From contig MFPR01000004.1 in assembly GCA_001784175.1 (NCBI GenBank), positions 248,001 through 312,000 of the forward strand: a stretch of DNA of 64,000 bases, written 5' to 3'. Numbering within the stretch: the first letter of the stretch is position 1; each line of letters opens with the position of its first letter. Below, piece after piece: positions 1-64,000 of this stretch. The DNA is from Candidatus Lindowbacteria bacterium RIFCSPLOWO2_12_FULL_62_27. Lineage in GTDB: Bacteria > Lindowbacteria > 2-12-FULL-62-27. The notes beneath the pieces were generated by a model. It searched no databases, was not told the DNA's origin, and was given only the letters and a program-made list of their open reading frames with translations. The position numbers were made by a program, and so were the translations under genes.

Positions 1-774
1 CGCCACGCCCGGGACGCTGGACTCAAAGCCCAACGCCCGCATCATGCGGTCGCTCGGACCCTTGAGCGACCGGCCGCCGATGAGCGGACAGATCGCGATG
101 CGGGGCGCGCGCAGGTCCGCCAGCGTCTCGCGCACGCCCGGGACCGACAGAATGGGCCCGATGCTGGCGACGGGATTGCTGGGCGCGATGAAGACCACAT
201 CTGCCTCCCGCAACGCGACCAGAACCTCGCGCGCCGGCGCGCTGCGCTCCGCGCCCCGATAGGCGACGCCTAGAATTTCGGGCGCGCAGGCGCGCCTCAC
301 GAAAAATTCCTGAAAGTGCATCCACCCCTCCGGCGTCGACACTTCGGTCCAGATCACATCGTCTGTCACCGGCAATATCCGCGTGCGGACGAAGAGATGC
401 CGGCAGAGCCGTTCCGTGATCTCCGTGAGGGACCGCCCCTCCCGGCGGAGGGTGGTCCGGATCAGATGCGTGGCGAGGTCGCGGTCGCCGATCTGGAACC
501 ATGCGGCCGTGCCCCACCGCCGAAGTTCCGCGAGCGCCTGGAAGGTGTCTCCGGCGATCCCCCATCCGCGCTCCGGGTCGGCGATTCCGGCGAGCGTGTA
601 CATCATGGTGTCGAGGTCGGGGCTGATCCAAAGGCCATGCCGTTCGATGTCGTCCGCCGTATTGCCGATCACGGTCAGGTGCGCCGGATCGACCACGCGG
701 GCCAGGCCATCGACAAATTTCGCGGCGCCGACGCCGCCGGCGAGAACGGTGAATCGGGCTTGATGAATCTCCAT
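1..774 (-). CDS. cofD: 2-phospho-L-lactate transferase CofD (3' end cut by window edge)
   Basis: The reverse strand encodes 258 residues of a CofD-family enzyme, which joins a phospholactate-type moiety to the deazaflavin FO in coenzyme F420 synthesis. The N-terminus has the family's glycine-rich motif (LAGGVGAAKF) followed by GNTADDIERHGL and SPDLDTMMYTLAG, which bind the substrates. Further in are PSNPVASIGPIL and PLIGGRSLKGPSDRMM, also typical. The family is usually about 310-330 residues, so roughly 50-70 residues lie beyond base 1. I chose the ATG at 774, which directly precedes the conserved start. The gene sits 15 bases after amrA and probably shares its transcript. It implies that the organism makes or modifies F420. 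Confidence 0.9.
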   Translation of the reverse strand, partial: MEIHQARFTVLAGGVGAAKFVDGLARVVDPAHLTVIGNTADDIERHGLWISPDLDTMMYTLAGIADPERGWGIAGDTFQALAELRRWGTAAWFQIGDRDLATHLIRTTLRREGRSLTEITERLCRHLFVRTRILPVTDDVIWTEVSTPEGWMHFQEFFVRRACAPEILGVAYRGAERSAPAREVLVALREADVVFIAPSNPVASIGPILSVPGVRETLADLRAPRIAICPLIGGRSLKGPSDRMMRALGFESSVPGVA

Positions 775-789
775 GGGCCGAGCGTATCT

Positions 790-1359
790 TTATTTTTTGT
801 CCGTGAACACTTCCGCCGTGAAAATCCAGAATCGGGCGCCGGGAAGCCGCCATGCGTTGACGGGCAGGCCGGCTTTTTTGCAGAGCGCCGACAGCGTTTC
901 CTCCCGGCCCCATTTCATGTCCGTGGCGACTTTCGGCAGAAACACGGCCTGACGGCTGTCCTTGGCAAGGAGGATACCGTGATCGCCGGGCAAGAACTCG
1001 TTCCAAGATGGGATTTCTTTCATCGGCGAGAGCACTGAGATTTCGATATCGATTTCGCCGCATTCCGATTCGCCGACCGGCGGGAACCGGTTGTCCTCGC
1101 AGGCGCTCGACCATGCGGCGTCGCGAACCGCCTCCCACAAGGGCGACTCCGGCTTGAGCGTGCCGACGCATCCGCGGAGCCGGCCGGCCAAGTGCAGCGT
1201 CACGAATGCGCCGCGCTTTTCGTCCAGGACCGGCGATCGATCGGCGGGCGGCGGCACGGAGTCGGGCGGCCGGCGGCGCGCGGCCGCCCGCATTGATGCC
1301 CGCGCCAGCGCCAGGAGGGCCGCGCGGCCGGCCGGGTCAATCCGATCTTCGGCGGTCAC
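790..1359 (-). CDS. amrA: AmmeMemoRadiSam system protein A (AMMECR1 domain)
   Basis: This 189-residue protein is a single AMMECR1 domain. The diagnostic segments are GCVGTLKPESPLWEAV, then AWSSACEDNRFPPV, then EIDIEISVLSPMKEI, and later a Gly-Ile-Leu-Leu stretch before the conserved tryptophan (MKWGREE). AMMECR1 proteins usually occur with a MEMO1-like protein and a radical SAM enzyme; their biochemical role is not settled. Here the start overlaps the stop of the MEMO1-like gene by four bases (ATGA), which indicates translational coupling. The radical SAM partner is not in the window and could lie left of cofD. Confidence 0.92.
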   Translation of the reverse strand: MTAEDRIDPAGRAALLALARASMRAAARRRPPDSVPPPADRSPVLDEKRGAFVTLHLAGRLRGCVGTLKPESPLWEAVRDAAWSSACEDNRFPPVGESECGEIDIEISVLSPMKEIPSWNEFLPGDHGILLAKDSRQAVFLPKVATDMKWGREETLSALCKKAGLPVNAWRLPGARFWIFTAEVFTDKK

Positions 1360-2219
1360 GATTGAAAAAACGCCAGCGCAGCGTAGCTCACCATGTGATC
1401 GGTTTCGCCCGTCACCTCCGCGCTCTGGCTGTAATCAAGAAGTTCCGCCGTGGTCCCGTGCGGCAGCGTATCAAGGAGAACGGCGATCGGCATGATCCCG
1501 CAGATCGTGGCGCCCGTCGTGCGGCGATACGACAAAAGCCCCGCGGCATTCAGTGCGCGGATCCGCTTCACCGCGCCCTCGTCGATCTCGCGGACACCGG
1601 CCTGCACGTCAGGCCCGACCGGCGGGAGGTAATCGAAATCGGCGCCGTAGTGCACGAAATCCGAGCTTGCGACGAGGAGCGTCCGATCGTCGACGATGTC
1701 CCGCAGTCCGGCCGCGAGCCGCCGCCGGTCCGTGTCGGAGAGTTTTCCGAGAAGGAGGGGCACGATTTGAAAGGGTTTGAACGCGACCTGGAAAAACGGC
1801 AGAAGAATTTCGAGACAGTGTTCCTTCTCGTGGGGTCCGTCCGCGCACGAAACGCCGGACGCCATCAGCTTCGCGACAGCCGCCCGGTCCACGGGAACCC
1901 GGCCCAGCGGCGTTTCAAAGAAACTTGCGCCGGCCAGAACCGCGCCCTGAACGAACGCGCGGTGCGAAGGCCCCATGAGGATGATGCGAGACCATGCCGC
2001 CGGCTCCCTCGACGCCATCGCGACGCCGGCGCCGGTGGTGCGCCCGCTGTACTTGTGGCCGGCATGCGGGAGAATGAGGGCGAGCAACCTTTGTTCGTGT
2101 TCTTTGATGACCGACCGGCCTCTTGCGAGAAATGCTTCAACCGACATTCGCAAATCCTGCGGATCGTCCGGATACCACGCGCCGGCCAGCGCGCTCGGGC
2201 GGATGTTCAGAGAGTCCAT
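1356..2219 (-). CDS. amrB: AmmeMemoRadiSam system protein B (MEMO1 family)
   Basis: This 287-residue protein begins with the family hallmark RPSALAGAWYPDDP and continues with LILPHAGHKYSGRTTG, MGPSHRAFVQGAV, HEKEHCLEILLPFFQ and SSDFVHYG. The conserved His and Cys residues correspond to the metal-binding residues of MEMO1. The open frame extends upstream to 2273, but the extra 18 residues are not conserved in type and run up to a repeat boundary, so I start at the ATG at 2219. It is the first gene of amrB-amrA-cofD. The AMMECR1-MEMO1-radical SAM trio is a known conserved association of uncertain function. Confidence 0.9.
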   Translation of the reverse strand: MDSLNIRPSALAGAWYPDDPQDLRMSVEAFLARGRSVIKEHEQRLLALILPHAGHKYSGRTTGAGVAMASREPAAWSRIILMGPSHRAFVQGAVLAGASFFETPLGRVPVDRAAVAKLMASGVSCADGPHEKEHCLEILLPFFQVAFKPFQIVPLLLGKLSDTDRRRLAAGLRDIVDDRTLLVASSDFVHYGADFDYLPPVGPDVQAGVREIDEGAVKRIRALNAAGLLSYRRTTGATICGIMPIAVLLDTLPHGTTAELLDYSQSAEVTGETDHMVSYAALAFFQS

Positions 2220-2273
2220 GGGTGAAATTGTATAGCAGTTCTCAGAGATGGGCAACAGGGATAATACATCCAT

Positions 2274-2410
2274 GGTAAACAGGGGAAACCATTAGCCACA
2301 AACGACACGAACGATCACGAACGGACACGAAGAAAATATTCTTCCCATGTAAAAATGTTCGTGTTCGTTCGTGGCGGATGTTTATCGCCGCGCTTTACCG
2401 AGGCATTACC
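2274..2410. repeat. Dispersed palindromic repeat H, copy 1
   Basis: This segment is nearly the same as 46022-46180, in the same orientation. Both begin GGTAAACAG and end with a GCGCTTTAC..GAGGCATTAC segment. The interior is a long imperfect hairpin built from CACGAAC/GTTCGTG blocks around an AT-rich centre. Copy 1 also has imperfect inverted flanks (TACATCCATGGTAA on the left, the inverse of TACATGGATGGTAA on the right). No transposase is encoded, so it looks like a non-autonomous (MITE-like) element. Confidence 0.8.
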
Positions 2411-2867
2411 ATCCATGTATAAAAAGAGGTGCCCATTCACTGGGAATGGGCACCTTCGAGAGGGGGAAATATGGGCGTAGACACGACTGACGTTAAACGC
2501 ACTCGGTTCGCTGTGATGACCAGCGTCCCCCCGAATATTTATTTGAGTTCCTCTTGAGCCGGCGTTTCCTCTAAATCCGATCTTCCGATCGGCGAAAGCC
2601 ATAACCTTAGGATAATGACAGTCGGCGGGTGCGTTCGCCCTCTCGATTGTTCAGGCAACCACCCCATTCGCCGCTTCCCTGCTCGGGGCTTGAGCCCCAT
2701 CGGTTCTGGATTCTACTCCGTAACCTTTTGGTCATCCCTGACCTAGGAATTACCTTCCCCAACTTCCAACTCGAATGGTTCGGAACATCATCCCACAAAA
2801 ATTGTGGAAAATCAAGTTATAAACCAAAATTTTTTGCTATTGTAACTATTTATATAGCAGGCTGTTA
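2411..2867. other. Gene-poor segment; possible minus-strand structured RNA
   Basis: I see no convincing protein gene in these 457 bases. From about 2800 to 2870 the sequence is strikingly AT-rich against GC-rich neighbours. Read on the minus strand, the next 350 bases contain short complementary arms and a perfect six-pair hairpin with a GGAA tetraloop (near 2575-2595), and end at a strong hairpin followed by T residues. That arrangement (AT-rich start, structured body, terminator) is what a small RNA gene or a long 3' UTR would look like. I could not match it to tmRNA, RNase P RNA, SRP RNA or 6S RNA. Confidence 0.3.
2428..2454 (-). terminator. Rho-independent terminator-like hairpin
   Basis: An 11-bp perfect stem (2428-2438 pairing with 2444-2454) encloses a 5-base loop. 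On the minus strand it is followed by TCTTTTTATA. It would end leftward transcripts from the aminotransferase gene or from an RNA gene in 2455-2867. Confidence 0.65.
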
Positions 2868-3989
2868 TTATAGATTCTGGCTTTCGGATAGTTTGGAAAG
2901 CACTTGCACAACCCTGGCTTGATGGCTCTTTGGAAGGCCCGGATAGAGCGGGAGGGACAGAACGGACTGCGCAGCCAGCTCAGATTCTGGGAAATCGCCA
3001 CGCCGGTATCCAAGTTTTTTAAAGCAAGGCTGGAGATGAAGCGGCACGGGATAATGAACCGCCGAGTCGATGCCGTGGGACCGGAGCGCTGCCGCTACGC
3101 TGTCCCTGTTTCTCACCCGAATCACATACAGGTGGTACGCATGGCGCGCCTTTGTGTGAACTTTCGGAAGAATCATCCGCAGATTCTTCAATGCCAGGTC
3201 ATACCGATGGGCCTGGGACCTGCGCTGGCGCACCCAGCGGTTCAGAAAGGGCAGTTTGGCCAAAAGGACCGCCGCCTGGACGCCGTCGAGCCGCTCATTG
3301 TATCCGACGAGGTCATGGGCGTACCTTGCGGTCCGGCCATGGTTTCTCAGCTTTCGGAGCCGCTCGGCCAGGTCCGGATCATCGGTCACGACGGCGCCGG
3401 CATCGCCGTAAGCGCCGAGATTTTTGCTTGGATAAAAGCTGAAAGCGGCCGCCCGGCCGAACGTTCCGGCCTTTCGCCCGTTCCACGTCGCCCCATGCGC
3501 CTGGGCCGCATCCTCGAGAATCTGGACTTTTCCTTTCCGGGCCATGGCCCCCAGGCGGTCCATATCGGCCGGATGGCCGTAGAGATGTACCGGAAGGATC
3601 ACTTTCGTGCGCCGCGTCAAAGCGCGATCGACCCCGGCCGGCGAAATGCAAAACGTTGCCGGATCGATGTCGACCAGAACCGGCCGCGCGCCTGCATGAA
3701 CGATGGCCTCGAGGGTTGCGGTAAAACTGAACGGCGTTGTGATCACCTCATCGCCCTGTCCCACCCCCATGGCTTTCAGCGCGAGGTACAGCGCGGCCGT
3801 GCCGGAATTCACGCCGACGACCTCCCGGACGCCGAGCCATCGGCCGAACGCGCGCTCAAACCGCTCCGTGGCGGCCGACTGGACATATTCCTGGCGGTCC
3901 AACACCCGCCGGATGGCTCGAAGGATCGCGGGGCGGGCCGGGCGATCCTGCTTTTTGAGGTCCAACACGGGGATCCGGTATGAATTCAT
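2868..3989 (-). CDS. DegT/DnrJ/EryC1/StrS-family PLP aminotransferase
   Basis: The 373-residue product belongs to the aminotransferases that act on nucleotide-linked keto-sugars. Visible hallmarks are GVNSGTAALYLALKAMGVGQGDEVITTPFSF near the N-terminus, the aspartate motif ILEDAAQAHGA, and the Schiff-base lysine in SFYPSKNLGAYGDAGA. The C-terminal half has RNHGRTARYAHDLVGYNERL and HYPVPLHLQPCF, both typical. Length matches the family. It is monocistronic here: the archease gene diverges on the right and the left side is a gene-poor segment. The most likely role is making an amino-sugar for surface polysaccharide, in keeping with the many glycosyltransferases in this window; the substrate cannot be read from sequence. 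Confidence 0.93.
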   Translation of the reverse strand: MNSYRIPVLDLKKQDRPARPAILRAIRRVLDRQEYVQSAATERFERAFGRWLGVREVVGVNSGTAALYLALKAMGVGQGDEVITTPFSFTATLEAIVHAGARPVLVDIDPATFCISPAGVDRALTRRTKVILPVHLYGHPADMDRLGAMARKGKVQILEDAAQAHGATWNGRKAGTFGRAAAFSFYPSKNLGAYGDAGAVVTDDPDLAERLRKLRNHGRTARYAHDLVGYNERLDGVQAAVLLAKLPFLNRWVRQRRSQAHRYDLALKNLRMILPKVHTKARHAYHLYVIRVRNRDSVAAALRSHGIDSAVHYPVPLHLQPCFKKLGYRRGDFPESELAAQSVLSLPLYPGLPKSHQARVVQVLSKLSESQNL

Positions 3990-4102
3990 GAAGGAAAGAT
4001 GTATCAGCGCGAAGAAAGGAGTTCAAGTTATCCACAAAGTTGCCGATAGGTGAAACATAGCGGTCAAAGGTTCCCTCCCTTTACCCTGTTATCCGAACTT
4101 AT

Positions 4103-4133
4103 GGAGCGGGCGGTTGCGGCAGCCGCCCGCTCC
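4103..4133 (+). promoter_or_regulatory. GC-rich hairpin upstream of archease
   Basis: A perfect 11-bp GC-rich stem (4103-4113 with 4123-4133) with a 9-base loop is followed by ACCTTTTATAT, 40 bases before the archease start. No plus-strand gene lies upstream to be terminated, so it may be a leader attenuator or a barrier between divergent units. Between it and the start the sequence is AT-rich and could hold the promoter. Confidence 0.4.
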
Positions 4134-4173
4134 ACCTTTTATATCGAGACCAAAGAGATATACTATATCCAAC

Positions 4174-4608
4174 ATGACCTACCGGTTCACGGACCATACG
4201 GCGGATTATGGCGTGGAGGTGTACGCGTTCACGGCCGAGGAGGCGTTTTGCGACGCTGCGCGGGCGCTGTACGAAATCCTGTACGGCAAGAACGCCGCCG
4301 TCCTATTTCGCGCGGGCCATCAGGGCGCGCCGGCGCCGGTGCGGATGGAGGAGGGCACGCTTGCCGACCTGCTTCACGCGTGGCTCTCGCTGCATCTCGA
4401 CCGCTGCGTGCAGGACCGGCGTGTGGCGAGCGGCTGGCGGATCCGGGTGGACTTCAGAAGGGCCCGGCTGGAGGGAGAAATATACATGACGGAAGCGGCG
4501 AAACTGGGTTTAACCCTGGAGCGGGAGGTCAAAGCCGTGACCTATCACGATCTGAGGGCGCAAGCGAGTTTGGAAAAAACGACGCTGCATTATATTGTGG
4601 ACGTCTGA
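4174..4608 (+). CDS. Archease
   Basis: This 144-residue protein is archease, the cofactor that helps the RNA ligase RtcB take GTP and turn over. It opens with YRFTDHTADYGVEVYAFTAEEAF, which holds the conserved His and Asp of the family, and ends with VKAVTYHDLRAQ followed by a terminal aspartate (IVDV), both typical. An open frame extends upstream through the hairpin, but family alignment supports the ATG at 4174. The stop lies two bases before the rtcB start, so the two proteins are co-expressed as an RNA ligation or repair unit. Confidence 0.92.
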   Translation: MTYRFTDHTADYGVEVYAFTAEEAFCDAARALYEILYGKNAAVLFRAGHQGAPAPVRMEEGTLADLLHAWLSLHLDRCVQDRRVASGWRIRVDFRRARLEGEIYMTEAAKLGLTLEREVKAVTYHDLRAQASLEKTTLHYIVDV

Positions 4609-4610
4609 TC

Positions 4611-6017
4611 ATGGACGTGAAGATTCGCAAGGTTGGCGAGCACAAATACTGCATTCCGAAATCGGACCATCCGGGCCTTCGGGCCGACATTTACATTTAC
4701 GCGACGGAACAGATTCTGGGCGCGATCCGAGCCGACCAGACCTGCACGCAGATCGTGAACGTGGCGATGATGCCGGACATCGTGTCGCCCGTGCATCTTA
4801 TGCCGGACGCGCATTTCGGATACGGGTTTCCGATCGGCGCAGTGGCGGCGTTTGACGCGGTGGACGGCTGGGTCAGTCCGGGCGGCGTGGGCGCGGACAT
4901 CAACTGCGGCGTGCGTCTCATGTCGACGGACATCCCGGCGGACGAATTGAATGAGAAGCGCAGAAAGTCGCTGGTCGAGGCGCTGTTTCGGCGGGTCCCG
5001 AGCGGCCTCGGCGTCGGAGGGCCGCTGAAACTGTCCGGCCGGCCGCTGAACGACGTGCTGGAGCGCGGCGCGCCGGCGATCGTCGAGAAGGGGTTGGGGT
5101 TGCCGGAGGATTTGAGCCACATAGAAGATCAGGGATCGATCGAGGGCGCGGAAGCGGCAAGCGTGTCGGACGCCGCCAAGAAACGCGGGTTCGATCAATG
5201 CGGGACCATGGGATCCGGGAACCATTTTCTTGAAGTTCAGCGGGTGGAGAAAATTTTCGACCCGGCGACGGCCGGGCGGTGGCGCGTGTCGGAAGGGACG
5301 CTGGCGGTCATGATCCATTCCGGTTCCCGGGGGCTCGGATACCAGGTGTCGGACGAATTCTGGAAGCGGTCCAAGAAGGCGCTGCCGTCGTTCGGGATCG
5401 AGGTCGCCGACGCCCAGCTTTCCCCGCTGCCGATCCGCAGCGACCTGGGCCGCGAATATCTTGCGGCGATGCGGGCCGCCGCGAATTACGCGTTTGCGAA
5501 CCGGCAGGCGCTCATGCATCTGGTGCGCGGGGTCTTTCAGGACGAATTTTCGGGCACGGCCGAAGGCTTGGGCCTGCGGCTGGTCTACGACGTGGCGCAC
5601 AACATCGCGAAGGAGGAGTCGTACGAGTCGGCCGGCGTGACGCGCGCGCTGCTCGTGCACCGCAAGGGCGCAACGCGCGCGTTTCCGGACCAGCCGGTGA
5701 TCATCCCGGGCGACATGGGCACCGCGTCGTATCTTTTGGCGGGGACGGTGGCGGCGCGATCAAGTTATTATACCGTCTGTCACGGCGCCGGGCGTGTCCT
5801 GTCGCGCACCGCCGCCAAGAAGCGCGTGGATGTCGGGCGGCTCGTGCGGGAATTGCGGGATCAGGGAATAGAAGTGCGAGGCGGCTCGAAAGCGGGCCTT
5901 GCGGAGGAGGCGCCGGAGGCGTACAAGGACATAGAGCAGGTGGTGGACGCCGTCGAAGTCAACGGCCTGGCGCGGCGGGTCGCGCGATTGAAGCCGGTCT
6001 GCGTCATCAAAGGGTAG
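4611..6017 (+). CDS. rtcB: RNA-splicing ligase RtcB
   Basis: The 468-residue product is RtcB, a Mn- and GTP-dependent ligase that joins 2',3'-cyclic phosphate or 3'-phosphate RNA ends to 5'-OH ends. Key sites are all present: MPDAHFGYGFPIG, the metal-binding GGVGADINCGVR (D96, C99), GTMGSGNHFLEVQ, HSGSRGLGYQV, and HRKGATRAFP, whose histidine (near residue 349) carries GMP in characterised enzymes. PVIIPGDMGTASYLLAG and YTVCHGAGR follow. Length is normal for the family. The start at 4611 is two bases after the archease stop; an in-frame extension upstream to 4050 overlaps archease and is not used. Confidence 0.96.
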   Translation: MDVKIRKVGEHKYCIPKSDHPGLRADIYIYATEQILGAIRADQTCTQIVNVAMMPDIVSPVHLMPDAHFGYGFPIGAVAAFDAVDGWVSPGGVGADINCGVRLMSTDIPADELNEKRRKSLVEALFRRVPSGLGVGGPLKLSGRPLNDVLERGAPAIVEKGLGLPEDLSHIEDQGSIEGAEAASVSDAAKKRGFDQCGTMGSGNHFLEVQRVEKIFDPATAGRWRVSEGTLAVMIHSGSRGLGYQVSDEFWKRSKKALPSFGIEVADAQLSPLPIRSDLGREYLAAMRAAANYAFANRQALMHLVRGVFQDEFSGTAEGLGLRLVYDVAHNIAKEESYESAGVTRALLVHRKGATRAFPDQPVIIPGDMGTASYLLAGTVAARSSYYTVCHGAGRVLSRTAAKKRVDVGRLVRELRDQGIEVRGGSKAGLAEEAPEAYKDIEQVVDAVEVNGLARRVARLKPVCVIKG

Positions 6018-6030
6018 GGAGGAGAAACCA

Positions 6031-7752
6031 TTGGCGCGCGATGGGAGAAAACATAGTTCTGACAAGAAACCCCAGAAACCCCCCCCTGCCCCCCCTTTGC
6101 AAGGGGGGGTGAAAGGCAGACTCCTGTGGCTGTGCGCGCTGCTTGTTCTGTCCGTGGTTGCGGCTGCGGCGAGTTATTACGTCGAACAAAATAATCTGAT
6201 CCAATTCAGAACCAGCCACCGCGTGGGGGACCTCGACATGAGGGGCGCGCGGATCGTTTTCCGAACGACGCCGGAGGAATTTCTGTCCCTGCCGTACGAA
6301 GCGCGGGCCAAACGGATCGCCTCATGGGTCGCGGCCGTGGTGGGCTGGACGCAGTCCTTCACGGGCAGCCGGGACATTACGGAGGTGGCGAGCCGGCTGA
6401 ACTTTGAGGCGAACCGGACTGTGCGGATCGGCGCGCCGGGGGATTATCTATCGGGCGCATTCCGGCTCAATTACGAGTTTACGAAAGATGTGCGATACCC
6501 GGATTCGCAGGACCGGTTCGTTCGCATGATGGTTTCATTCATCAATCAGACGGACGGCGCGCATTTGAGCTATGACGAGTATCTGAGAAAGATGCGGGGG
6601 TTCACCGACACGGGCTTTTTGCGGCCGACGTTATCTTCCGGCGCGCGCTGGTACGTCGAGCGGGCGATGATCCTTCGCGACATTGCGCGCGCCATCCCTG
6701 ATGCGGCCGGCGCGCCGGCCCGCGCGCTGCTGGATGCGCTGACCGAATGGACCTTCATCAACGTGTCGAACCATTTCGAGCGGGCCTTGCCCGGCCGGCC
6801 GGAATTCACGGACTACAACGACCTCCCGCTCGAACTCATGATCCGCGGCATGGGCAGTTGCGACCGCAGCGCCTGGGTGCTCTCAAAGCTGGCATACCAC
6901 GCGGGATTGGAGTCCAACATCGTCTATCTGCACAAACCGGGCATGGAGGGCAAGGGGTCCTTTCACACGATCGCCGAAGTCCGGGCGCCGGACGGGCGGT
7001 GGCGGGCGGTCGACCCGTTCAACAACATTATCTACGACAAGAGCGTCATCGAACTGGCGCGGGACACCGACTATTTCCGGAACTCATGGATTTTTCCGAA
7101 CCACGCGACGCCGAGCGCGTTTCTGCCCGTCATGAAGATTGCGGAGGACATCTGCCGGTTCTATGTGCCGGACCAGCGCCTGTTTTTCGACGTGGGCCGG
7201 ACCGTCACGACCTTCGTGGAGGAACATTTTCCGGACGCGCGGGCGGAGGCGGCGGGCAAAATCCTTATGGGGATGTGCCAGGGCTATGCCGTCAAGATGG
7301 ACCCGGACCCGGTCTCTCTGACGCGCTGGGAACTGCCGTTCTGGCTGCGGGGGTACTATTACCAGCGGGCGTATCTGGACTACAAATTCAAGAAGCTGCC
7401 GTTTCTGAAGAAAATCCGGGAGGCCCGGATACAGCAACTCCTGGGCCATTACGAGGCGGCCGAGGCGGGGTTCGAGGATATGCGGCGACTCGAAAACGGC
7501 GATGTCCTGTTCAACGAGGAGCGCGCCTATTTTGCCGTGTTGAACGATTACTACAAGGGCGATTATCCTTCGGTGGTCGAGAGCGTCCGGCGGTTTGAGG
7601 CGAAGTATCCGGCCATCCCGCGCAACCAGATGCTGAGGTATGTTCTCGCGAAGAGCCTGGTCCAGTTGAACCGCCCGGCCGAGGCGGCGATGGTGTATCC
7701 GGAGGGAAGGAATTTCGAGGCGCCGAAGAAGGCGTTGTTCGCGTCGCCATAG
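6031..7752 (+). CDS. Membrane-anchored transglutaminase-like protein
   Basis: The 573-residue protein starts at a TTG 8 bases after a good ribosome site (GGGAGGAG). Residues 1-30 are basic and proline-rich, residues 31-49 form one membrane segment, and the rest should lie outside the cytoplasm. The centre is a transglutaminase-like fold with a Cys-His-Asp triad: C277 in MGSCDRS, H312 in SFHTIAEV and D328 in AVDPFNN. Such domains act as proteases, amidases or crosslinkers; which applies here is unknown. The C-terminal 150 residues look helical and repeat-like. Residues 14-28 (PQKPPPAPPLQGG) are encoded by a palindromic repeat. The next gene starts right after the stop, so it is probably in an operon with the GT2 and ligase-like genes. 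Confidence 0.8.
   Translation: MARDGRKHSSDKKPQKPPPAPPLQGGVKGRLLWLCALLVLSVVAAAASYYVEQNNLIQFRTSHRVGDLDMRGARIVFRTTPEEFLSLPYEARAKRIASWVAAVVGWTQSFTGSRDITEVASRLNFEANRTVRIGAPGDYLSGAFRLNYEFTKDVRYPDSQDRFVRMMVSFINQTDGAHLSYDEYLRKMRGFTDTGFLRPTLSSGARWYVERAMILRDIARAIPDAAGAPARALLDALTEWTFINVSNHFERALPGRPEFTDYNDLPLELMIRGMGSCDRSAWVLSKLAYHAGLESNIVYLHKPGMEGKGSFHTIAEVRAPDGRWRAVDPFNNIIYDKSVIELARDTDYFRNSWIFPNHATPSAFLPVMKIAEDICRFYVPDQRLFFDVGRTVTTFVEEHFPDARAEAAGKILMGMCQGYAVKMDPDPVSLTRWELPFWLRGYYYQRAYLDYKFKKLPFLKKIREARIQQLLGHYEAAEAGFEDMRRLENGDVLFNEERAYFAVLNDYYKGDYPSVVESVRRFEAKYPAIPRNQMLRYVLAKSLVQLNRPAEAAMVYPEGRNFEAPKKALFASP
6070..6113. repeat. Palindromic C/G-run repeat (family E) inside a gene
   Basis: A run of C and a matching run of G flank TTTGCAA, forming a hairpin. 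Related elements lie at 32429-32462 and 55674-55712. Here the element lies inside the N-terminus of the transglutaminase-like protein and encodes its proline-rich segment. Confidence 0.7.
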
Positions 7753-8505
7753 ATGGGCCACCCTCACCCCGACCCTCTCCCGCCAATGGCGGGAGAGGGG
7801 GAGAGTAGCACGCTGATCATTCCGGCGCACAATGAAGCGCGGATCATCGAGGAATCGATCCGGGCCGTCCGCGCGGCCCTGGCGGGGTGCGGGCGGCCGT
7901 GGGAGATTCTGATCGTGGACGACGGGTCGACGGACGGAACGGCCGAGCGAGCGGCGGCGGCGCTCGGCGACGCCGGGCGCGTCGCGCGGCTGGCGCCGAA
8001 CCGGGGCAAGGCCGGCGCGATCGTGGCGGGCGTTCAGGCCTGTGTGACGGAGCGGCTCGTTTTCACGGATGCGGACCTGTCGGTGCCGCCGGAATTTTTC
8101 GAGCCGGCCGCCGCGAAGCTCGACGCGGCCGACGTCGTGATCGGCTCGCGGCACCTGCCGGGCTCGAGGCTGGTCCGGCGCCAGCCGTGGCTCAGGGAGC
8201 GGTGCGGGGAAACATTCCGTATTCTCGTCCAACGATTTTTTCTGCCGCAGATCACGGATTTCACGTGCGGCCTGAAGGGATTCCGGACCGCCGCCGCCCG
8301 GAAGTTGTTCGACGGCCTGGCCTGCCTCGACTGGACGTTCGACGTGGAGGTGCTTCTGCGGGCGGAGCGGGCCGGCCTGCTGATTGCCGAGATGCCGGTG
8401 TCGTGGATCAACCGGCCGGACTCGCATGTGCGGCTGGTCTCCGCCATTGCCGGATCTCTCCGGTCGCTGTGGCGGCTCGGGAGTATTTATGGCTGGAGGA
8501 GGTGA
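7753..8505 (+). CDS. Family 2 glycosyltransferase (DPM1/DPG-synthase-like)
   Basis: The GT-A fold is clear: STLIIPAHNEARIIEESI, the nucleotide-binding IVDDGSTDGT, the metal-binding TDADLSVPPEFF, then DVVIGSRHLPGSR and DFTCGLKGFR. There is no C-terminal membrane domain, which resembles soluble dolichyl- or polyprenyl-phosphate sugar synthases that charge lipid carriers for GT-C enzymes. Two starts are possible: ATG 7753, adjacent to the upstream TAG, or ATG 7786. The first 15 or so residues (rich in Pro and His) come from a palindromic repeat, so the ancestral start has probably been replaced. The last codons carry the ribosome site of the next gene. Confidence 0.85.
   Translation: MGHPHPDPLPPMAGEGESSTLIIPAHNEARIIEESIRAVRAALAGCGRPWEILIVDDGSTDGTAERAAAALGDAGRVARLAPNRGKAGAIVAGVQACVTERLVFTDADLSVPPEFFEPAAAKLDAADVVIGSRHLPGSRLVRRQPWLRERCGETFRILVQRFFLPQITDFTCGLKGFRTAAARKLFDGLACLDWTFDVEVLLRAERAGLLIAEMPVSWINRPDSHVRLVSAIAGSLRSLWRLGSIYGWRR
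7760..7806. repeat. Palindromic repeat family A/D at the start of the GT2 gene
   Basis: CCCTCACCCC-GACCCTCTCCCGCC is followed by a 3-base loop and GGCGGGAGAGGG. The same core occurs at 44660-44706 in the same orientation, and inverted at 24146 and 25539. It overlaps the first codons of the glycosyltransferase gene. Confidence 0.8.
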
Positions 8506-8511
8506 ATTACC

Positions 8512-10980
8512 ATGGAGCTTCTTGAATATTTATTGAACCAGCCGCCCTCCGTTTCGGTCATCCTCGGCACGGCCTTGTTTGCGGGTCTGTTCTTTTTGAC
8601 GCGCGCGGCCTCCTCGCTGTCCCGGCTCGTCTTTGCTTCGATCCTCATCGAGATCGCCGTCGTCACGCTCCATTACTCGAGCCTGTTCATGGACATTCTC
8701 ATCATCAAAGACGTCGTCTTTCAGGCCGTCAATTTCGCGATGTTTCTCCTCTGGCTCGCCCATTTCGCCGACCGGTCCACGTTTCGGGTGACGCCCACGC
8801 CGCTCAATGGCGCGGTCTTCGTTTTTTTCTGGCTCGGCATCTTGGGGGCCTTCGCGGCGCCCCGGCCATTCTGGTATTACGCGGCGGAGTGGGCCGTGCG
8901 GTTCGCCGCGGCCGTCCTGTTTTTTTATCTCATCGTCACGTTCCTCGACACGCGCCGCCGCTGGGACATCGCGCTTCACACGTACGTGGCGATGGTCCCG
9001 ATCACGTCAATTTACGCCATTCTTCAGATGCAGGGGCTGGGGGCGGAGAGATGGGGACAGGTTCTCAAAGACGCGACGTTCGGAAACAAGGATTTTTTCG
9101 CGTCGTTTCTCACCTATACCACGCCGGTCGCGCTGTGCCTGGGCGTAGGCGCGCGCCGGGCGGCCGGCGCGGCGGGATACGGCCTCATGGCGCTCCTGGG
9201 ACTCTACAACATCTGGGTGGGCGAGACGCGCGGGGCATGGCTGGGGATGATGGTGTTTTTCGTGCTGCTGGCGTGGTTCGAATGCCGGTTCGGCCGGCTG
9301 AGGGAGTGGGTGGCCGGGCGCCGGAAACTGCTCGTGGGCGTGGGGCTGGCGGCGCTCCTCGCCGTTTTTCTCAGCCTCGCGGTCATGTCGGCGCACCGGC
9401 GGGCGACGCTGCAGTCGATTTTCCAGGTTCGCGAGGGGACGAACATCATCCGGGTCTACATGTGGTGGGGCGCGGCGCGGATGCTGTGGGACAACCCGTG
9501 GTTCGGACAGGGGCTGGGGACTTCCTACGTCACCTTTCCGTTTTTCCGGCCCGACCGATACCGGCGGGTGGGGATGGCGCCGAGCACCGATTATGTGCAT
9601 TCGGAGCCCATGCAATTTTTGTGCGAGCAGGGAATCCTGGGATTTTCGGGATGGATGGCGCTCCTCGTCGTGTTTCTCACGATGGCCTACCGGCGGCTCC
9701 AACGGATGGAAGATGTGGCGGACCGGTACGCGCTGTTCGGTCTGGCGGGCGGATTTGCCGGCGCGGTGATTCACGACTCGCTGAACGTCAATCTGCGCTA
9801 CACGACGAGCATGCTGGCCTTCTGGGGATCGATGGGGCTGGCCGCGAGATTGGTGATTGGGTTTGAGCCGGAGATCAGAAAGCAGACGATGCAGGAAATC
9901 CGCCGGCGGGCCGAAGCCGTTACGGCGGCCGGCCACGCCCTGCGGCACTTTGTGATTGTGCCGGCGGCCCTGGCCGCATTTGCGTTTATGGTCTATTGCC
10001 AGTTCCGGGTGCTCCAAGGCAACTGGCTGTTCAAAAAAGCCATGCTTGGCGGCAACCGCGCCATTGCGTCGATTCCCCTCGGAACGAAGGCGCTGCAGTC
10101 GAACCCCTACTGCCCCCCGGGGGCCTACGCGCTCGCAAACGCCTATAACAGCGCGCAGGACTCCGCGGCGGCCATCGTTGCATACCGAACCACGATGCGG
10201 TTGGCGCCAAATTACAGTCATGTGCATCACAACAATGCCGTCAACTTCATGAACCTGCACCTCGCGACAAATCAGATGAAGTATCTGTACGAGGCGGGTC
10301 TGGAATATGAGGCCACCGCCGCCATGAACAACGACCTCGAGCCGCGCACGAACGCCGTCCGCCTGTATCGTGTCTTCATGCGCAACGATGCGCGCGCCCT
10401 GCATCACAACCAGTTCAAATACTGGCTGTCCCTCGAGGACGCCCACTTCAGCCATTCGCTGTTCTGGCGCGGCTGGAGCTGGGGCTACGGCAAGTATCCC
10501 GACCTCATTCATTACCAGTATCTGTTCGCCGCCTACCTTCAGTCGGGTGAAACGGCGCTGCAGGACTACTGGATCCATCGCGCCGAATTTGTCCAGAAAA
10601 ACGGCCGGCCGGTGGAGGATGTCCGATATACGATCAAAATGGCCGCGGGATTCATGCCGCAGAGACTGGATATCCTCCAACCCATTCTCGGCGGACTCGC
10701 AGGCATGGCCGAGCCGGAGACCGATCTTTTGTATCTGATCCGCATCCTCGAGAGCCTCCGGCCCGAACATCTGCCGCCGTCCCTTTGTCAGGGCATCGGG
10801 GATAAACTGGCTCAGGCGTCCAAGAACCGTGTCGACTCGCCGCTCCTCGATTATGCGATGGGCGTCCTGGCGCACCGCATGGGCGCGCGGGATGCGTCCG
10901 CCATGTTTTTCACATTGGCGCGGGAAAAAGCCGGGGATCGATATGGAAGGATCATGCGCGGGATCGGGAAATACGACTAA
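8512..10980 (+). CDS. O-antigen ligase/polymerase-like membrane protein with TPR-like C-terminus
   Basis: The 822-residue protein has about 12 membrane segments in residues 15-500. It then has a soluble helical region (from about residue 505) with TPR-like repeats, for example PYCPPGAYALANAYNSAQDSAAAIVAYRTTMRLAPN. The Wzy/WaaL (O-antigen ligase) signature is the loop WWGAARMLWDNPWFGQGLGTSYVTFPFF, followed by STDYVHSEPMQFLCEQGILGF. Such proteins transfer or polymerise lipid-linked glycans at the outer face of the inner membrane, and some act on proteins. A strong ribosome site (GGAGGTGA) lies in the end of the GT2 gene. The 3' end overlaps the convergent GT39 gene by four bases. Confidence 0.82.
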   Translation: MELLEYLLNQPPSVSVILGTALFAGLFFLTRAASSLSRLVFASILIEIAVVTLHYSSLFMDILIIKDVVFQAVNFAMFLLWLAHFADRSTFRVTPTPLNGAVFVFFWLGILGAFAAPRPFWYYAAEWAVRFAAAVLFFYLIVTFLDTRRRWDIALHTYVAMVPITSIYAILQMQGLGAERWGQVLKDATFGNKDFFASFLTYTTPVALCLGVGARRAAGAAGYGLMALLGLYNIWVGETRGAWLGMMVFFVLLAWFECRFGRLREWVAGRRKLLVGVGLAALLAVFLSLAVMSAHRRATLQSIFQVREGTNIIRVYMWWGAARMLWDNPWFGQGLGTSYVTFPFFRPDRYRRVGMAPSTDYVHSEPMQFLCEQGILGFSGWMALLVVFLTMAYRRLQRMEDVADRYALFGLAGGFAGAVIHDSLNVNLRYTTSMLAFWGSMGLAARLVIGFEPEIRKQTMQEIRRRAEAVTAAGHALRHFVIVPAALAAFAFMVYCQFRVLQGNWLFKKAMLGGNRAIASIPLGTKALQSNPYCPPGAYALANAYNSAQDSAAAIVAYRTTMRLAPNYSHVHHNNAVNFMNLHLATNQMKYLYEAGLEYEATAAMNNDLEPRTNAVRLYRVFMRNDARALHHNQFKYWLSLEDAHFSHSLFWRGWSWGYGKYPDLIHYQYLFAAYLQSGETALQDYWIHRAEFVQKNGRPVEDVRYTIKMAAGFMPQRLDILQPILGGLAGMAEPETDLLYLIRILESLRPEHLPPSLCQGIGDKLAQASKNRVDSPLLDYAMGVLAHRMGARDASAMFFTLAREKAGDRYGRIMRGIGKYD

Positions 10981-12560
10981 TGCCGGAAATCGTAGATGTA
11001 GATCGAGTATCCGACGTGGGCGGTTGGACGGAAACGCTCGAGCCAGTCCCAGCGCGGATCGCGCAACCGCACCGACTGTTTTTTCAGCCAGACCACCCGG
11101 TGCGCGCTTAACGCATACACCGCCGGTTTCGGCGAAAGGTATTCCTCTTCGGTGACGATGGCGTGGCGCAGCCCATAGTGGGCTGCCCGTTCGGGCGCGC
11201 CGACGTCCTCTTTCGGCATCCGGACTTCATCGATCCCGAGCTCTTTCAGGCGCTCCGACAGGCGGGGCAGTCCCTGCCCCCAGTCGACGTTGCACTCGTC
11301 GAGCCTTCGGACGCCCGCCGCCGGGCCGCCGGCGGCCTCATTGAAAAAGGAAAGAGGGTGAGGATAGACGGAGATCGCGCTCACGACGAGCCAGAGCGCA
11401 GGCGCGCCGATTAGAAATTTTTTAAGCTTACCCGGCGCTTCCAGCCTCACGAGTTGGGACGCGAGCAGGATGAGGAACGGATAGACCGGAAGGATCCGGC
11501 GATTGCAGACGTTGTACGTGTCGAAGGCCGCCGCCGCAAACATGCAGAGGACCGGCGCGAGGATGAACCCGAGGGGGTGGACAGCGAGGGAGCAGCGGCG
11601 GCGGAGCGCAAGAACCAGGCACAGAACCAGGAGGAGGGGCAGGGGCGTTTTCATGAGGAAGGTCAACCCATAGTAATAGGGAACCGGCCGGTCGAAGACC
11701 CTGCCGAGCAGATAGGATTGATAGAGTCCGGGCGGCACGTTCACGGAGTAGACCTGCGCGGCCCCGCGAAGATAATTCATCGGATTGAATCCAGGCTGGC
11801 TGACCGTGACAACGGCGGCGGCCACGAGAAGTCCGAGCCCGATCTGGCCGAGCCACGATGGCGATATCGCCTTCCTTCCGCCCCGTGCGCCCTTTGACCA
11901 TTCAAACCACACGATCCCGGCGGCGAGCGCCGGCGCCATGACCAGCGCGGTGTACTTGGAGATCAGGGCCAGGCCCGCGGCGAGGCCCGCGACGAACGCG
12001 CGGCGCCAAGTGGGTTGTTCGAGCCAGCGCCAGACGGCGAAGGCCGCGATGAACACCGTCGCCGTGCAGAGCATGTCCCACGCCGCGACCCGGCTGTGCG
12101 TCAGAAGGTTCGGCTCGAAGGCCATGAGGAAAACAGCAAAGGCGCCGGCCAACGGGCCGCCGAGCCGAGCCGCCCAAAGATAGAGGCACAACCCCATCAG
12201 GCACGCCGAGAGGAGGACGCTCAGGCGGCAGTAAAACAGGATGCGATCGGGATCGTTGTGAACGTAGAGGAACGCGTAGCCATAATCGGATTCGGAGTTG
12301 TACGCGTCCGGCGAGTAAGGCGGCACGCGGGGTTTCATGCAGAGGAGCGCGGGCGCGTTGAGCCACGTATGGAGCGGCGGCGCGTAATCGGCCACGCGCC
12401 AGTCGCCGTTGAAGAGCCGGAGCGCGTCCGACGCGATCGCCAGGCCTTCGTCCCACGTGTCGGACTCGGACCGCATGGCGGTGAAGGACTGAAGGAAAAA
12501 CGCGAGCAGGCAGGCGCCGGCGCAGATGCGTGTGGCGGCCGGGCGGGTCGTTGAGTCCAT
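10977..12560 (-). CDS. GT-C glycosyltransferase, ArnT/PMT-like (family 39)
   Basis: This 527-residue membrane protein has about 10-11 hydrophobic segments and the GT-C acidic pair in the first external loop (SDTWDEGLAIASDAL). DYAPPLHTWLNAPALL, FMAFEPNLLTHSRVAAWD and ALISKYTALV are typical of the dolichyl-phosphate-mannose-like family, which uses lipid-linked sugars. The C-terminal soluble part has CNVDWGQGLPRLSERLKELGI, found also in the GT-C gene at 40834 (SNIDWGQDLKELAEWQ), so the two are paralogues. Acceptor and sugar are unknown. It is convergent with the ligase-like gene and divergent from polX. Confidence 0.82.
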   Translation of the reverse strand: MDSTTRPAATRICAGACLLAFFLQSFTAMRSESDTWDEGLAIASDALRLFNGDWRVADYAPPLHTWLNAPALLCMKPRVPPYSPDAYNSESDYGYAFLYVHNDPDRILFYCRLSVLLSACLMGLCLYLWAARLGGPLAGAFAVFLMAFEPNLLTHSRVAAWDMLCTATVFIAAFAVWRWLEQPTWRRAFVAGLAAGLALISKYTALVMAPALAAGIVWFEWSKGARGGRKAISPSWLGQIGLGLLVAAAVVTVSQPGFNPMNYLRGAAQVYSVNVPPGLYQSYLLGRVFDRPVPYYYGLTFLMKTPLPLLLVLCLVLALRRRCSLAVHPLGFILAPVLCMFAAAAFDTYNVCNRRILPVYPFLILLASQLVRLEAPGKLKKFLIGAPALWLVVSAISVYPHPLSFFNEAAGGPAAGVRRLDECNVDWGQGLPRLSERLKELGIDEVRMPKEDVGAPERAAHYGLRHAIVTEEEYLSPKPAVYALSAHRVVWLKKQSVRLRDPRWDWLERFRPTAHVGYSIYIYDFRH

Positions 12561-12627
12561 GCGAGGACTTTAACACAGAGAATACAGGATTTGCCATTTT
12601 GCGGGCTTCCATCTAGAATCGGGGACG

Positions 12628-14307
12628 ATGGAGAATCCGCAGGTGTCGGAGTTGTTGTCGGAGATTGGCGTGGTACTCGAGCTATTGGGCGAGAACACAT
12701 TCAAGGTGCGGGCCTATGAGAACGCCGCGCGCGCCGTGGACGCTTACACGGGCCGGATCGCGGAGCTGGACGAGAAACAGCTTCAGGAAATTTCCGGGAT
12801 CGGCAAGGGGCTTGCCGAGAAAATCCACATGTACTGTTCGATCGGGTATCTTCCCTATTACGAGGATCTGAAGAAGAAAATTCCGCGGGGGCTGGTGGAA
12901 ATGCTGAGAATCCCATCCCTCGGGCCGAAACGGGCCAAGCTGCTGTTTGACAAACTGAAGATCGACTCCGTCGCGGCGCTGGAGACGGCCTGCGCGGAGG
13001 GGCGGCTCGCGGCGCTGGAGGGATTTGGCGAGAAATCGCAGGCAAAAATCATGGAAGGGATCCGGATGCTCTCCACGTTCCGCGACCAGCACCTCCTGGC
13101 GGAGGTTCTGCCGCTGGCGGAGCGGCTGGTGGCGCATTTAAAAAAATGCAAGGCCGTCCGGCGCATTGAAATTGCCGGGTCGATCCGGCGGCGAAAGAAG
13201 CTGGTGAAGGACCTGGACATTGTGGTGAGTTCGGACCGCCCGGGCGACGTGTCCGAGGCTTTTGTCGGCGCCGACGGCGTGACGGAAGTGATCGCGCGCG
13301 GTGACACGAAAACGAGCGTGCGGCTGGCCGACAAAATCCAGGCGGACCTCCGGGTGGTGGCGGACGACGAATTCCCGTACGCGCTCCATCATTTCACCGG
13401 GTCCAAGGCCCACAACATTGCGCTGCGAAGTTTGGCGAAGGACCGCGGGCTCAAGATCAGCGAGTACGGGGTGTTCAAGGGGAAGAAGAGAATCGCGGCG
13501 AAGGACGAGGAATCGTTTTTCAAAATTTTCGGGCTTGCCTTCATCCCGCCGGAACTTCGGGAAGACCGCGGAGAGATTGCGGCGGCGGCCGAGGGCGGCC
13601 TGCCGGACCTCGTGACCGATCGGGACATCAAGGGCATTTTGCACGTTCACACGAACTGGAGCGACGGCATGGCGGACCTCGAGGTGATGGTGAAGGAGGC
13701 GGCGCGGCGCGGGTATCAGTATATCGCCATCACCGACCACTCCCAAACGTCATACTACGCGAAGGGCCTGCCGGTGGAGCGGCTGAAAAAGCAGATGGCG
13801 GAAATTGCGGCGATCAACAAGAAGCGTCCCGGCATCCGGGTCCTGGCCGGCAGCGAGGTCGACATTCTGCCGGACGGCCGTCTCGATTACGACGACGATC
13901 TACTGGCGAGCCTCGACGTCGTGATCGCGGCCGTCCACAGCCATTTCGGGATGAAACCCGACGAGATGACGAAACGCATCTGCCGGGCGCTCGAACATCC
14001 CGAGGTCGACATCCTGGCGCATCCCACCGGCCGGCTCCTGCTCACGCGGCCGGGCTACGAGTTCGACTGGGAGGCGGCGCTGAAGTGCGCGGCGCGGCAC
14101 GGCAAGAGCGTGGAACTCAACGCCAATCCGCAGCGGCTGGACATCGATCCGGTCCATGCCAAACGCGCGGCGCAGCTTGGCGTCAAAATCAGCATCAATC
14201 CCGACGCGCACCGGGTCGAGGGACTGGACGACATGCGGTACGGCGTGTGGGCGGCGCGGCGCGGGTGGCTGGGCCGGAAGGATATTATCAATACGGAGAA
14301 TTGGTGA
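12628..14307 (+). CDS. polX: DNA polymerase/3'-5' exonuclease PolX
   Basis: The 559-residue protein has the bacterial PolX architecture. Residues 1-110 hold helix-hairpin-helix DNA-binding segments (ISGIGKGLAEKI, IPSLGPKRAKLLFDKL). The polymerase palm carries LVKDLDIVVSS with metal-binding D195 and D197, followed by FPYALHHFTGSKAHNI. The C-terminal PHP domain starts with GILHVHTNWSDG (H339, H341) and continues with AITDHSQTSYYAKGL, AGSEVDI, AAVHSHFGM, LAHPTGRLL and INPDAHRVEG, the metal ligands of the exonuclease. Length is normal. The role is gap filling in base-excision repair. The receiver-PilZ gene follows 16 bases later. Confidence 0.95.
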   Translation: MENPQVSELLSEIGVVLELLGENTFKVRAYENAARAVDAYTGRIAELDEKQLQEISGIGKGLAEKIHMYCSIGYLPYYEDLKKKIPRGLVEMLRIPSLGPKRAKLLFDKLKIDSVAALETACAEGRLAALEGFGEKSQAKIMEGIRMLSTFRDQHLLAEVLPLAERLVAHLKKCKAVRRIEIAGSIRRRKKLVKDLDIVVSSDRPGDVSEAFVGADGVTEVIARGDTKTSVRLADKIQADLRVVADDEFPYALHHFTGSKAHNIALRSLAKDRGLKISEYGVFKGKKRIAAKDEESFFKIFGLAFIPPELREDRGEIAAAAEGGLPDLVTDRDIKGILHVHTNWSDGMADLEVMVKEAARRGYQYIAITDHSQTSYYAKGLPVERLKKQMAEIAAINKKRPGIRVLAGSEVDILPDGRLDYDDDLLASLDVVIAAVHSHFGMKPDEMTKRICRALEHPEVDILAHPTGRLLLTRPGYEFDWEAALKCAARHGKSVELNANPQRLDIDPVHAKRAAQLGVKISINPDAHRVEGLDDMRYGVWAARRGWLGRKDIINTENW

Positions 14308-14323
14308 TAGAGTAGCGACTGCG

Positions 14324-15100
14324 ATGCCGAAGATCATGCTGGTGGATCAGGACCGCGAATTGTTCGGTCTTTTGACGGAGCGGCTGAAAGAATATCGGAT
14401 CGAGGTGATCCATGCGGAGACGGGCGGAGATGGATTCAAGCGCGCGGTCCGCGACCGGCCGGACGTGATCATCCAGGAACTGGCCCTGCCCGACATCAGC
14501 GGGTTTTACCTCCTCGAAAAAATCAGGACCACCGAAAGCACGGGGCACATTCCCGTGATCGTGCTGACGCACCGCAAGGACGCGAAGCTGGAAGAGCGCG
14601 TGAAGCAGTACGGGGTCAGCCTTTTTGTGCGGAAGCCCTATCCCGTGCGGACGTTCATCGCCCGCGTCAAGGACCTGGTGGCGCAGCCCCACGCGCGGGA
14701 AACGGCGCCCAGGGCGACGGCCATCCCGACGCCGTCCGCCGTCTATCGCCTGGTGACGGAGCGCCTCGAAGTGGAAGTGCGAACCGACCATTACCTGATG
14801 CGGGGCCTGTCGAGCGGGATCAACGAGAACGGCATGGGGGCCCACGTGAACGTCCTGGAGAAACAGACCGAGGACGCGCCGGCGCTCGAGGCGGGGCAGC
14901 CCTGCACCGTGTATTTCCGGTCCATCAAGTATCCGCTGGTTCCGTGCCAGGGTCAGATTCTGAGGCTGGAGGAAAGCTGGGACCGGCGATACCGTCAGTT
15001 CGTGGCCATCAAGTTCCTGGACGAGGAATCGGGCGGCATGCCGAACGCTGACCGCCAGTCTCTGCGGGAGTGGATTGAGGCTCAGATCAAGCTCGGGTAG
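14324..15100 (+). CDS. Receiver domain-PilZ-like protein with Glu at the phosphorylation site
   Basis: The 258-residue protein starts at ATG 14324. Residues 1-118 form a response-regulator receiver: KIMLVDQDRELF (acidic D8, D10), IIQELALPDISGFYLLEKI, IPVIVLTHRKD and the conserved lysine in FVRKPYP. The phosphoacceptor position holds glutamate (E52, in QELALPD) instead of aspartate, so the domain is likely fixed in one state or not phosphorylated. Residues 140-255 resemble a PilZ domain (RGLSSGINENGMGAHV, then IKYPLVPCQGQILRLEE and FVAIKFLDE), which may bind c-di-GMP, although a clear RxxxR motif is not evident. It could link a second messenger to motility, pili or polysaccharide. Confidence 0.78.
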   Translation: MPKIMLVDQDRELFGLLTERLKEYRIEVIHAETGGDGFKRAVRDRPDVIIQELALPDISGFYLLEKIRTTESTGHIPVIVLTHRKDAKLEERVKQYGVSLFVRKPYPVRTFIARVKDLVAQPHARETAPRATAIPTPSAVYRLVTERLEVEVRTDHYLMRGLSSGINENGMGAHVNVLEKQTEDAPALEAGQPCTVYFRSIKYPLVPCQGQILRLEESWDRRYRQFVAIKFLDEESGGMPNADRQSLREWIEAQIKLG

Positions 15101-15106
15101 AACTCC

Positions 15107-16363
15107 TCAGACAATTTCATCCATCGGAACGAACAGCGCCGGAACATTCAGTTCATCGGCCGTGAGCGATCCGTGATTGGCGACTGAAAATCTTAGATAT
15201 TTTTCCTCTTTCGGCGGGGTGAACTCCACCCGCAGTTTCACGCCGGCGTGGAGGAGCAGCGTGTAATCTCCCAGCCGGCGCGCGTGGGCCGGAAGCGGTC
15301 CGGCGCCGCCGGCCAGCCGCCAGGACGTATGGCGCGGGACGACCGTGGCCTTGCCGCGGCATTTCAGGGCCAGCCACTTCTCAAGCGCGGGGTTCGGGAA
15401 GGCGCTCGAGTAGACATGGCCAAGCCGGCCGGAGGTTCCGAGGGCGACGAGTCCGGCGGTTTTTTTCTGCCGTTCAATTTCCATGTATGGAAAATGCAGG
15501 ATTCGGCCGGGCTGAAACACATTCTGGCCGTGATCGGACACCAGCGCGAAAAGCGTGCGGCGCTGGACGGCCCGGGGCAGGTGGCCGGCCAGCCACGCCA
15601 CGCCCTGTTCGATGTTGCGGATGGAAAACATGGCCTGGCTGGATTCGCCTCCGAATTTGTGCGTGCTTTCGTCCACGCCGTGCTGATAGAAATTGACGAT
15701 CCCGGCGCCGGCGCGGAGATAGTATTCGGCCTTTGCGAGACCCTCGATGTACTCGTCGTATCCTTCCCTCCGCATGTGGTCAGGGTAAATCATGTCCGAA
15801 ATGCCGGAGTGGATGATCGGGTGGGGCGAAATGTGGACGGCGCGGCGATTCCCAAGAAAGGTTTTGTCGAAGAGGGGCGGAACGCGCAGCCAGTGTTTGA
15901 TCGGCAGGCGGACGGACGTGAGCGGCCGGCCGACGCCGGGGATCTCCATTTTCAGGACGTCGACGAGCGTCCGGATCTCGTCGAAATAAATTTTGTGCCC
16001 CAAAATCCCGTGACGCGCCGGCGGCAGGCCCGTGTAGATCGAGCAGAGCGCCGTGCTGGTGATGGAGGGGAAGACAGACGTGAGGGCCAGTCCATGGGAT
16101 TTCAGGAGCCGGGCGAAAAGCCCGCCGCTTTTTTTGCAGGCTTCCAATCCGAGCGAATCGAGAAAATAAAAAAGGAGCCGGTCGAATTTCCGGCCGGCGC
16201 CGGAGGCGCTGATCCGGCCGGACAGCCACGGAATGTCCAGCGCGGCATAGGGTCTCGGCAGTTTGACGCCGAGCGCGCGCAGGGCCGTGGGAAGGACCAT
16301 GCAGATGCTATGGGGATAGTCCGGCGGGATCTGGCCGGGGCCGGGCGCCTGGACCGGATTCAT
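15107..16363 (-). CDS. Alkaline phosphatase superfamily (nucleotide pyrophosphatase/phosphodiesterase-like)
   Basis: The 418-residue protein carries the metal-binding start of the superfamily (RLLFYFLDSLGLEAC) and the nucleophile motif SVFPSITSTALCSIYTGLPPARHGILGH, where a Thr acts as nucleophile. It also has FYQHGVDESTH and the second metal site LVSDHGQNVFQPG. Such enzymes hydrolyse phosphodiesters, or transfer phospho-groups to lipids or glycans. Its start overlaps the FtsB-like gene by four bases (ATGA). Residues 49-56 (RISASGAG) are encoded by 23 bases identical to half of the repeat inserted in trmD (16196-16218), so part of the N-terminal region may be repeat-derived. Confidence 0.82.
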   Translation of the reverse strand: MNPVQAPGPGQIPPDYPHSICMVLPTALRALGVKLPRPYAALDIPWLSGRISASGAGRKFDRLLFYFLDSLGLEACKKSGGLFARLLKSHGLALTSVFPSITSTALCSIYTGLPPARHGILGHKIYFDEIRTLVDVLKMEIPGVGRPLTSVRLPIKHWLRVPPLFDKTFLGNRRAVHISPHPIIHSGISDMIYPDHMRREGYDEYIEGLAKAEYYLRAGAGIVNFYQHGVDESTHKFGGESSQAMFSIRNIEQGVAWLAGHLPRAVQRRTLFALVSDHGQNVFQPGRILHFPYMEIERQKKTAGLVALGTSGRLGHVYSSAFPNPALEKWLALKCRGKATVVPRHTSWRLAGGAGPLPAHARRLGDYTLLLHAGVKLRVEFTPPKEEKYLRFSVANHGSLTADELNVPALFVPMDEIV

Positions 16364-16659
16364 CGTTTTGCGCGGGGGGCCGTTTCCGTGTCCGAAAGGA
16401 CTTCTTCGCCGGGCGCCACCATTCCAAAGCGGTTTCTCACTTCGCGTTCAATGGTCGCCGGGTCCGTTTCGAGTTTTCGGACTCTCTCCCGAAGCGTGTC
16501 GGCCTCGCGGCGGAGCTGAAAGATCTGCTCTTCGAGTTCCTCGACCTCGCTCTCGAAGACCCTGCTTTTTTTCTTGTAGATCATGAAATCCCGCGCGACG
16601 ACGAGGAAGGCGAGGATGAGGAGCGTGTTGAGAACCAGTTTGAGTTTTCCGGCGCCCAC
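16360..16659 (-). CDS. FtsB/DivIC-like septum formation protein
   Basis: This 99-residue protein has the layout of FtsB/DivIC: a short cytoplasmic tip, one membrane segment (residues 8-24, LVLNTLLILAFLVVARD), a coiled coil (residues 30-68, rich in Leu, Glu and Arg), and a short tail with EREVRNRFGMVAPGEE, the conserved end of this family. FtsB/DivIC bridges the divisome parts FtsL and FtsQ. It lies between a small membrane protein and the phosphodiesterase gene in a long leftward gene run. Confidence 0.8.
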   Translation of the reverse strand: MGAGKLKLVLNTLLILAFLVVARDFMIYKKKSRVFESEVEELEEQIFQLRREADTLRERVRKLETDPATIEREVRNRFGMVAPGEEVLSDTETAPRAKR

Positions 16660-16666
16660 GGCCCGA

Positions 16667-16960
16667 TCACCCGCGGCGGAGCAGCCGGCTCAGCCACGTT
16701 CCCGGAAGGCGCGCGATGGTGAAGAGGTAGGCCGCCGTGCAGGACACGGCCAGCACGCGGCAGGTCACGATCACGGAAACGGCGGTGTTCGGGAAATTCG
16801 GACAGATGCGCTGGAACTTGAAATAGTAAATGACCGAGAGGAAAACGAAGGTGCCGCTGAGAAGGAAGTAATAGTACTTTCGCCGGACGACAGCCAGGAC
16901 GGTGAAGGCGAGGAAGTGGATGATGAACGCGAAGAGGAGAAAGCCGAACAGGATGTGCAT
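16667..16960 (-). CDS. Small membrane protein, unknown
   Basis: The 97-residue product is mostly hydrophobic, with three predicted membrane segments (about residues 3-24, 30-47 and 60-82) separated by short basic stretches. I do not recognise the family. It lies 7 bases upstream of the FtsB-like gene and 14 bases after the molybdenum hydroxylase large subunit, so it is probably co-transcribed with both. Confidence 0.6.
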   Translation of the reverse strand: MHILFGFLLFAFIIHFLAFTVLAVVRRKYYYFLLSGTFVFLSVIYYFKFQRICPNFPNTAVSVIVTCRVLAVSCTAAYLFTIARLPGTWLSRLLRRG

Positions 16961-16974
16961 TCGCGGCAGCGGCG

Positions 16975-19347
16975 CTATCGCGCCTCTTTGAGCGCCTTCA
17001 GAACCTTTTCCGGGGTGAAGGGGATGGACTTGAGCCGGATGCCGCAGGCGTTTTTGACGGCGTTGCTGATGGCCGGGGCCGGGCCGTTGATGTTGATCTC
17101 GGCGATGCTCTTGGCGCCGAACGGTCCCGACGGCTCGTACGACGGCACCAGGATGGTTTTCATGTCCGGCAGGTCCCGGGTGGAAAACAGTTTGTAGTCG
17201 AGGAAACTGGCGTTGGTCATCGCGCCGCGCGAATTGAAGACAAACTCCTCCGTCAGCGCGTAGGAAATGCCGTTCATGGCCGCGCCTTCGGACTGGCCCT
17301 CGGCCAGTTTCGGGTGGATGGCGACGCCGCAGTCGACGACCATCACGTACTTGATCAATTTCAAGTATCCCGTTTCGGTGTCGACGGCGACCTTGACGAA
17401 ATGCGCGGCGAAGGGCGGCGGGGACACGTAGGAGACGTGGGACTCGGTAGCCTCGATCTGGATCTGATTGCGGGAGTAGAGGGATCGCAGAGAGATATTT
17501 TTGTAGGAGATTTTCTTTTTGGATTTTTTCGACACCACGTGCCCGTCCTCACAGTGGAGGGTCTCGGGCTTTTCGGACAGGATTTCCGCCGCGACCGCGA
17601 TCATCTGCCGGCGGACGTTCTCGGCGGTCTTCTTGACGGCGCCGCCGGAAATGTAGGTGGTCGAGGATGCATAGGCGCCGACGTCGAAGGGCGTGAAGTC
17701 GGTGTCGGACGAATAGACGACGATTTTCTCCACCGGCACCGCCAGGGCCTCCGCCGCGATCTGGGTGAGAACGGTGTCGCTTCCGGTGCCAAGATCAGTG
17801 GCGCCGACGAGGAGGTTGAAGGACCCGTCCTCGTTCAACTTGATCGTGGCCGCGCCCATGTCGATGCCCGGAATGCCGGAGCCCTGCATGAGAATGGCGC
17901 AGCCGACGCCCGTCCGGACCGGACCGGCGCCGTGCTGTTTGCGCTCGCGGGCCCAGTTGATTTCCTTCGCGCCGATCTCGATGCACTGGTCGAGCTTGCA
18001 GGAACCGATGGACTGGTCGTAGCCTTCCTTGCCCTCGCCAAGCGCCGCAAATACCGGAGAGGTTTCGCCCTCGCGGATGTGATTTTTCCTGCGGATCTCG
18101 AGCGGATCCATGCGGAGCCGTTCGGCGATGTCGTCCATCAGGCCTTCGAGCGCGAAAAATCCCTGCGTGCCGCCGTAGCCGCGATAGGCGCCGCAGATGG
18201 GGAGGTTGGTGTAACAGGCCTCGCCGATGAATTTTGCATGTTTGCCCTTGTTGTACATCGGCAGGGTCTTCGATCCGGTGTTGCAGACCACCGTCAGGGC
18301 GTGGGTGCCGTAAGCGCCGGTGTTCGACAGCGCGTACATGTCGATCGCGTCGATCCGGCCGGATTTGTGGACGCCGACGCGGAGCTTGACGACATGCGGA
18401 TGGCGCGTGCGGGACGCGAAAAATTCCTCGGCGCGGGTCTGTTCGATTTTCGCCGGCCGCCGCGTCCGCAGCGCCACGAGGCCTGCGACGTATTCGAGAA
18501 ACACTTCCTGCTTGGCGCCGAATCCGCCGCCGATTCTCGGCTTGATGACACGTATCTGCCGCTCCGGGATTTGAAGGACCTGCGCGCAGATGCGGCGCGC
18601 GTGAAACGGAACCTGGGTGCTGGTGCGGATGACGAGCCGGTCGCGGTCGTCGAGATAGGCGATGCAGACATGAGGCTCGATCGGGCAGTGCTGGGCGTAT
18701 CCGAGGTCGTAGCGGTCCTCAAAGCGGTAGTCGGCCTGCGCGAGGCCCTTTTCGATGTCGCCGATTTCCACTTCGATCCGCGCCGCCAGATTCCGTTTGG
18801 GATCGTGCGCGCCGCGGATGTCGGGCTCGTCATGGATCACCGGCGCGCCCGCCTTGATGGCGGCCTCGGGGTCGAAGACGGCCGGAAGCTCCTCGTATTC
18901 GACCGCGATGAGCCGGCACGCCTCTTCGGCGATGTCCGCCGATTCCGCCGCCACCGCAGCCACGCGGTCGCCCACGAACCGCACCTTGTTGTCGAACATC
19001 ACGGCGTCGTAGGGCGAAGGCTCCGGATATCCCTGGCCGGCGGTGGTGTGCGGCACGCGGGGGACATTGCCGAAGTGGAGGACGCATTTTACGCCATTAA
19101 GTTTTTCGGCGCGCGTGGTGTCGATTTTGACAATCCGCGCGTGGGGATGCGGGCTGTAGAGGAACTTGATATAAAGCAATCCCCCGAATTTTTGGTCATC
19201 GACAAACTGTGCGACGCCGGTCGCCAGACACAGGCCGTCCACCTTCTCCACGTTGTGATGAACGACTTTAAATCCGGCGGCCGGATTTTTCGGCGCGGCG
19301 GCGCGGCGGCGCGTTCCGTGCCTGGCGGGGGACTTGACGGGCGGCAT
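16975..19347 (-). CDS. Molybdenum hydroxylase large subunit (xanthine dehydrogenase family)
   Basis: This 790-residue protein is the molybdopterin-binding subunit of a three-part molybdenum hydroxylase. It has the IGGGFGAKQEVFLEY cofactor motif, AYRGYGGTQGFFALEGLMD beside the active site, and the catalytic glutamate in GPFGAKSIAE. The AYRGYGG form fits xanthine dehydrogenase, aldehyde oxidase or hydroxybenzoyl-CoA reductase-like enzymes; true aerobic CO dehydrogenases carry AYRCSFR, so CO oxidation is unlikely. Substrate is unknown. The gene lies two bases after the iron-sulfur subunit gene, in order FAD, 2Fe-2S, Mo. Residues 1-25 are basic and not conserved. Confidence 0.93.
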   Translation of the reverse strand: MPPVKSPARHGTRRRAAAPKNPAAGFKVVHHNVEKVDGLCLATGVAQFVDDQKFGGLLYIKFLYSPHPHARIVKIDTTRAEKLNGVKCVLHFGNVPRVPHTTAGQGYPEPSPYDAVMFDNKVRFVGDRVAAVAAESADIAEEACRLIAVEYEELPAVFDPEAAIKAGAPVIHDEPDIRGAHDPKRNLAARIEVEIGDIEKGLAQADYRFEDRYDLGYAQHCPIEPHVCIAYLDDRDRLVIRTSTQVPFHARRICAQVLQIPERQIRVIKPRIGGGFGAKQEVFLEYVAGLVALRTRRPAKIEQTRAEEFFASRTRHPHVVKLRVGVHKSGRIDAIDMYALSNTGAYGTHALTVVCNTGSKTLPMYNKGKHAKFIGEACYTNLPICGAYRGYGGTQGFFALEGLMDDIAERLRMDPLEIRRKNHIREGETSPVFAALGEGKEGYDQSIGSCKLDQCIEIGAKEINWARERKQHGAGPVRTGVGCAILMQGSGIPGIDMGAATIKLNEDGSFNLLVGATDLGTGSDTVLTQIAAEALAVPVEKIVVYSSDTDFTPFDVGAYASSTTYISGGAVKKTAENVRRQMIAVAAEILSEKPETLHCEDGHVVSKKSKKKISYKNISLRSLYSRNQIQIEATESHVSYVSPPPFAAHFVKVAVDTETGYLKLIKYVMVVDCGVAIHPKLAEGQSEGAAMNGISYALTEEFVFNSRGAMTNASFLDYKLFSTRDLPDMKTILVPSYEPSGPFGAKSIAEININGPAPAISNAVKNACGIRLKSIPFTPEKVLKALKEAR

Positions 19348-19349
19348 GG

Positions 19350-19841
19350 TCAGGCGATCCTGGCGGCGCGCGTCCCGCGGGTTTTGCGGGTTTCCTTGAC
19401 GGCGCGCGAGATGGCTTCGATTTGTTTGACGTATCCGGTACAGCGGCAGAGATTGCCGTCGAGGGCCTCTCGGATTTCGTCTTCGGTCGGCTCGGGATTT
19501 TCATCGATGAGCGCGGTGGCCGACACGACGATGCCCGGGACGCAGAAGCCGCACTGGATGCCGCCGGCCTCAGTCATTTCCTTCTGCACCGGGCTGGGCG
19601 CTTTTGGGTTGCCGATGCCCTCCACCGTCGTGATGGCCGCGCCCTGGACCTGCGCGGCGAAGAGAATGCAGGTGTTGACGGCCTTGCCGTCGACGATGCA
19701 GGCGCAGGCGCCGCAGTCGCCGGTGGAACACCCGCGTTTGACGCCCGTGTATCCCTCCTCACGGAGAATGTCGAGCAGCATGTCTTTGGGATGGATGTCG
19801 AATTCCTTCGGTTCGCCGTTGACGGTCACATTGAGTTTCAT
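19350..19841 (-). CDS. Molybdenum hydroxylase 2Fe-2S subunit
   Basis: The 163-residue product has both iron-sulfur clusters of this family. The plant-ferredoxin-type cluster is bound by GCSTGDCGACACIVDGKAVNTC and the helical cluster by GGIQCGFCVPGIV and LCRCTGYVKQIEAI. It passes electrons from the molybdenum subunit to the FAD subunit. Length (about 150-165) is normal; the last 15 residues are basic. It lies 19 bases after the FAD subunit gene and 2 bases before the large subunit. Confidence 0.95.
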   Translation of the reverse strand: MKLNVTVNGEPKEFDIHPKDMLLDILREEGYTGVKRGCSTGDCGACACIVDGKAVNTCILFAAQVQGAAITTVEGIGNPKAPSPVQKEMTEAGGIQCGFCVPGIVVSATALIDENPEPTEDEIREALDGNLCRCTGYVKQIEAISRAVKETRKTRGTRAARIA

Positions 19842-19860
19842 GAAACGCCTCCGATTTTTT

Positions 19861-20706
19861 CTACGACAAATTCTGAAACAGCCGCTTCACCAGCACCGCG
19901 GCGACTTCCCGGCGGTACTCGGCCGAGGCGCGCAGGTCGGAATCGGCCTGGATGCGCGCGGCGGCGCTTGCGGCGATGTCGGCGGCGGCCGCGGCCGTTT
20001 TGCCGCGAATCTTTTCCTCCGCCTCCTTGAGCCGGACCGGTTTGGAACCGTTGCCGACCGCGATCCGGGCCGACGCGATCGTCTTCCCTGACCCGGCCAA
20101 CGTCACTTTGGCCGCGGCGGAAAGGATCGAAATGTCCGTTTCGACCTTGGCCAGCCGGTTGTAGACGCACCGGCATGCCGGCGAGTCGCACGAGGGGATG
20201 CTGATTTCGCAGAGAATCCCGCCCGCGAGACTCTTTCGGGGACCCTTCTGGACGAATTCCTCAACCGGCGCTGAAATTTCCCTGGAAACGCCGGACGCGT
20301 CGAGCCCCGCGCGGATGCGGACCGACGCATCGAGCGCGACGAGGACGGTGACGAGGTCGGCCCAGAAATTTCCGGCGGCGAGGATCCCGCCCAAGGTCGC
20401 GCGGTTGCGGATGAGGGCCGTCAGATAATTCCGGGCGGCTTCCGCGACGATCCCGCCGGCCGACTGCCGCACCTGCTCGGACCGCTGGATTTCCCGGATC
20501 GCCGTCGTCGCGCCGATTCGAAGGCAACCGCGGTCCGCCATAATGCGCGTCAATCCCAGCGCGCCGAGATCCACGAGACCGTCCACGCCCCTGGGGTTCA
20601 GCGCGAGCGTAGTGCCGCCCGCCAGCGCGGAATTCTTGTCGGTCGGATCCGCCAGCAATTTCAATGCTTCTTCAAAGCCCGAAGGCCGATAATAGGTTTT
20701 GACCAA
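19861..20706 (-). CDS. Molybdenum hydroxylase FAD-binding subunit
   Basis: The 281-residue protein matches the medium subunit of xanthine dehydrogenase/CoxM type. It begins TYYRPSGFEEALKLLAD, then has the FAD motif ALAGGTTLALN and the second one RNRATLGGILAAGNFWADL, and ends with a typical C-terminal domain (KVETDISILSAAAKV). A Cys-containing stretch near residue 180 (IPSCDSPACRCVYNR) is unusual. It is the first gene of the three-subunit set and lies 9 bases after the unknown 139-residue gene. Confidence 0.92.
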   Translation of the reverse strand: MVKTYYRPSGFEEALKLLADPTDKNSALAGGTTLALNPRGVDGLVDLGALGLTRIMADRGCLRIGATTAIREIQRSEQVRQSAGGIVAEAARNYLTALIRNRATLGGILAAGNFWADLVTVLVALDASVRIRAGLDASGVSREISAPVEEFVQKGPRKSLAGGILCEISIPSCDSPACRCVYNRLAKVETDISILSAAAKVTLAGSGKTIASARIAVGNGSKPVRLKEAEEKIRGKTAAAAADIAASAAARIQADSDLRASAEYRREVAAVLVKRLFQNLS

Positions 20707-20715
20707 GGGCGTATC

Positions 20716-21135
20716 CTAAGACTTGGGCTCCAAAATGTCAATCAGCAACGTGCCGGCCAGGTCCGGGGTCGGCGCCGGCTGCGCCTTCAAGCGCCGGTAG
20801 AGAGACTCCGCGATTTCGGACCGGAGGGGCAACCGGCGTGCGACGAGGGCGGCCACCATCGACAGCGCGGCCTCGTCTTCCGGCCAGCCGGCCGCGTGGG
20901 CCAGCTTGACGAAATCCTCGCGCTTGGGCGATACGACATCGGGGAAATCCGGGAACACAATCTGCAGAAGCGCTTTGCCGCCAGATTTGGCCATCACCCG
21001 GACATAAACGGTATCGCCGGGACCGTACGGGTCGCCGGTTTTTTGCGCGGCCATCTCGGCCGTATACATGCGGCCGGACAGATCGATTTGATAATAGCGC
21101 GGCGACAGTTGTTTCACGATCCGGCCGGCCACCAT
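20716..21135 (-). CDS. Unknown 139-residue protein (weakly FliK-like)
   Basis: I do not recognise this protein with certainty. The N-terminal half is beta-rich and looks like a small barrel (GRIVKQLSPRYYQIDLSGRMY, then GDTVYVRVMAKSGGKALLQIV). The second half is helical, with MVAALVARRLPLRSEIAESLYRRLK, which resembles the 'region before the conserved domain' found in some flagellar hook-length control (FliK)-like proteins. It could be a truncated member of such a group. It lies between rplS and the molybdenum hydroxylase genes and probably shares their transcript. Confidence 0.55.
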   Translation of the reverse strand: MVAGRIVKQLSPRYYQIDLSGRMYTAEMAAQKTGDPYGPGDTVYVRVMAKSGGKALLQIVFPDFPDVVSPKREDFVKLAHAAGWPEDEAALSMVAALVARRLPLRSEIAESLYRRLKAQPAPTPDLAGTLLIDILEPKS

Positions 21136-21182
21136 TCGGCCGACAGGATATGGGAGGGCAACCTTTGGGACAAACGGGCGGT

Positions 21183-21707
21183 TCAGGAAGCCGGCTTCTG
21201 TTCCGGTGGCGCCGTTTCGGTGACAGATATTGCCGGCGCTTCCACGGGCGCCGCGGCCACCGGAGGCGCGGCCTCGGCCGCAGTCCCCGCCGCCCGGGTC
21301 AGGCCGCGGTCGGTGCTGCCCAGTCGGGACGCGCGCGCGGACCGGCCGCGAAGATAATACAGCTTGGCGCGGCGAACCTTTCCGTGCCGCTCGACCTTGA
21401 CGCGGTCGACCTTGGGCGAGTGCAGGAGGAACACGCGCTCGACGCCGACGCCCCAGGTGACCTTGCGGACCGTCACGGTCTGCCGGAGCCCGGATCCGTG
21501 GAGTGCGATCACGGTGCCTTCGAACTTCTGAATCCGTTCCTTCACCTCTTTGGCGCCTTCCTTCTTGCCGCGCTTGCCCTTCTCCTGCCTCACATCTTCC
21601 CCGCCCTCCTGGACCTTGACGAAGACAGACAGGGTGTCTCCGGGCTGGATCGGCGGGATATTTTTTTTGGCCTGCCTGGCTTCAAGCAGGGCGATTCGAT
21701 TGTCCAT
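21183..21707 (-). CDS. rplS: 50S ribosomal protein L19
   Basis: L19 signatures are plain: [57 protein letters not shown] and [18 protein letters not shown]. The protein is 174 residues instead of about 115-120. One cause is a Lys/Glu/Gly-rich insert of about 20 residues (about 37-58) between the second and third strands. The other is an Ala/Pro-rich C-terminal tail of about 45 residues. The ATG at 21707 has a good ribosome site (GGAAGGTG) six bases upstream; an upstream GTG is part of that site. The trmD stop lies 26 bases inside this gene. Confidence 0.95.
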
Positions 21708-22497
21708 TGAAAGCACCTTCCTTTTTCAGTTCGAGATAAATGCTGCCGTATGGCGACGCTAATATTTTTTTTTCCTCCAGCAGGTCCGGCCGGCGCCGGG
21801 CTGTGCGGAGGATGGCTTCGCGGGCGCGCCATTTGAAAATCGCGGCGTGGTCGCCGCTGCGAAGCGTCTCCGGAATCCCGCGGGTTTCGAACGCGGCCGG
21901 GCGCGTGTACTGCGGATATTCCAGCAGCCCGCCGGGCATCGCGAAGGATTCCTCCGCGCGCGACGCCTCCTTGCCCAGAACGCCGGGCACGTACCGCGAC
22001 ACGGCGTCAATCACGGCCAGCGCCGCAATCTCGCCGCCGCTCAGAACGAAACTCCCGACCGAAATCTCCCGCGCGCCGATCACTTCCAGCGCCCGCTGGT
22101 CGATGCCCTCATAACGGCCGCAGAGAAGACAAATCCGGCCGGCGTCGGAGACGCCGGCACTTGGGGCGCCGGAGGCGCTGATCCGGCGGCGCGCGCTCAG
22201 CTCCTGGGCCATCCGGTCGTCAAAGAGTTCACCGGACGCCGACAGGGCCAGGACCACTTCGGTTCCAGCCGCGCAGTCCCGAAACGCTCGGACGATCGGT
22301 TCCGGCTTCATCACCATGCCCGGGCCGCCGCCGTAGGGCGTATCGTCGCACACGCGATGGGGACCTTCCGCATAATCGCGGATGTTGACCGGCGTAACGG
22401 AGATTCTCCCGTCCGCCACCGCGTTTCCCAGGACGCTCTGCGCCAATACCGCGCCGCGGAACATGTCGGGGAACAGGGTGAGGACGATCCAGTCCAT
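21682..22497 (-). CDS. trmD: tRNA (guanine-N1)-methyltransferase TrmD, with a repeat-encoded insert
   Basis: TrmD makes m1G37 in tRNAs and prevents frameshifting. The start [32 protein letters not shown], the knot motif [13 protein letters not shown], and [20 protein letters not shown] are all present. I start at ATG 22497, with AGAGGT eight bases upstream; a GTG at 22518 overlapping the rpsP stop is an alternative. Between AQELSAR and [10 protein letters not shown] there are about 18 extra residues (104-121, [16 protein letters not shown]). They are encoded exactly by a 55-bp palindromic repeat that also occurs at 39066-39120. The insert lies just before the cofactor-binding knot, apparently in a surface loop, and the reading frame is kept. 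Confidence 0.95.
22133..22187. repeat. Double-hairpin repeat family F inside trmD
   Basis: Two hairpins lie in tandem: GCCGGCGTC-GGA-GACGCCGGC and GGCGCC-GGA-GGCGC. The whole 55 bases recur inverted at 39066-39120 with two mismatches. Its right 23 bases (22165-22187) recur exactly at 16196-16218 in the phosphodiesterase gene. The length of insert it adds to trmD is 18 codons. Confidence 0.9.
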
Positions 22498-22514
22498 CCT
22501 GCCGACCTCTTCTG

Positions 22515-22766
22515 TCACACTTTTTTAAAGAACCCGTGCCGGCGAAGGATGCTGCGAACCGTGTCGGACAGGACTGCGCCCTTGTCGATCCAGGAGCGGA
22601 TCCTGTCAGGTTTCAACTCGACCTTGGCCGGCTTTTTGAGCGGGTCGTAGGTGCCGACGATTTCGAGAAACCGCCCGTCGGTCGGCATCCGGTGATCGGT
22701 CGCGACGATCCTGTAAAACGGCTGCTTCTTTTTTCCCATCCTTCGCAATCTCAACGTCACTGCCAT
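22515..22766 (-). CDS. rpsP: 30S ribosomal protein S16
   Basis: The 83-residue protein is S16: VTLRLRRMGKKKQPFYRIVATDHRMPTDGRFLEIVGTYDP, followed by KPDRIRSWIDKGAVLSDTVRSIL. Length is normal. It sits in the conserved order ffh-rpsP-trmD-rplS. A GGAGG ribosome site lies 12 bases upstream of the ATG. Confidence 0.98.
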   Translation of the reverse strand: MAVTLRLRRMGKKKQPFYRIVATDHRMPTDGRFLEIVGTYDPLKKPAKVELKPDRIRSWIDKGAVLSDTVRSILRRHGFFKKV

Positions 22767-22799
22767 TTGAAAAATCCGCCTCCTTCATTGCGCATGGCG

Positions 22800-24113
22800 C
22801 TATCCCAAACGCCCCATCATACCCATTTTCACGGCTTTTTTCATCATTTTTTTGAAATCTTCGAACCGCTTCACCAGCCGGTGAACCTCGTCGATCTGCA
22901 CGCCGCTGCCGCGGGCGATGCGGGTCCGGCGGGCCGGCGTCAAAAGATCGGGCCGGCGGCGCTCGGCCTTCGTCATGGACAGGATCATCGCCTCGACGCG
23001 CGTGAGGCCTTTTTCGCCGTCCTCGCCGACCGTGTCGAATTTGATTTTGCCGGTGAGTCCGCCAGGCAGATGCTGGAGGAGTTCGCCGAGTGGCCCCATT
23101 TTCCGGACGGCGCGAATCTGTTCCAGGAAATCCTCGAACGTCATCTCGCCCTTTGCCATGCGTTTCGCCGCGCGTTCCGCGTCCTCGACTTTGACCGACT
23201 GCTCAGCCTTCTCGACCAGCGACACGACGTCGCCCATGCCCAGGATCCGGCCGGCCATGCGGTCCGGGTGGAAGGGCGCGAGACGGTTCAGGGCCTCGCC
23301 TTCGCCGACGAAGAGGATCGGCGCGCGGAGGAGATGATAGACGGACAGCGCCGCGCCGCCGCGGGTGTCGGAATCGAATTTCGTCAGGATCACGCCGTCC
23401 ACGCCGACTTCGTCCGCGAACCCTTTCGCCACATTCACCGCGACCTGGCCGGTCATCGCGTCGATGACGAGGATTTTTTTCTCGACCGGCACCGCGTCCC
23501 GGACGGCGCGGAGTTCCGCGAAGACCGCGGGGTCGACTTCGGTGCGGCCGGCCGAATCGAGGATGACGACCGGCACGTTCTGGCGCTCGGCCTCGGCGAC
23601 GGCAGTTTTCGCGCTGGAGGGCGCGTCGGCCTGAGTTTTGAGAAACCGGACGCCGGCCTTTTTGGCAAGTTTCTCGAGTTGTTCCGACGCGGCAGGCCGG
23701 CTGCGGTCGAGGGTGACGAGGAGGGAAGATTTTTGCTGCGCGAGGAAAAACGCCGCGAGTTTCGCCGCCGTGGTGGTCTTGCCGCTGCCCTGAAGCCCCA
23801 TGAGGAGGAGGACGCTGGGCCGGCGGTCGAGCCGGATGGGGAAGACGGCGCCGCCGAGGAATTTGACGAGCGAGTCGTGGACGATCTTGACGAACGCGTC
23901 CGCCGGCCGGATCGAGTAGAGGACGTCCGCGCCGAGGGCCTTCATCCGGACCTCCTCGGTGAAGGCGCGGGTGACGGACAGATGCACGTCGGCCTCGAGG
24001 AGCGCGGTGCGGACCTCCTTGACGGCGTCGGCGACATTGGCCTCGGAGAGCCGGGCCTGTCCCCGGATTTTTTTGAACAACATGCCGAGCCTCCGGCTCA
24101 ACTGGTCAAACAT
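22800..24113 (-). CDS. ffh: Signal recognition particle protein Ffh (SRP54)
   Basis: The 437-residue protein has the N-domain, the G-domain P-loop GLQGSGKTTTAAKLA, the SRP-specific RPAASEQL, and a C-terminal M-domain ending in KKMMKKAVKMGMMGRLG, which binds 4.5S RNA and signal sequences. Several G-motifs differ slightly from the common form: LDRSRPAA rather than DVYRPAA, DSAGRTEVD rather than DTAGR, and TKFDSDTRGGAALS rather than TKLDGDARGGAALS. These are conservative changes and I expect it to be active. The ribosome site (GGGAGGTG) is 9 bases upstream. It heads the ffh-rpsP-trmD-rplS cluster, with a palindromic repeat starting 33 bases upstream of its start. Confidence 0.97.
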   Translation of the reverse strand: MFDQLSRRLGMLFKKIRGQARLSEANVADAVKEVRTALLEADVHLSVTRAFTEEVRMKALGADVLYSIRPADAFVKIVHDSLVKFLGGAVFPIRLDRRPSVLLLMGLQGSGKTTTAAKLAAFFLAQQKSSLLVTLDRSRPAASEQLEKLAKKAGVRFLKTQADAPSSAKTAVAEAERQNVPVVILDSAGRTEVDPAVFAELRAVRDAVPVEKKILVIDAMTGQVAVNVAKGFADEVGVDGVILTKFDSDTRGGAALSVYHLLRAPILFVGEGEALNRLAPFHPDRMAGRILGMGDVVSLVEKAEQSVKVEDAERAAKRMAKGEMTFEDFLEQIRAVRKMGPLGELLQHLPGGLTGKIKFDTVGEDGEKGLTRVEAMILSMTKAERRRPDLLTPARRTRIARGSGVQIDEVHRLVKRFEDFKKMMKKAVKMGMMGRLG

Positions 24114-24145
24114 GTTCTTCTCTCACCTCCCGCCGGAAATCGTAT

Positions 24146-24262
24146 CCCCCTCTCCCGCCTTTGGCGGGAGAGGGTCGGGGTGAGGGTGGCAGTCTCAGGT
24201 CGTCGCCGTCCGCCCCCCTCACCTCAATCCTCTCCCCCCTTCGGGGGGAGAGGAAGTGAATA
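24146..24262. repeat. 117-bp direct repeat, left copy (family B/C)
   Basis: This element holds two hairpins (CTCTCCCGCC-loop-GGCGGGAGAG, and CTCTCCCCCC-loop-GGGGGGAGAG) joined by GGTCGGGGTGAGGGTGGC and a short spacer. It matches 25539-25655 almost base for base, in direct orientation. It runs into the 3' end of the PMT-like gene and encodes its last residues and stop. Confidence 0.92.
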
Positions 24263-25516
24263 GTCACCCGAAATCTCAACGCCGCGTTCGAAAAACAAAT
24301 TGCATTTCTGGCAGAACATCGAGTCAAACACCGGGCGCTTGTAGAAATTCAGCGCGGCCAGACAGCGCTCGTATTTGACGCCGATGCGCATCCCGACGGC
24401 GGCGGGATAAAAGAACATGAATAGGACGAGCGCGCAAGCCGGCAGCGCACCGGCCGCCCGCCGATACTTGTCCCACAGCCGGTCCAGACAGACGGCTTCG
24501 AGAAGACACACGAGAGGCAGGACCGTCAGGACGTAGAAAAAATACGTCGGGCGCGCCACGAACATCCATGGCACGTAGAGACAGAGCGCCGCTTCGAGGA
24601 TCAGCCGGCCGGCCGGTCCCGAGCGCGCGCCGATCCAGATAGCGGGCCCGGCCAGCGCGAAGACGAGCAGGTTCATCGCGCCCATCACGACCTCGGCGGC
24701 CTGCGGGTCCGGCATCAGGCGCGCGTAGTAGAGATGCTGCGGGACCGCGAACCACGTCCACGCCGGGGAACCGTTGTGGGGCGAGAGGGCCTCGGAGGTC
24801 TGATGATAGTGGAGGGCCCACCATTGCCATTGAAAGAGGTCGAGGGGCGCGTGGTTCAAAAAATAGGCGCCGTTGCCGATGACGTAAAAGACGATCATGC
24901 CCGCGAGGAACCGCGCGGATTTTTTCCACGCGCGGCTCACCGCCAGACGCGCCAGCGCCCAGGGGACCAGCCAGACACCGATCCATTTGGCGCTCAGGGA
25001 AAGCCCAAGCGCGGCGCCGGCAAGACCGATGGCGGCGCGGTCGCCGGAAATTCGATCGGCCAGGAAAAAATAAAGGGCGGCCAGCAGGAAGCCGAGGGAA
25101 ACCATTTCCGGAGAAATCATGCGCGCGTGGACCCACAGGAGGGTGTTGGAGAACAAAAGCAGGGCCGCCAGGACCGCCGCGCGGGCGCTCAGGAATCGGA
25201 GCGCGATCGCGTAGGTGGCGGCGAGCGCGCCGGCGCCGGCGAGGAGCGACGGAACGCGCATGCCGACAATCGGATCGAACCCGAGCATGGCGGTGAGACC
25301 CGCGAATACTCCCTGCAGGGTTTTGGACAGGAGCGGATGTTCGAGATTCATCTGCGGCCCGCCCGAAAAAATCTCCCACGCGGCCGATCGGTACCGGAGT
25401 TCGTCACCGGCGAAGCCGGCGAGAAAGCCGAGGTTGTGGCCGGCGAAGATCAGGAAGAGGCAGACCAGCGACAGGATGAATTTGTGGCGCCGGAACCTGT
25501 CGGCGAACAAGGTCAC
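24224..25516 (-). CDS. PMT-like GT-C glycosyltransferase (family 39), flanked by direct repeats
   Basis: This 430-residue membrane protein has about ten hydrophobic segments. The first external loop has AGFAGDELRYRSAAWEIF with the Asp-Glu pair, followed by NLEHPLLSKTLQGVFAG, hallmarks of dolichyl-phosphate-mannose protein mannosyltransferases. SLSAKWIGVWLVPWAL and NHAPLDLFQWQWWALHYHQT are also PMT-like. It likely moves a sugar from a polyprenyl carrier to a protein at the outer membrane face. The start is a GTG at 25516 with no clear ribosome site. The last 12 residues (SLPLPPKGGED) and stop are supplied by a repeat. The gene is bracketed by 117-bp direct repeats. Confidence 0.85.
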   Translation of the reverse strand: MTLFADRFRRHKFILSLVCLFLIFAGHNLGFLAGFAGDELRYRSAAWEIFSGGPQMNLEHPLLSKTLQGVFAGLTAMLGFDPIVGMRVPSLLAGAGALAATYAIALRFLSARAAVLAALLLFSNTLLWVHARMISPEMVSLGFLLAALYFFLADRISGDRAAIGLAGAALGLSLSAKWIGVWLVPWALARLAVSRAWKKSARFLAGMIVFYVIGNGAYFLNHAPLDLFQWQWWALHYHQTSEALSPHNGSPAWTWFAVPQHLYYARLMPDPQAAEVVMGAMNLLVFALAGPAIWIGARSGPAGRLILEAALCLYVPWMFVARPTYFFYVLTVLPLVCLLEAVCLDRLWDKYRRAAGALPACALVLFMFFYPAAVGMRIGVKYERCLAALNFYKRPVFDSMFCQKCNLFFERGVEISGDYSLPLPPKGGED

Positions 25517-25538
25517 AGAGAGAAACGGCTTTCAGCCA

Positions 25539-25655
25539 CCCCCTCTCCCGCCTATGGCGGGAGAGGGTCGGGGTGAGGGTGGCAGTCTCAGGTCGTCGCC
25601 ATCCGCCCCCCTCACCTCAATCCTCTCCCCCCTTTGGGGGGAGAGGAGGTGAATA
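25539..25655. repeat. 117-bp direct repeat, right copy (family B/C)
   Basis: Same sequence and orientation as 24146-24262, with only a few mismatches (for example TTT versus TAT in the first loop, and TCG versus TTTG in the second). The pair encloses one gene and could recombine to delete or amplify it. Confidence 0.92.
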
Positions 25656-25680
25656 GAAAGGCGAATAGATACGAGAAGAG

Positions 25681-27039
25681 TCACGAAAGCCCGTATTTTT
25701 TGAGTTTGTAGTTCAGCAGTTGCTTGGAAAGCCCGAGCGCCCGCGCGACGGAGGCCTTGTTCCGGTTGTGGCGCTGGAGCGCGTCCTGAATCAGCGTGCG
25801 CTCGTAGGCCTCGACCAGCGCCGCCAGCGTGCCAGCCGCGGCGGAGGCGGCCGGAATCGGCGCGGGGGAGGAGGCGTGTTCCGAAAGATCGATTTCGTCC
25901 GAAGGGGAGAGGAGCGCGGCGCGTTCGATGACGTTCTGAAGTTCGCGGACGTTGCCGGGCCACGGCGCGGTGAGCACGAATTTTCGCGAGGGTTCCGAGA
26001 GCCGCAACTCCGGCCGGTGATATTTTCGTCGAAGCTGATCGACAAAGCGGTCCACGAGCGGCGGAATATCGGCGCGCCGTTCCCGGAGGGGCGGGATGTG
26101 AAGGCGGCCGACATTGAGCCGAAAGAAGAGATCGTCGCGGAACCGGCCGGCGGCGACCTCCTCATCGATCTTGCGGTTCGTGGCCGCGATGATCCGCGCG
26201 TCGGAGGAGATCGTCGATTGCCCGCCGAGTCTCAGAAACCCGTGGCCGTCGAGGACGCGCAGGAGTTTGGGCTGGAGCGCCTGGGGAAGCTCGCCGATCT
26301 CGTCCAGAAAAAGCGTGCCGCCGGAGGCGAGTTCGAATTTGCCCTTGCGCAGGGCCGCGGCGCCGGTGAAAGCGCCTTTTTCGTAACCGAAGAGTTCCGC
26401 TTCGAGCAGAGGCTCTGGGATCGCGGCGCAATTGAGGGCGACAAACGCCTCGGAGGCGCGGCGGCTCCGCGAGTGAATGAACCGCGCCACCACCTCCTTG
26501 CCGGTCCCGCTCTCGCCGGTCAAAAGCACCGGCGCGTCCGCCGCCGCAAGCCGGACGGCGTCGGCGAACAACTGCGCGGTCCGCCGGTCCGCCTGAACGG
26601 GCGTCGCCATCGGGACGGCCCCGGCCCGCTCGACGGTGAGCGCCGCGAGATCCCGGACGCGGTCGCGCAGCCGCCAGGACTCAAAGGCGCGCCGGACGGT
26701 ATGAACGAGATGCTCGTCCTCGTAGGGTTTCTGGAGATAATCAAACGCGCCAAAGCGCAGTGCCTCGACCGCGGATTCGAGCGAGGCATTGCCTGTGAGC
26801 AAAATCACGGCGGGTTTCGTCGCGAGGTCCGCCGCGATCTTGAGCAAATCCAGCCCGGACCCATCCCCGAGCCGAAGATCGGTCAAAATCACCTCAGGCG
26901 CCGCGCGCTCCAGTTCCCGCCGCGCCCCGGCCACGCTGTCGACGCGGGCCACCGACACGCCGTTCATGCGCGACGCCAGCAGGCGCTCCAGCGCCACGCC
27001 GAGGGCGGGGTCGTCCTCCACCAGCAAGAGATGGCTCAT
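25681..27039 (-). CDS. Sigma-54-dependent NtrC-family response regulator
   Basis: The 452-residue protein has a receiver (residues 1-120: HLLLVEDDPALG, phosphoacceptor Asp in VILTDLRLGDGSG, Lys in YLQKPYEDEH). An AAA+ domain follows with Walker A GESGTGKE, the sigma-54 contact loop GAFTGA, Walker B GGTLFLDEIGEL, and PWPGNVRELQN. The C-terminus is a Fis-type helix-turn-helix (NRNKASVARALGLSKQLLNYKLKKYG). I start at ATG 27039; an upstream in-frame extension crosses a hairpin and lacks conservation. No histidine kinase is adjacent. PilR and related regulators of pili share this architecture, and a minor pilin operon lies 2.4 kb away, but the target is not shown. Confidence 0.93.
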   Translation of the reverse strand: MSHLLLVEDDPALGVALERLLASRMNGVSVARVDSVAGARRELERAAPEVILTDLRLGDGSGLDLLKIAADLATKPAVILLTGNASLESAVEALRFGAFDYLQKPYEDEHLVHTVRRAFESWRLRDRVRDLAALTVERAGAVPMATPVQADRRTAQLFADAVRLAAADAPVLLTGESGTGKEVVARFIHSRSRRASEAFVALNCAAIPEPLLEAELFGYEKGAFTGAAALRKGKFELASGGTLFLDEIGELPQALQPKLLRVLDGHGFLRLGGQSTISSDARIIAATNRKIDEEVAAGRFRDDLFFRLNVGRLHIPPLRERRADIPPLVDRFVDQLRRKYHRPELRLSEPSRKFVLTAPWPGNVRELQNVIERAALLSPSDEIDLSEHASSPAPIPAASAAAGTLAALVEAYERTLIQDALQRHNRNKASVARALGLSKQLLNYKLKKYGLS

Positions 27040-27079
27040 GTTGGTCGGCAGTATACGCGCGCGGCGGTGCGCCTTCAAG

Positions 27080-27100
27080 CGGCCGCCTTGCAAAGGCGGC
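27080..27100. repeat. Perfect hairpin between divergent genes
   Basis: GGCCGCCTT-GCA-AAGGCGGCC is a perfect 9-bp stem with a 3-base loop. It lies between the sigma-54 regulator start and the TMTC-like gene start. It resembles the C/G-run palindromes elsewhere, with TTGCAAA at the centre. It could be a small repeat or a regulatory hairpin. Confidence 0.55.
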
Positions 27101-27126
27101 CGGAAGCGTGGCATAAGTAGCAAACG

Positions 27127-28734
27127 ATGAGCCAACCCCTCCCTTCGGAACCGAGGCGTTTCGCATGGTGGCCGTTCGCGCTGGTGGGATTCACGTGCGC
27201 GCTGTATTTCGACACCTTTTTTCATGAATTCACGTACGATGACATCGACTGCATATTGAAAAACGATGCCCTCCGGGATATATCGAATCTTGCCGCTCTT
27301 CTGGATCCCGCGCGTTACTTCGAAGTGGCCGTCGAGACGAGCTACCGGCCGGTGGTGACGCTGATGTACTTCATCGAGTCGGCGCTGTTCGGCACGAATC
27401 CGACCGGATTTCATGCGTTCGGGATCCTGCTTCACGCCGCCTGCGGCGTCCTGACGGCATCGCTCTGTCTCAGGCTTGGATTGGACAGGCCACCGGCGTT
27501 TTTTGCGGCGGCGGTCTTTTTGTCTCATCCGGCAGCGACCGAGGTCGTGAACAGCGTCGGATTTCATGAGGACCTGATCGCCCTTTTCTTCCTGCTTGCC
27601 GCTCTCACCATGACGCTCCATGGAACCGCCGGCAGGCCCGTTCAAATGGTTGGCGCAACACTTTTATATTTTCTGGCGCTGTTGTCGAAAGAGGTGTCGA
27701 TCTTCTTTCCGTGCGCTGTCTGGTTCATTCTTCGCCGGCAGGGGTGGGACGTCGGGCAGCGGCTCAGGATGATGGCGTGGCTGGGCGCGGCGCTCGCGAT
27801 CTATGCCATGTTGCGGTTCTCCGTGTTCCTGCCGCCGCCCGATGTCAGAACCATTTACAAACCCGGGGACATGCCGGTGAAGGAGACGGTGTTGACGATG
27901 TCGGTGATCGCCGTGAATTACATTCGTCTGTTTTTCCTCCCGATCGGCCTCTGCGCCGCCCATCCCGTGTTTGTTTATACGCAGATCAATGCCGTCGCGG
28001 CGGCGGCGATCGCGGTCCTTGCGGGGTTCGGCGCGCTGTTTGTCCGATCCCGGCTTTTCCCCGTGCGGCTGGGGGGACTGTGGTGCGCGCTATTTTTATT
28101 GCCGGTGTCTCAAATCGTCGCCACCGCGCAACCCTCGAGCGAACGGTTCCTGTACGTGCCCCTCGCCGGCGCCACCATCGCGTTCGTCGCGGCATGGGAT
28201 GACCATTTTTCCGATTCGCGCGTTTGGCGCCGATGGATTCCCTGCCTCATCGTACTCGCGCTGTCCGCGCTGACGTTCCAGCGCAATCCGGTCTGGCGGA
28301 CACAGGAAATATTGTTCAAGAATGTTGTGAGGAAATATCCCAACAGCAGTTTTGCGCTCAACGCGCTGGGCGCACGCGCATTTGGCCTCGGATACGATGC
28401 CCTGGCCGAATCCTATTTCAAACAGGCCATCGCCCATCAACCCGCCAACTACCACTACCTGGCCAACCTCGCCACGCTGTATTTTCGGATGATGCGATAC
28501 GCCGAATCGATCCCGATTCTCGAGGACATGATGGCGATCCATCCGGAAGACGGCAATCCCCGGCTGAAACTCGCGTGGTCCTACTGGATGACCGGCGACT
28601 ACGAGAAGTGCCGCCGGCAGGTCAAAACGCTCCGGCGTGTCCCGCTCCGCGACACGCGGGACCAGGCGTCCTTCAAGGAACTGGAAGGCAATATCGCGGC
28701 GCTAGGCGATACCGGATCCATCCGGCCGCGATAG
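27127..28734 (+). CDS. TMTC-like GT-C glycosyltransferase with TPR repeats (beta type)
   Basis: The 535-residue protein has about ten membrane segments (residues 15-400), then TPR repeats (about 400-520). The first external loop has the GT-C acidic pair D38-D39 (FTYDDIDCILKND), then ETSYRPVVTLMYFIESALFGTNPTGFHA and HPAATEVVNSVGFHEDLIALFF. This layout is that of TMTC proteins, which in animals O-mannosylate proteins. It is closest to the gene at 34172 (HPAAAEAVNAVGFLED); I call these two the beta type. A hydrophobic lipid-linked sugar donor is likely; the acceptor is unknown. The gene is single, divergent from the sigma-54 regulator. Confidence 0.82.
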   Translation: MSQPLPSEPRRFAWWPFALVGFTCALYFDTFFHEFTYDDIDCILKNDALRDISNLAALLDPARYFEVAVETSYRPVVTLMYFIESALFGTNPTGFHAFGILLHAACGVLTASLCLRLGLDRPPAFFAAAVFLSHPAATEVVNSVGFHEDLIALFFLLAALTMTLHGTAGRPVQMVGATLLYFLALLSKEVSIFFPCAVWFILRRQGWDVGQRLRMMAWLGAALAIYAMLRFSVFLPPPDVRTIYKPGDMPVKETVLTMSVIAVNYIRLFFLPIGLCAAHPVFVYTQINAVAAAAIAVLAGFGALFVRSRLFPVRLGGLWCALFLLPVSQIVATAQPSSERFLYVPLAGATIAFVAAWDDHFSDSRVWRRWIPCLIVLALSALTFQRNPVWRTQEILFKNVVRKYPNSSFALNALGARAFGLGYDALAESYFKQAIAHQPANYHYLANLATLYFRMMRYAESIPILEDMMAIHPEDGNPRLKLAWSYWMTGDYEKCRRQVKTLRRVPLRDTRDQASFKELEGNIAALGDTGSIRPR

Positions 28735-28755
28735 CCGGCGGGAGCACGGGAGCCG

Positions 28756-29352
28756 CTACTCTTCCACCGCCAACATGCCCTCGAGGATCTGTTCCGACGC
28801 CGCCTTCAAACCTTTGACTCTCTCGATTTCTGGACAGTCCGGATACTTCGCGATCAGGATTTCCGCCTCTTTAATCGTCTTTGCGTGATCCTGCCGGGCC
28901 AGATAAAAATTGACGACTTCAAGATAATACATTCCGGCGCGTTTGGAATCCGGCTCGATCTGCGCGGATTTCTTGGCGTATTGGATGGCCTTGTCCAGGT
29001 GGCCAAGCTTGTCGTACGCCTTCGCCACCATGTGATACGCCTCCGGGGCGCCGGACAGATTCTCATTGACGACGACATTCAGGAGGCCGAACATCTCATG
29101 CAGGTGCGATTTTTGTTGAGTGGCGCCGTACAATTCAAAGGCCGTCGCGGCGCCCGCGATGAGGATGCGGCTGCGCGCGTCTCCGGTTTCGTCCACATAC
29201 GCTTCCTTCGAGAATTTCAGCGCCTCGACAAGATCCTTTTTTCGAGTTTTGAGAAAATGCATCCGGTTCAGTTTCGCTTCCGGCGTCATCCCTCCGCCGC
29301 AATTCAGAACGAACGCCAGCGCAACCGCCAGCATCGCCATCCGGGCATTCAT
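28756..29352 (-). CDS. Secreted TPR protein, possible lipoprotein
   Basis: The 198-residue product starts with a hydrophobic signal (MNARMAMLAVALAFVLNC) whose Cys18 follows VLN. This is a weak lipobox, so lipid anchoring is possible but not certain. The rest is helical with TPR-like repeats, clearest at AYHMVAKAYDKLGHLDKAIQYAKKSAQIEPD. I do not recognise a specific family. It lies 3' of the pilX/gspK-like gene in the same direction and could be a pilus accessory or pilotin-type protein. It converges with the TMTC-like gene. Confidence 0.65.
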   Translation of the reverse strand: MNARMAMLAVALAFVLNCGGGMTPEAKLNRMHFLKTRKKDLVEALKFSKEAYVDETGDARSRILIAGAATAFELYGATQQKSHLHEMFGLLNVVVNENLSGAPEAYHMVAKAYDKLGHLDKAIQYAKKSAQIEPDSKRAGMYYLEVVNFYLARQDHAKTIKEAEILIAKYPDCPEIERVKGLKAASEQILEGMLAVEE

Positions 29353-29400
29353 GGTGTCACACTATCTTGGGGAGGCACCTGAAGGAAGAGGGCGAAAACG

Positions 29401-30528
29401 TCAGAAATTGCTGTCGTAGATGAAAAACGAATTTTCGTAATCGTAACTGCTGTTGACAATGTAGGGCGGGACGGGGAGGTCCCGTTTTTCGAAATACCAT
29501 TCCCGATTGGCGCAGTCCTGGTAGCCGGTGGCGGACCGCTTGATGATGCGCATGACCTGATACTGTGCCTCCCGGCAGCCGACGGTGGGGTCCGGGCAGG
29601 AGCCGGCGCCGGGATCCTTGACGACCCATCCCTGGGATTTGATGAGAAAGAATCCCTCGGAATTGAGCCGGCCGTAATTCTGCGCCACCCAGTTGATCTG
29701 GGTTCTCTGCGCGGTGTTCGTCGTGGGCGATGTAAACGCCGTGGCGTACGCCGACCATGCGCCCAAGTTGTTTGCCACACCCGTCGGGTTGTTGTCCTTC
29801 GTCCAGTCGTCATACACGGCATTGGCGTCCTGGCCGCTCCCGCCACGCCGGCATCGGAGGAGTTTGCGCGAGTAGGTGGGGGCGTTGGTGGACGTCGATC
29901 CCGCCACCAGTTTCATCATGGCGCCGATGATGTCCGGCGGGTCGAGCGCGCTGTAATCATCCTTGAGGTCCACCGTGTTGATGTTGATGGCAACGTCCCG
30001 GCCGTACGGCGAAACCCCGGTCACCCGGTCGTCGGACAGGCCGCCGACAAACGCATATTCGGAGATCGTCCAGTAATCTCCGTTCACGCACGAATTCGCC
30101 GCGGCGGCGTCGTAATTCGGAACCTTGTCGATGAGGGAGGCCGACTTGGCGCTGTTGGTCGCGTTGGCCTTGGGCCGGCCGGAGAGATCCACCACCAGAA
30201 CATGGAAATAGACGCCCTGGACGGAATCGAGCGCATAGGGGACGGTCGCGCCGGCGGTACTTTCCGTCACGAGGTACCAGTTCTCCCCGTGATGGTCGAC
30301 AGCGGATGAGCTGACGACATCCTGGACGAGGAGGCCGGCCGTGAGGCGGACGCCGGCCAGGGCCGCGAGACGGGCCTGGTCGCCGGAGAGCAGAAGCTGT
30401 GCGACGTTGATTTCTTTCGACCCGGCCGTGAGGTAGGCACTGGCCAGAGAAATGATAAACGCCAGAATGACGAGCGCCAGCAATGAAATGAATCCTTTCT
30501 GTGGCCTGCGCTCCCTTGTTCCGTTCAT
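29401..30528 (-). CDS. PilX/GspK-like type IV pilus or T2SS minor pilin
   Basis: The 375-residue protein has the prepilin leader GFISLLALVILAFIISLASAYL near residue 12, which is the form found in PilX/GspK proteins, with a basic tip before it. The body has a Cys-rich C-terminal third (CRRG, SCPDP, GCREAQ, DCANRE) and ends in an Asn-Phe. Type IV pilus tip or priming complexes are made by such proteins. A strong ribosome site (AAGGAGG) lies upstream. It is the last of four consecutive minor pilin genes. Family length varies widely. Confidence 0.82.
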   Translation of the reverse strand: MNGTRERRPQKGFISLLALVILAFIISLASAYLTAGSKEINVAQLLLSGDQARLAALAGVRLTAGLLVQDVVSSSAVDHHGENWYLVTESTAGATVPYALDSVQGVYFHVLVVDLSGRPKANATNSAKSASLIDKVPNYDAAAANSCVNGDYWTISEYAFVGGLSDDRVTGVSPYGRDVAININTVDLKDDYSALDPPDIIGAMMKLVAGSTSTNAPTYSRKLLRCRRGGSGQDANAVYDDWTKDNNPTGVANNLGAWSAYATAFTSPTTNTAQRTQINWVAQNYGRLNSEGFFLIKSQGWVVKDPGAGSCPDPTVGCREAQYQVMRIIKRSATGYQDCANREWYFEKRDLPVPPYIVNSSYDYENSFFIYDSNF

Positions 30529-30559
30529 GACGGGTTCCTCCTTTTTATCACACGACGCA

Positions 30560-31264
30560 TCAGGGATACGTTGCGTTGTTTCTCATGGTGGAGACATCGA
30601 CGGCGAACGTATGATCATCCACCATGTTGTCCGGATCGTAAAAGGTAACCTTGATCCGGATTCTCGACGGGAACCCGAGTTCCGTTCCGGTATAGCTGTA
30701 GGTCCCGCTGCCGCCCGCCGGATTGCCGTCCTTGTCCCAAGCCGTAAAATCCAGGCTTCGCACATTCTGGGCGATCATCACATCGACGCCGCCGGTCCAG
30801 TAACTCGTCGCAATGGCGCTCAAGCGCCCCTCTTCCTGCCGGCGGTAGAGATACGTCTGCCCGCCCGAGGACACGACGTGATAATGGATTTCGGTGAGAT
30901 CGCCGTTTCGGGTCGCGCCCGACGTAAATTCGTCCTTCTGGTGCAGGTTGCCCGTGAAGGATATTTCCTCGCCGCCCACGCCGGCGGCCTGGATCACCAG
31001 CCACGGTTTGGGCGTCCGCGCGCTGGTTTCCCCATACATGCCGTAGGGGTGGAACGCGGAAGCGATTTCGCGCGTCATGCGCGTGAGGACGACCCTGGCC
31101 TGCTGGGCCATCTCGATTCTCTTTTTGAGGACACTGAGCGATTTTGTTCCATTGTAGATGACCTGCATCATCGCCATGAACATGAGTGACGAAATGGCCA
31201 CGGCCACCAGAAGTTCGATCAAGCTCATGCCCCGCCGGCTGTCCAAGTCTCTCACCGCCATCAT
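30560..31264 (-). CDS. PilW/GspJ-like minor pilin
   Basis: The 234-residue protein has the class III prepilin signal GMSLIELLVAVAISSLMFMAMM with the Glu at +5, cut by PilD. The length and the pattern of the globular part (EMAQQARVVLTRMTREIAS, then a beta-rich C-terminus ending DDHTFAVDVSTMRN) fit PilW/GspJ. The start overlaps the stop of the pilV-like gene by four bases, so it is translationally coupled. Confidence 0.85.
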   Translation of the reverse strand: MMAVRDLDSRRGMSLIELLVAVAISSLMFMAMMQVIYNGTKSLSVLKKRIEMAQQARVVLTRMTREIASAFHPYGMYGETSARTPKPWLVIQAAGVGGEEISFTGNLHQKDEFTSGATRNGDLTEIHYHVVSSGGQTYLYRRQEEGRLSAIATSYWTGGVDVMIAQNVRSLDFTAWDKDGNPAGGSGTYSYTGTELGFPSRIRIKVTFYDPDNMVDDHTFAVDVSTMRNNATYP

Positions 31265-31695
31265 CCCCCTCGAATCGTCTTGATCGACGACGCCTTGATC
31301 TGATGCTGCTTGCCCCTCAGGTCGTACGCTTTCACCGTGATCTCGACCTTGACCGATTTCCCCGTCAAATCGTACGGCGACGCCGACAGGCCGGCCGACG
31401 TGATGGGCGTCACCGCCGTCGTATAGGTGATGTTCCGGTAGGTCGGCACGTTAAACTCGGATTCAAAATCGCCGCCCGAGCTGGTGGGCAACGCCGCGGC
31501 GGCGTCGATCTGTTCCAGTTTCGACTGCGCGAGCATCCCCATCAGCATGTATTTTTTGTACATGTCCATTTCGGTCTGCATGTGAGTGATCATGTCGAGC
31601 GCCGCCGAAAGGCCGGTGGCGACGAGAAAGACGGCCACCAGCGCGTCGAGCAGCGCGAAGCCCTTCTCCTCGTGACTGCGGTTTGTCAGGGACAT
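31261..31695 (-). CDS. PilV/GspI-like minor pilin
   Basis: This 144-residue protein has the prepilin signal EEKGFALLDALVAVFLVATGLSAALDM. Asp replaces the usual Glu at +5 (GFALLD), an uncommon form seen in some PilV/GspI proteins. The rest matches PilV/GspI length and ends in a beta-rich domain (VKVEITVKAYDLRG). I choose ATG 31695; it overlaps the end of the gspH-like gene by 10 bases. Confidence 0.82.
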   Translation of the reverse strand: MSLTNRSHEEKGFALLDALVAVFLVATGLSAALDMITHMQTEMDMYKKYMLMGMLAQSKLEQIDAAAALPTSSGGDFESEFNVPTYRNITYTTAVTPITSAGLSASPYDLTGKSVKVEITVKAYDLRGKQHQIKASSIKTIRGG

Positions 31696-32276
31696 GACGT
31701 GGCCGCATCCGCACAATGTCGACGCTCCACCTGCACAAACGACGTTCGCTGATGAATAAAGAACGTAAACCACGCGGAATTGTCGCTCGTCGATGGCGTC
31801 GTCGGACCCGTGGACATTCTCATCATGACAAAATTCGAATAGGTTGGGGCGGTGCCGCCAGTCCCAGCCAGGTTGTAGCGCGAATCTCCCCGATGGAGAA
31901 ACTCCAATTTCGCCGGCGTTGTCGGTTTCACATACTCAAATTTCACGTCCGTCCATGTGGCCGGGATACTATACTGGCCGAACAGCGTTTCGGTACCCGC
32001 GTCGTAATCACGCTCATAATCGTTGTCGACCCAAATCAGAACCTGGTCGGTTCCCGACGGGTCGAGTTGCACCACCACATTCCGCCCGAGGGCCATGCCG
32101 GCCGCCGCCGCGCCCCTGATCAGCGACGCGACCTGCCCCGCGGCCGCAACAAGATGGTCTTTCGACTTGTCGCGCTTGTACTTCACAAAAGCCGCGCCGG
32201 CCGCCAAGGAGATGATCCCAACAACGACCAACAGCTCAATGAGTGAAAATCCGTACTCCGTTTTGCCATCGCGCAT
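31686..32276 (-). CDS. GspH/FimT-like minor pilin
   Basis: The 196-residue protein has the class III prepilin signal YGFSLIELLVVVGIISLAAGAAFVKY with Glu at +5, then a globular region typical of GspH/FimT (AAAGQVASLIRGAAAAGMALGRNVVVQLDP). It is the first gene of the gspH-pilV-pilW-pilX set, so promoter sequences should lie in 32277-32510. Together the four could form the tip that starts pilus or pseudopilus assembly. Confidence 0.85.
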   Translation of the reverse strand: MRDGKTEYGFSLIELLVVVGIISLAAGAAFVKYKRDKSKDHLVAAAGQVASLIRGAAAAGMALGRNVVVQLDPSGTDQVLIWVDNDYERDYDAGTETLFGQYSIPATWTDVKFEYVKPTTPAKLEFLHRGDSRYNLAGTGGTAPTYSNFVMMRMSTGPTTPSTSDNSAWFTFFIHQRTSFVQVERRHCADAATSCP

Positions 32277-32428
32277 AGATCATTACCCCGTGCAATATTC
32301 GTTCAACTTGCCCGTAGCCGGGCAGAAATGCCGTAAGGAACTGATCATTAGTTAGTAAATAAAACTGCCCCACCACAACGACCGCCCTTATGAGTAAAAA
32401 TAATTTGAAGATGGTAAAAAAATCAAGA

Positions 32429-32462
32429 CCCCCCTCTTTCCCCCCTTTGCAAGGGGGGATGA
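32429..32462. repeat. Palindromic C/G-run repeat (family E), intergenic copy
   Basis: CCCCCC...CCCCCCTTTGCAAGGGGGG forms a strong hairpin. It lies in the 237-base gap between the minor pilin operon and the TMTC-like gene at 32514. It may act as a bidirectional terminator or RNA stabiliser. Confidence 0.7.
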
Positions 32463-32513
32463 AGCGAGGGAATCCATATTCATTTGTCCACAGGACATGC
32501 TAATACATTGAAT

Positions 32514-34175
32514 ATGGCACAGGGAGCAGACCGCGCGAAACCATTTCTGGCTGGAGCGATCATCGTGTTGCTCACCTTCGCGGTATATGGGCAGACGTTG
32601 AAAGCGGGATTTGTCTGGGACGATGAAGGCAACATCCTGCGCAATCCCATGCTTCGATCGGTGGCCGGGCTTTTACGGATATGGACCGAGCCGCTGGCGG
32701 TCCCGCAGTATTATCCGATGACCTACACCACGTTTTGGATCGAGTACCGGCTTTGGGGACTCAATCCTTCCGGCTACCATGCCGTGAATGTACTGCTCCA
32801 TGCGTCCAATGCCGTTCTCCTCCACATCGTCCTGAGAACACTCGCCGTGCCCGGGGCGTGGCTGGCCGCTGCTGCCTTTGCCGTCCACCCTCTACACGTC
32901 GAATCGGTCGCGTGGGTGACGGAACGGAAGAACGTCCTGTCGACCTTCTTTTTTCTGCTGGCATTTCACAGGTTTCTGGCCTTCCGCCTAACGCGATCCG
33001 CCGGCGCCTATGTGGGCGCGCTCGGATTTTACATCTGCGCCCTCCTCAGCAAATCTACCGCGTGCATGATGCCGGTCATTCTTCTTGTCATCCTGTGGTG
33101 GAAGGAAGGCCGGCCGGGATGGAATGCAATCGCGCCGATCCTTCCGATGATGTTCCTCGGCGCGTGTATGGCGCTCGTGACGATGCGGGTGGAGACCGAG
33201 ATGGGGGCGTGGGGGCCCGAATGGTCACTGGGTGCAGGCGAGCGGATGGCGAATGCCGGCCGATCGCTGTGGTTTTATGTCTGGAAATTGATCTGGCCAA
33301 ATCCGCTGATGACGATGTATCCGCGCTGGTCGACGGACCCGGCGCAGGTCACGAGTTACATCTACGCCCTGTCCTCGGCCGCCGTCCTCTCCGCCCTCTG
33401 GCTCTTCCGCGACCGCATCGGCAAAGCGCCCGTAACGGCGGCGGCCGTGTATGCCGTCATGGTCTTTCCGTCGCTGGGATTTATCGATTTTTATTATATG
33501 CGGTACTCATTCGTGGCGGATCATTTCATCTATCCGGCCGACGCCGCGCTTCTGGCGGCATTTGCGTCGTGGCTGGGCCGGGGCCGGCGCCGATGGGTTG
33601 GCTGTGCGCTCCTGCTCGGCTGGGCGTGTCTCACGGCGAGCCACGCATCGGTGTTTCGAACCGAGGAGACCCTGTGGCGTGACACTCTGCGGAAAAATCC
33701 GCAGGCGTGGGCGGCTCACATCCACCTGGGTCTTGTGGAATCGAACCGCGGCGATGCGGTTGCCGCGAAAACGCATTTCCTGGCCGCTCTGAAGATCGAC
33801 CCCGGCAATCCGGAGGCGAACCTCGGCCTCGGCAACCTGCTCCTCGCCGAGGGCGACGCGGCCTCCGCGCTGAATCGCTATCTGGACGGCCTCCAAACCG
33901 ATCCCCATCGGGCCGAAACAAACATCAATGTCGCCCGCGTTCTCTTGGACTTGAACCGTCTGACGGAGGCCGAAGCGTACTTGTCGCGCGCCTTGGACCT
34001 TGATCCGGACCATCCCGTAGGCTTGAACAACTTTGGCGTCCTCCGCGCCCGGCAGGGCCGGTTGGCGGAGGCGATGGAGTATTTGACGCATGCCGTGAAC
34101 GCCGATCCGGACTACGAAGACGCGCGGCGAAATTACCGGACGGTCGATGCCGCGCTTCGCAAGTCCCGTCCCTAG
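32514..34175 (+). CDS. TMTC-like GT-C glycosyltransferase with TPR repeats (alpha type)
   Basis: The 553-residue protein has the same layout as the genes at 35672 and 37381. About ten membrane segments come first, with the GT-C acidic pair D36-D37 (FVWDDEGNILRN), then YYPMTYTTFWIEYRLWGLNPSGYHAVN, HPLHVESVAWVTERKNVLS and LLSKSTACMMPV. From about residue 400 come four or five TPR repeats with a strong match to the consensus (NPEANLGLGNLLLAEGDAASALNRYLDGLQTDP). I use ATG 32514; an upstream TTG (32484) is weaker. It is convergent with the beta-type gene at 34172, overlapping by four bases. Confidence 0.83.
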   Translation: MAQGADRAKPFLAGAIIVLLTFAVYGQTLKAGFVWDDEGNILRNPMLRSVAGLLRIWTEPLAVPQYYPMTYTTFWIEYRLWGLNPSGYHAVNVLLHASNAVLLHIVLRTLAVPGAWLAAAAFAVHPLHVESVAWVTERKNVLSTFFFLLAFHRFLAFRLTRSAGAYVGALGFYICALLSKSTACMMPVILLVILWWKEGRPGWNAIAPILPMMFLGACMALVTMRVETEMGAWGPEWSLGAGERMANAGRSLWFYVWKLIWPNPLMTMYPRWSTDPAQVTSYIYALSSAAVLSALWLFRDRIGKAPVTAAAVYAVMVFPSLGFIDFYYMRYSFVADHFIYPADAALLAAFASWLGRGRRRWVGCALLLGWACLTASHASVFRTEETLWRDTLRKNPQAWAAHIHLGLVESNRGDAVAAKTHFLAALKIDPGNPEANLGLGNLLLAEGDAASALNRYLDGLQTDPHRAETNINVARVLLDLNRLTEAEAYLSRALDLDPDHPVGLNNFGVLRARQGRLAEAMEYLTHAVNADPDYEDARRNYRTVDAALRKSRP

Positions 34176-35584
34176 CGCGGACCGCGCTTCGCCAGATCCT
34201 CCATCAGCTCGTTCGCTTCCACTTGGCGTCCCGTGGCGTTGTAGATGTGGGCCAGATTCACAAGACATGGGAAACACTCCGGCTTGAGTTCCAGCGCCCT
34301 TAGAACATACACTTCCGCAAGTTCATACCTCTCCTTCCGCAGGGCCGCCGACGCAAGATAATTAAACGCGATCATGTTGCGCGGATTCTTCCGGAGGGCG
34401 TCTTCAAAAAGACTTTCGTGCGTTCGCCATGCCGGGTTCCGCAGCAGGGTGAGACCGGCCAAAATCAACACCATGACCCAGGGAATCCGTCGATTCAAAA
34501 ATCCCGGGCCGGAAAATTGGGCGTCCCATGCAAAGACCAGCGCCCCACAGGCGCCGGCCAGCGGCACGTAGAGAAATCGTTCGCTTGAAAAATGGGAGAC
34601 GGGCACGATCTGGGCGACAGGCAAAATGAAAAGCAGACACCAGAGACCGCCCCATCGGACAAGGGACACCCGGGATTTCAAAAACAGGATAAAAAATCCG
34701 GCCAGCGTCAGAATCGTCAGGATCGTCCGCACCGACAGGTGAGACCGGATTTCCACCGCGTGCGCGACCGAAAGGCCGACCGGAACGAAGAAGAGCCGGA
34801 TGTAATTCAGCATGACGGCCGACATCGTAAACAGCGTTTCCTTGAACGGCAGCCGGAGCGGTTGCAGGACGGGCTCGATGGGCGGCCGGAAGATGAAAAA
34901 TCTCAGCGACAGATACAGGGCGAGCGCCGATCCCATCGAAAGCGCGAGCAGGATCAAGGAGCGCCGGTCCCATCCCTTCTCCCGCACCAGGATCACAAGC
35001 GCGACGGGGAAAAGGATGGCGACCTCCTTGGACAGGAGCGCGACAAGATAGGCGGCCGAGCAGGCCAAGGACTGAATTCCCCGCGGGCGCCGGTCCGAAA
35101 GCCCGACAGACATGGACAGCAGGAGAAAAAAGAGGGCCAGAATATCCTCCAAAAATCCAACGGCGTTGACGGCCTCCGCAGCCGCGGGATGCGCCAAAAA
35201 GAGGGCGCCGGCTAAAATCGCGCGGAGATCAGACAGACCCAGTTTCCGTCCCACCCACGCCAACCCCAGGCCGCAGCACGCATGGAGAAATATATTGACG
35301 GCATGATATCCGAAGGGGTTTACGCCGAAAAAAAACGCCTCCAGAAAATAAACCAGCGTGACCATGGGCCGGTAAGTCGTTTCGCTGGAAACCGGGAAGT
35401 AGTCCCGGGGAGAGATCAGTGCCTTCAAATTGTCAGGATCGTGAATCTTCTGATTTTCCGCCACCGCATGAAAATCGTCGTAGGAGAACTCGTGGGAAAA
35501 CGTGTCGAAATAGAGAATACAGGCGAAGGCAAACAAGGCGCCCAGCCACAGTGGAAAGGAATCCTTCTTGAAGAAACGATTCAT
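34172..35584 (-). CDS. TMTC-like GT-C glycosyltransferase (beta type)
   Basis: The 470-residue protein resembles the gene at 27127. It has the acidic pair D36-D37 (FSYDDFHAVAENQKIHD), TTYRPMVTLVYFLEAFFFG, HPAAAEAVNAVGFLEDILALFFLL and LSKEVAILFPVALV. About ten membrane segments occupy most of the length, and a short TPR region (roughly 385-465: LASAALRKERYELAEVYVLRALELKP) ends it. It is read leftwards between two alpha-type genes. Substrate is unknown. Confidence 0.82.
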   Translation of the reverse strand: MNRFFKKDSFPLWLGALFAFACILYFDTFSHEFSYDDFHAVAENQKIHDPDNLKALISPRDYFPVSSETTYRPMVTLVYFLEAFFFGVNPFGYHAVNIFLHACCGLGLAWVGRKLGLSDLRAILAGALFLAHPAAAEAVNAVGFLEDILALFFLLLSMSVGLSDRRPRGIQSLACSAAYLVALLSKEVAILFPVALVILVREKGWDRRSLILLALSMGSALALYLSLRFFIFRPPIEPVLQPLRLPFKETLFTMSAVMLNYIRLFFVPVGLSVAHAVEIRSHLSVRTILTILTLAGFFILFLKSRVSLVRWGGLWCLLFILPVAQIVPVSHFSSERFLYVPLAGACGALVFAWDAQFSGPGFLNRRIPWVMVLILAGLTLLRNPAWRTHESLFEDALRKNPRNMIAFNYLASAALRKERYELAEVYVLRALELKPECFPCLVNLAHIYNATGRQVEANELMEDLAKRGPR

Positions 35585-35671
35585 TTTCTCTTATGCCACG
35601 TTTTCCACGGAACTTGCAAGAGACGTTCTCCTTGAAGACGGCGCCCGCCCTCTCGTATACTCCACGCCATC

Positions 35672-37384
35672 ATGGAAACTCCGCCGTTGGCGTTCCAAAT
35701 ATCCACGAGAAAACTCTCCGCCGCCCTGCTTGGGATGGTCCTCATCGCCTATTTTCCCGCGCTTCGGGGCGAATTCATCTGGGACGACGACGATCACGTG
35801 TCGAACAACCGGCTCGTGCAGTCGGCCGATGGGCCGGCGGACATCTGGTTTCGGGTCGGCGCCACGAATCAGTACTATCCGCTGACGTACACATCGTTTT
35901 GGATCGAATATCGTCTGTGGGGACTCCATCCGACGGGTTACCATCTAACGAACGCGGGCCTGCACGGGATCAACGCGATTCTTGTGGGACAGGCGCTGCG
36001 TCATCTGTGCGTTCCGGGCGCGTGGGTGGCCGCGGCGCTGTTTGCCGTGCACCCAGTCCACGTGGAATCGGTCGCCTGGATTTCGGAACGCAAGAATGTC
36101 CTGTCCGGATTTTTTTATCTCTCCGCGCTGCTGGCATATCTCAACTCGATCTCCGACGGTTCAAAGAGGCGCGGCCGATTGTACGCGCTGTCGATCCTGT
36201 TGTACGTCTGCGCCCTGCTCAGCAAGACAGTGACGTGCACGCTGCCGGCGGTTCTGTTGCTCATCGTGTGGTGGAAGCGGGGCCGGATCGATGTGTGGGA
36301 CGTCGCGCGAATTGTTCCCATGATTCTTCTCGGCCTGGGATTCGGCGCCCTGACGGTGTGGGTGGAACGGCATCATGTGGGCGCGCTGGGACCGGAGTGG
36401 GGCCTGAGCATGGCCGAACGCGCGCTGATCGCCGGCCGGGCCGTCTGGTTTTATTTGTGGAAACTGGTGTGGCCGCATCCGCTGGCGTTCTTCTACCCGA
36501 GGTGGCCCGTCGACGCCGGCCAATTTTTCCAGTATCTCCCTCCCATCGCCGTTCTCGCGGTCCTCGCCGGACTCTGGAGGCTCCGCGCGCGATGGGGGAA
36601 AGGGCCTTGGGTGGCCGCCGCATATTTTCTGATCACGCTTTTTCCTGCGCTCGGATTTTTCAACGTGTATCCCATGAGATTTTCATTCGTCGCCGATCAT
36701 TTCCAGTATCTCGCCGCCATCGGCCCGATCGCCATGGGCGCGGCTGGGCTGGGACGCATGGCCGCGCCGCCCGCGCGTTTGTGTTCGGGGCTGCTGATCG
36801 TTCTGTTCGGTCTGCTGACTTGGAATCAGTCCATGATCTACCGGAGCGAGGAGCGGCTGTGGCGGGACACGATCGCCCAGAGTCCTGAGTCCTGGATGCC
36901 GCACGAGAATCTGGGGCTGCTGCTCGTGAAACAGGAACGCTTCGAGGAGGCGGCGCGACTGTTTGAAACCGCAATCCGCCTGAAGCCGGATCGCGCCCAT
37001 GCCTACAGCAATCTGGCCGGTTGTCTCGACCGGCTGGGCCGTCCGGAGGAGGCGCAGCGGCTTTGCGAGGAGGCGATTCGGATCGATCCCGGCCACGTCG
37101 AATCCCATTACAACCTGGGCCTCATTTTGGAAAGACGCGGTCGCATCGAGGAAGCCATCGCGGAGTACCTGGCATCGCTCAAAGGGAATCCCCATTATGT
37201 TTTCGCGCGGGCGAATCTCGGCATGCTCCTGGCCGGACAGGGCCGGCCGGCCGAGGCGTTGGCGCATCTCCGGGAGGCGGTTCGGATGGCGCCGGAGCGG
37301 ACGGAAGTTCGCGCCGTCCTGGATCGCGTGGCGGCGGAGGTGGAACAGCGGCGCGCAGAGACGGACGGGAGCGGATCGCCGTGA
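35672..37384 (+). CDS. TMTC-like GT-C glycosyltransferase with TPR repeats (alpha type)
   Basis: The 570-residue protein has the acidic pair D38-D39 (FIWDDDDHVSNNRLV), YYPLTYTSFWIEYRLWGLHPTGYHL, HPVHVESVAWISERKNVLSGFF and LLSKTVTCTLPA, all shared with 32514 and 37381. Membrane segments span roughly residues 15-400. The C-terminal 160 residues hold four TPR repeats (AHAYSNLAGCLDRLGRPEEAQRLCEEAIRIDP, VESHYNLGLILERRGRIEEAIAEYL and others). The TGA stop overlaps the next start (GTGA), so the next, related gene is translationally coupled; the two look like a tandem duplication. Confidence 0.85.
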   Translation: METPPLAFQISTRKLSAALLGMVLIAYFPALRGEFIWDDDDHVSNNRLVQSADGPADIWFRVGATNQYYPLTYTSFWIEYRLWGLHPTGYHLTNAGLHGINAILVGQALRHLCVPGAWVAAALFAVHPVHVESVAWISERKNVLSGFFYLSALLAYLNSISDGSKRRGRLYALSILLYVCALLSKTVTCTLPAVLLLIVWWKRGRIDVWDVARIVPMILLGLGFGALTVWVERHHVGALGPEWGLSMAERALIAGRAVWFYLWKLVWPHPLAFFYPRWPVDAGQFFQYLPPIAVLAVLAGLWRLRARWGKGPWVAAAYFLITLFPALGFFNVYPMRFSFVADHFQYLAAIGPIAMGAAGLGRMAAPPARLCSGLLIVLFGLLTWNQSMIYRSEERLWRDTIAQSPESWMPHENLGLLLVKQERFEEAARLFETAIRLKPDRAHAYSNLAGCLDRLGRPEEAQRLCEEAIRIDPGHVESHYNLGLILERRGRIEEAIAEYLASLKGNPHYVFARANLGMLLAGQGRPAEALAHLREAVRMAPERTEVRAVLDRVAAEVEQRRAETDGSGSP

Positions 37385-39060
37385 ACCGGATCGCCGCCGT
37401 GGGGCTTGCGATCCTCCTGTTTCTGCTGGTCGTTCTTCTGTATCTTCCGTCGCTTCAAAACGGGTTTGTTTGGGACGATCACGCGAACATCGTCGACAAC
37501 CGCGAGCTGAGGACGGCGGAGGGACTGCGCCGCATCTGGCTGGAGCCCGGCGCGGTACTGCAGTATTATCCGCTGACGTACACAACATTCTGGCTGGAAC
37601 ACCGCCTGTGGGGAACCCATCCATTCGGTTATCACCTCGTAAATATTCTGCTTCACGCCGGCGCCGCCGTTCTCGTCTGGATGGCGCTGGGCCGTCTCGG
37701 CGTTCCAAACGCGTGGCTGGCCGCCGCCATTTTCGCGGCGCATCCGTTGCAGGTCGAGTCGGTGTCGTGGGCCAGCGAACGGAAGACGCTGCTCGCGGCG
37801 TTTTTTTCGCTGTGTTCATTTCTGGCGTATGTCCGATTTGCCGGTTTCCGTTCGGGCGCGGAACGCGAGAAAGAGCCGGAATGGGTATTCTATCGACTGT
37901 CGATGGGATTTTTCATCTGCGCCGTTCTAAGCAAGACGGTGGCATGCACCCTGCCGGTGGTGTTCTTCCTGCTGGCGTGGTGGAGAACGCCGAAGGTAAC
38001 GGTGCGGGAAGTAGAACCTCTGATCCCGATGGTCCTCATCAGTTTCGTGATGGGTCTGACGACGATGTGGGTCGAGGAGCGGATGGGATCGCAAGGAGCG
38101 GCTTGGGCGTTCTCCATCTTCGACCGGGTTCTCATCGCCGGGCAGTCCGTGTGGTTTTACGTCTGGAAACTGGTCTGGCCCTTCCCTTCCATATTTATAT
38201 ATCCCCGCTGGCCCCTCGATTCAGCGTGGCGGCTGGTGTTTCCGCTGGCGGCGATCGCGATCACCGGATTTCTGTGGGTCCGGCGAGACCGGTTGGGAAA
38301 AACGCCGCTTTTTGCGACCCTGTATTTTGTCGTGAGTCTCAGCCCGACCCTGGGATTCCTCAACTTTTTTTTCATGAAATACTCGTTCGTCGCCGACCGT
38401 TTCCAGTACCTGGCGGGCGTCGGACTCATCGGCGCGGCCGCCGCAGTGTCGGGCCGGCGGTGGAGATTCGCGCTGGTGATGGTCCTTGCGGGTCTTGCTC
38501 CCGCGACGTGGCAGTACCAGAAGGCGTTTCAGACGGAGGAGACGATCTGGCGGGACACGATTCGAAAAAATCCGGGCGCGTGGATGGCCTACAACAATTT
38601 GGGGAACGAACTGGCCCGGCGCGGAAATTTGCAGGACGCCGCCGGATATTTTACCGAAAGCGTCCGGATCAACCCTGACCACATCAGCGCCCGGATCAAT
38701 CTTGGCAACGCCCTCTGGCTCATGGGCCGCGCCGGCGAGGCCCTCGACGTCCTGTCCGAAACCGCGCGGATTTGGCCGGACCATGCGGACGCGCACTTCG
38801 TGCTGGGCACGGCTCTGGCGCAATCGGGGCGCGCCGCGGACGCGATGTCCCACTTCAGGGAGGCGGTGCGGCTGAATCCCGACCACGCCGACGCCCACCA
38901 CAATCTGGGCGTGGCGCTCGCCCGCGAGGGAAAATCGCGCGAGGCCGCCATCCATTTCGCCGAAGCGTTAAGAGTCCGGCCGGACTTCGAAAAGGCTCAC
39001 GAGCATCTCAATCGGATCTTGGCGGAACTGGAACGTCCCGCGGACGGCCGAACGCCTTAA
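37381..39060 (+). CDS. TMTC-like GT-C glycosyltransferase with TPR repeats (alpha type)
   Basis: The 559-residue product starts at a GTG that overlaps the stop of the preceding paralogue. It has the acidic pair D32-D33 (FVWDDHANIVDNRELRT), YYPLTYTTFWLEHRLWGTHPFGYHL, HPLQVESVSWASERKTLL and VLSKTVACTLPVVF. The TPR part (about 400-555) has repeats such as AHFVLGTALAQSGRAADAMSHFREAVRLNPD and AHHNLGVALAREGKSREAAIHFAEALRVRPD. It likely glycosylates extracytoplasmic targets with a lipid-linked sugar. A longer reading frame continues upstream inside the neighbour but is not used. Confidence 0.85.
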   Translation: MNRIAAVGLAILLFLLVVLLYLPSLQNGFVWDDHANIVDNRELRTAEGLRRIWLEPGAVLQYYPLTYTTFWLEHRLWGTHPFGYHLVNILLHAGAAVLVWMALGRLGVPNAWLAAAIFAAHPLQVESVSWASERKTLLAAFFSLCSFLAYVRFAGFRSGAEREKEPEWVFYRLSMGFFICAVLSKTVACTLPVVFFLLAWWRTPKVTVREVEPLIPMVLISFVMGLTTMWVEERMGSQGAAWAFSIFDRVLIAGQSVWFYVWKLVWPFPSIFIYPRWPLDSAWRLVFPLAAIAITGFLWVRRDRLGKTPLFATLYFVVSLSPTLGFLNFFFMKYSFVADRFQYLAGVGLIGAAAAVSGRRWRFALVMVLAGLAPATWQYQKAFQTEETIWRDTIRKNPGAWMAYNNLGNELARRGNLQDAAGYFTESVRINPDHISARINLGNALWLMGRAGEALDVLSETARIWPDHADAHFVLGTALAQSGRAADAMSHFREAVRLNPDHADAHHNLGVALAREGKSREAAIHFAEALRVRPDFEKAHEHLNRILAELERPADGRTP

Positions 39061-39065
39061 CGCCG

Positions 39066-39120
39066 GCCGGGTCAGCGCCCCCGGCGCCCCAAGTGCCGGC
39101 GTCTCCGACGCCGGCCGGAT
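39066..39120. repeat. Double-hairpin repeat family F, copy at a gene end
   Basis: These 55 bases are the inverse of 22133-22187 with two mismatches. The element holds the stop codon and the last 15 codons of the GT-C gene at 39072. Confidence 0.9.
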
Positions 39121-40850
39121 TCATCCGTGACCTTCAAGATAAATCGCGCGAAGGTGTCCTGGGGATCGAGGTCGATCGCGCGGGCGGCATGGGACCGCGC
39201 GGCATCCATGTCGCGCATCTGCAGCGCGCAGTAGGCCAGATTCGCGTGGGCACCGCGGCCTATATTTGGATCGTCCGCCACCCGCCGGTATAACTCCACA
39301 GCGCCCGACCACTGGCCCAAGTCTCTTCGAAGGTCGGCAAGCTGTCGAAGCGTTTCCGCGTCCGGCCGATACTGTCGCGCGGCGGACTCGAGCAATCCGG
39401 CCGCCGCGTTCAGCCGACCCTGCTGACGCAGGGCTTCCGCATAGTTGCCGGCCATGGTGAGCGCGTCTTGATCGGGGCGCGCCTGCGGCAGGGGAAGATG
39501 CGCGACCCATGCGGCCAACGCCATGACGGTGATGCCGGCCAGAAACCTCCGGTACGAACGGTCCAGAAGCCGATGGGACAGCCACACCACCGACGCGCCG
39601 GCCATCATCAAAAGGCTCGGGACCGCCGGCAAGCGAAACCGATAGCTCTGATAGAACAAGAGAACGCTGATGAAATAAACAAGCAAAAACCCGAGCGGCA
39701 AAAACCAGCGGCGGCCGGATACAACCGCAAGAAAAAATCCGATCGCGGCTAGGGGAAGAACGACCCCGATTCCGGCGAGGGGGAGGGACAACACGCGGCT
39801 CAGGCGCCGGCCGTAGCGGTAATCGCTGTTGTCCGGAGGCTCGTCCGCATTCCAGAACGCCAGCGCCTTCTTCGCAACCAGTTTCATCTGGCCGGCCGGA
39901 TCCGCGGCAATCTCGCGCGCGGCCTGGCGGGCCCAGTATCGGGACGATTCGCCGGCGGAAATCCGCCGGCCCAGATTCTGTTCGGCCATGCGCCTGAAGT
40001 CCCGATGTTCCGATTCGGGTCGCGCCGCGACAAACGGCGGGACGCTGTACCCGCCGCCGCCATCCTTGAGCGTGCCGATATACAGCAGTTGACCGCCGGA
40101 GGCTGTTGTCCAAATCCATTCTCCGGAGACGGCATAATTTCTGACGGAAATCGGCAGCACGGCCAGTAAGACGGCGGCCCCAAAAGACAGAGCACACAAA
40201 ACCGGCCGCCGACCGCCGGTCGACGGCCGGAGAATCCAGAGAACGGCGGGAACCGTCAGGAGCGCGGCATTCGGCCGAAGGTCTGTCGACAGACCAACGG
40301 CCACGCCGGCCAAGCACGCGATTCGCACCGAATCGGGACGGTCCACTTCCAGAAGCAACCTTAGAGCGAGGGTGTTGAGGAAGAGGACGAGGAATTCATT
40401 CTCGAGTGTTCCTTCCGAATAAATGAATATACCGTAAACTGCGGAGATCAATCCACCGGCCATGCCAGCCGCCGGGCCCGCGATACGGATGCCCGCGCGG
40501 CAGATGAGAGCGCAGGTGGCCGCGCCGATCACATGCTGGATCGCCTTCACGGCGGGCATGGAACCGCCTGTCAGTGCATGGAACAGCGCCAATATATACG
40601 GATACAATGGGCTCATCGAGAAAACTTCCTGACCCGCCAGCCAGTCTCCGGCGAGAATCGCGCGAGCTGTGCGAACATAGACGTCGGCGTCCAGAACGAA
40701 GACATCAAACAGGGGCGACCGGCGGGATTCGAACCAGTAGGCCATCCGAATCGCGAGCGCAAGGACGAAGACCGCGGCCGGGCCGTGACGTTGCAGCCAA
40801 GCCGACTCGCGCCCCTCCAAGTCGGAAGGCCGGTTATCGGCCGGTTTCAT
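39072..40850 (-). CDS. GT-C glycosyltransferase (family 39-like) with TPR C-terminus
   Basis: The 592-residue protein has about ten membrane segments, with acidic residues in the first external loop (DVFVLDADVYVRTAR) followed by FSMSPLYPYILALFHALTG, a GT39 pattern. From about residue 460 the protein is TPR-like (NLAYCALQMRDMDAARSHAARAIDLDPQD). Residues 578-592 ([15 protein letters not shown]) and the stop codon are encoded by the same 55-bp repeat that sits in trmD, so an Arg-rich tail has been added. The start overlaps the next gene by 17 bases. Confidence 0.8.
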   Translation of the reverse strand: MKPADNRPSDLEGRESAWLQRHGPAAVFVLALAIRMAYWFESRRSPLFDVFVLDADVYVRTARAILAGDWLAGQEVFSMSPLYPYILALFHALTGGSMPAVKAIQHVIGAATCALICRAGIRIAGPAAGMAGGLISAVYGIFIYSEGTLENEFLVLFLNTLALRLLLEVDRPDSVRIACLAGVAVGLSTDLRPNAALLTVPAVLWILRPSTGGRRPVLCALSFGAAVLLAVLPISVRNYAVSGEWIWTTASGGQLLYIGTLKDGGGGYSVPPFVAARPESEHRDFRRMAEQNLGRRISAGESSRYWARQAAREIAADPAGQMKLVAKKALAFWNADEPPDNSDYRYGRRLSRVLSLPLAGIGVVLPLAAIGFFLAVVSGRRWFLPLGFLLVYFISVLLFYQSYRFRLPAVPSLLMMAGASVVWLSHRLLDRSYRRFLAGITVMALAAWVAHLPLPQARPDQDALTMAGNYAEALRQQGRLNAAAGLLESAARQYRPDAETLRQLADLRRDLGQWSGAVELYRRVADDPNIGRGAHANLAYCALQMRDMDAARSHAARAIDLDPQDTFARFILKVTDESGRRRRRRHLGRRGR

Positions 40851-42693
40851 GGGCCGTCAGAAGTTTTGCGTCGTACAGATAGATCGACCCGCCCAGAATT
40901 TCGAGCGGGCGCGCCCGGCGGAGCGGTTCATAGAACATCCGGACCTGCGGATCAAACGAGATTCCCTGAAGATTCGTGGCGCTGATCGCCGCCACACCGG
41001 GTTCCCATGGAATCTGCACCGGCGCCGTCCTGGCATACCCGCCGGGCAACGGCACGTACCGAACGCCGTAGAAGGACGGGTCGGCGGAACCGAAATAGCA
41101 CAAGTACAATTTTGTGTCGGGATGTCTCTTCTGCCACTCGGCAAGTTCCTTCAGGTCCTGTCCCCAGTCGATATTGGAGTCGCCGAGGAGCCTGAGGCCG
41201 CCCCGCGATCCGCCGGCGGCCCGATTGAAGAAACTCAAATAATCCGGAAACGCCAGAGCCGATTCAACGGCCAGGGCCACCAGAAGCGCCGGCAGGATGC
41301 GCCTGAGAGCCGGGCGATCCCATACCATCGACGCCCCCACGCCCATTCCCACGTAGAGGAACGGATACAGCGGCAGAACATGTCGGATGCCCAAATTCAA
41401 ATTCGACGTGACCGCCGCGAACCCGTATCCGGCCACGGGCGCCAGCAGGCAGAATTTTGTCCAGGGGTCCAGCCGTGGGAGCGATCCGGTCGATGGGTGA
41501 CGGGCGGCCCACAGGAGCATGAGCGCCACGGCCATCGTAGCGAGCGGTGTTTTAACAAGCATGGCGAAAGGGAAATAATACCACCAGCCAGTTGTGCGAT
41601 ATTCGCCGCAGAGAAACGCCGGGCGTGTTTGCGACGAACCAAGACTCCGGAGAATGCTGGACAGAAACGCATGGGGCAGAAGATGATGTTTTTCCGCAGC
41701 CGACGCGAATCGAAACAGGAACCCCGACCGTTTCAGCCGGATGTCCACCATCTCCGGCGTACGACCCGGCCGTTCGGCGGCCGCCTGGCTGGCCGCCGCG
41801 AAGAAGATGATTTCCTCTACGTTGTAGCTTAGGTGCGGGTCGGGCGTCGGCAGGAATCGAAATTGGTAGGACGCCCATGTGATCAGAATCGTCATCGCCA
41901 TGATCAGTAGGCAGAGGAACACAGCCACGCACATTCTGGCGCTTCGATTTCGGAGTTCGCGGCCCAAGACCGACCAATCCCACGGCGACAATGCCCGCAG
42001 AAACAGTACGAACGGCACCAGCGCCGCGTACAGGATGCCTGAGAATTTGATCATGAATCCCACTCCGGTCAGGATGGACGCCACGCCCGCCCGGGCCCAC
42101 GTGACCCGCCGGCCCAGCAGCCACAGCGACCATGCCAGGGCTAGCGTGGAGAAACTGAACGCGATGTCGTTTTTGACCAGAGGCGCATGGGCAAGGAAAT
42201 TCGGATCGAAAGCAAATAGGATGGACGCCACGACAGCCGCGCGGGGACCCGCCCATTGCCAGGACCAGCACGCGATGACGGCTCCCAGCGCGACGCCGAT
42301 GATCAACATCATCCTTCTGGACCGGCCGACCATCGCATCGCCGTCGTTTCCGGCGGTACGGAAGAGAACGTCGATCGGGTGGGGGATCGCCATGGGATCC
42401 ACAGGCCGGTCAGGCTCGGCGCGCACCGCCGTCCAATCGACGTTCAACGCTGTCCTCGAGTGGGGCAGGGCCGCCCAGTATTCCCAGAGCGGCGGGTGTT
42501 CCGGGTCGCCCCGAAAATCCCCGCGATGGCGGATCATCCAGCCCGCCATGGTGTGGAAGGGCTCATCAAAGGTCGGGCTTTTGGTCCGGACCGCCCTCCA
42601 GGACTGCACTGCAAACAGCGCATGCAAGAGGACGATGATCGCCACCGCCCACCGCGGGCTCAACACGGGTCGAGGTACGGGTGTCTCCTGCAC
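40834..42693 (-). CDS. GT-C glycosyltransferase, PMT/ArnT-like (family 39)
   Basis: The 619-residue membrane protein has the acidic pair in the first external loop (SPTFDEPFHTMAGWMIRHRGDFRGDPEHPPLWEYWA), which gives both the Asp-Glu and the PEHPPL motif of family 39. LFAFDPNFLAHAPLVKND and TGVGFMIKFSGILYAALVP follow. The C-terminal domain has LGDSNIDWGQDLKELAEWQKRHPDTKLYLCYFG, shared in type with the gene at 10977. It is probably coupled with the next gene by a 17-base overlap. A short divergent gap separates it from 42738. Confidence 0.84.
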   Translation of the reverse strand: MQETPVPRPVLSPRWAVAIIVLLHALFAVQSWRAVRTKSPTFDEPFHTMAGWMIRHRGDFRGDPEHPPLWEYWAALPHSRTALNVDWTAVRAEPDRPVDPMAIPHPIDVLFRTAGNDGDAMVGRSRRMMLIIGVALGAVIACWSWQWAGPRAAVVASILFAFDPNFLAHAPLVKNDIAFSFSTLALAWSLWLLGRRVTWARAGVASILTGVGFMIKFSGILYAALVPFVLFLRALSPWDWSVLGRELRNRSARMCVAVFLCLLIMAMTILITWASYQFRFLPTPDPHLSYNVEEIIFFAAASQAAAERPGRTPEMVDIRLKRSGFLFRFASAAEKHHLLPHAFLSSILRSLGSSQTRPAFLCGEYRTTGWWYYFPFAMLVKTPLATMAVALMLLWAARHPSTGSLPRLDPWTKFCLLAPVAGYGFAAVTSNLNLGIRHVLPLYPFLYVGMGVGASMVWDRPALRRILPALLVALAVESALAFPDYLSFFNRAAGGSRGGLRLLGDSNIDWGQDLKELAEWQKRHPDTKLYLCYFGSADPSFYGVRYVPLPGGYARTAPVQIPWEPGVAAISATNLQGISFDPQVRMFYEPLRRARPLEILGGSIYLYDAKLLTAHETGR

Positions 42694-42737
42694 AGTCGAG
42701 ATGTATCAGCGGCCGCCGGGATAGTATAGTGGCATCG

Positions 42738-43253
42738 ATGATGAATGCGACCCTTGACCCGGACACGCGTCGTGTCCGGGTCCGGCTTGCCGCCGTAGTC
42801 CTGCTGATCGCCATTTGTGTCCTTCTGCCCGCGCTCTCCGTGCAGTGCGGGGACGAATCATGGATCCGCTGGTTTCTGTGGCACGCGCGACGTGGGGAGC
42901 CCCTGAGCAAGATCTGGTTGATCCAGGATATCTCGGCGGAGGTTCAGAAGCTTGATGGCCGCACGATCGGGCTCAGGATGGAGATGCCGGAATATCCTGT
43001 GGTCGAAGTCGAGGCTGTCTATTACACGATGAACTATGTTCTTTATCCAAGGAGGGCGCGGGTGGGACCTCCGGAGGCGCCGGTGCGGAGCGGTCACGAC
43101 GTCCTCGAGCTTTTGGTGAAGCAGCGCGAGCGCGGATTCGCATGGGATACGGCCATCGAATCCGCGGTGACATTCTTTTCCGAGAAACACGGCACATGGG
43201 GATTTGAGACATCGGACACCATGACGGCCAGGCCGGTCAGAGTCTCGCGCTGA
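42738..43253 (+). CDS. Unknown membrane-anchored protein paired with a GT-C gene
   Basis: The 171-residue product has one N-terminal membrane segment (about residues 16-33, AAVVLLIAICVLLPAL) and then a soluble domain with no motif I recognise (SWIRWFLWHARRGEPL, LELLVKQRERGFAWDTAIESAVTFFSEKHG). Two adjacent ATGs (42738 and 42741) could serve as start. It ends one base before the next gene (TGAGATG), so the two are surely in one operon, and it may be an accessory of the GT-C protein. Confidence 0.6.
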   Translation: MMNATLDPDTRRVRVRLAAVVLLIAICVLLPALSVQCGDESWIRWFLWHARRGEPLSKIWLIQDISAEVQKLDGRTIGLRMEMPEYPVVEVEAVYYTMNYVLYPRRARVGPPEAPVRSGHDVLELLVKQRERGFAWDTAIESAVTFFSEKHGTWGFETSDTMTARPVRVSR

Positions 43254-43254
43254 G

Positions 43255-44592
43255 ATGACACTGCTTCTTTCCGCGCTTTATGCCCTCGTCCTCGTCTGTC
43301 TGGGCGAAGCGATCCTCCGGCTGGTTCGGGCGCCGGGCGCCGGTGGACGGTTGAGCCGGGGGGCGATGAGTCTTGCTGTGGGCGCCGGCGCTCTGCCGAT
43401 TCTGTTGTTCTGGGTTTCGCTGCTCGGCCTTCGTCCAACCCGCCCTGTCACCCTGGGATGCGTCGCGGTCGTCGGGCTGTTCGGGCTTTTCAGGGAAGAC
43501 CGGCGGTTGGTCCGGCCCACGCACGAAAGGTTCGATGCGTTCGTGCTTCTGTGCGCCCTGCCGGCGCTGGGGTTCGTCGCCTTCGTGTCCATCGGCGTTC
43601 CCTTGTACGAATGGGACGCGCTGGCGATCTGGGGGCTGAAAGCCAAAGTGGTGTATTTCGAACCGGTCCGGCAGGCCGCGTACTTTCATGATGCGAGCAA
43701 AATCTACAGCCATCCGGATTATCCGCTCGGGTTGCCGTTTCTGACCGCGGGACTGTATGGACTGCTCGGCGGGGTCGACGAGATCTGGGGGAAGGCGATG
43801 CTGCCGTGCCTGTTTTTTGCGTTTGTGTTTGTGCTGTACCAAGGTCTTCGCGAATGTGTGGACCGGCGCGTGGCCCTTGTGCTGGCATGCGCGACCGCAT
43901 ATCTGCCCACCGTCATCCGCTGGGCCGGCGCGGGCACAGCCGACGCCGTCTTGACCCTCTACATCGCAGGATCACTGTACTATTGGATGAGGTGGTTCCG
44001 CCGGCCGGAATCTTCGGAGTGGTTGTTGGCCGCCTTTTTTTCAGCGTTCGGACTTTTCACCAAGACGGAAGGTCTGGCGACTGCGCTGGCGATTGGCCTG
44101 GCCGCCGCGCTGGCCGCGCCCCGGGGACGACGGCGCGTGGCTATATATTATGGAGGGGTGGTGGCGCTGATCAGCACTCCGTGGGTGCTGTTTCAGCAAA
44201 CGCTTCCTCCCTCCTTTGAACAGTATGCCTCCCACCTGACGGCACAGGACATCCTGGCGCATCTGGACCGGGTCGGTCCCATCGTTTCCGCGTTCGCCAT
44301 GGAATCGATCCGATTCAGCCAGTGGGGTGGATTCTGGATGTTGCCTGTGATCGGGCTGGTCATTGGATTTGGCGCGCTCAGGACATCCGCCGCGCGGTTT
44401 CTATGGATCGCATGGGCCCTACACCTCAGCGCGTATTTCACGGCCTATTTGGTGACGCCGCATCCTCTCGAAGGCCTTCTCAACGCGACGCTCAGCCGCC
44501 TGTGCCTGCATCTCGTGCCCGCGGGCGCGCTTCTCGCGGCAGTCCATTTCAACGACTTTCTTGCGCGACTTCCCAACCGGAATGAATCTTGA
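43255..44592 (+). CDS. GT-C type membrane protein, likely glycosyltransferase
   Basis: The 445-residue protein has about ten membrane segments. After the first few comes an external loop with VPLYEWDALAIWGLKAKVVYF and YSHPDYPLGLPFLTAGLYGLLGG, which resembles the acidic and proline motifs of family 39 enzymes. KTEGLATALAIGLAAAL matches the later TM-loop pattern of that family. Sequence-level assignment is weaker than for its neighbours. It is coupled with the preceding 171-residue gene and overlapped at its end by the upstream extension of the next frame. Confidence 0.65.
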   Translation: MTLLLSALYALVLVCLGEAILRLVRAPGAGGRLSRGAMSLAVGAGALPILLFWVSLLGLRPTRPVTLGCVAVVGLFGLFREDRRLVRPTHERFDAFVLLCALPALGFVAFVSIGVPLYEWDALAIWGLKAKVVYFEPVRQAAYFHDASKIYSHPDYPLGLPFLTAGLYGLLGGVDEIWGKAMLPCLFFAFVFVLYQGLRECVDRRVALVLACATAYLPTVIRWAGAGTADAVLTLYIAGSLYYWMRWFRRPESSEWLLAAFFSAFGLFTKTEGLATALAIGLAAALAAPRGRRRVAIYYGGVVALISTPWVLFQQTLPPSFEQYASHLTAQDILAHLDRVGPIVSAFAMESIRFSQWGGFWMLPVIGLVIGFGALRTSAARFLWIAWALHLSAYFTAYLVTPHPLEGLLNATLSRLCLHLVPAGALLAAVHFNDFLARLPNRNES

Positions 44593-44605
44593 TAGTTTGT
44601 CCGGC

Positions 44606-45985
44606 ATGCGTATTGTGACGAATTCTTTGGTGAGGGAGACGGAGGTCGACGATCGAAGCCCGCCACCCTCACCCCAGCCCTCTCCCGCCTCCGGCGGGAG
44701 AGGGAGGATACAGTTGCTATCGCTGCTGATGGCGATCCTGCCGTGCAGCCCTTCGCAGGCCGCCGGCGATACCGCGCCCGCGCCGATCGACCGGGCGGCG
44801 GCGTTTGCCGAGGCGAAACGGTTAATCGCCGCGAAGGATGCGCCGCAGAAGCTGAGCGGCGCGCGGGCACTCGATCTTTGGTCGGAGGCGGCGATCTCGC
44901 AGGCGACGCCGGTGTCCTTCAAGGACGATCTGCCCGCGTGGGCGGCGGCGCTGGGCTGGTGCGTGGATCGGCAAACGCGGCCGGCGGCGGCCGGCGGGGT
45001 TCAGTTTCGGCGGATTCTGTTCCGGCATTCCTGGCACAAGGAACTTCTTGCCGGGTTGCCCGTGTCCGACCGCAAGAGATGGGTGGAGGAGATGACGGCG
45101 CTGATCCACGCCGACACGCCGGTGGTCGAGCCATTTTTTTTGAGCACGATCTGGAGCCTGCCGTCCGCCGACCGGATGGAGGCCGTGCGGCGGCTGGGCG
45201 AGCGGCTGAACCGGACAAGTTCGCGGCTGCTCGTGGCCCTCACGCTCTACACGCTCGTGCCGCAGGAGACGATCGACGCCGCGCGAAAGCACTTGATGAT
45301 TCACACGACCGGCGGCAAGGAGATATACCGGGATCTCGTTTCGGAAATCAACTCGCTGCGGGTAGGCGGCGACATGGATGTCAGCCGTCCCCGCCCGCCG
45401 TCCGACAGGGATGTCGGACACCCAGGCGGGGACGATACTGAGGAAGCGCTGTGGCTGAAGGACGCGATCCGGATCGGGCTGCGGTCCGCGGCCGACCGGG
45501 AGCGCGCGGCGGCGATGGGCCGGGCGGTCAGGCTGATTGAAAGCGGGCGGCTTCCCGCCGACCTTGGGCCGGCGCTCGTCGACGGCGTGACGGGCGTCAT
45601 TGACCAAAAGACGTTGCCGTTGTTTGGCGCCGCCTACCGTCTCATGACGAGCCTGTACGAAGCGAAGGCCTGTTCCTTTGATCTTCTCCGCCGGCATCTC
45701 AAGACCGCCCTGCAATACAATCCCTTCGATCCCGAGCGGGGCGGGCGATACATCGATTTGAGGGATTCCCGATATTACTGGATTCTTTATGTCGGTCTGG
45801 CCGCCCGGGAACCGGTCCTGCCGCGGGCCGACCGGCTGGATCTGGCGCGGTCCCTCATGGCCGTCCCGGTGGACGAGCGTTACGAAGAGGATCTGCGCGA
45901 AGTGATGAAATCGATCGTATCGGCCGGACTCATCGGCAAGGCCGAATATGAGAGGTGGGCGGAGAAGCGAAAAATCGGGGAGTGA
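44606..45985 (+). CDS. Unknown exported protein with two repeat-encoded segments
   Basis: The 459-residue product has a hydrophobic core typical of a signal peptide at residues 38-54 (LLSLLMAILPCSPSQAAG), but an 18-residue head and a repeat-encoded stretch (residues 19-34, rich in Pro, Ser and Gly) precede it. The mature part is mostly helical, without a motif I recognise (AAFAEAKRLIAAKD, ALTLYTLVPQETIDAARKHL, MTSLYEAKACSFDLLRRHLKTALQYNP). A second repeat encodes residues about 254-276. Without these two inserts the protein would be about 420 residues. The start is uncertain because the repeat has entered the signal region. Confidence 0.6.
   Translation: MRIVTNSLVRETEVDDRSPPPSPQPSPASGGRGRIQLLSLLMAILPCSPSQAAGDTAPAPIDRAAAFAEAKRLIAAKDAPQKLSGARALDLWSEAAISQATPVSFKDDLPAWAAALGWCVDRQTRPAAAGGVQFRRILFRHSWHKELLAGLPVSDRKRWVEEMTALIHADTPVVEPFFLSTIWSLPSADRMEAVRRLGERLNRTSSRLLVALTLYTLVPQETIDAARKHLMIHTTGGKEIYRDLVSEINSLRVGGDMDVSRPRPPSDRDVGHPGGDDTEEALWLKDAIRIGLRSAADRERAAAMGRAVRLIESGRLPADLGPALVDGVTGVIDQKTLPLFGAAYRLMTSLYEAKACSFDLLRRHLKTALQYNPFDPERGGRYIDLRDSRYYWILYVGLAAREPVLPRADRLDLARSLMAVPVDERYEEDLREVMKSIVSAGLIGKAEYERWAEKRKIGE
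44660..44706. repeat. Palindromic repeat family A/D inside a signal region
   Basis: The same core as 7760-7806 in the same orientation: CACCCTCACCCC then CTCTCCCGCC-TCC-GGCGGGAGAG. It encodes the proline/serine-rich residues before the signal peptide core of the exported protein. Confidence 0.82.
45365..45431. repeat. Nested-hairpin repeat family G, copy 1 (in frame 1)
   Basis: The core is GTCCGACA-GGGA-TGTCGGAC, a perfect 8-bp hairpin. It is enclosed by an outer CCCCGCC/GGCGGGG stem and preceded by GGCGGCGACATGGATGTCAG. It matches 49776-49842 with few mismatches. The first base falls on codon position 1 of the host gene, encoding GGDMDVSRPRPPSDRDVGHP. Confidence 0.9.
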
Positions 45986-46021
45986 GTCTTCAATCAGGAA
46001 ATTCGTCAAGAGAAACGAGTC

Positions 46022-46180
46022 GGTAAACAGTGGAAACCATTGGACACGAACGGACACGAACGATCACGAACAGACACGAAAAAAACATTCTTCCAATGTA
46101 AAAATGTTCGAGTTCGTTCGTGTTCCAAGTTCGTGTTCGTTCGTGGCGGATGTTTTCTCCGCGCTTTACTGAGGCATTAC
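46022..46180. repeat. Dispersed palindromic repeat H, copy 2
   Basis: Counterpart of 2274-2410 in the same orientation, with an extra CACGAAC/GTTCGTG block in the arms. Its right end (GAGGCATTACG) holds the last four codons and stop of the GT-C gene at 46166. It fills most of the 180-base gap between the two genes. Confidence 0.82.
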
Positions 46181-47578
46181 GTCGAGTGACAGCCGGCCTT
46201 CCTCTGACGCCGGCAAGCGCGCACGGATGACGAGCGGGGTGAGCGGCGCCGTTTCTACGCCGTCGAAACCATAAAATTTCTTGATCACGCGGAACGCGTG
46301 CGGGAACAGGCGGTAGTTTTGGATTTCCGGATACACCGGCGACGCCGGATGGTAGTGGGCGACCTCGCGGGCGATTCTGATCTGCTCCGCCAGCGCCGGG
46401 CCGTAATGGATGGTCTGATTGCCGGCCGTCGTGTGGAGCGACCCGATGATGAATCCCAGCACGACGGCGAGGCTCGCCGCATAGGCGGCCTGCGCGAGCC
46501 GGCGGAACGGAATGGCGCTGAAAGCGACCCATAAGAAATAGAAGGAACAAATCCACGTGGCGTTGTAATAATGCGGATGGCCGTAGGTCCGGGTCAGGCC
46601 GTTGAGGAGGCACTGCGCCGCGAGCGCGGCGGCGCAGATGAGGGTAGCGTGGGATTCCGCATCGAGGTCTTCGCCGGTTTTCAACCGGGCCCAGACCCGG
46701 CGGGCCGCCTGCGCGATTCCCAGCCACACAAGCGGTATGGCAATCCATGTAACGGCGTGAAAAAAGGAAACCCAGCCGGCGGACGGCCAGCGTTCGCCCA
46801 GAAAATAGTCCATGTCAAAAGACGAAAAAAACCGGCCGCCCATGAGCGGAAACAGCCAGCCCTTCCATGGCGACCCTTCCTGCAAGACCGTTTCGGGTTG
46901 GCCGGAGAACACCTTCATGAGGTAGGGAACCGTCAGCAGGCCCGATACCAAAACGATGCCGGGAAGGTTCGCGCCGCGCACGCGCAGCCGGGCCCTCTGC
47001 GCCCATGCGAAATGCGCGACCACCGCCACAATCCAAGGGACGCTCATGAGATGCGTGAGGAACATCCCCGTCAGCGCGAATCCCGCCAGCCACAATTTCC
47101 ATGCGGTGGGCCGAACGCAAAAAGCAAGATACGCGGCGGCGGACAGCGCCGCCAGCGGGATGAGAAAGGGATTGTCCCAGAGCTGGCGATGGTACAGCCA
47201 GAGACAGGGCGAAAGGAGCGCCAGCGCGCCGGCGGGCGGATCAAGCGACCGGCAGAGGGCCGCGATCCAGACGAGCGCGACCGCCGTGATCAGCGTCATC
47301 AGGAGCGCCTTCAGCCGCACGAGATCCACGAGGTCGTCCGTCACGTGGAGGAGCGCGGTGTAGGTCCAGAGCGGAAACGGGCCGTACAGAATGCCGCGGG
47401 AACCCATGAGGCCGTGGGACGGGATCATGCCCGACTCTTTGCAGAGCATCGCCAGTTCGACGAGTTTCGGTTCGTCGTTGATCCAAGGCGCGTCGCCCGG
47501 CCAGATCAGCGGGACAAGCCCGAGGATTGCGAGAAGCAGAATCAGGATCGAAAGCGAAAAACGGCGACGGGCGTCCAT
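46166..47578 (-). CDS. GT-C glycosyltransferase (family 39-like)
   Basis: The 470-residue protein has about ten membrane segments. The first external loop holds WPGDAPWINDEPKLVELAMLCKESG, with the acidic pair, then GILYGPFPLWTYTALLH, a family 39 pattern. GHPHYYNATWICSFYFLWV is unusual for the family. I choose ATG 47578; a longer frame to 47638 runs into the upstream gene region. The last residues (VMPQ) and the stop come from repeat H copy 2, so the natural C-terminus may have been lost. Confidence 0.8.
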   Translation of the reverse strand: MDARRRFSLSILILLLAILGLVPLIWPGDAPWINDEPKLVELAMLCKESGMIPSHGLMGSRGILYGPFPLWTYTALLHVTDDLVDLVRLKALLMTLITAVALVWIAALCRSLDPPAGALALLSPCLWLYHRQLWDNPFLIPLAALSAAAYLAFCVRPTAWKLWLAGFALTGMFLTHLMSVPWIVAVVAHFAWAQRARLRVRGANLPGIVLVSGLLTVPYLMKVFSGQPETVLQEGSPWKGWLFPLMGGRFFSSFDMDYFLGERWPSAGWVSFFHAVTWIAIPLVWLGIAQAARRVWARLKTGEDLDAESHATLICAAALAAQCLLNGLTRTYGHPHYYNATWICSFYFLWVAFSAIPFRRLAQAAYAASLAVVLGFIIGSLHTTAGNQTIHYGPALAEQIRIAREVAHYHPASPVYPEIQNYRLFPHAFRVIKKFYGFDGVETAPLTPLVIRARLPASEEGRLSLDVMPQ

Positions 47579-47691
47579 GGAAGTCTCGTTTATCAAACTT
47601 GGGAACAAAAACCCAGCATGACTTTCCATCGGCCGCATTTTCGACCCTGTGGGACTCGACTCAGGGAGCCGTTCAAAGTTATTGTGCGGGC

Positions 47692-50259
47692 GTGGTCAAA
47701 TGCATCGCGATCTTTTGCGGGATGGCGATATGGCTCTACGCCGAGGGCGGCGCGGCCGGCGCGGATCCGACCGGGTATCTGAGGGCGGACGGGCGGCGGC
47801 TGGTCGACGAAGACGGCGAAACCGTGATGTTGCGCGGGATCGGCGTGAGCCGCGCGCCCGGGTTGGACATCATCCGCGCGCGGGAGGATTTGCTCAAGGC
47901 CGCCGCGCTGGGCGCGAACAGTGTCCGGCTGGATATCGATCCCTCGTGGTTCGCGGGCGACACCGCGCCCGGGGCGTTTGATTTCATCGACTCGTTTGTC
48001 ATGGTCGCCGCGCGGCAGAATCTCCGTGTGATTCTCAGCATGGACTGGCGGCCGGCCGACGACTTCACGGACGAGCCCGGCTGGGAGGATCCGGAACAGC
48101 AGGAGGAACTGGTCGGGCTGTGGATGACGATCGCGCGGAGATACCGGGACCGGCCGGAGATCGGCGCGTACCAGTTGATCCGGGCGCCGGCGCCGGAGAG
48201 CGCGCGCGAGTATGCGTTTTTCATTCAATATCTGATCGACAGCGTCCGGGAGGCCGACACGGAGCACCTGATCCTGGTGTCGGAGCCGAAAACCGGGAAC
48301 GGGCTATTTGAATTTGACGGCGTGCAGCTTGTCTATCCCATCGACCGCAACCTCGCCTACACGTTTTCGGAGTACGAGCCTGAAGCGTTCACGCGCCAGG
48401 GGCTGGACGACCGGCCGGAGGGGATTGTCTGGCCGGGAGACATTGTGGTGTCGGTGACGGAACTAGGCGAATGGAGCCGCCGGGCGGTTCAGGACAGCGT
48501 CAAGTCCACGCCGCTGAAGATCGAAGCGATCGCGCCGGATCACGCCGACTACGTCGCGCCCCGCGTCTACGTGCTGGGCGTCGGCCGCGGCCGGTTCGAG
48601 CGGATTTTGCTGGAGGAGGTGGCGGTCTTCCAGCGCGAGCCGGGCGACCTGCCGATTTTCAGCGACACCTTCAGCGCGATCCAGTCCCTCTGGCACATCG
48701 ATCCTCCGGGGGGTCGTGTCATGCTGGAACGCGGCGCGGCGGCCGGGGAGGGAAGCCTGATTCTCGAATCAAAAGGGACGATGCTTACCGCACAGCCATT
48801 CACGCCGCTGGACGCGCGGCGCATTCCCAAAGCCACGGTGAACCGGCGGTACCGGCTGACCGCGCGCGTATACGCGGGCGAGACGGCCGAGGCGGGAATC
48901 GGGCTCGTATTTTTGAGCGAGGACAAATATTTTTCAGAACCGCGGGACCTGCGCGCCCGCCTGCAGGACCGCATCGAATGGTCGCGAAAGGCGAACGCGC
49001 CGATTTTGCTCACGGAGTTTGCCGCGCCGAAACACGCGCCGGACCACATGGAAATTCAATGGATGAATGCGGTGGTCAGCGCGTGCGAGACCTACGGCGT
49101 GTCGTGGCAGTACCGGACGATGCGCGAGTACGATGATCCGGCGAGTCTGTCCGACCGGCAGGTCTACGGCTTGCTCTTCGGCCCGGCGGACGCCCCGGCC
49201 GACAGTTTCACCGTCTGGCCGGAACTTCAGAATTTTCTCCTGCAATCCTACAAAGTCCATTCGTTCGCCGAGGAGACTTTGAAGCTGGTCGAATCGCATC
49301 TCGCGGAAGGATCGCCGGCCAATCCGGTTTCGCCGCCGGCCGCCGGCTGCTGGGTCGGCGCGCAGGTTCAGGATTCCCCGCTGTCGGCGGCGCCGGCCGG
49401 GACGTTCGACGCCATCATGGACATGACCCGCAAGCTGGGCCGGCTGCCCGCGTGGGTACCGGTGTTCCGGCCCTGGGCCAACGCGCCGGGAGAATGGACG
49501 GCGTTTCCGGAGGATCATTTCCGGGACATTTCCGCGGGCGGGTCCACGCCGTTTCTGACCTGGGAGTCGCGCTGGGGTCTCGGCGAAATTTCATCGGCGA
49601 TGGTGCTGGAAGGATACGCCGACACGTACATCCGGGACTGGGCCGACGCCGCGCGCCGGTACGGGAAACCGTTTCTTCTCCGGCTCACGCGCGGAATCGA
49701 ATCGTCCGCCTACCGGCACGTCCAGAGCATTTTTGACGCGAGGGGCGTGACGAATATTTCGTGGATGTGGTCGCCGGCGGCGACACGGAGGTCAGCCGTC
49801 CCCGCCCACCGTCCGACAGGGATGTCGGACGCTCAGGCGGAGGCGGTGACGAGCGCACAGGACACGACGCATGTGGAGGACTTCGACTGGCCGTGGGATT
49901 CGCGCGTGGACTGGATCGGCCTCGGCGTCTATGACCGGCCGACGCCCGGCGGCGACGGCGAGGCAGAAGGCTTATTTCCGGCGGCGGAGGTCCGGGCGCA
50001 GGTGGACGCGGTCCGGAAATTTCACACGCCGATCTGTCTGGCCGAAATCGGCTGCGAGTCCATCCGGGGCCAGGCCGAATGGTGGGTCGACGCGCTACGG
50101 AAACTTCAGACGCCGGACCTCGCGCCGATTCGCGCGATCGTGCTGATGGAAAGCCCGCTGTTCGGCGGCGCCGCGCAGGCGGATTTCACGTTACGCAGCG
50201 GCAGCCTCTACTTCATCCACAAGGAACTCGCCAACCCGTATTTCGTGGGCGGGGACTAG
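47692..50259 (+). CDS. Secreted two-module glycoside hydrolase-like protein (GH5-like + GH26-like)
   Basis: The 855-residue protein starts at GTG 47692 with a signal peptide (IAIFCGMAIWLYAEGGAAGA). Residues 25-500 resemble a GH5 cellulase: GYLRADGRRLVDEDGETVMLRGIG, then AALGANSVRLDID, with a likely nucleophile E442 in LLTEFAAPKH. The usual Asn-Glu-Pro acid/base motif is replaced by IRAP (residues 163-166), and a beta-rich insert lies between. Residues 545-850 resemble a GH26 mannanase: PFLTWESRWG, GYADTYIRDWADAARRYGKPFLLRL, ISWMWSP, VDWIGLGVYDRP and a likely nucleophile E785 (LAEIGCES), but the HEMN motif is absent. Activity is doubtful in both modules. Repeat G encodes residues about 695-717. 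Confidence 0.75.
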   Translation: MVKCIAIFCGMAIWLYAEGGAAGADPTGYLRADGRRLVDEDGETVMLRGIGVSRAPGLDIIRAREDLLKAAALGANSVRLDIDPSWFAGDTAPGAFDFIDSFVMVAARQNLRVILSMDWRPADDFTDEPGWEDPEQQEELVGLWMTIARRYRDRPEIGAYQLIRAPAPESAREYAFFIQYLIDSVREADTEHLILVSEPKTGNGLFEFDGVQLVYPIDRNLAYTFSEYEPEAFTRQGLDDRPEGIVWPGDIVVSVTELGEWSRRAVQDSVKSTPLKIEAIAPDHADYVAPRVYVLGVGRGRFERILLEEVAVFQREPGDLPIFSDTFSAIQSLWHIDPPGGRVMLERGAAAGEGSLILESKGTMLTAQPFTPLDARRIPKATVNRRYRLTARVYAGETAEAGIGLVFLSEDKYFSEPRDLRARLQDRIEWSRKANAPILLTEFAAPKHAPDHMEIQWMNAVVSACETYGVSWQYRTMREYDDPASLSDRQVYGLLFGPADAPADSFTVWPELQNFLLQSYKVHSFAEETLKLVESHLAEGSPANPVSPPAAGCWVGAQVQDSPLSAAPAGTFDAIMDMTRKLGRLPAWVPVFRPWANAPGEWTAFPEDHFRDISAGGSTPFLTWESRWGLGEISSAMVLEGYADTYIRDWADAARRYGKPFLLRLTRGIESSAYRHVQSIFDARGVTNISWMWSPAATRRSAVPAHRPTGMSDAQAEAVTSAQDTTHVEDFDWPWDSRVDWIGLGVYDRPTPGGDGEAEGLFPAAEVRAQVDAVRKFHTPICLAEIGCESIRGQAEWWVDALRKLQTPDLAPIRAIVLMESPLFGGAAQADFTLRSGSLYFIHKELANPYFVGGD
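49776..49842. repeat. Nested-hairpin repeat family G, copy 2 (in frame 2)
   Basis: Same element as 45365-45431, with about six mismatches. Here the first base is codon position 3 of the host gene, so the same DNA is read as RRSAVPAHRPTGMSDAQ. The outer stem is partly worn (GGCGGAGG for GGCGGGG). Confidence 0.9.
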
Positions 50260-50325
50260 CACGACAACGCTATTTTTTCGACTATGGGCCAAGCCGACGG
50301 CCAAGGGTTCTCCTTCTTGGCACGC

Positions 50326-51333
50326 ATGAATCCGAACCAGATGACGATTTACGAGACCGAGGACGGGAAGGTTCGTGTCGAGGTTTTGTTCAAGGATGAA
50401 AACGTTTGGCTGACTCAAAAGCTGATGGCCGGGCTGTTTGAATGTTCCGTTGATAACGTCGCCCTCCATTTAAAAAACATCTTCTCCGAACGGGAACTGG
50501 ATGAAAAGTCAGTTACCGAGGAATCCTCGGCAACTGCCGCTGACGGCAAGAAGTACAGGACAAGATATTACAGCCTGGAAGCCATCATAGCCGTCGGTTA
50601 CAGGGTCAACACGGCCCGCGGCGCCCAATTCCGGACGTGGGCGACTGAGCGGCTGAAAAATTATATATTGAAGGGCTTCGCGATAGATAAGGACCGGTTT
50701 ATCAAGGGGTCGAAATTTGACGCGAGATATTTCGACGAGCTTCTCGAAGAGATCCGGGAGATCAGGGCCAGCGAGCGCATGGCCTATCAGAAAATCACCG
50801 ACATCTATGCGACGTCGGTGGATTATTCGCCGAACACGGCAGAAGCGGAGAGGTTCTTCGCGACAGTGCAAAATAAATTGCATTTCGCGATAACGGGAAA
50901 GACGGCGGCGGAGATCATCGCTTCGCGGGCGCGCAAGGACAAGCCCCACATGGGGCTAACCACTTGGCGGAAGGCGCCGAAGGGGAAGATATTGCCTTTG
51001 GACATTCGCCTCGCGAAAAATTATCTGAAAATTGAGGAAATGAAAAAGCTGAACCACATCGTGAACATGTATTTGGATTACGCCGAGTTCCAGGCCGGCA
51101 AGGGTCGCCTGATGCGCATGCGCGACTGGGCGGAGAAACTGGACGCGTTCCTCAAGTTCAACGAGCAGGACATTCTATTGGACAAGGGGAAAGTCTCCCA
51201 TGACGTCGCCATCGCCTTGGCCGAAAAACAATATGAAAGCTTCCGCATTGAGCAGGACAGGCGTTTCGAATCCGATTTCGATCGGGAAGTCAAAAAATTG
51301 TTGCGGAAAAAGAATAACAAGCCGGAGGATTGA
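50326..51333 (+). CDS. rhuM: RhuM-family protein
   Basis: The 335-residue product matches the RhuM family: TIYETEDGKVRVEVLFKDENVWLTQKLMAGLF, then YYSLEAIIAVGYRVNTARGAQFRTWATERL and RYFDELLEEIREIRASERMAYQKITDIYA. RhuM proteins are found in pathogenicity islands and beside restriction systems; their activity is not known. The sequence uses more A/T than its neighbours, which suggests transfer. I start at ATG 50326, since the family begins near MTIYETEDG; earlier ATGs (50284) are possible. Its last codons hold a GGAGG that serves as ribosome site for the cas1 remnant, which starts three bases after the stop. Confidence 0.88.
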   Translation: MNPNQMTIYETEDGKVRVEVLFKDENVWLTQKLMAGLFECSVDNVALHLKNIFSERELDEKSVTEESSATAADGKKYRTRYYSLEAIIAVGYRVNTARGAQFRTWATERLKNYILKGFAIDKDRFIKGSKFDARYFDELLEEIREIRASERMAYQKITDIYATSVDYSPNTAEAERFFATVQNKLHFAITGKTAAEIIASRARKDKPHMGLTTWRKAPKGKILPLDIRLAKNYLKIEEMKKLNHIVNMYLDYAEFQAGKGRLMRMRDWAEKLDAFLKFNEQDILLDKGKVSHDVAIALAEKQYESFRIEQDRRFESDFDREVKKLLRKKNNKPED

Positions 51334-51336
51334 CGC

Positions 51337-51672
51337 ATGTTCGAACCGCCGAAGCCCATCACCATCAAGGAACGGTTCTCTCTCCTGTTCTTGGAGCGGG
51401 GGAACTTGGACGTCATCGACGGCGCCTTCGTGGTGGTGGACAAGACCGGCGTTCGGACACAGATACCCGTCGGCGGGGTTTGCTGTTTGATGCTGGAGCC
51501 AGGCATCAGGGTGTCTCATGCGACGGTAGCTTTGGCGGCCCGGGTGGGGTGTCTTCTGGTGTGGGTGGGGGAGGCTGCGGTTCGACACGTTCCCCACGCG
51601 CGTGGGGATGAACCCCTTTCGCGTTCTTTCGCGTCTTTTCGTAGTTATTACTGGGAGCAGAAAAATATTTGA
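51337..51672 (+). pseudogene. cas1: Truncated type I-E cas1, joined to a CRISPR repeat
   Basis: Residues 1-83 follow the start of Cas1 of type I-E systems: ITIKERFSLLFLERGNLDVIDGAFVVVDKTGVRTQIPVGG, then MLEPGIRVSHATVALAARVG and LLVWVGEAAVR. A complete Cas1 has about 300 residues. Homology stops at about 51583 and the frame runs into a CRISPR repeat (read as VPHARGDEP) and unrelated sequence to a stop at 51672. The catalytic Glu/His/Asp region is missing, so no integrase activity is possible. Most likely a deletion joined cas1 to a downstream CRISPR array, removing the rest of cas1, cas2 and the leader. Confidence 0.88.
51587..51615 (+). CRISPR. Single type I-E CRISPR repeat (relic)
   Basis: The 29 bases carry the palindrome TCCCCACGCG/CGCGTGGGGA and the GATGAACC end of type I-E repeats. 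No second copy follows at spacer distance, so this is a lone repeat, not a working array. It starts four bases after the last cas1-like codon. Confidence 0.8.
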
Positions 51673-51686
51673 CACTTCGGCAAGGT

Positions 51687-51770
51687 CGTCACCCCCGCGA
51701 AAGCGGGGGTCCAGTCGCCGTATCCGAGCGGGGGACAGCTTCTGGATTCCCGCTTTCGCGGGAATGACGG
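51687..51770. repeat. Interspersed repeat I, copy 1
   Basis: CGTCACCCCCGCGAAAGCGGGGGTCCAG and CTGGATTCCCGCTTTCGCGGGAATGACG form two hairpins that also pair with each other at their ends. This is a widely seen type of intergenic bacterial repeat. The gap 51673-51996 holds only this, its second copy and no gene. Confidence 0.88.
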
Positions 51771-51856
51771 GCGGGACATGTCAGACATTATCTGCTCTCC
51801 TTAGTAAGGGGTTTCCAGTCTGGGTGTCGGGTATTTCTGCTCCCCGTAGTAATTCT

Positions 51857-51965
51857 CGTCACCCCCGCGAAACCTGTCCCAGCATGTCGTAAGCGGCGAG
51901 CGGGGGTCCAGATACCCGTATCCGACTCGGCTGCTGCCTGGATTCCCGCTTTCGCGGGAATGACG
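51857..51965. repeat. Interspersed repeat I, copy 2, with a 28-bp insert
   Basis: Same element as 51687-51770, but the first hairpin is split by about 28 bases (CCTGTCCCAGCATGTCGTAA and following) between CGCGAAA and CGGGGGTCC. It lies just 3' of the adenine deaminase gene. Confidence 0.85.
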
Positions 51966-51996
51966 AGTGAAACACTACACCCGCCGCCCTCCCTGC

Positions 51997-53727
51997 CTAC
52001 TCCACCCAAAGATCGACGTGTTTGAAGGCTTTGGCGTCGACGAGGCCGCAATCGGTGATTTTGAGTTCGGGGATGACCGGCAGCGCGAGGAAGGCCAACG
52101 TCATGAAGGGGTCGCCGATGGGCGAGCCGAGCCGGTCGCGGAGCGCGTGGAAGAGGCGGTCCATCGCGTCGGAGACTTCCGGGAATGTTTTATCGCTCAT
52201 GAGTCCCGCGATGGGCAGCGGGAGTTGTTCGAGGACGGCCTCATTTTCGACGACGGCGATCCCGCCGCCGATTTTCCTGATTCGGATGATGGCTTTCATG
52301 AGATCGGCGTCGTTCATGCCGACGGCGATGACGTTGTGAGAATCGTGGGCGATGGTCTGGGCCCACGCGCCAGACTTCAAGCCAAATCCGCGAACAAATC
52401 CCACGCTGACGTGCCGCGCCTGGTGGCGGTCGACCACCACGATCTTGGCGATGTCCTTGTCCGCGTCCGGCACCGCCTCCTGCCCGCGGACCGTCGGCTC
52501 GACGTGGACTTCGCGCGTGTAGAGCGACTTGGGAATGATCTCGATCACACGGAGTTTCCCGTGCCGGACGGGCACGTAAAAGTCGGACGGCTCGAGCCAC
52601 TTGATGTTGACGGTGCTTCGGAGATGCAGGTCCTTGCGGACGGGCGGCGTATAGAGGAGATGGCCGTCACGCGCGACCAGCTCGCCGTTCTTGAAGACCA
52701 TCTCGACATTGAAAGACCGGAGATCATCCACGACCAGGAGGTCGGCGATGTAGCTGGGCGCGACGGCACCGAGATGTTCGAGTTTGAAATAGTGAGCGGT
52801 ATTGTAGGAAGCCATCTTGACCGCGAGGATCGGATCGAGTCCGAGCCGGATGGCCTTGCGGACAATCGCGTCCATGTGACCGTGGTCCCGGAGCGTGTGA
52901 GGGTGGCGATCGTCGGTCACGAACATGAACCGGGTGTGGTTGCGTTCTGTGACAAGGGGGAGTAGATCCTCAAGATTTTTGGCGAGGCTGCCCTCGCGGA
53001 TCATCACATGCATCCCTCGCGCCAGTTTTTCGGCCGCCTCCTCCAGGCTGATGCACTCGTGGTCGGATTTGATGTTGGCCGCAATATAAGCATTGAGGGG
53101 CTTACCGCGCAGGGCCGGCGCGTGGCCGTCGATGCGTTTGCCCATCGACTGGGCCAGGTCGATTTTTTCGAGGACGCTTTTGTCGGCGTTGATCACGCCG
53201 GGGTAATTCATCATTTCTGCGAGACCCACGACCCACTTATTCTGGAAAAAACTCCAGAGATCAAAGGCCGACAGTTTCGACCCGGCCGTTTCGAGGTCCG
53301 TGGCGGGGACGCAGGACGGCAGACACACAAACACGGTGAGCGGCTGATATTTCGAGGATTCGAGGATGAACCGGATGCCGTCCAGTCCGAGGACGTTGGC
53401 GATTTCGTGCGGGTCGATGATGATGGTGGTCGTCCCGTGCGGCACCACGCACCGGGCGAACTCGCCGACCGTGAGCATGGTGCTTTCGACGTGGAGGTGC
53501 CCGTCGAGGAGTCCGGGCACGAGGATTTTGCCTTTGAGATCGATTTCCTTTTCGCCGCGGTATTTTTCGGCCGACAGCCCGGCGATCTTGCCGCCCCAGA
53601 CCGCGACATCCAGTCCCTCGAGAATCCGGCCGTCGAACACATCGAGGACGTTCGCGTTCTTGAACACCAGTTGAGCCTGTTCCGCGCCGCCCGCGACGCG
53701 GATGAGATGTTCCAGTGAATCAATCAT
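51997..53727 (-). CDS. ade: Adenine deaminase
   Basis: The 576-residue protein is an adenine deaminase of the amidohydrolase family, which converts adenine to hypoxanthine. Metal-site segments are PGLLDGHLHVESTM and IIDPHEIANVLG. Family markers include CLPSCVPATDLET, LAEMMNYPGV, KRIDGHAPALRG, SDHECISLEEA and FVTDDRHPHTL. The C-terminal substrate-site region has TIAHDSHNVIAVGMND. Length is normal. It is likely monocistronic, flanked by the accessory island and by the caspase-like gene. Role: purine salvage. Confidence 0.95.
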   Translation of the reverse strand: MIDSLEHLIRVAGGAEQAQLVFKNANVLDVFDGRILEGLDVAVWGGKIAGLSAEKYRGEKEIDLKGKILVPGLLDGHLHVESTMLTVGEFARCVVPHGTTTIIIDPHEIANVLGLDGIRFILESSKYQPLTVFVCLPSCVPATDLETAGSKLSAFDLWSFFQNKWVVGLAEMMNYPGVINADKSVLEKIDLAQSMGKRIDGHAPALRGKPLNAYIAANIKSDHECISLEEAAEKLARGMHVMIREGSLAKNLEDLLPLVTERNHTRFMFVTDDRHPHTLRDHGHMDAIVRKAIRLGLDPILAVKMASYNTAHYFKLEHLGAVAPSYIADLLVVDDLRSFNVEMVFKNGELVARDGHLLYTPPVRKDLHLRSTVNIKWLEPSDFYVPVRHGKLRVIEIIPKSLYTREVHVEPTVRGQEAVPDADKDIAKIVVVDRHQARHVSVGFVRGFGLKSGAWAQTIAHDSHNVIAVGMNDADLMKAIIRIRKIGGGIAVVENEAVLEQLPLPIAGLMSDKTFPEVSDAMDRLFHALRDRLGSPIGDPFMTLAFLALPVIPELKITDCGLVDAKAFKHVDLWVE

Positions 53728-53764
53728 GGGATCAGAGTGTATCCGGGCAGGGAGGGCAAGTCAA

Positions 53765-55660
53765 TCAAGGCACGGCAACGACCCGGAATCCCACGAACTG
53801 GCCCCGGTAGGCGGCTTTCAGGCCGCCCCGGTAGGCGGTGGCCATGCGTTCGGTCGTGTTGTTCCAGGATCCGCCCTTGCAGGCCCTCACCCAGCGGTTC
53901 TTGTCCGCGCCCGCGCCTTCCGCCGGACCTGTCGGATTTTTGGCCTTGCCGGTCGGCAGGCTCGCGAGATGCACGTCGCTCAGCCATTCCCAGACATTGC
54001 CGGCCATGTCATGCAGGCCGAACGGATTGGGCGGGAAACTGCCGACGGGCGCCGTCCGCTGGTTGTCCCACTGGGACCCGCACCCCTGGCAGTTGGCCAG
54101 GTTCGCGCCGGCCTCGCCGGTGCTCGTGGCGTACTCGAAATTCTTGCCGCCCCGCCCGGCGTAGACCCATTCGGCTTCCGTCGGGAGCCGGTAGGTCCGG
54201 CCGCTCATCTTGGAGAGCCATTCGCAGAACGTGTTGGCCTGGTTCCAGCTCACGCTGACGATGGGGCCGTTGTCGTCGGGCGAGTACCGGGACACGGGTT
54301 CGTCGCCGAAACTATTTTTCTCCCAGTTGAATTCGAGCCCGGTCTCTTCGAGGAATTTCCTCCACTGCCCCACCGTGATTTCGTATTTGCCCATCCAGAA
54401 TCCGTCGATCGTGACGTGGTAATCCGGCGTCAGGTCGAACGCGGCGCCGGACAGCGCGACCATGTCGATGTTGAGGTCGCCGGCCGATTCGGTGTAATCT
54501 TTGAAATCCCTGGGTGCTTTCGATTTTTTCGAGGGCCGGGGTGACGGCTTTTCTTTTTCCTTGGCCGGCGTCGGAGGCGGAGGTTCGCCGCCCAAGGCCG
54601 TGACGATTTCGGCGGGCAAGCCGGCCGAAGCGGTCCGGTCTTCCGGTTTGCCTTTCCCTGCGCCGGCCAGGACAAACTGCACGGGCGGGGCGGCGGAGGC
54701 GATCCTGTCGTCCGAGAGGGCGGCGTCGAGAATCACGAGGACGTGTTTCGCCGGGATCATATCGATCATTTCCATCAGTCTCGAAACGGAGATGGCGGAA
54801 GAAAAGTAATCGGCCGTCGGGCAGTCGGCGGGGATCAGATATCCCTTGCGCCTGCCGCCTCGCAGCTCTTGGGTGTATCCATGTCCGGCAAAATAAAGGA
54901 CGACGCGGTCGGCCTCGCTGACTTCGGCGGGCAGGCGTGTGGTGAGGAGGGACTCGATTTCTTTTCGCGTCGCCTGCTTGTTGAGCAGAATCTGCACCGA
55001 CTCAAACCCCATTTTTTTGAAGAGCCGGTCCTTGACCGCCTCCGCGCTTTTCTCGGCGAACGACAGCGCCGGCCACTGATCGTACTGGTCGATCCCGATG
55101 CATACGCCCCAGCTTTTCTTGTACGGCTGGTCCGGTCGCGCCGCAGGTTCCGCCGGCGGTTTCGGCGCCGCGACAGGCGGAGGCGGGGGCGGTGGTGGCG
55201 GAGGCGGGGGCGGAGGAGGAGGAGGTGGTGGCGGGGGAGGCGGCGGCGATGCCTTGCCGGTTTTCAGCGAGGCTGATTTCACCCACCCTGCGATGATGAC
55301 TCTGACGTAGTCATTATCCTGGACGACCATTTCCGGCCCGGACCCGCGAAAGATCAACCCGAGGATGCGCCCGTCCGGTTTTTCTTCTTTCATCGGGAGT
55401 CTCGCCGCGACTTGTGTGCGGCCGCCGGGTCCGGGGATCAACTTGAAGGCCGAAGCGTGGACCCAAGTCTGAAGTTGAATCTTCGACCAGTCGCCAAGCA
55501 CTTCCGTCCGCTTGACCGTGACTTCGCGTTCGAGGCTCGCCATGAGCCGCCCGTCCGGCTCTTCGTAGACGTTCGACGGCTCTTTGGTCGAGTAAATCTC
55601 GTCGACGGCAAACACCGGAAGACCAATTCCCAATCCGAGAATCGTGAGAAGGATTCGCAT
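53765..55660 (-). CDS. Caspase-like domain (Cys lost) fused to a formylglycine-generating-enzyme-like domain
   Basis: The 631-residue protein has a signal peptide (residues 1-18), an SH3-like N-domain (VYEEPDGRLMASLEREVTVKR), and a run of 24 prolines (139-162). A caspase/metacaspase-like domain (about 183-330) has SWGVCIGIDQY and the histidine H260 in LYFAGHGYT. The catalytic Cys of ILDACxSG is alanine (A314, ILDAALSDD), so it should be inactive as a protease. The C-terminal 235 residues form a sulfatase-modifying (FGE-sulfatase) domain: FWMGKYEITVGQWRKFLEETG, VSWNQANTFCEWLSKMSGRTYRLPTEAEWVYAGRGG, GLHDMAGNVWEWLSD and RACKGGSWNN. It lies divergent from a TPR-CPBP protease gene. Confidence 0.88.
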   Translation of the reverse strand: MRILLTILGLGIGLPVFAVDEIYSTKEPSNVYEEPDGRLMASLEREVTVKRTEVLGDWSKIQLQTWVHASAFKLIPGPGGRTQVAARLPMKEEKPDGRILGLIFRGSGPEMVVQDNDYVRVIIAGWVKSASLKTGKASPPPPPPPPPPPPPPPPPPPPPPPPVAAPKPPAEPAARPDQPYKKSWGVCIGIDQYDQWPALSFAEKSAEAVKDRLFKKMGFESVQILLNKQATRKEIESLLTTRLPAEVSEADRVVLYFAGHGYTQELRGGRRKGYLIPADCPTADYFSSAISVSRLMEMIDMIPAKHVLVILDAALSDDRIASAAPPVQFVLAGAGKGKPEDRTASAGLPAEIVTALGGEPPPPTPAKEKEKPSPRPSKKSKAPRDFKDYTESAGDLNIDMVALSGAAFDLTPDYHVTIDGFWMGKYEITVGQWRKFLEETGLEFNWEKNSFGDEPVSRYSPDDNGPIVSVSWNQANTFCEWLSKMSGRTYRLPTEAEWVYAGRGGKNFEYATSTGEAGANLANCQGCGSQWDNQRTAPVGSFPPNPFGLHDMAGNVWEWLSDVHLASLPTGKAKNPTGPAEGAGADKNRWVRACKGGSWNNTTERMATAYRGGLKAAYRGQFVGFRVVAVP

Positions 55661-55673
55661 CACACATAATAGA

Positions 55674-55712
55674 TACCCCCCTTTATCCCCCCTTGTAAAG
55701 GGGGGAAAGAGG
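55674..55712. repeat. Palindromic C/G-run repeat (family E), divergent gap
   Basis: CCCCCC...TTGTAAAGGGGGGAAAGAGGGG forms a hairpin in the 91-base gap between the caspase-like gene and the divergent TPR-CPBP gene. Any promoters for these two genes must surround or overlap it. Confidence 0.7.
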
Positions 55713-55751
55713 GGTTGACCCCTTTTCATCCCCCGGTTACATTCATCCGCC

Positions 55752-57638
55752 ATGTTCCTGACCGCCGCGCTGTTTGCCGTTTCGAGTCTCGCCTGGGGGC
55801 CCGACCTGCGCTTTGACACCGCATACGCGCTGGAACTCGACCGCCAGTTTGATTCGGCGCGCATTTTGTATCGGCAGGCCGTCACGTCGCCCACCGACCC
55901 GATCGAGGCGCACCTCGGACTTTTGCGCGTGGCCGAGGACGATCCGACGGAAAGCGTTCCGGTCTACCCGCCGGATTCCGCGCATCCCCGCGGACATCTC
56001 CTGCACCTGTATTCCCGCCGCCTGGCATTTCAGGAAGATCCTGCGGACACGTGGTGGGTTCTTCCCGACAGCGACATCCGGGCGCAGATCCGGCAGGATA
56101 GCAGCCTCATCCACGCATGGGTGATTCTTCTCGCGATTTCCTCCAAGAACAATGACGCCTTCGAGCGCCTTGTGGAGAGCCGAGATTCGTTTATCGGCCA
56201 CCCGCTGTTTGACCATGCATTGCTGAGCGCGGCGATGAGCAGGAATATCGACACAGGGTGGCTTGCACGACTGATGAAAGTATATGAAAGCCGGCCGATG
56301 TGGGGGCTCTTTCATTCCTACTGGTGTCATGCTCACAGAAACGCTCCGGATCATGACACGCTCCTTCGCGCCGCAGCGGCGACCGGCGACAGAATGAGGG
56401 ACGACGCGTTATTTCGAATGGCGATCAAAGCGATGCCCAAAGACACGCCGCAGGCCAAGGCGCATCTGGAGGAGATATTGAGCCAGGGATGGAATAACAG
56501 CACCTATGGCGCAGTCCTCGCCCTGGCCGGTGTCCACCGCAGACTCGGCGACGAAACCGCCGCTCTCCGCGTGATGGAGGATTACGAGCGCCGCTACGGC
56601 GCGCGATACGTCAGCATGGGAAGCGAGCTGGCCGAGGCGGCGGAAAAAGCCGGGTGCCCGGACACGCACGTTGCCGCGTACTGGCGCATGGCCCTTGATC
56701 ACCACAAAGGAACGAGACGAGCCGCATTCAGCGACGGCAAATTGCATATCCGCCACCAGTTGGCCCTCGCGCTGATCAAGAGCGGCCGGCCGGGCGAGGC
56801 GCTGGAGCAGGTGGATCAGGCGCGGGGTGAAGCCTCCGGCCGGATTGAGAAACTGATGGTGTTTGCGCTGCAGTGCCACGCCTACATCGTGTGGCAGCCG
56901 GCGGTGCTGACGGCGTGGATTCTGACTTACACGCTGGCCGTGCTGGTATTTCCGATCACGCTGATCTATTTCGTTCGCCTGCCCGGAACGACATCCGGCA
57001 GCAAGCTCGCGGCGGCGACGGTGACGACCGCGATCCTGTGCCTGCAGACGGCGGCGACGCCGGACTTTGGCGCCGATTTCTGGACCTGGTCGGCCTTTTC
57101 CGCCGCGCGGAATTTTCTGCTGGTCGCGACCTCCCTGACGATTCTCGCATCCGAGGGCATCCGGCATCGGTTCGGATGGAAGGGCCTCGTGGAGGCAGGC
57201 GCCGTCGTTCTGATCGGCGGCGCGTGGTCATACGCGCTGTACGGGATCGAGCGCCCGGAGATGTCGCCGATCCTCAAAACCGTCATGGATCTTCCCAGCG
57301 AGTTTGGAATTCCGCTCGGGCCGGGCTGGCCAGCGGAGAAAACGTTGTCGTTTGTCGTGTCGGCGGCGTTCACCGAGGAACTCCTGTGCCGCCTTCTGCC
57401 GGTGGCCATCGCCGTCCGATCATTCGGCGGCCGGCCCGCCGCGCAGGGGGCGGCGCTGGCGCTGGCGACGCTCGCGTGGGCCGCGGCGCACGCGGGGATG
57501 GTGACGCCGGAATGGTGGAAATTCGTTCAGGTGACGGGCCTCGGCGCGCTTTTGAGCGTGCTGTTTCTCCGCCGCGGGTTCGTTGCGTGCATGGCCGCGC
57601 ACGGGATTTTCAACGCCATTGCCGTTTTCGTCCCATGA
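55752..57638 (+). CDS. TPR protein with CPBP intramembrane protease domain
   Basis: The 628-residue protein starts with a signal-like stretch (FLTAALFAVSSLAWG). Residues 20-380 form an alpha-helical repeat solenoid of TPR type (SARILYRQAV, then ALALIKSGRPGEALEQVDQARG). From 390 there are about eight membrane segments with the CPBP (CAAX protease and bacteriocin-processing) motifs: EELLCR (EExxxR) in FTEELLCRLLPVAI, WAAAH (a variant of FxxxH) and HGIFN (HxxxN). The solenoid would lie outside the cytoplasm. The stop overlaps the ABC ATPase start (ATGA), so it is coupled with the exporter genes. Substrate is unknown. Confidence 0.82.
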   Translation: MFLTAALFAVSSLAWGPDLRFDTAYALELDRQFDSARILYRQAVTSPTDPIEAHLGLLRVAEDDPTESVPVYPPDSAHPRGHLLHLYSRRLAFQEDPADTWWVLPDSDIRAQIRQDSSLIHAWVILLAISSKNNDAFERLVESRDSFIGHPLFDHALLSAAMSRNIDTGWLARLMKVYESRPMWGLFHSYWCHAHRNAPDHDTLLRAAAATGDRMRDDALFRMAIKAMPKDTPQAKAHLEEILSQGWNNSTYGAVLALAGVHRRLGDETAALRVMEDYERRYGARYVSMGSELAEAAEKAGCPDTHVAAYWRMALDHHKGTRRAAFSDGKLHIRHQLALALIKSGRPGEALEQVDQARGEASGRIEKLMVFALQCHAYIVWQPAVLTAWILTYTLAVLVFPITLIYFVRLPGTTSGSKLAAATVTTAILCLQTAATPDFGADFWTWSAFSAARNFLLVATSLTILASEGIRHRFGWKGLVEAGAVVLIGGAWSYALYGIERPEMSPILKTVMDLPSEFGIPLGPGWPAEKTLSFVVSAAFTEELLCRLLPVAIAVRSFGGRPAAQGAALALATLAWAAAHAGMVTPEWWKFVQVTGLGALLSVLFLRRGFVACMAAHGIFNAIAVFVP

Positions 57639-58405
57639 TTGAGATCCACGATCTCGTCAAATGCTACGACGGCAAGACCGCCGTCGACCATCTCAGCCTT
57701 GCGGTCGGCGCGGGGGAGTGGCTGGTCTTCGCGGGGCCCAACGGGTCCGGCAAGACGACCACCATCAAGATCCTCGCGGCGCTGGCCGCGCCGACCTCCG
57801 GCGCCGTCCGGGTGGCCGGCCATGACGTGACGCGCCGGCCGGTCGAAGTCAAGCGGTCGATCGGATATTTGCCGGAAGATCTTTCGGCCTTCGGATATCT
57901 GACCGGTCTGGAATATCTGCACGTCATCGCCGCGTGCCACGACCTCGCGCCGGGGATTGAACGCGATCGCGCGGAGCGGCTGATCGATCTCTTCGACCTG
58001 CGCGACTACCGGCAGACCCTGGTCCGGACCTATTCGGTCGGCCTGTCCCGGCGGCTCACCCTTGCCGGCGCGCTTTTGCCCGATCCGCCCATTCTGCTTT
58101 TGGACGAGCCGACCGCAAATCTGGATCCCGAAAGCGCCTATCTGGTGCGGCAGGTGCTGAGAGGCCTCGTGGAGCGCGGCCGGACGGTGTTCATGTCGAC
58201 GCATCTCTTGACGTCGGCCGAAAAGGACGCATCGCGCGTGGCCTTCATCAAGGAGGGGAAACTGCTTCTCGACCGCAGTCTCCCCGCGCTGCGCGAGTCG
58301 TTCCCCGGGGACGATCTCGAAACCATTTTTCTGCGCGTGACCGAGCAGAAGGGCGAGGAGCGCGTCCGTGCTTTTCTGGACGGCGTGCCCCGGGTCGAAA
58401 GATGA
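57635..58405 (+). CDS. ABC transporter ATP-binding protein
   Basis: The 256-residue protein has Walker A (GPNGSGKTTTIKIL), the Q-loop region (RSIGYLPEDLSAFGYLTG), a signature TYSVGLSRRLTLAGALL (VGL replaces the common GGQ/GGM), Walker B (ILLLDEPTANLDPES) and the switch His (FMSTHLL). This is the type of ABC-2 exporters. A longer frame extends upstream inside the CPBP gene but the ATG at 57635 fits the family and overlaps its stop. The permease starts four bases before its stop (ATGA). Confidence 0.93.
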   Translation: MIEIHDLVKCYDGKTAVDHLSLAVGAGEWLVFAGPNGSGKTTTIKILAALAAPTSGAVRVAGHDVTRRPVEVKRSIGYLPEDLSAFGYLTGLEYLHVIAACHDLAPGIERDRAERLIDLFDLRDYRQTLVRTYSVGLSRRLTLAGALLPDPPILLLDEPTANLDPESAYLVRQVLRGLVERGRTVFMSTHLLTSAEKDASRVAFIKEGKLLLDRSLPALRESFPGDDLETIFLRVTEQKGEERVRAFLDGVPRVER

Positions 58406-60015
58406 GTCTCCGGAGCCTGCGCCTGGAGCTGTGGATGCAGTCCCGGGTTCTGATCAATTCCTTTCTCTCAAACCGCATCGTGGCCGTTGGACTCGTGCTT
58501 CTTTTGGCAGGATACGTTTTTCAATGTTCGTATCTCGCAAGCGGGGTCAGCCGCCGTTTCAACCCCGGCGCGGAACCTCTCTCCGCCGAGATACTGACCG
58601 GATTCGAGACCTTCGGATACTTTTACAGCCTCTTCACGTTTTCTCTGGGGTTCCTCATCGCCGGCCTTACGCTGCCGGCGTGGAACCGCACGCGGAGCAA
58701 ATTTTTCCTGCCGCTGAGCCCCGGACAGCTCGCGGACGTGATCCTGTTCTCGCACGTGGCGCCGCTCACAATGCTCATGGTTTTTTTCGTTTCACCGCCG
58801 GCCATCGCCGCCGTCATTGGAGGCGCCCTTTCCGCGCCGCGCGCCGCGGGGCTATTTTTATTTTTTTCGATGGAGCTTCTGGAAAACATTTTTGCGGCCT
58901 CCATCCTGTCCGACATCATTCTCGGGATCGCGATCACGGGCCGGACCCGGCGCGCGTTTCTGTGGCGGATGGGCGGCATGACGGCGTGCCTGGCGGGCGC
59001 CGTCACTTTTCTCTTCCACAAGCTGGGCGCGGCGGCGTTCACGCAGCCGTTTCCGGGCGCCGTGGAGTGCGTGTTCGGCGGCCGGATCGCGCAGGGCCTC
59101 GCGATTCATCTGTTCGCCGTCGGCGGCCTCTATTACGTGGCCCGCGTCCTGACCCGGGACATCACCATCGGTCACTGGGAGAAATTCGTTTCGTTCATTC
59201 AGTCGGGCAAACCCGGGATCGCCCGGAATGTCTGGCGCGCGGCGGGCTCGGCCCTCAGGGAACCACTGCGGTCTTTGGCGCTGCGGGAATGGCTGTCGCT
59301 GACGCGCGACACGGTTCTTCTGCCCTTCGGCGTCGGCGTTCTGGGCGGCGCGGCGGGGGTTCTGGCCGTGCTGGGGATCACCGGCGGGGACGTTCTCCGC
59401 GATCTGGGCCGGCACCGGCAGTTTCTGGCGGGACTCTTCTTCGCTGAAAGTCTCGGATTCTACTTCATCTATCTGCATCTCTGTTTTTTTCTCTCGACGT
59501 CCTCGTACGGCGGCGAAGGCCGCGACATGGAACTTCTGGCGGCCCAGCCCATCGGTCCGGATCAGGTCCTCCGCGCGAAAACCGCGGTTCACGGCGCGAT
59601 GCTGGCCGCGCCGGTTCCGGTGATCGCCGCCTTCGGCCTCTGGCTGTCGCGTTATCAGCCGAACGTGCCGCCGATGTTCGTGGCGGCGATGGCGGCGGTG
59701 GCGATCGGCATGGCGATGTTTCTCCAGTGGACGGCCGTCTGCATGGGCGCGATTCTGCCCGACCCGAGGCGGCCCAACCGGTACATGGCGATCAATTCGA
59801 CGGGTCTCGGCGTCGCCTTCCTCGTGTGGCTGATGGCCGGGGCCTCCGTGGTGATTTCCGTCGCCGTGACGCGCTGGCTGCCCGGCCGGTTTCTGCACCT
59901 GCCCCTGGTGATGATCCTGCTCTGGCTGATCGTCGGCCTGGTGCTGCACCGGGAAGCTTCGAGAGCGATGGCGGAGTCGCACTGGGCGAGACCGGCGCGG
60001 GGGGTTGATCTTTAA
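58402..60015 (+). CDS. ABC transporter permease (large, about 12 membrane segments)
   Basis: The 537-residue product is strongly hydrophobic with about 12 membrane segments in two halves, joined by a soluble segment near residues 255-300 (FIQSGKPGIARNVWRAAGSAL). It resembles large ABC-2-like permeases. It starts within the ATPase stop (ATGA). Together with the ATPase and the CPBP protease it forms a three-gene export and processing unit. Substrate is unknown. Confidence 0.82.
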   Translation: MSLRSLRLELWMQSRVLINSFLSNRIVAVGLVLLLAGYVFQCSYLASGVSRRFNPGAEPLSAEILTGFETFGYFYSLFTFSLGFLIAGLTLPAWNRTRSKFFLPLSPGQLADVILFSHVAPLTMLMVFFVSPPAIAAVIGGALSAPRAAGLFLFFSMELLENIFAASILSDIILGIAITGRTRRAFLWRMGGMTACLAGAVTFLFHKLGAAAFTQPFPGAVECVFGGRIAQGLAIHLFAVGGLYYVARVLTRDITIGHWEKFVSFIQSGKPGIARNVWRAAGSALREPLRSLALREWLSLTRDTVLLPFGVGVLGGAAGVLAVLGITGGDVLRDLGRHRQFLAGLFFAESLGFYFIYLHLCFFLSTSSYGGEGRDMELLAAQPIGPDQVLRAKTAVHGAMLAAPVPVIAAFGLWLSRYQPNVPPMFVAAMAAVAIGMAMFLQWTAVCMGAILPDPRRPNRYMAINSTGLGVAFLVWLMAGASVVISVAVTRWLPGRFLHLPLVMILLWLIVGLVLHREASRAMAESHWARPARGVDL

Positions 60016-60032
60016 ATTCGACAAGGTATAAC
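60005..60032 (+). promoter_or_regulatory. Sigma-70-type promoter for the zinc-ribbon gene
   Basis: TTGATC and TATAAC are separated by 16 bases, close to the TTGACA/TATAAT consensus. A perfect AGGAGG ribosome site lies at 60049-60054, nine bases before the ATG at 60064. The promoter overlaps the 3' end of the permease gene. Confidence 0.6.
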
Positions 60033-60063
60033 TTGCGTCAATATTTACAGGAGGAACGGAAAG

Positions 60064-60351
60064 ATGCCCACGTACGATTATGAATGCGGGTCGTGCGGCC
60101 ATCGCTGGGAGGCGTTTCAGAACATGACCGCGAGGCCCGCGAAGAAATGCCCGGACTGCGGCCGGCCCAAGGCCCGGCGGCTCCTGACGGCCGGCGGCGG
60201 GGTCCTTTTCAAGGGCAGCGGATTCCACACCACCGACTACCGGTCGGAATCCTACAAGAAAGCCGCGTCGGCCGATTCGGTCAAATCCGGCGGGGCGTCC
60301 ACACCCAAATCGGAAGGAAAACCCGCCGCGAGCAAGCCAGCGGAGAAATAA
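60064..60351 (+). CDS. FmdB-type zinc ribbon protein
   Basis: The 95-residue protein has the FmdB zinc ribbon at its start: PTYDYECGSCGHRWEAFQ then KKCPDCGRPKARRLLTAGGGVLFKGSGFHTTDYR. Two CxxC pairs bind zinc. The tail is Ser/Lys/Ala-rich and probably disordered. The family is widespread and its function is unclear. It has its own promoter-like sequence and a perfect ribosome site, and converges with the shikimate kinase gene. Confidence 0.93.
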   Translation: MPTYDYECGSCGHRWEAFQNMTARPAKKCPDCGRPKARRLLTAGGGVLFKGSGFHTTDYRSESYKKAASADSVKSGGASTPKSEGKPAASKPAEK

Positions 60352-60352
60352 T

Positions 60353-60907
60353 TCAGTCTTTCAGGCGGTCCTCGATCTTGTGGAGGATCCGGTGCGCGAG
60401 ATTTTTCGCGCCGAGCTCGTCCGTGTCGACGGCGACGTGGGCCACGCGCACGTAAAACGGCGCGCGGCGGCGCATGATGTCGCGCTCGGTCTGTCCGTCG
60501 CCGAGCGCCGGCCGGCAGGAGTCGGCGGCGACCCGGGATTCGAGCCGGGCGGGTTCGGCGCGCAGAAAGACGACGACGGCGCCGGTTCGCAGGAGCCGCG
60601 CCTTGCGGGCGCTGTATCGCTCGGCGCCGCGGCGGTCGAGGTCGACGACGACGCCGCCGCCGCAATCGACGATCACGTTTTCAAGCGCTGATATTTTTTT
60701 CAGGATTTCAAACTCTTTCTGCCGGAAAAACCGCCAAGCCGCGACCCCACCGCCTTTTTGCCGGATGATGTCCGCCACCGGCCGGCCGCCGCATTCGTAG
60801 GAAACCAGCACATCGGTGCTGATGACCGGCCGGCGCAGAAGCACGGACAGCCGGCGCGCGGCGCGGCTCTTGCCGGCGCCGCGGGGGCCGACGAGGCAAA
60901 TCCTCAT
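60353..60907 (-). CDS. aroK: Shikimate kinase
   Basis: The 184-residue protein has the P-loop GPRGAGKSRAARRL, the substrate motif STDVLVSYECGGRPVADI (with the metal- and shikimate-binding Asp), FFRQKEFEIL, the shikimate-binding DCGGGVVVDL, and a LID with RPALGDGQTERDIMRRRAPFY. It phosphorylates shikimate in chorismate synthesis. Length is normal. Its start abuts the stop of the PPK2 gene (60907/60908), so it is downstream in the same leftward operon. Confidence 0.93.
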   Translation of the reverse strand: MRICLVGPRGAGKSRAARRLSVLLRRPVISTDVLVSYECGGRPVADIIRQKGGGVAAWRFFRQKEFEILKKISALENVIVDCGGGVVVDLDRRGAERYSARKARLLRTGAVVVFLRAEPARLESRVAADSCRPALGDGQTERDIMRRRAPFYVRVAHVAVDTDELGAKNLAHRILHKIEDRLKD

Positions 60908-62386
60908 CTACAAATTTTTATCGAGCGCGGCGCAGAGCGTTTCGAGGGCCTTGACGCGGGCCCAATACTTGCAGTTGCCTTCGATGACGGTCCACGGCGC
61001 GTGGGGCGTGCTGGTCTTCTCGATCATGTCCGATACGGCCTTTTCGTACTGCGGCCACTTCTCGCGGTTGCGCCAGTCCTCCTCGGTCAACTTCCACCGC
61101 TTGTATTCGATCGACTCGCGCTCCTTGAACCGCCGGAGCTGTTCGTCCTGATCGATGTGAATCCAGAACTTGACCAGAACCGTGCCGTAATTGGCGAGCT
61201 GCCGCTCGAACTCGTTGATCTCCTCAAAGGCCCGCCGCCATTCGTCCTCGGAACAAAATCCCTCCACCCGCTCGACCATGACGCGGCCGTACCAGGTGCG
61301 GTCGAAGACAGTGAGATGCCCGGCCTTGGGAAGGTGCCGCCAGAATCGCCAGAGGTAATGGTGGGTCGACTCGTCGCCCTTGGGCGCCGCGATGGGGATC
61401 ACCGAGTATCCGCGGGGATCGAGTTTTTCCGTGATCCGTTTGATGTTGCCGCCCTTGCCGGACGCGTCCCATCCCTCGTAGGTCACGATCACCGGCAGGC
61501 GCTTCGCGTACATCCGGTACTCGTAGTCCAGCAGCCGTTCCTGCAGGTCCTCGACCCGTTCGGCATATTCCTCCTTGGAGAGCTTCCGGCCGAGATCCGC
61601 CTTCGCCAGCGCTCCGGGCTTGGCGGCGGCCGCCGCCGGCGGCGCCTTGATGACGGGCGCTGCCAGTTTTTGGAACTTTTTGTCCAGCCCGGCCTTGATG
61701 GCCTCGATCACGGTCTGGACGGCCTTGACGGCGCTGTATCGCCGGTCATGAGCCTCGATGACCGTCCACGGCGCGTACGGCGTGCTGGTTTTCTTGAACA
61801 TGTCCTCGGCCGCCTCATAGAACTTCTCGTACGCCTTGTGATGCTTCCAATCGGTCTTGGACACCTTCCAGCCGCGGAAGGGGTCTTTCAGAAACCGTTT
61901 GAACCGCTGTTTCTGCTCTTTCTTGCTGATGTGGAGCCACAGCTTGACGAAGATCGCGCCGTCGGCCGCGAGGAGCCGTTCGAACTCGTTGATCTCGTCG
62001 TAGGCGCGGGACCATTCCTTTTTGGACGTGAGCTTGTCGACGCGCTCGACGAGGACACGGCCGTACCAGCTCCGGTCAAAAATTGCGATGTCGCCGCGGG
62101 CCGGAAGCTGGAGCCAGAATCGCCACAGGAAGGGCCGGAGCGCCTCCTCCTCGTTCGGCGCTTTGATGTGCCGCACCTTGAACCCGCGCGGATCGAGCCG
62201 CCGGACGAGCGTGCCGACGGTCGTGCCCTTGCCGGCGGCCTCCCAGCCTTCAAAGACGATGATGACCGGCGTTCCGGACTCCACGACTTTTCGCTGGAGC
62301 ACACCCAACTCGAACTGGAGTTTCTGAAAAATTTCGTGATGCTCTTTTTTGCCAAGTTTTATGTCGAAATTAGATTTTTCAAGCAC
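60908..62386 (-). CDS. pap: Polyphosphate:AMP phosphotransferase (two PPK2 domains)
   Basis: The 492-residue product has two PPK2 kinase domains in tandem. The first has Walker A in FEGWEAAGKGTTVGTLVRRLDPRGFKV and Walker B in AIFDRSWYGRVLVERV. The second has YEGWDASGKGGNIKRITEKLDPRGYSV and TVFDRTWYGRVMVERV. They are joined by an Ala-rich linker (PPAAAAAKPG). This is the class II PPK2 layout, which makes ADP from AMP and polyphosphate. I start at GTG 62386, with GGAG eight bases upstream; it overlaps the stop of the preceding gene by eight bases. Confidence 0.92.
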   Translation of the reverse strand: MLEKSNFDIKLGKKEHHEIFQKLQFELGVLQRKVVESGTPVIIVFEGWEAAGKGTTVGTLVRRLDPRGFKVRHIKAPNEEEALRPFLWRFWLQLPARGDIAIFDRSWYGRVLVERVDKLTSKKEWSRAYDEINEFERLLAADGAIFVKLWLHISKKEQKQRFKRFLKDPFRGWKVSKTDWKHHKAYEKFYEAAEDMFKKTSTPYAPWTVIEAHDRRYSAVKAVQTVIEAIKAGLDKKFQKLAAPVIKAPPAAAAAKPGALAKADLGRKLSKEEYAERVEDLQERLLDYEYRMYAKRLPVIVTYEGWDASGKGGNIKRITEKLDPRGYSVIPIAAPKGDESTHHYLWRFWRHLPKAGHLTVFDRTWYGRVMVERVEGFCSEDEWRRAFEEINEFERQLANYGTVLVKFWIHIDQDEQLRRFKERESIEYKRWKLTEEDWRNREKWPQYEKAVSDMIEKTSTPHAPWTVIEGNCKYWARVKALETLCAALDKNL

Positions 62387-62792
62387 GCGATTTTCTCCTT
62401 TTCTTGTTCTTGGATTTCCCGGATGCCGGCGCGTCGGCCGGTTTTTCAGCGCCGTCCACAAGCTGATCAACAGCCATGCCAAGTACGACGAGGAGGTCCT
62501 CGAGTTTGCGGAGGTCCTTCCGGCGGCCCTTGTGGGGTTTCACGTTCAGGTCGCGGATCTTGCGCAGGATGATGGCAACCGCGCCGGCGTCGACCGCCGT
62601 CGCCTCTCCGAGCCGTCCGGCGATCTGCTCCGCCTGGGCCTCGAGCTTGGACACGTAGGCGGCAGCGATTTCCTTGGCGAGAGACCGGATGCGGCGGATT
62701 TCGATTTGCAAGGATTTGAGCGCCTCAAAGACGACCTGGGATCCCGGCTCGGCCTGGACCTTGGACTTCGACGACACGCCTGTTCTTCTCAT
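62379..62792 (-). CDS. Unknown helical protein with basic tail
   Basis: The 137-residue product is nearly all helical (FEALKSLQIEIRRIRSLAKEIAAAYVSKLEAQAEQI), with a Lys/Arg-rich tail (SGKSKNKKRRKSRA). I do not recognise the family. It is coupled by short overlaps both to the upstream thymidylate kinase gene (four bases) and to the downstream PPK2 gene (eight bases), so it probably works with one of them, perhaps as a subunit or regulator. Confidence 0.62.
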   Translation of the reverse strand: MRRTGVSSKSKVQAEPGSQVVFEALKSLQIEIRRIRSLAKEIAAAYVSKLEAQAEQIAGRLGEATAVDAGAVAIILRKIRDLNVKPHKGRRKDLRKLEDLLVVLGMAVDQLVDGAEKPADAPASGKSKNKKRRKSRA

Positions 62793-63511
62793 GACGGGAT
62801 CAGCGGCTCAATCTTGGCTTGAAGCTCCATCGAGACCCGCCGGGCCGAGCGGTTGGCATCGACGATGGTGAAACCGTAGATGGAACTCATGCGCATGAAC
62901 TCGGATTGAATGAGTTTCTGGTACCGGACGAAACTTTCGAACATGTCGCGGGAGAGGCCGATGTCCATGCCGGACTCCCAGTAGTTGAGGGTGGCATTTT
63001 TGAGGAAGTTTCGTTCGACGAGCTGTTTGGGATTGATCTTGAGATAAAAGACCGCGTCGGGCACGAGCGCCAGACCGTAGAGCGATTCGATCCACTGGCG
63101 GTCCGATCCCCGGACGAGGTCCCGGGCCATCAGCGTGTAGATGTATCGGTCGGCCAGGACCATGTAACCGGCCTTGAGGGCGGGGATCATGATATTTTCG
63201 AGCTGGTCGGCGAAGTCGGTGGCGTAGAAGAGGGAGAGGGTGACGGGATTGAGAACGTTTCCATCGAGGATCTCGCCGAGCTGTTTGCTGACGAGGTTGG
63301 AGCGCTTCAAGCCGATGTCGACGATGGCGTGTCCGCGGGACTCGAGCCACGATTTCAAAAATTCCACCTGCGTCGACCGGCCGGACCCGTCGGGGCCTTC
63401 GATCACGATCAGCATGCCCTTGAGGCTGTCGAGCGGGACACCGGAGAGTCCCTTGCCGTAGAATCGTTTGGACGGCAGGCGCTTTGCGGGGCTCATCGTT
63501 TGATTTTCCAT
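62789..63511 (-). CDS. Thymidylate kinase-like protein 1
   Basis: The 240-residue protein has the P-loop LIVIEGPDGSGRSTQVEFL, the dTMP-kinase aspartate-arginine motif LADRYIYTLMARDLVRG, and LVPDAVFYLKINPKQLVERN. It has a non-standard LID region (LNYWESGMDIGLSRDMFESFVRYQ). A leading 33 residues precede the family start, so translation could also begin at a downstream methionine. It overlaps the next-upstream kinase gene by 19 bases and the unknown helical gene by four. Confidence 0.85.
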   Translation of the reverse strand: MENQTMSPAKRLPSKRFYGKGLSGVPLDSLKGMLIVIEGPDGSGRSTQVEFLKSWLESRGHAIVDIGLKRSNLVSKQLGEILDGNVLNPVTLSLFYATDFADQLENIMIPALKAGYMVLADRYIYTLMARDLVRGSDRQWIESLYGLALVPDAVFYLKINPKQLVERNFLKNATLNYWESGMDIGLSRDMFESFVRYQKLIQSEFMRMSSIYGFTIVDANRSARRVSMELQAKIEPLIPS

Positions 63512-64000
63512 TTAAAGACCGGCAGGTCGATTTTCTGAGCGACGATCCGCCGGACTTCCTTCTGCTGGTCCTCGATGCGGCGGGTGGCGTCGATGATCGT
63601 AAAGTTGTAGGGCCGGGCCATCGCGAGGTAGCGGTTGAGGATCCGGGACTGGAAAATTCTAAAGCTTTCATAAATGTCCGTCGAGAGATTCAGGTCCATG
63701 CCGGCTTCATGGTACTTGAGCTTGGGCCGCCCGTCCAGAATTCTCGTCAGGGCGACCTTGAGGGGTGTCTTGAAGAAAAACGTGATGTCGGGCTGGATCG
63801 CGAAACTGTAGAGCCGCGTAATCCAGTCCACGTTGCACCCGCGCACGATGTCGCGGGCGAAGGCCGTGTAGACGTAGCGGTCGCACAACACGATGTAGCC
63901 GGCGCGGAGGAGCGGCAGGACCTGGCTCTCGTAGCGGTCGGCGAAATCGGTGCAGTGGATGAGGCTGAAGGTGGTGGGCGTGAGAAGCTGGAGTTTTTTG
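63493..64000 (-). CDS. Thymidylate kinase-like protein 2 (5' end cut by window edge)
   Basis: The last 169 codons of a second kinase are visible. They run from KLQLLTPTTFSLIHCTDFADRYESQVLPLLRAGYIVLCDRYVYTAFARDIVRG through YHEAGMDLNLSTDIYESFRIFQ to the C-terminus FKWKIKR. The P-loop lies beyond base 64000. It is clearly related to the adjacent kinase (CDRYVYTAFARDIVRG versus ADRYIYTLMARDLVRG), so the two are a tandem duplicate pair. The stop lies 19 bases inside the next gene. Confidence 0.85.
   Translation of the reverse strand, partial: KKLQLLTPTTFSLIHCTDFADRYESQVLPLLRAGYIVLCDRYVYTAFARDIVRGCNVDWITRLYSFAIQPDITFFFKTPLKVALTRILDGRPKLKYHEAGMDLNLSTDIYESFRIFQSRILNRYLAMARPYNFTIIDATRRIEDQQKEVRRIVAQKIDLPVFKWKIKR

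Follow-up and report, generated by a model that had tools for sequence, protein, structure and literature searches.

Protein-embedded mobile elements are best known from Rickettsia. The stretch of DNA analysed here (the window, 64,000 nucleotides at G000:C4:248001-312000, part of the 4.39-Mb draft genome G000, the host genome) contains two closely similar short segments inside two open genes, and the question that it raises is whether these segments belong to the encoded proteins or are copies of a DNA element that entered both genes and, if so, what kind of element this is.

Two copies of a two-hairpin segment in the window

The first segment lies in a gene at 44606-45985 (+ strand), which has a GC3 of 0.80 over its open frame and encodes a 459-aa protein with no Pfam match; no orthologue was found in G001 or G002, two other genomes of the same bacterial family that belong to different genera from the host genome. 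The second lies in a gene at 47692-50259 (+ strand) encoding an 855-aa protein. This second host had been described as GH26-like, but PF00150 (GH5 cellulase) scores in its N-terminal part, at residues 38-236, and no GH26 match was found. Compared directly, positions 45365-45434 and 49776-49845 agree at 63 of 70 positions (90% over 70 nt). The two copies are located where the original prediction placed them, but its extent of 67 bp with about six mismatches had to be revised, as the alignment of all copies defines a shared core of 66 bp, at 45368-45433 and 49779-49844 (both +), with seven mismatches between the two. The GGC to the left of each core (45365-45367 and 49776-49778, both +) is host flank, and at the first copy it fits the C/element/G target rule described below. 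The host gene at 44606 does read the first copy from codon position 1, as GDMDVSRPRPPSDRDVGHPGGD, and that at 47692 the second from codon position 3, as ATRRSAVPAHRPTGMSDAQAEA, with both frames open and free of stops; peptides such as SAVPAHRPTGMSDAQ would be expected within host proteins.

The segment had also been proposed to be a palindromic element, and its hairpins were recovered; folding, however, resolves two adjacent hairpins rather than a single palindrome. On the + strand of the first copy, hp1 (GGCGACATGGATGTCAGCC) occupies 45368-45386 and hp2, with the outer stem GTCCCCGCC/GGCGGGGAC, occupies 45387-45433, both on the evidence of folding and covariation, and within hp2 both pattern search and folding place an inner hairpin, GTCCGACA-GGGA-TGTCGGAC, at 45400-45419. 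On the same strand of the second copy, folding places hp1 (GGCGACACGGAGGTCAGCC) at 49779-49797 and hp2 at 49798-49844, with an inner hairpin at 49811-49830 that was also located by pattern search. This plan is common to all units considered here: hp1, a short stem with a GGA loop, is followed by the longer, nested hp2, composed of an outer stem GTCCC...GGGAC and an inner hairpin with an AGGGAT-like loop. A 16-sequence alignment contains five pairs in which both sides have changed, a number reached in 0 of 500 shuffles, and slid controls gave at most two such pairs; copy C5 has three inner pairs swapped and, by eye, one outer pair. Chance is excluded as the source of the hairpin repeat, because only 0.04 occurrences of the hairpin pattern are expected in the window and the genome holds 12 copies, with E values of 4e-21 to 3e-29.

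The window carries further repeats. Copies of a palindrome, CCCTCTCCCGCC..GGCGGGAGAGGG, lie at 7757-7799, 24132-24174, 25525-25567 and 44662-44704, and since the last of these falls within the N-terminal part of the first host gene, this gene may start further downstream. Repeats of CTGGATTCCCGCTTTCGCGGGAATGACG at 51742-51778, 51938-51974 and 51687-51721 have the look of CGTC-type REPs and belong to another family than the double-hairpin element. An inverted pair of 56 bp (22132-22187 and 39066-39121), 96% complementary and with two hairpins bearing GGA loops, is possibly another double-hairpin repeat. Two direct repeats are also present: one of 70 bp and GACACGAACG type (2304-2373 and 46053-46122; 93% identical, 43.7 kb apart) and one of 127 bp (24146-24272 and 25539-25665; 94% identical, 1.4 kb apart).

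In-frame copies in protein genes and their junctions

The pattern seen in the window extends to the genome as a whole. In the host genome, 12 copies match the family consensus at 90-99% identity, all in open frames, in several different frames and mostly in recognisable genes, and there are four diverged copies, two obtained by sequence search and two, both coding, with covariance model R1, which also yielded one tRNA-side copy. Named from NCBIfam or from sequence, the hosts in this genome include an AddA/RecB-like helicase with two 66-bp inserts, an N-acetylmuramoyl-L-alanine amidase with one 66-bp insert, GspD (insert in a linker), a sigma-54 NtrC-type regulator (between the AAA and Fis parts), a CBM48-like repeat protein (two inserts), a hybrid histidine kinase (at the N-terminus), the hydrogenase maturation protease HyaD (at the C-terminus), a PurC-like protein (at the gene start), a ferredoxin-like protein, ribosomal protein L13 (at the C-terminus) and a PilM-like protein. 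The true stop of the HyaD and L13 hosts, and the true start of the histidine kinase and purC-like hosts, may lie elsewhere; the purC-like gene has no in-frame start codon upstream of its copy, so the element there may provide or precede the start.

All 12 close copies are exactly 66 bp long, as are five diverged copies (one of them from G002), and in two diverged 66-bp copies an internal one-base loss is cancelled by a one-base gain. The 66-bp consensus is open in all three sense frames and in one antisense frame. Coding copies may run with or against the gene that contains them, and those of the host genome are read from sense position 1, from sense position 3 or in the open antisense frame, which yields three unrelated peptides. 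Because the frames differ between copies, what is conserved is the DNA and not the peptide.

A 78-bp relative gave approximately 45 matches in G002. We read 40 copies of this type, 39 from G002 and one from the host genome, and the length is 78 bp in all 40. Among the 39 G002 copies, 26 lie within frames of at least 150 residues with a strong GC3 signal, and the frames in use comprise sense frames 1, 2 and 3 and an antisense frame. Their hosts in G002 include LeuRS, ValRS, RecF, CobD, PDH-E2, a GDH, two histidine kinases, SMC, RecG, a thioredoxin-reductase-like fusion and AddA, where the 78-bp insert (L334, G002:C146:46542-46619) occupies a site distinct from the two 66-bp sites of the G000 orthologue.

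Comparison of orthologues supports the proposal that the segments were inserted. In the second host gene of the window, the insert had been located after W-S-P, and the G002 orthologue lacks the segment, running from VTNVSWVWSP directly into SDAP. At both AddA sites the segment is absent or shortened in the G001 and G002 orthologues, and the same holds for the amidase in G002. AtpG presents the reverse case: a 66-bp copy is present in G002 alone, and G000 and G001 have the short form. Furthermore, sequence alignment to PDB chains, by which these inserts were placed, reveals extra residues in AtpG, PDH-E2 and LeuRS; in PDH-E2, residues 102-126 stand against a single residue in the solved chain. 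As the orthologues compared are approximately 35-70% identical and the sites are often variable loops, individual insertions are supported rather than proven base for base. Summed over many unrelated genes, these sequence comparisons leave little doubt that the segments are insertions.

The junctions are equally regular. In G000 the element follows a C in 12 of 12 copies and precedes a G in 11 of 12; in the 78-bp set a C stands before it in 39 of 40 copies and a G after it in 36 of 40, with a second G in 33 of 40. With GGC both closing the element (...GGC) and, in most cases, preceding it as the left flank, a 3-bp GGC target duplication and a C/G target preference would look alike here.

Relatives at tRNA genes and terminators, and the probable mode of spread

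Covariance model R1 also produced unexpected matches at tRNA 5' ends. We surveyed the flanks of 142 tRNA genes in the three genomes for perfect hairpins with a stem of at least 5 bp and a 4-base loop. In these modest numbers, the loop is TCCA in 7 of 14 hairpins near the tRNA 5' end and GGGA in 11 of 19 near the 3' end, a bias that is absent from a control zone 68-110 nt from the tRNAs. The element abuts either end of tRNA genes without interrupting them, and these non-coding relatives measure 78 to 82 bp. Model R2, built exclusively from tRNA-type copies, matches the first window copy in the correct register (E 2e-4) and leaves the second unreported; the former match ties the tRNA-type and coding types together. 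Among 19 strong R2 matches, nine adjoin a tRNA, five follow a terminator T-run, four are in tandem with another element and one is unassigned, and hp1 is the hairpin nearest to the edge at all these tRNA and terminator junctions. The 66-bp element is one subfamily within a larger group of double-hairpin units, which adjoin tRNA genes and terminators as well.

At five loci (L050, L052, L342, L285 and L291) a partial or full second unit, either an extra hp1 or a tandem hp1-hp2, stands right behind the element, which suggests repeated insertion at the same edge. An array of some 25-30 tRNA genes (L161, G000:C27:1563-5296), on a 93-kb contig of phage- or plasmid-like character, bears the element on hardly any of them. 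G001 has its own shorter two-hairpin repeat, GGAACATGGATGTTCC + GTCCCGGCC..., near gene starts (L277, L280 and L283).

Among the genomes sampled, the wider family is restricted to one bacterial family. At E<=0.001, R2 matches all three genomes of that family and none of 238 others, in a search whose stricter filters may have passed over weak matches. The tRNA-type pattern matches 11 times in G000, twice in G001 and 11 times in G002, and once in a viral contig; lone matches with one or two mismatches in 9 of 383 other genomes, these nine being unrelated, were judged to be chance. The one occurrence of the exact core pattern in a collection of genome contigs, an intergenic hairpin in a Syntrophomonadaceae MAG, lacks the rest of the element and was considered coincidental. 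One match in G035 covers 34 nt only. Searches of a plasmid collection with the 78-bp query and of a phage collection with the 66-bp query gave no match, and Rfam returned nothing above the gathering score, with one chance match below threshold.

Taken together, these data lead us to assign a probability of roughly 0.87 to the reading that both segments in the window derive from a mobile element that is non-autonomous, measures about 66 bp, is recognised by its structure, consists of two adjacent hairpins and resembles the Rickettsia palindromic elements (RPEs) in behaviour. Such an element would be spread by an enzyme acting in trans, which would recognise the hairpins, probably on single-stranded DNA, and join the element at a C/G junction. 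Copies that land in genes would persist when they are in frame and at positions that tolerate extra residues, for example linkers, loops and termini, where read-through would add a peptide of 22 or 26 residues; with a length divisible by three, and with three sense frames and at least one antisense frame open, coding insertions would need no correction. The leading candidate for the enzyme, albeit a weakly supported one, would be an HUH/Y1 transposase of IS200/IS605 or RAYT type, whose action in trans on single-stranded hairpins would explain the conservation of the hairpins, the fixed junction and the insertion at stem-loop feet. A broader proposal, which we hold as plausible if somewhat short of an even bet, is that the units form a distinct bacterial double-hairpin superfamily, mobilised by an enzyme still to be described, that inserts at stem-loop bases (tRNA acceptor ends on either strand and terminator T-runs) and at GC/GG sites in genes, and in which coding subfamilies of codon-multiple length (66 and 78 bp) evolved repeatedly.

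If a RAYT (REP-associated Y1) transposase were the mobilising enzyme, the units could simply be REP sequences or REPINs whose presence inside genes is a side effect. The high copy number of short hairpins would fit, as would the C/element/G junction with no obvious target duplication, which agrees with HUH chemistry; intragenic REPs have been described (PMC3733652), and Y1_Tnp matches number 8, 6 and 10 in the three genomes (24 in total). However, the unpaired GTAG or CGTC tag with a CCA tail is absent: in the 66-bp element a CGTC is found where hp1 meets hp2, but it is mostly paired there and is missing from most tRNA-type copies. Moreover, none of the 20 Y1_Tnp loci examined among the 24 matches has an adjoining element, and we regard this explanation as unlikely.

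The copies at tRNA genes and terminators might instead be functional RNA elements, serving end processing, protection or termination, from which the coding copies escaped as duplicates. Both the covariation of the stems and the exact abutment to tRNA ends and terminator T-runs, always with hp1 proximal, are what such a function would produce. In contrast, a strict cut finds the element hairpin at only 12 of 76 tRNAs in G000, 9 of 28 in G002 and 0 of 38 in G001, the same tRNA species may have the element on the other side, or not at all, in a sister genome, and the coding copies stand in both orientations relative to the gene. On balance a functional origin appears improbable.

Spread could also have proceeded by template switching or gene conversion between hairpins at replication, with no dedicated enzyme. 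A 69-kb stretch of the 4.39-Mb genome contains six of the 12 close copies (a density reached in 0 of 20,000 random placements), two genes hold two copies each, and neighbouring copies resemble one another slightly more than copies do on average (permutation p 0.04). This clustering hints at local spread or, alternatively, at a region of tolerant genes, and quasi-palindrome repair would also account for corrections in the stems. Yet a specific recognition step is needed to explain the fixed junction and the exact length at dozens of distant sites, and also the directional way in which units abut tRNA ends, so that spread with no dedicated enzyme is quite improbable. Finally, the encoded peptides are polar and rich in Pro/Gly in every copy, but the idea of a peptide motif, conserved or selected as a domain or linker in many proteins, can be dismissed almost entirely, as the same DNA gives unrelated peptides in sense frames 1 and 3 and in the antisense frame and orthologues lack the segments.

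Comparison with known systems

A structure-recognised mobile element has relatives in behaviour among several described systems, and the original comparison with Rickettsia, drawn from in-frame palindromic insertion into unrelated genes in different frames, proved apt at the level of behaviour. RPEs are palindromic repeats found in frame within conserved protein genes, and also in RNA genes, with several subfamilies per genome (PMC2229807, PMC3767692), and in-frame palindromic insertion in conserved protein genes is likewise found in the new family. The two are set apart by description: the RPE unit is approximately 100-150 bp long and forms one long stem-loop with terminal inverted repeats (PMC2229807), whereas the new units are 66, 78 or about 80 bp long, have two hairpins and occur in another lineage. 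Furthermore, RPE inserts are reported inside the genes for tmRNA and M1 RNA, whereas the new family adjoins tRNA genes without interrupting them. Intragenic palindromic repeats have been described outside Rickettsia (PMC3733652, PMC2229807), so in-frame intragenic behaviour is not unique in itself.

GTAG/CGTC REPs, including REPINs, share with the new family the form of short hairpin repeats in many copies, and in-frame intragenic copies are reported in several species (PMC3733652); unlike them, the new family has no unpaired tag with CCA tail, combines two unlike hairpins per unit and, among the 20 Y1_Tnp loci, exhibits no RAYT linkage of the kind known for GTAG-type REPs. The two-hairpin plan is shared with the double-hairpin elements (DHEs) of fungal mitochondria, which PMC10085805 and the Allomyces work cited there present as two adjacent hairpins, presumed mobile and located between genes or in rRNA genes. 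Those dispersed units are mitochondrial, whereas the new family resides in a bacterial genome, as indicated by GspD, bacterial tRNAs and ATP synthase genes. Bacterial MITEs such as ERIC, NEMIS and RU-2/YPAL are small non-autonomous repeats that have been fused in frame to genes (PMC2229807), but most of these carry terminal inverted repeats and target duplications, whereas the ends of the new family, GGCGAC.../...GGGGGC, are not inverted repeats and there is no TA duplication. As had been surmised for the sequence, we found no known family with the same sequence or plan.

The family is RPE-like in behaviour and is not a shown member of any named family. Its same-plan subfamilies, clear junction and non-coding relatives at tRNA genes and terminators make both movement and selection for codon-multiple length directly testable, and its inserts carry a warning for annotation, as the odd stretches of 22 or 26 residues in proteins of this lineage are not functional domains. 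With dozens of in-frame insertions in two genomes, reaching aminoacyl-tRNA synthetases, SMC, RecF, RecG and the ATP synthase gamma subunit, it stands beside Rickettsia as a second rich example of mobile DNA that survives within important proteins.

Follow-up and report, generated by a model that had tools for sequence, protein, structure and literature searches.

How did the start of a type I-E cas1 gene come to be joined to a single CRISPR repeat, directly behind an intact rhuM gene, in the genome of Candidatus Lindowbacteria bacterium RIFCSPLOWO2_12_FULL_62_27? The window, by which we mean the whole 64,000-nucleotide stretch analyzed (G000:C4:248001-312000), belongs to a 4.39-Mb draft genome (G000) of 44 contigs that is 94% complete. 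We consider it likely that a type I-E CRISPR-cas locus suffered deletions on both sides, leaving this dead remnant, and that rhuM outlived the operon. The features at and around the locus are as follows (window coordinates).

47527 to 50259, plus strand: left flank, GH5/cellulase-like gene, a 910-residue frame (PF00150, E = 4.4e-10)
50284 to 51333, plus strand: intact rhuM gene, probable start ATG at 50326 (PF13310; PADLOC candidate defense family PDC-S05)
51337 to 51585, plus strand: 5' fragment of type I-E cas1, codons 1 to 83 (Cas1e profiles, a solved E. coli-type Cas1, and alignment)
51586 to 51588, plus strand: joint, consisting of a C that would fit the first base of a leucine codon at position 84 and an AC that is either the first two bases of the repeat or filler
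51587 to 51614, plus strand: single type I-E repeat with its 26-base core at 51589 to 51614 (genome and window search, array comparison)
51613 to 51646, plus strand: dispersed intergenic element of the host, directly adjoining the repeat and present in the genome in two further copies
51645 to 51852: inverted-repeat elements of the right flank, with arms at 51645-51663/51834-51852 and 51687-51721/51735-51769
51997 to 53727, minus strand: right flank, adenine deaminase gene (PF13382, E = 2.2e-62)

The identity of the cas1 fragment rests on several comparisons. The 111-residue frame at 51337 to 51672 matched the Cas1e profile TIGR03638 (E = 7.6e-25) with 87.7 bits, which is under the whole-protein cutoff of 215.6, and we therefore regard it as a Cas1e fragment. 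It also matched the PADLOC Cas1e model (E = 1.2e-25) and a solved E. coli-type Cas1, with residues 4 to 85 aligning on residues 4 to 85 (E = 4.8e-33). The part retained corresponds to residues 1 to 83 of about 305 and presumably ends ahead of the catalytic residues of Cas1. For comparison, we used 86 type I-E Cas1 loci, of which 80 came from genomes (those with the highest scores among 579, hence not randomly sampled) and 6 from plasmids. The closest Cas1e to the fragment among these best 80 of 579 relatives was that of a Methanolobus locus (L011; 85% identity over residues 6 to 83), and the viral contigs searched contained no relative of the fragment. In all 86 aligned sequences, the residues VR are followed by L, F, or V and then by Y. 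In the window, codon 83 completes VR at 51585, the next bases are CAC and GTTCCCC (CGA CAC GTTCCCC), and the fused frame stays open from the cas1 fragment through the repeat. The Cas1e matches and the continuation seen in every relative bear out the cut at residue 83 that a preliminary description of this DNA had placed there.

The intact 26-base core of the repeat, GTTCCCCACGCGCGTGGGGATGAACC, occurs once in the window, where 0 copies are expected, and once in the 4.39-Mb genome when up to 3 mismatches are allowed. Neither a second repeat nor a spacer was found beside it, in agreement with its earlier description as a lone repeat, and a core identical to it was found in two other type I-E loci (L026 and L046). 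The consensus places AC before GTTCCCC in 3 of the 65 arrays examined; thus, the window repeat may be a full 28 bases long, starting at 51587. The gap between the end of Cas1 homology and the repeat is 1 base for a repeat starting with AC and 3 bases for the 26-base core alone, and both distances lie within the four bases originally reported. On its other side, the repeat is followed by the 34-base dispersed element with no spacer in between, indicating that array material stops at the 3' edge of the repeat. The inverted-repeat elements of the right flank are likewise dispersed in the genome. More broadly, positions 51613 to 51966 contain several dispersed intergenic repeats nested in one another, some of them palindromes of the type CGTCACCCCCGCGAAAGCGGGGGTCCAG, and further copies occur in other parts of the genome; no tRNA was found in the window.

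A deletion running from cas1 through cas2 and the leader into the array would be the simplest account of this joint and the one that best explains it. We favor it because the cas1 fragment and the type I-E repeat keep the order and orientation of an intact locus. Deletion is a well-known route by which CRISPR-cas loci are lost. The end of such a deletion on the cas1 side would be set by homology alone, and its end on the array side would carry no position in the original array.

The joint could conceivably have been made by Cas1-Cas2 itself if a broken chromosomal end inside cas1 had taken the part of a prespacer and been joined to the edge of the repeat that faces the leader, deleting what lay between. 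The joint lies 0 to 2 bases from the 5' edge of the repeat, the known site of attack by Cas1-Cas2; with the 61-base units of most arrays here, a random end should fall within one base of such an edge with a chance of about 3/61, or about 1 in 20. This is, however, one event only, with no other joint between cas1 and a repeat among the 86 loci, and the flushness is itself uncertain by two bases, the start of the lineage's own repeat being ambiguous. We therefore regard an origin by Cas1-Cas2 as very improbable. We judge an assembly or binning error to be similarly improbable. CRISPR arrays are hard to assemble and the genome is a draft of 44 contigs, but the joint is internal to a contig of 507,730 bases and is flanked by host genes that are neighbors in the relative G002, and there is no second cas1e or repeat copy with which this one could have collapsed. 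An intact copy of cas1 or of the repeat elsewhere, which would have spoken against the deletion by the terms of the preliminary description, was looked for genome-wide and not found.

If the locus is a remnant, what became of the rest of the system? Cas7e, Cas5e, Cas6e, and Cas2e, the proteins covered by our search, gave no match in the genome or in its two relatives, and the same queries matched in 6 of 6 control genomes. Cas3 (TIGR01587) gave no match over the cutoff in 3 of 3 genomes; weak matches were obtained also in 14 of 14 control genomes. The genome contains no other type I-E cas1, and two other cas1 genes in it pass the family cutoff. Thus, cas3 (at its cutoff), Cascade genes (cas7e, cas5e, and cas6e), and further arrays with the same repeat, all suggested earlier as things to look for in the rest of the genome, were searched for there and not found. 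Lacking both the Cas1 catalytic domain and Cas2, the remnant should be unable to acquire spacers; with one repeat, no spacer, and no Cas6e, it should be unable to make crRNA; and with no Cas3 and no Cas7e, Cas5e, or Cas6e found, it should be unable to interfere.

These absences also bear on whether the 111-residue frame or the lone repeat might still have a use, whether as a truncated Cas1 domain, as a regulatory hairpin RNA, or otherwise. Co-translation with rhuM would be possible for the frame, which begins 3 bases behind that gene and runs open through the repeat as far as 51672. However, no type I-E partner was found in the genome, no Rfam family matched in the window, and the fragment, which stops short of the catalytic residues, carries substitutions at conserved sites. 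Our search detected none of the Cascade genes that it covered, which led us to set aside a regulatory-RNA reading of the repeat, and continued use of either element strikes us as exceedingly unlikely.

Two other CRISPR loci are present in the genome.

G000:C6:44000-63000 (5520 to 15679): type V-B locus (L150) with a HerA-like ATPase gene, a Cas4-Cas1 fusion, Cas12b, and an array
G000:C4:365000-384500 (4532 to 11770): Cas9d locus (L151) with cas1, cas2, cas4, and a 4-repeat array

The Cas12b of the first locus is long (1,541 residues; NF033949, E = 2.1e-288), and its array has at least nine repeats; a 116-residue frame lies where cas2 would be expected. The Cas9d of the second scored 452 bits against a cutoff of 375 (NF049971), and its locus shares the contig of the remnant, 70 to 75 kb farther on. 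Since both loci have their own adaptation genes and arrays, the organism would have lost its type I-E locus and not CRISPR immunity, and the description of the joint as a fossil of immunity loss does not hold. In this genome, from a phylum represented by three genomes in the analysis, class 2 systems (Cas12b and Cas9d) stand next to the relic of a lost class 1 system, which makes it a useful case.

The good preservation of the fragment had been taken as the sign of a recent event. There are 0 stops and 0 frameshifts across its 83 codons, and its third-position GC content (0.78) is similar to that of neighboring genes. On the other hand, it departs from 2 of the 40 strongly conserved columns in the alignment with the 86 relatives, which is more than in 78 of them; 52 relatives show no departure at these columns, 26 show one, and 8 show two or more. 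The intact reading frame thus stands, and the state of the fragment as a whole weakly suggests a moderately recent loss without proving recency.

We compared the site with the two relatives. G002 has homologues of both flanking genes: that of the GH5-like gene ends 77 bases from that of the adenine deaminase gene (84% identical to the gene in the window), and the two are convergent as in the window. The window has 1.7 kb in this interval, which must then be either extra in this lineage or lost in G002. Both flanking genes are present in G001 but are not adjacent there, the region being rearranged. No type I-E cas1 occurs in G001 or G002, the two family members compared, and no close relative with an intact I-E locus was found, with these two genomes compared at the site. 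A cas6e tail upstream of rhuM had been suggested by eye (GQGFSFLAR); with a profile of 82 real tails, it ranked 873 among 100,864 windows, with a negative score, and was rejected. As no remnant of cas6e lies upstream of rhuM, a full operon at the site is something that we infer and do not see. Beyond the right flank, the window contains a 709-residue frame (53765 to 55894, minus strand) that combines a caspase domain and an FGE-sulfatase domain with a long run of prolines.

Could the segment then have arrived broken, with rhuM, the cas1 fragment, and the repeat entering as foreign DNA and a complete I-E locus never present in the lineage? The lack of any trace of cas6e or other upstream cas genes would fit such an arrival, as would the adjacency of the flanking genes in G002 and the wide occurrence of RhuM, which 54 of 395 genomes from a different phylum (that of the Nitrospirae locus L077) contain at E = 1e-60 or better. 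Yet no direct repeat of at least 12 bases was found framing the segment as a target duplication would, and the joint between cas1 and the repeat still requires a deletion somewhere. We regard arrival in a broken state as unlikely, though a more serious contender than an assembly error, and continue with the remnant of a locus lost in place. For that remnant, the single deletion originally proposed remains the simplest account of the joint between cas1 and the repeat, but it does not account for the locus as a whole: cas3 (at its cutoff) and the Cascade genes searched for are also absent, and cas1 is preceded by rhuM and then by the GH5-like gene.

The rhuM gene ends 3 bases before the cas1 ATG. 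Its product matched PF13310 over profile positions 1 to 249 of 252 (E = 3.6e-100; 334.9 bits against a gathering score of 33.7) and PADLOC PDC-S05 (E = 1.5e-139), and it is the only part of the locus likely to do anything, its activity being predicted from these matches. Genes of this type are frequently associated with defense. RhuM was placed in restriction-modification (R-M) operons and proposed as a toxin in a 2013 paper (PMC3710099). It is a common gene, and most of its occurrences have no link to type I-E cas genes: of 30 RhuM loci kept from the 395-genome search, 0 have a type I-E cas1 within about 1.5 kb, and one (L121) has a distant Cas1 match (27% identical). Two RhuM relatives were found in the viral contigs searched. 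Among the 86 Cas1e loci, two have RhuM-like genes directly upstream of cas1: L077, where a full rhuM overlaps the cas1 start, and L085, where a Fic gene and a RhuM-Fic fusion lie between cas6e and cas1. In a RhuM tree from which the short rows L085, L092, L093, and L094 were dropped, L077 groups with L116 (support 100/99), a locus without type I-E cas1, and not with the window RhuM, whose placement on a long branch is unsure. A common origin of the rhuM-cas1 pairs of the window and L077 is thus unsupported, and RhuM probably reached the cas1-proximal place more than once.

That place proved to be unusual in related operons. The joint upstream of cas1 carries at least 250 bases of extra DNA in 34 of 83 loci (31/78 after cas6e, 3/4 after cas5e, and 0/1 after cse1), compared with 3 of 307 at four other joints together (cas7-cas5, 0/81; cas5-cas6e, 0/77; cas1-cas2, 1/81; cse2-cas7, 2/68). 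The Fisher test for this difference (P = 1e-22) overstates independence because the loci are the best 80 of 579 and related loci share some insertions. The cse1-cse2 joint (13/49 with at least 250 bases) was left out of the count because the cse1 model was built on one divergent seed and covers only part of the protein; the sparse joints were also left out (cse2-cas6e, 0/4; cas6e-cas7e, 0/4; cas5e-cse1, 0/1; cse1-cas7e, 1/1). On the plus strand, the strand covered here, 50 frames were listed, some of them cas7 and cas5 genes. When 30 were compared with Pfam, 27 matched a family and three did not. Where assigned, the extra DNA before cas1 consists mostly of toxin-antitoxin or nuclease genes, with families including UPF0175/Phd with DUF3368, MazE with PIN, TacA with GNAT, DUF433 with DUF5615, PIN, KilA-N, Bro-N, Schlafen-AlbA, DUF1016/YhcG, PDDEXK_3, DUF559, DUF29, HTH, and Fic. 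Judged by family names, several of these insertions look like complete toxin-antitoxin pairs. Loci with such genes before cas1 include L017, L019, L025, L027, L050, L054, L056, L058, L070, L076, L078, L084, and L085.

We tentatively propose, as a possibility that we hold with less than even confidence, that toxin-antitoxin and other defense genes, complete toxin-antitoxin pairs included, dock recurrently at one place in I-E operons, the joint between the effector genes and cas1, and that cargo docked there can outlast the operon, as rhuM would have done here. If cargo resists deletion or adds a defense of its own, the retention of rhuM while cas genes were lost on both sides is what would be expected. 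A full-text search, whose coverage left out most subscription journals, returned no paper describing insertions at the effector-cas1 joint of type I-E systems. Immunity loci appear not to encode typical antitoxins (a 2012 statement, PMC3506569), and numerous toxin-antitoxin modules are associated with CRISPR systems (a 2023 report, PMC10910872). A general link between toxins and CRISPR is thus already known; the position-specific excess was not found in print. If general, the docking place would contrast with the 2012 statement and would offer a testable example of defense genes in one operon with the two CRISPR modules.

The position of rhuM in this putative docking place makes a cargo gene that outlived its operon the likeliest history. 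A type I-E locus would have lain between the GH5-like gene and the adenine deaminase gene, and rhuM, a free-living candidate defense gene, would have settled directly in front of cas1. Later losses would have removed everything upstream, from cas3 to cas6e, and a deletion from cas1 codon 83/84 into the array would have taken the remainder of cas1 together with cas2, the leader, and every repeat except one. A single deletion, running from codon 84 of cas1 to a repeat edge, would fit this loss on the right. The upstream genes may have been lost in the same period, lost earlier, or never brought along. That a complete locus once stood at the site, as well as the order and number of the deletions, is part of this proposed history. 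The relic itself is ordinary; its value lies in an intact accessory gene beside the break, at the place where related I-E operons often carry toxin-antitoxin or nuclease genes.

The remnant can be set beside several known systems. Isolated or orphan cas and CRISPR loci (Zhang and Ye 2017, PMC5294841) are likewise partial loci left after loss of the rest; in that work, isolated cas loci have at least three cas genes, whereas the window retains less, a quarter of one cas gene and one repeat. The Omnitrophota type I-E locus L058 also combines a truncated cas1 with an extra gene (KilA-N) before cas1. There, however, the deletion (4258 to 4740) fuses cas1, at about codon 138, with the C-terminal portion of cas2, and the leader, an array of 14 repeats, and the adjoining effector genes are kept; this cas1-to-cas2 deletion is independent of that in the window. 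L077 (Nitrospirae GWC2_42_7; rhuM-cas1-cas2-array) resembles the window in having a full-length rhuM immediately upstream of a type I-E cas1 but differs in that cas1 and cas2 are intact and its RhuM was probably a separate arrival. Finally, the RhuM of R-M operons is, as the window RhuM would have been in the proposed history, a putative toxin-like accessory gene embedded in a defense operon; in PMC3710099, it accompanies R-M and PrrC-like genes, whereas the RhuM described here stands beside the remnant of a cas locus.
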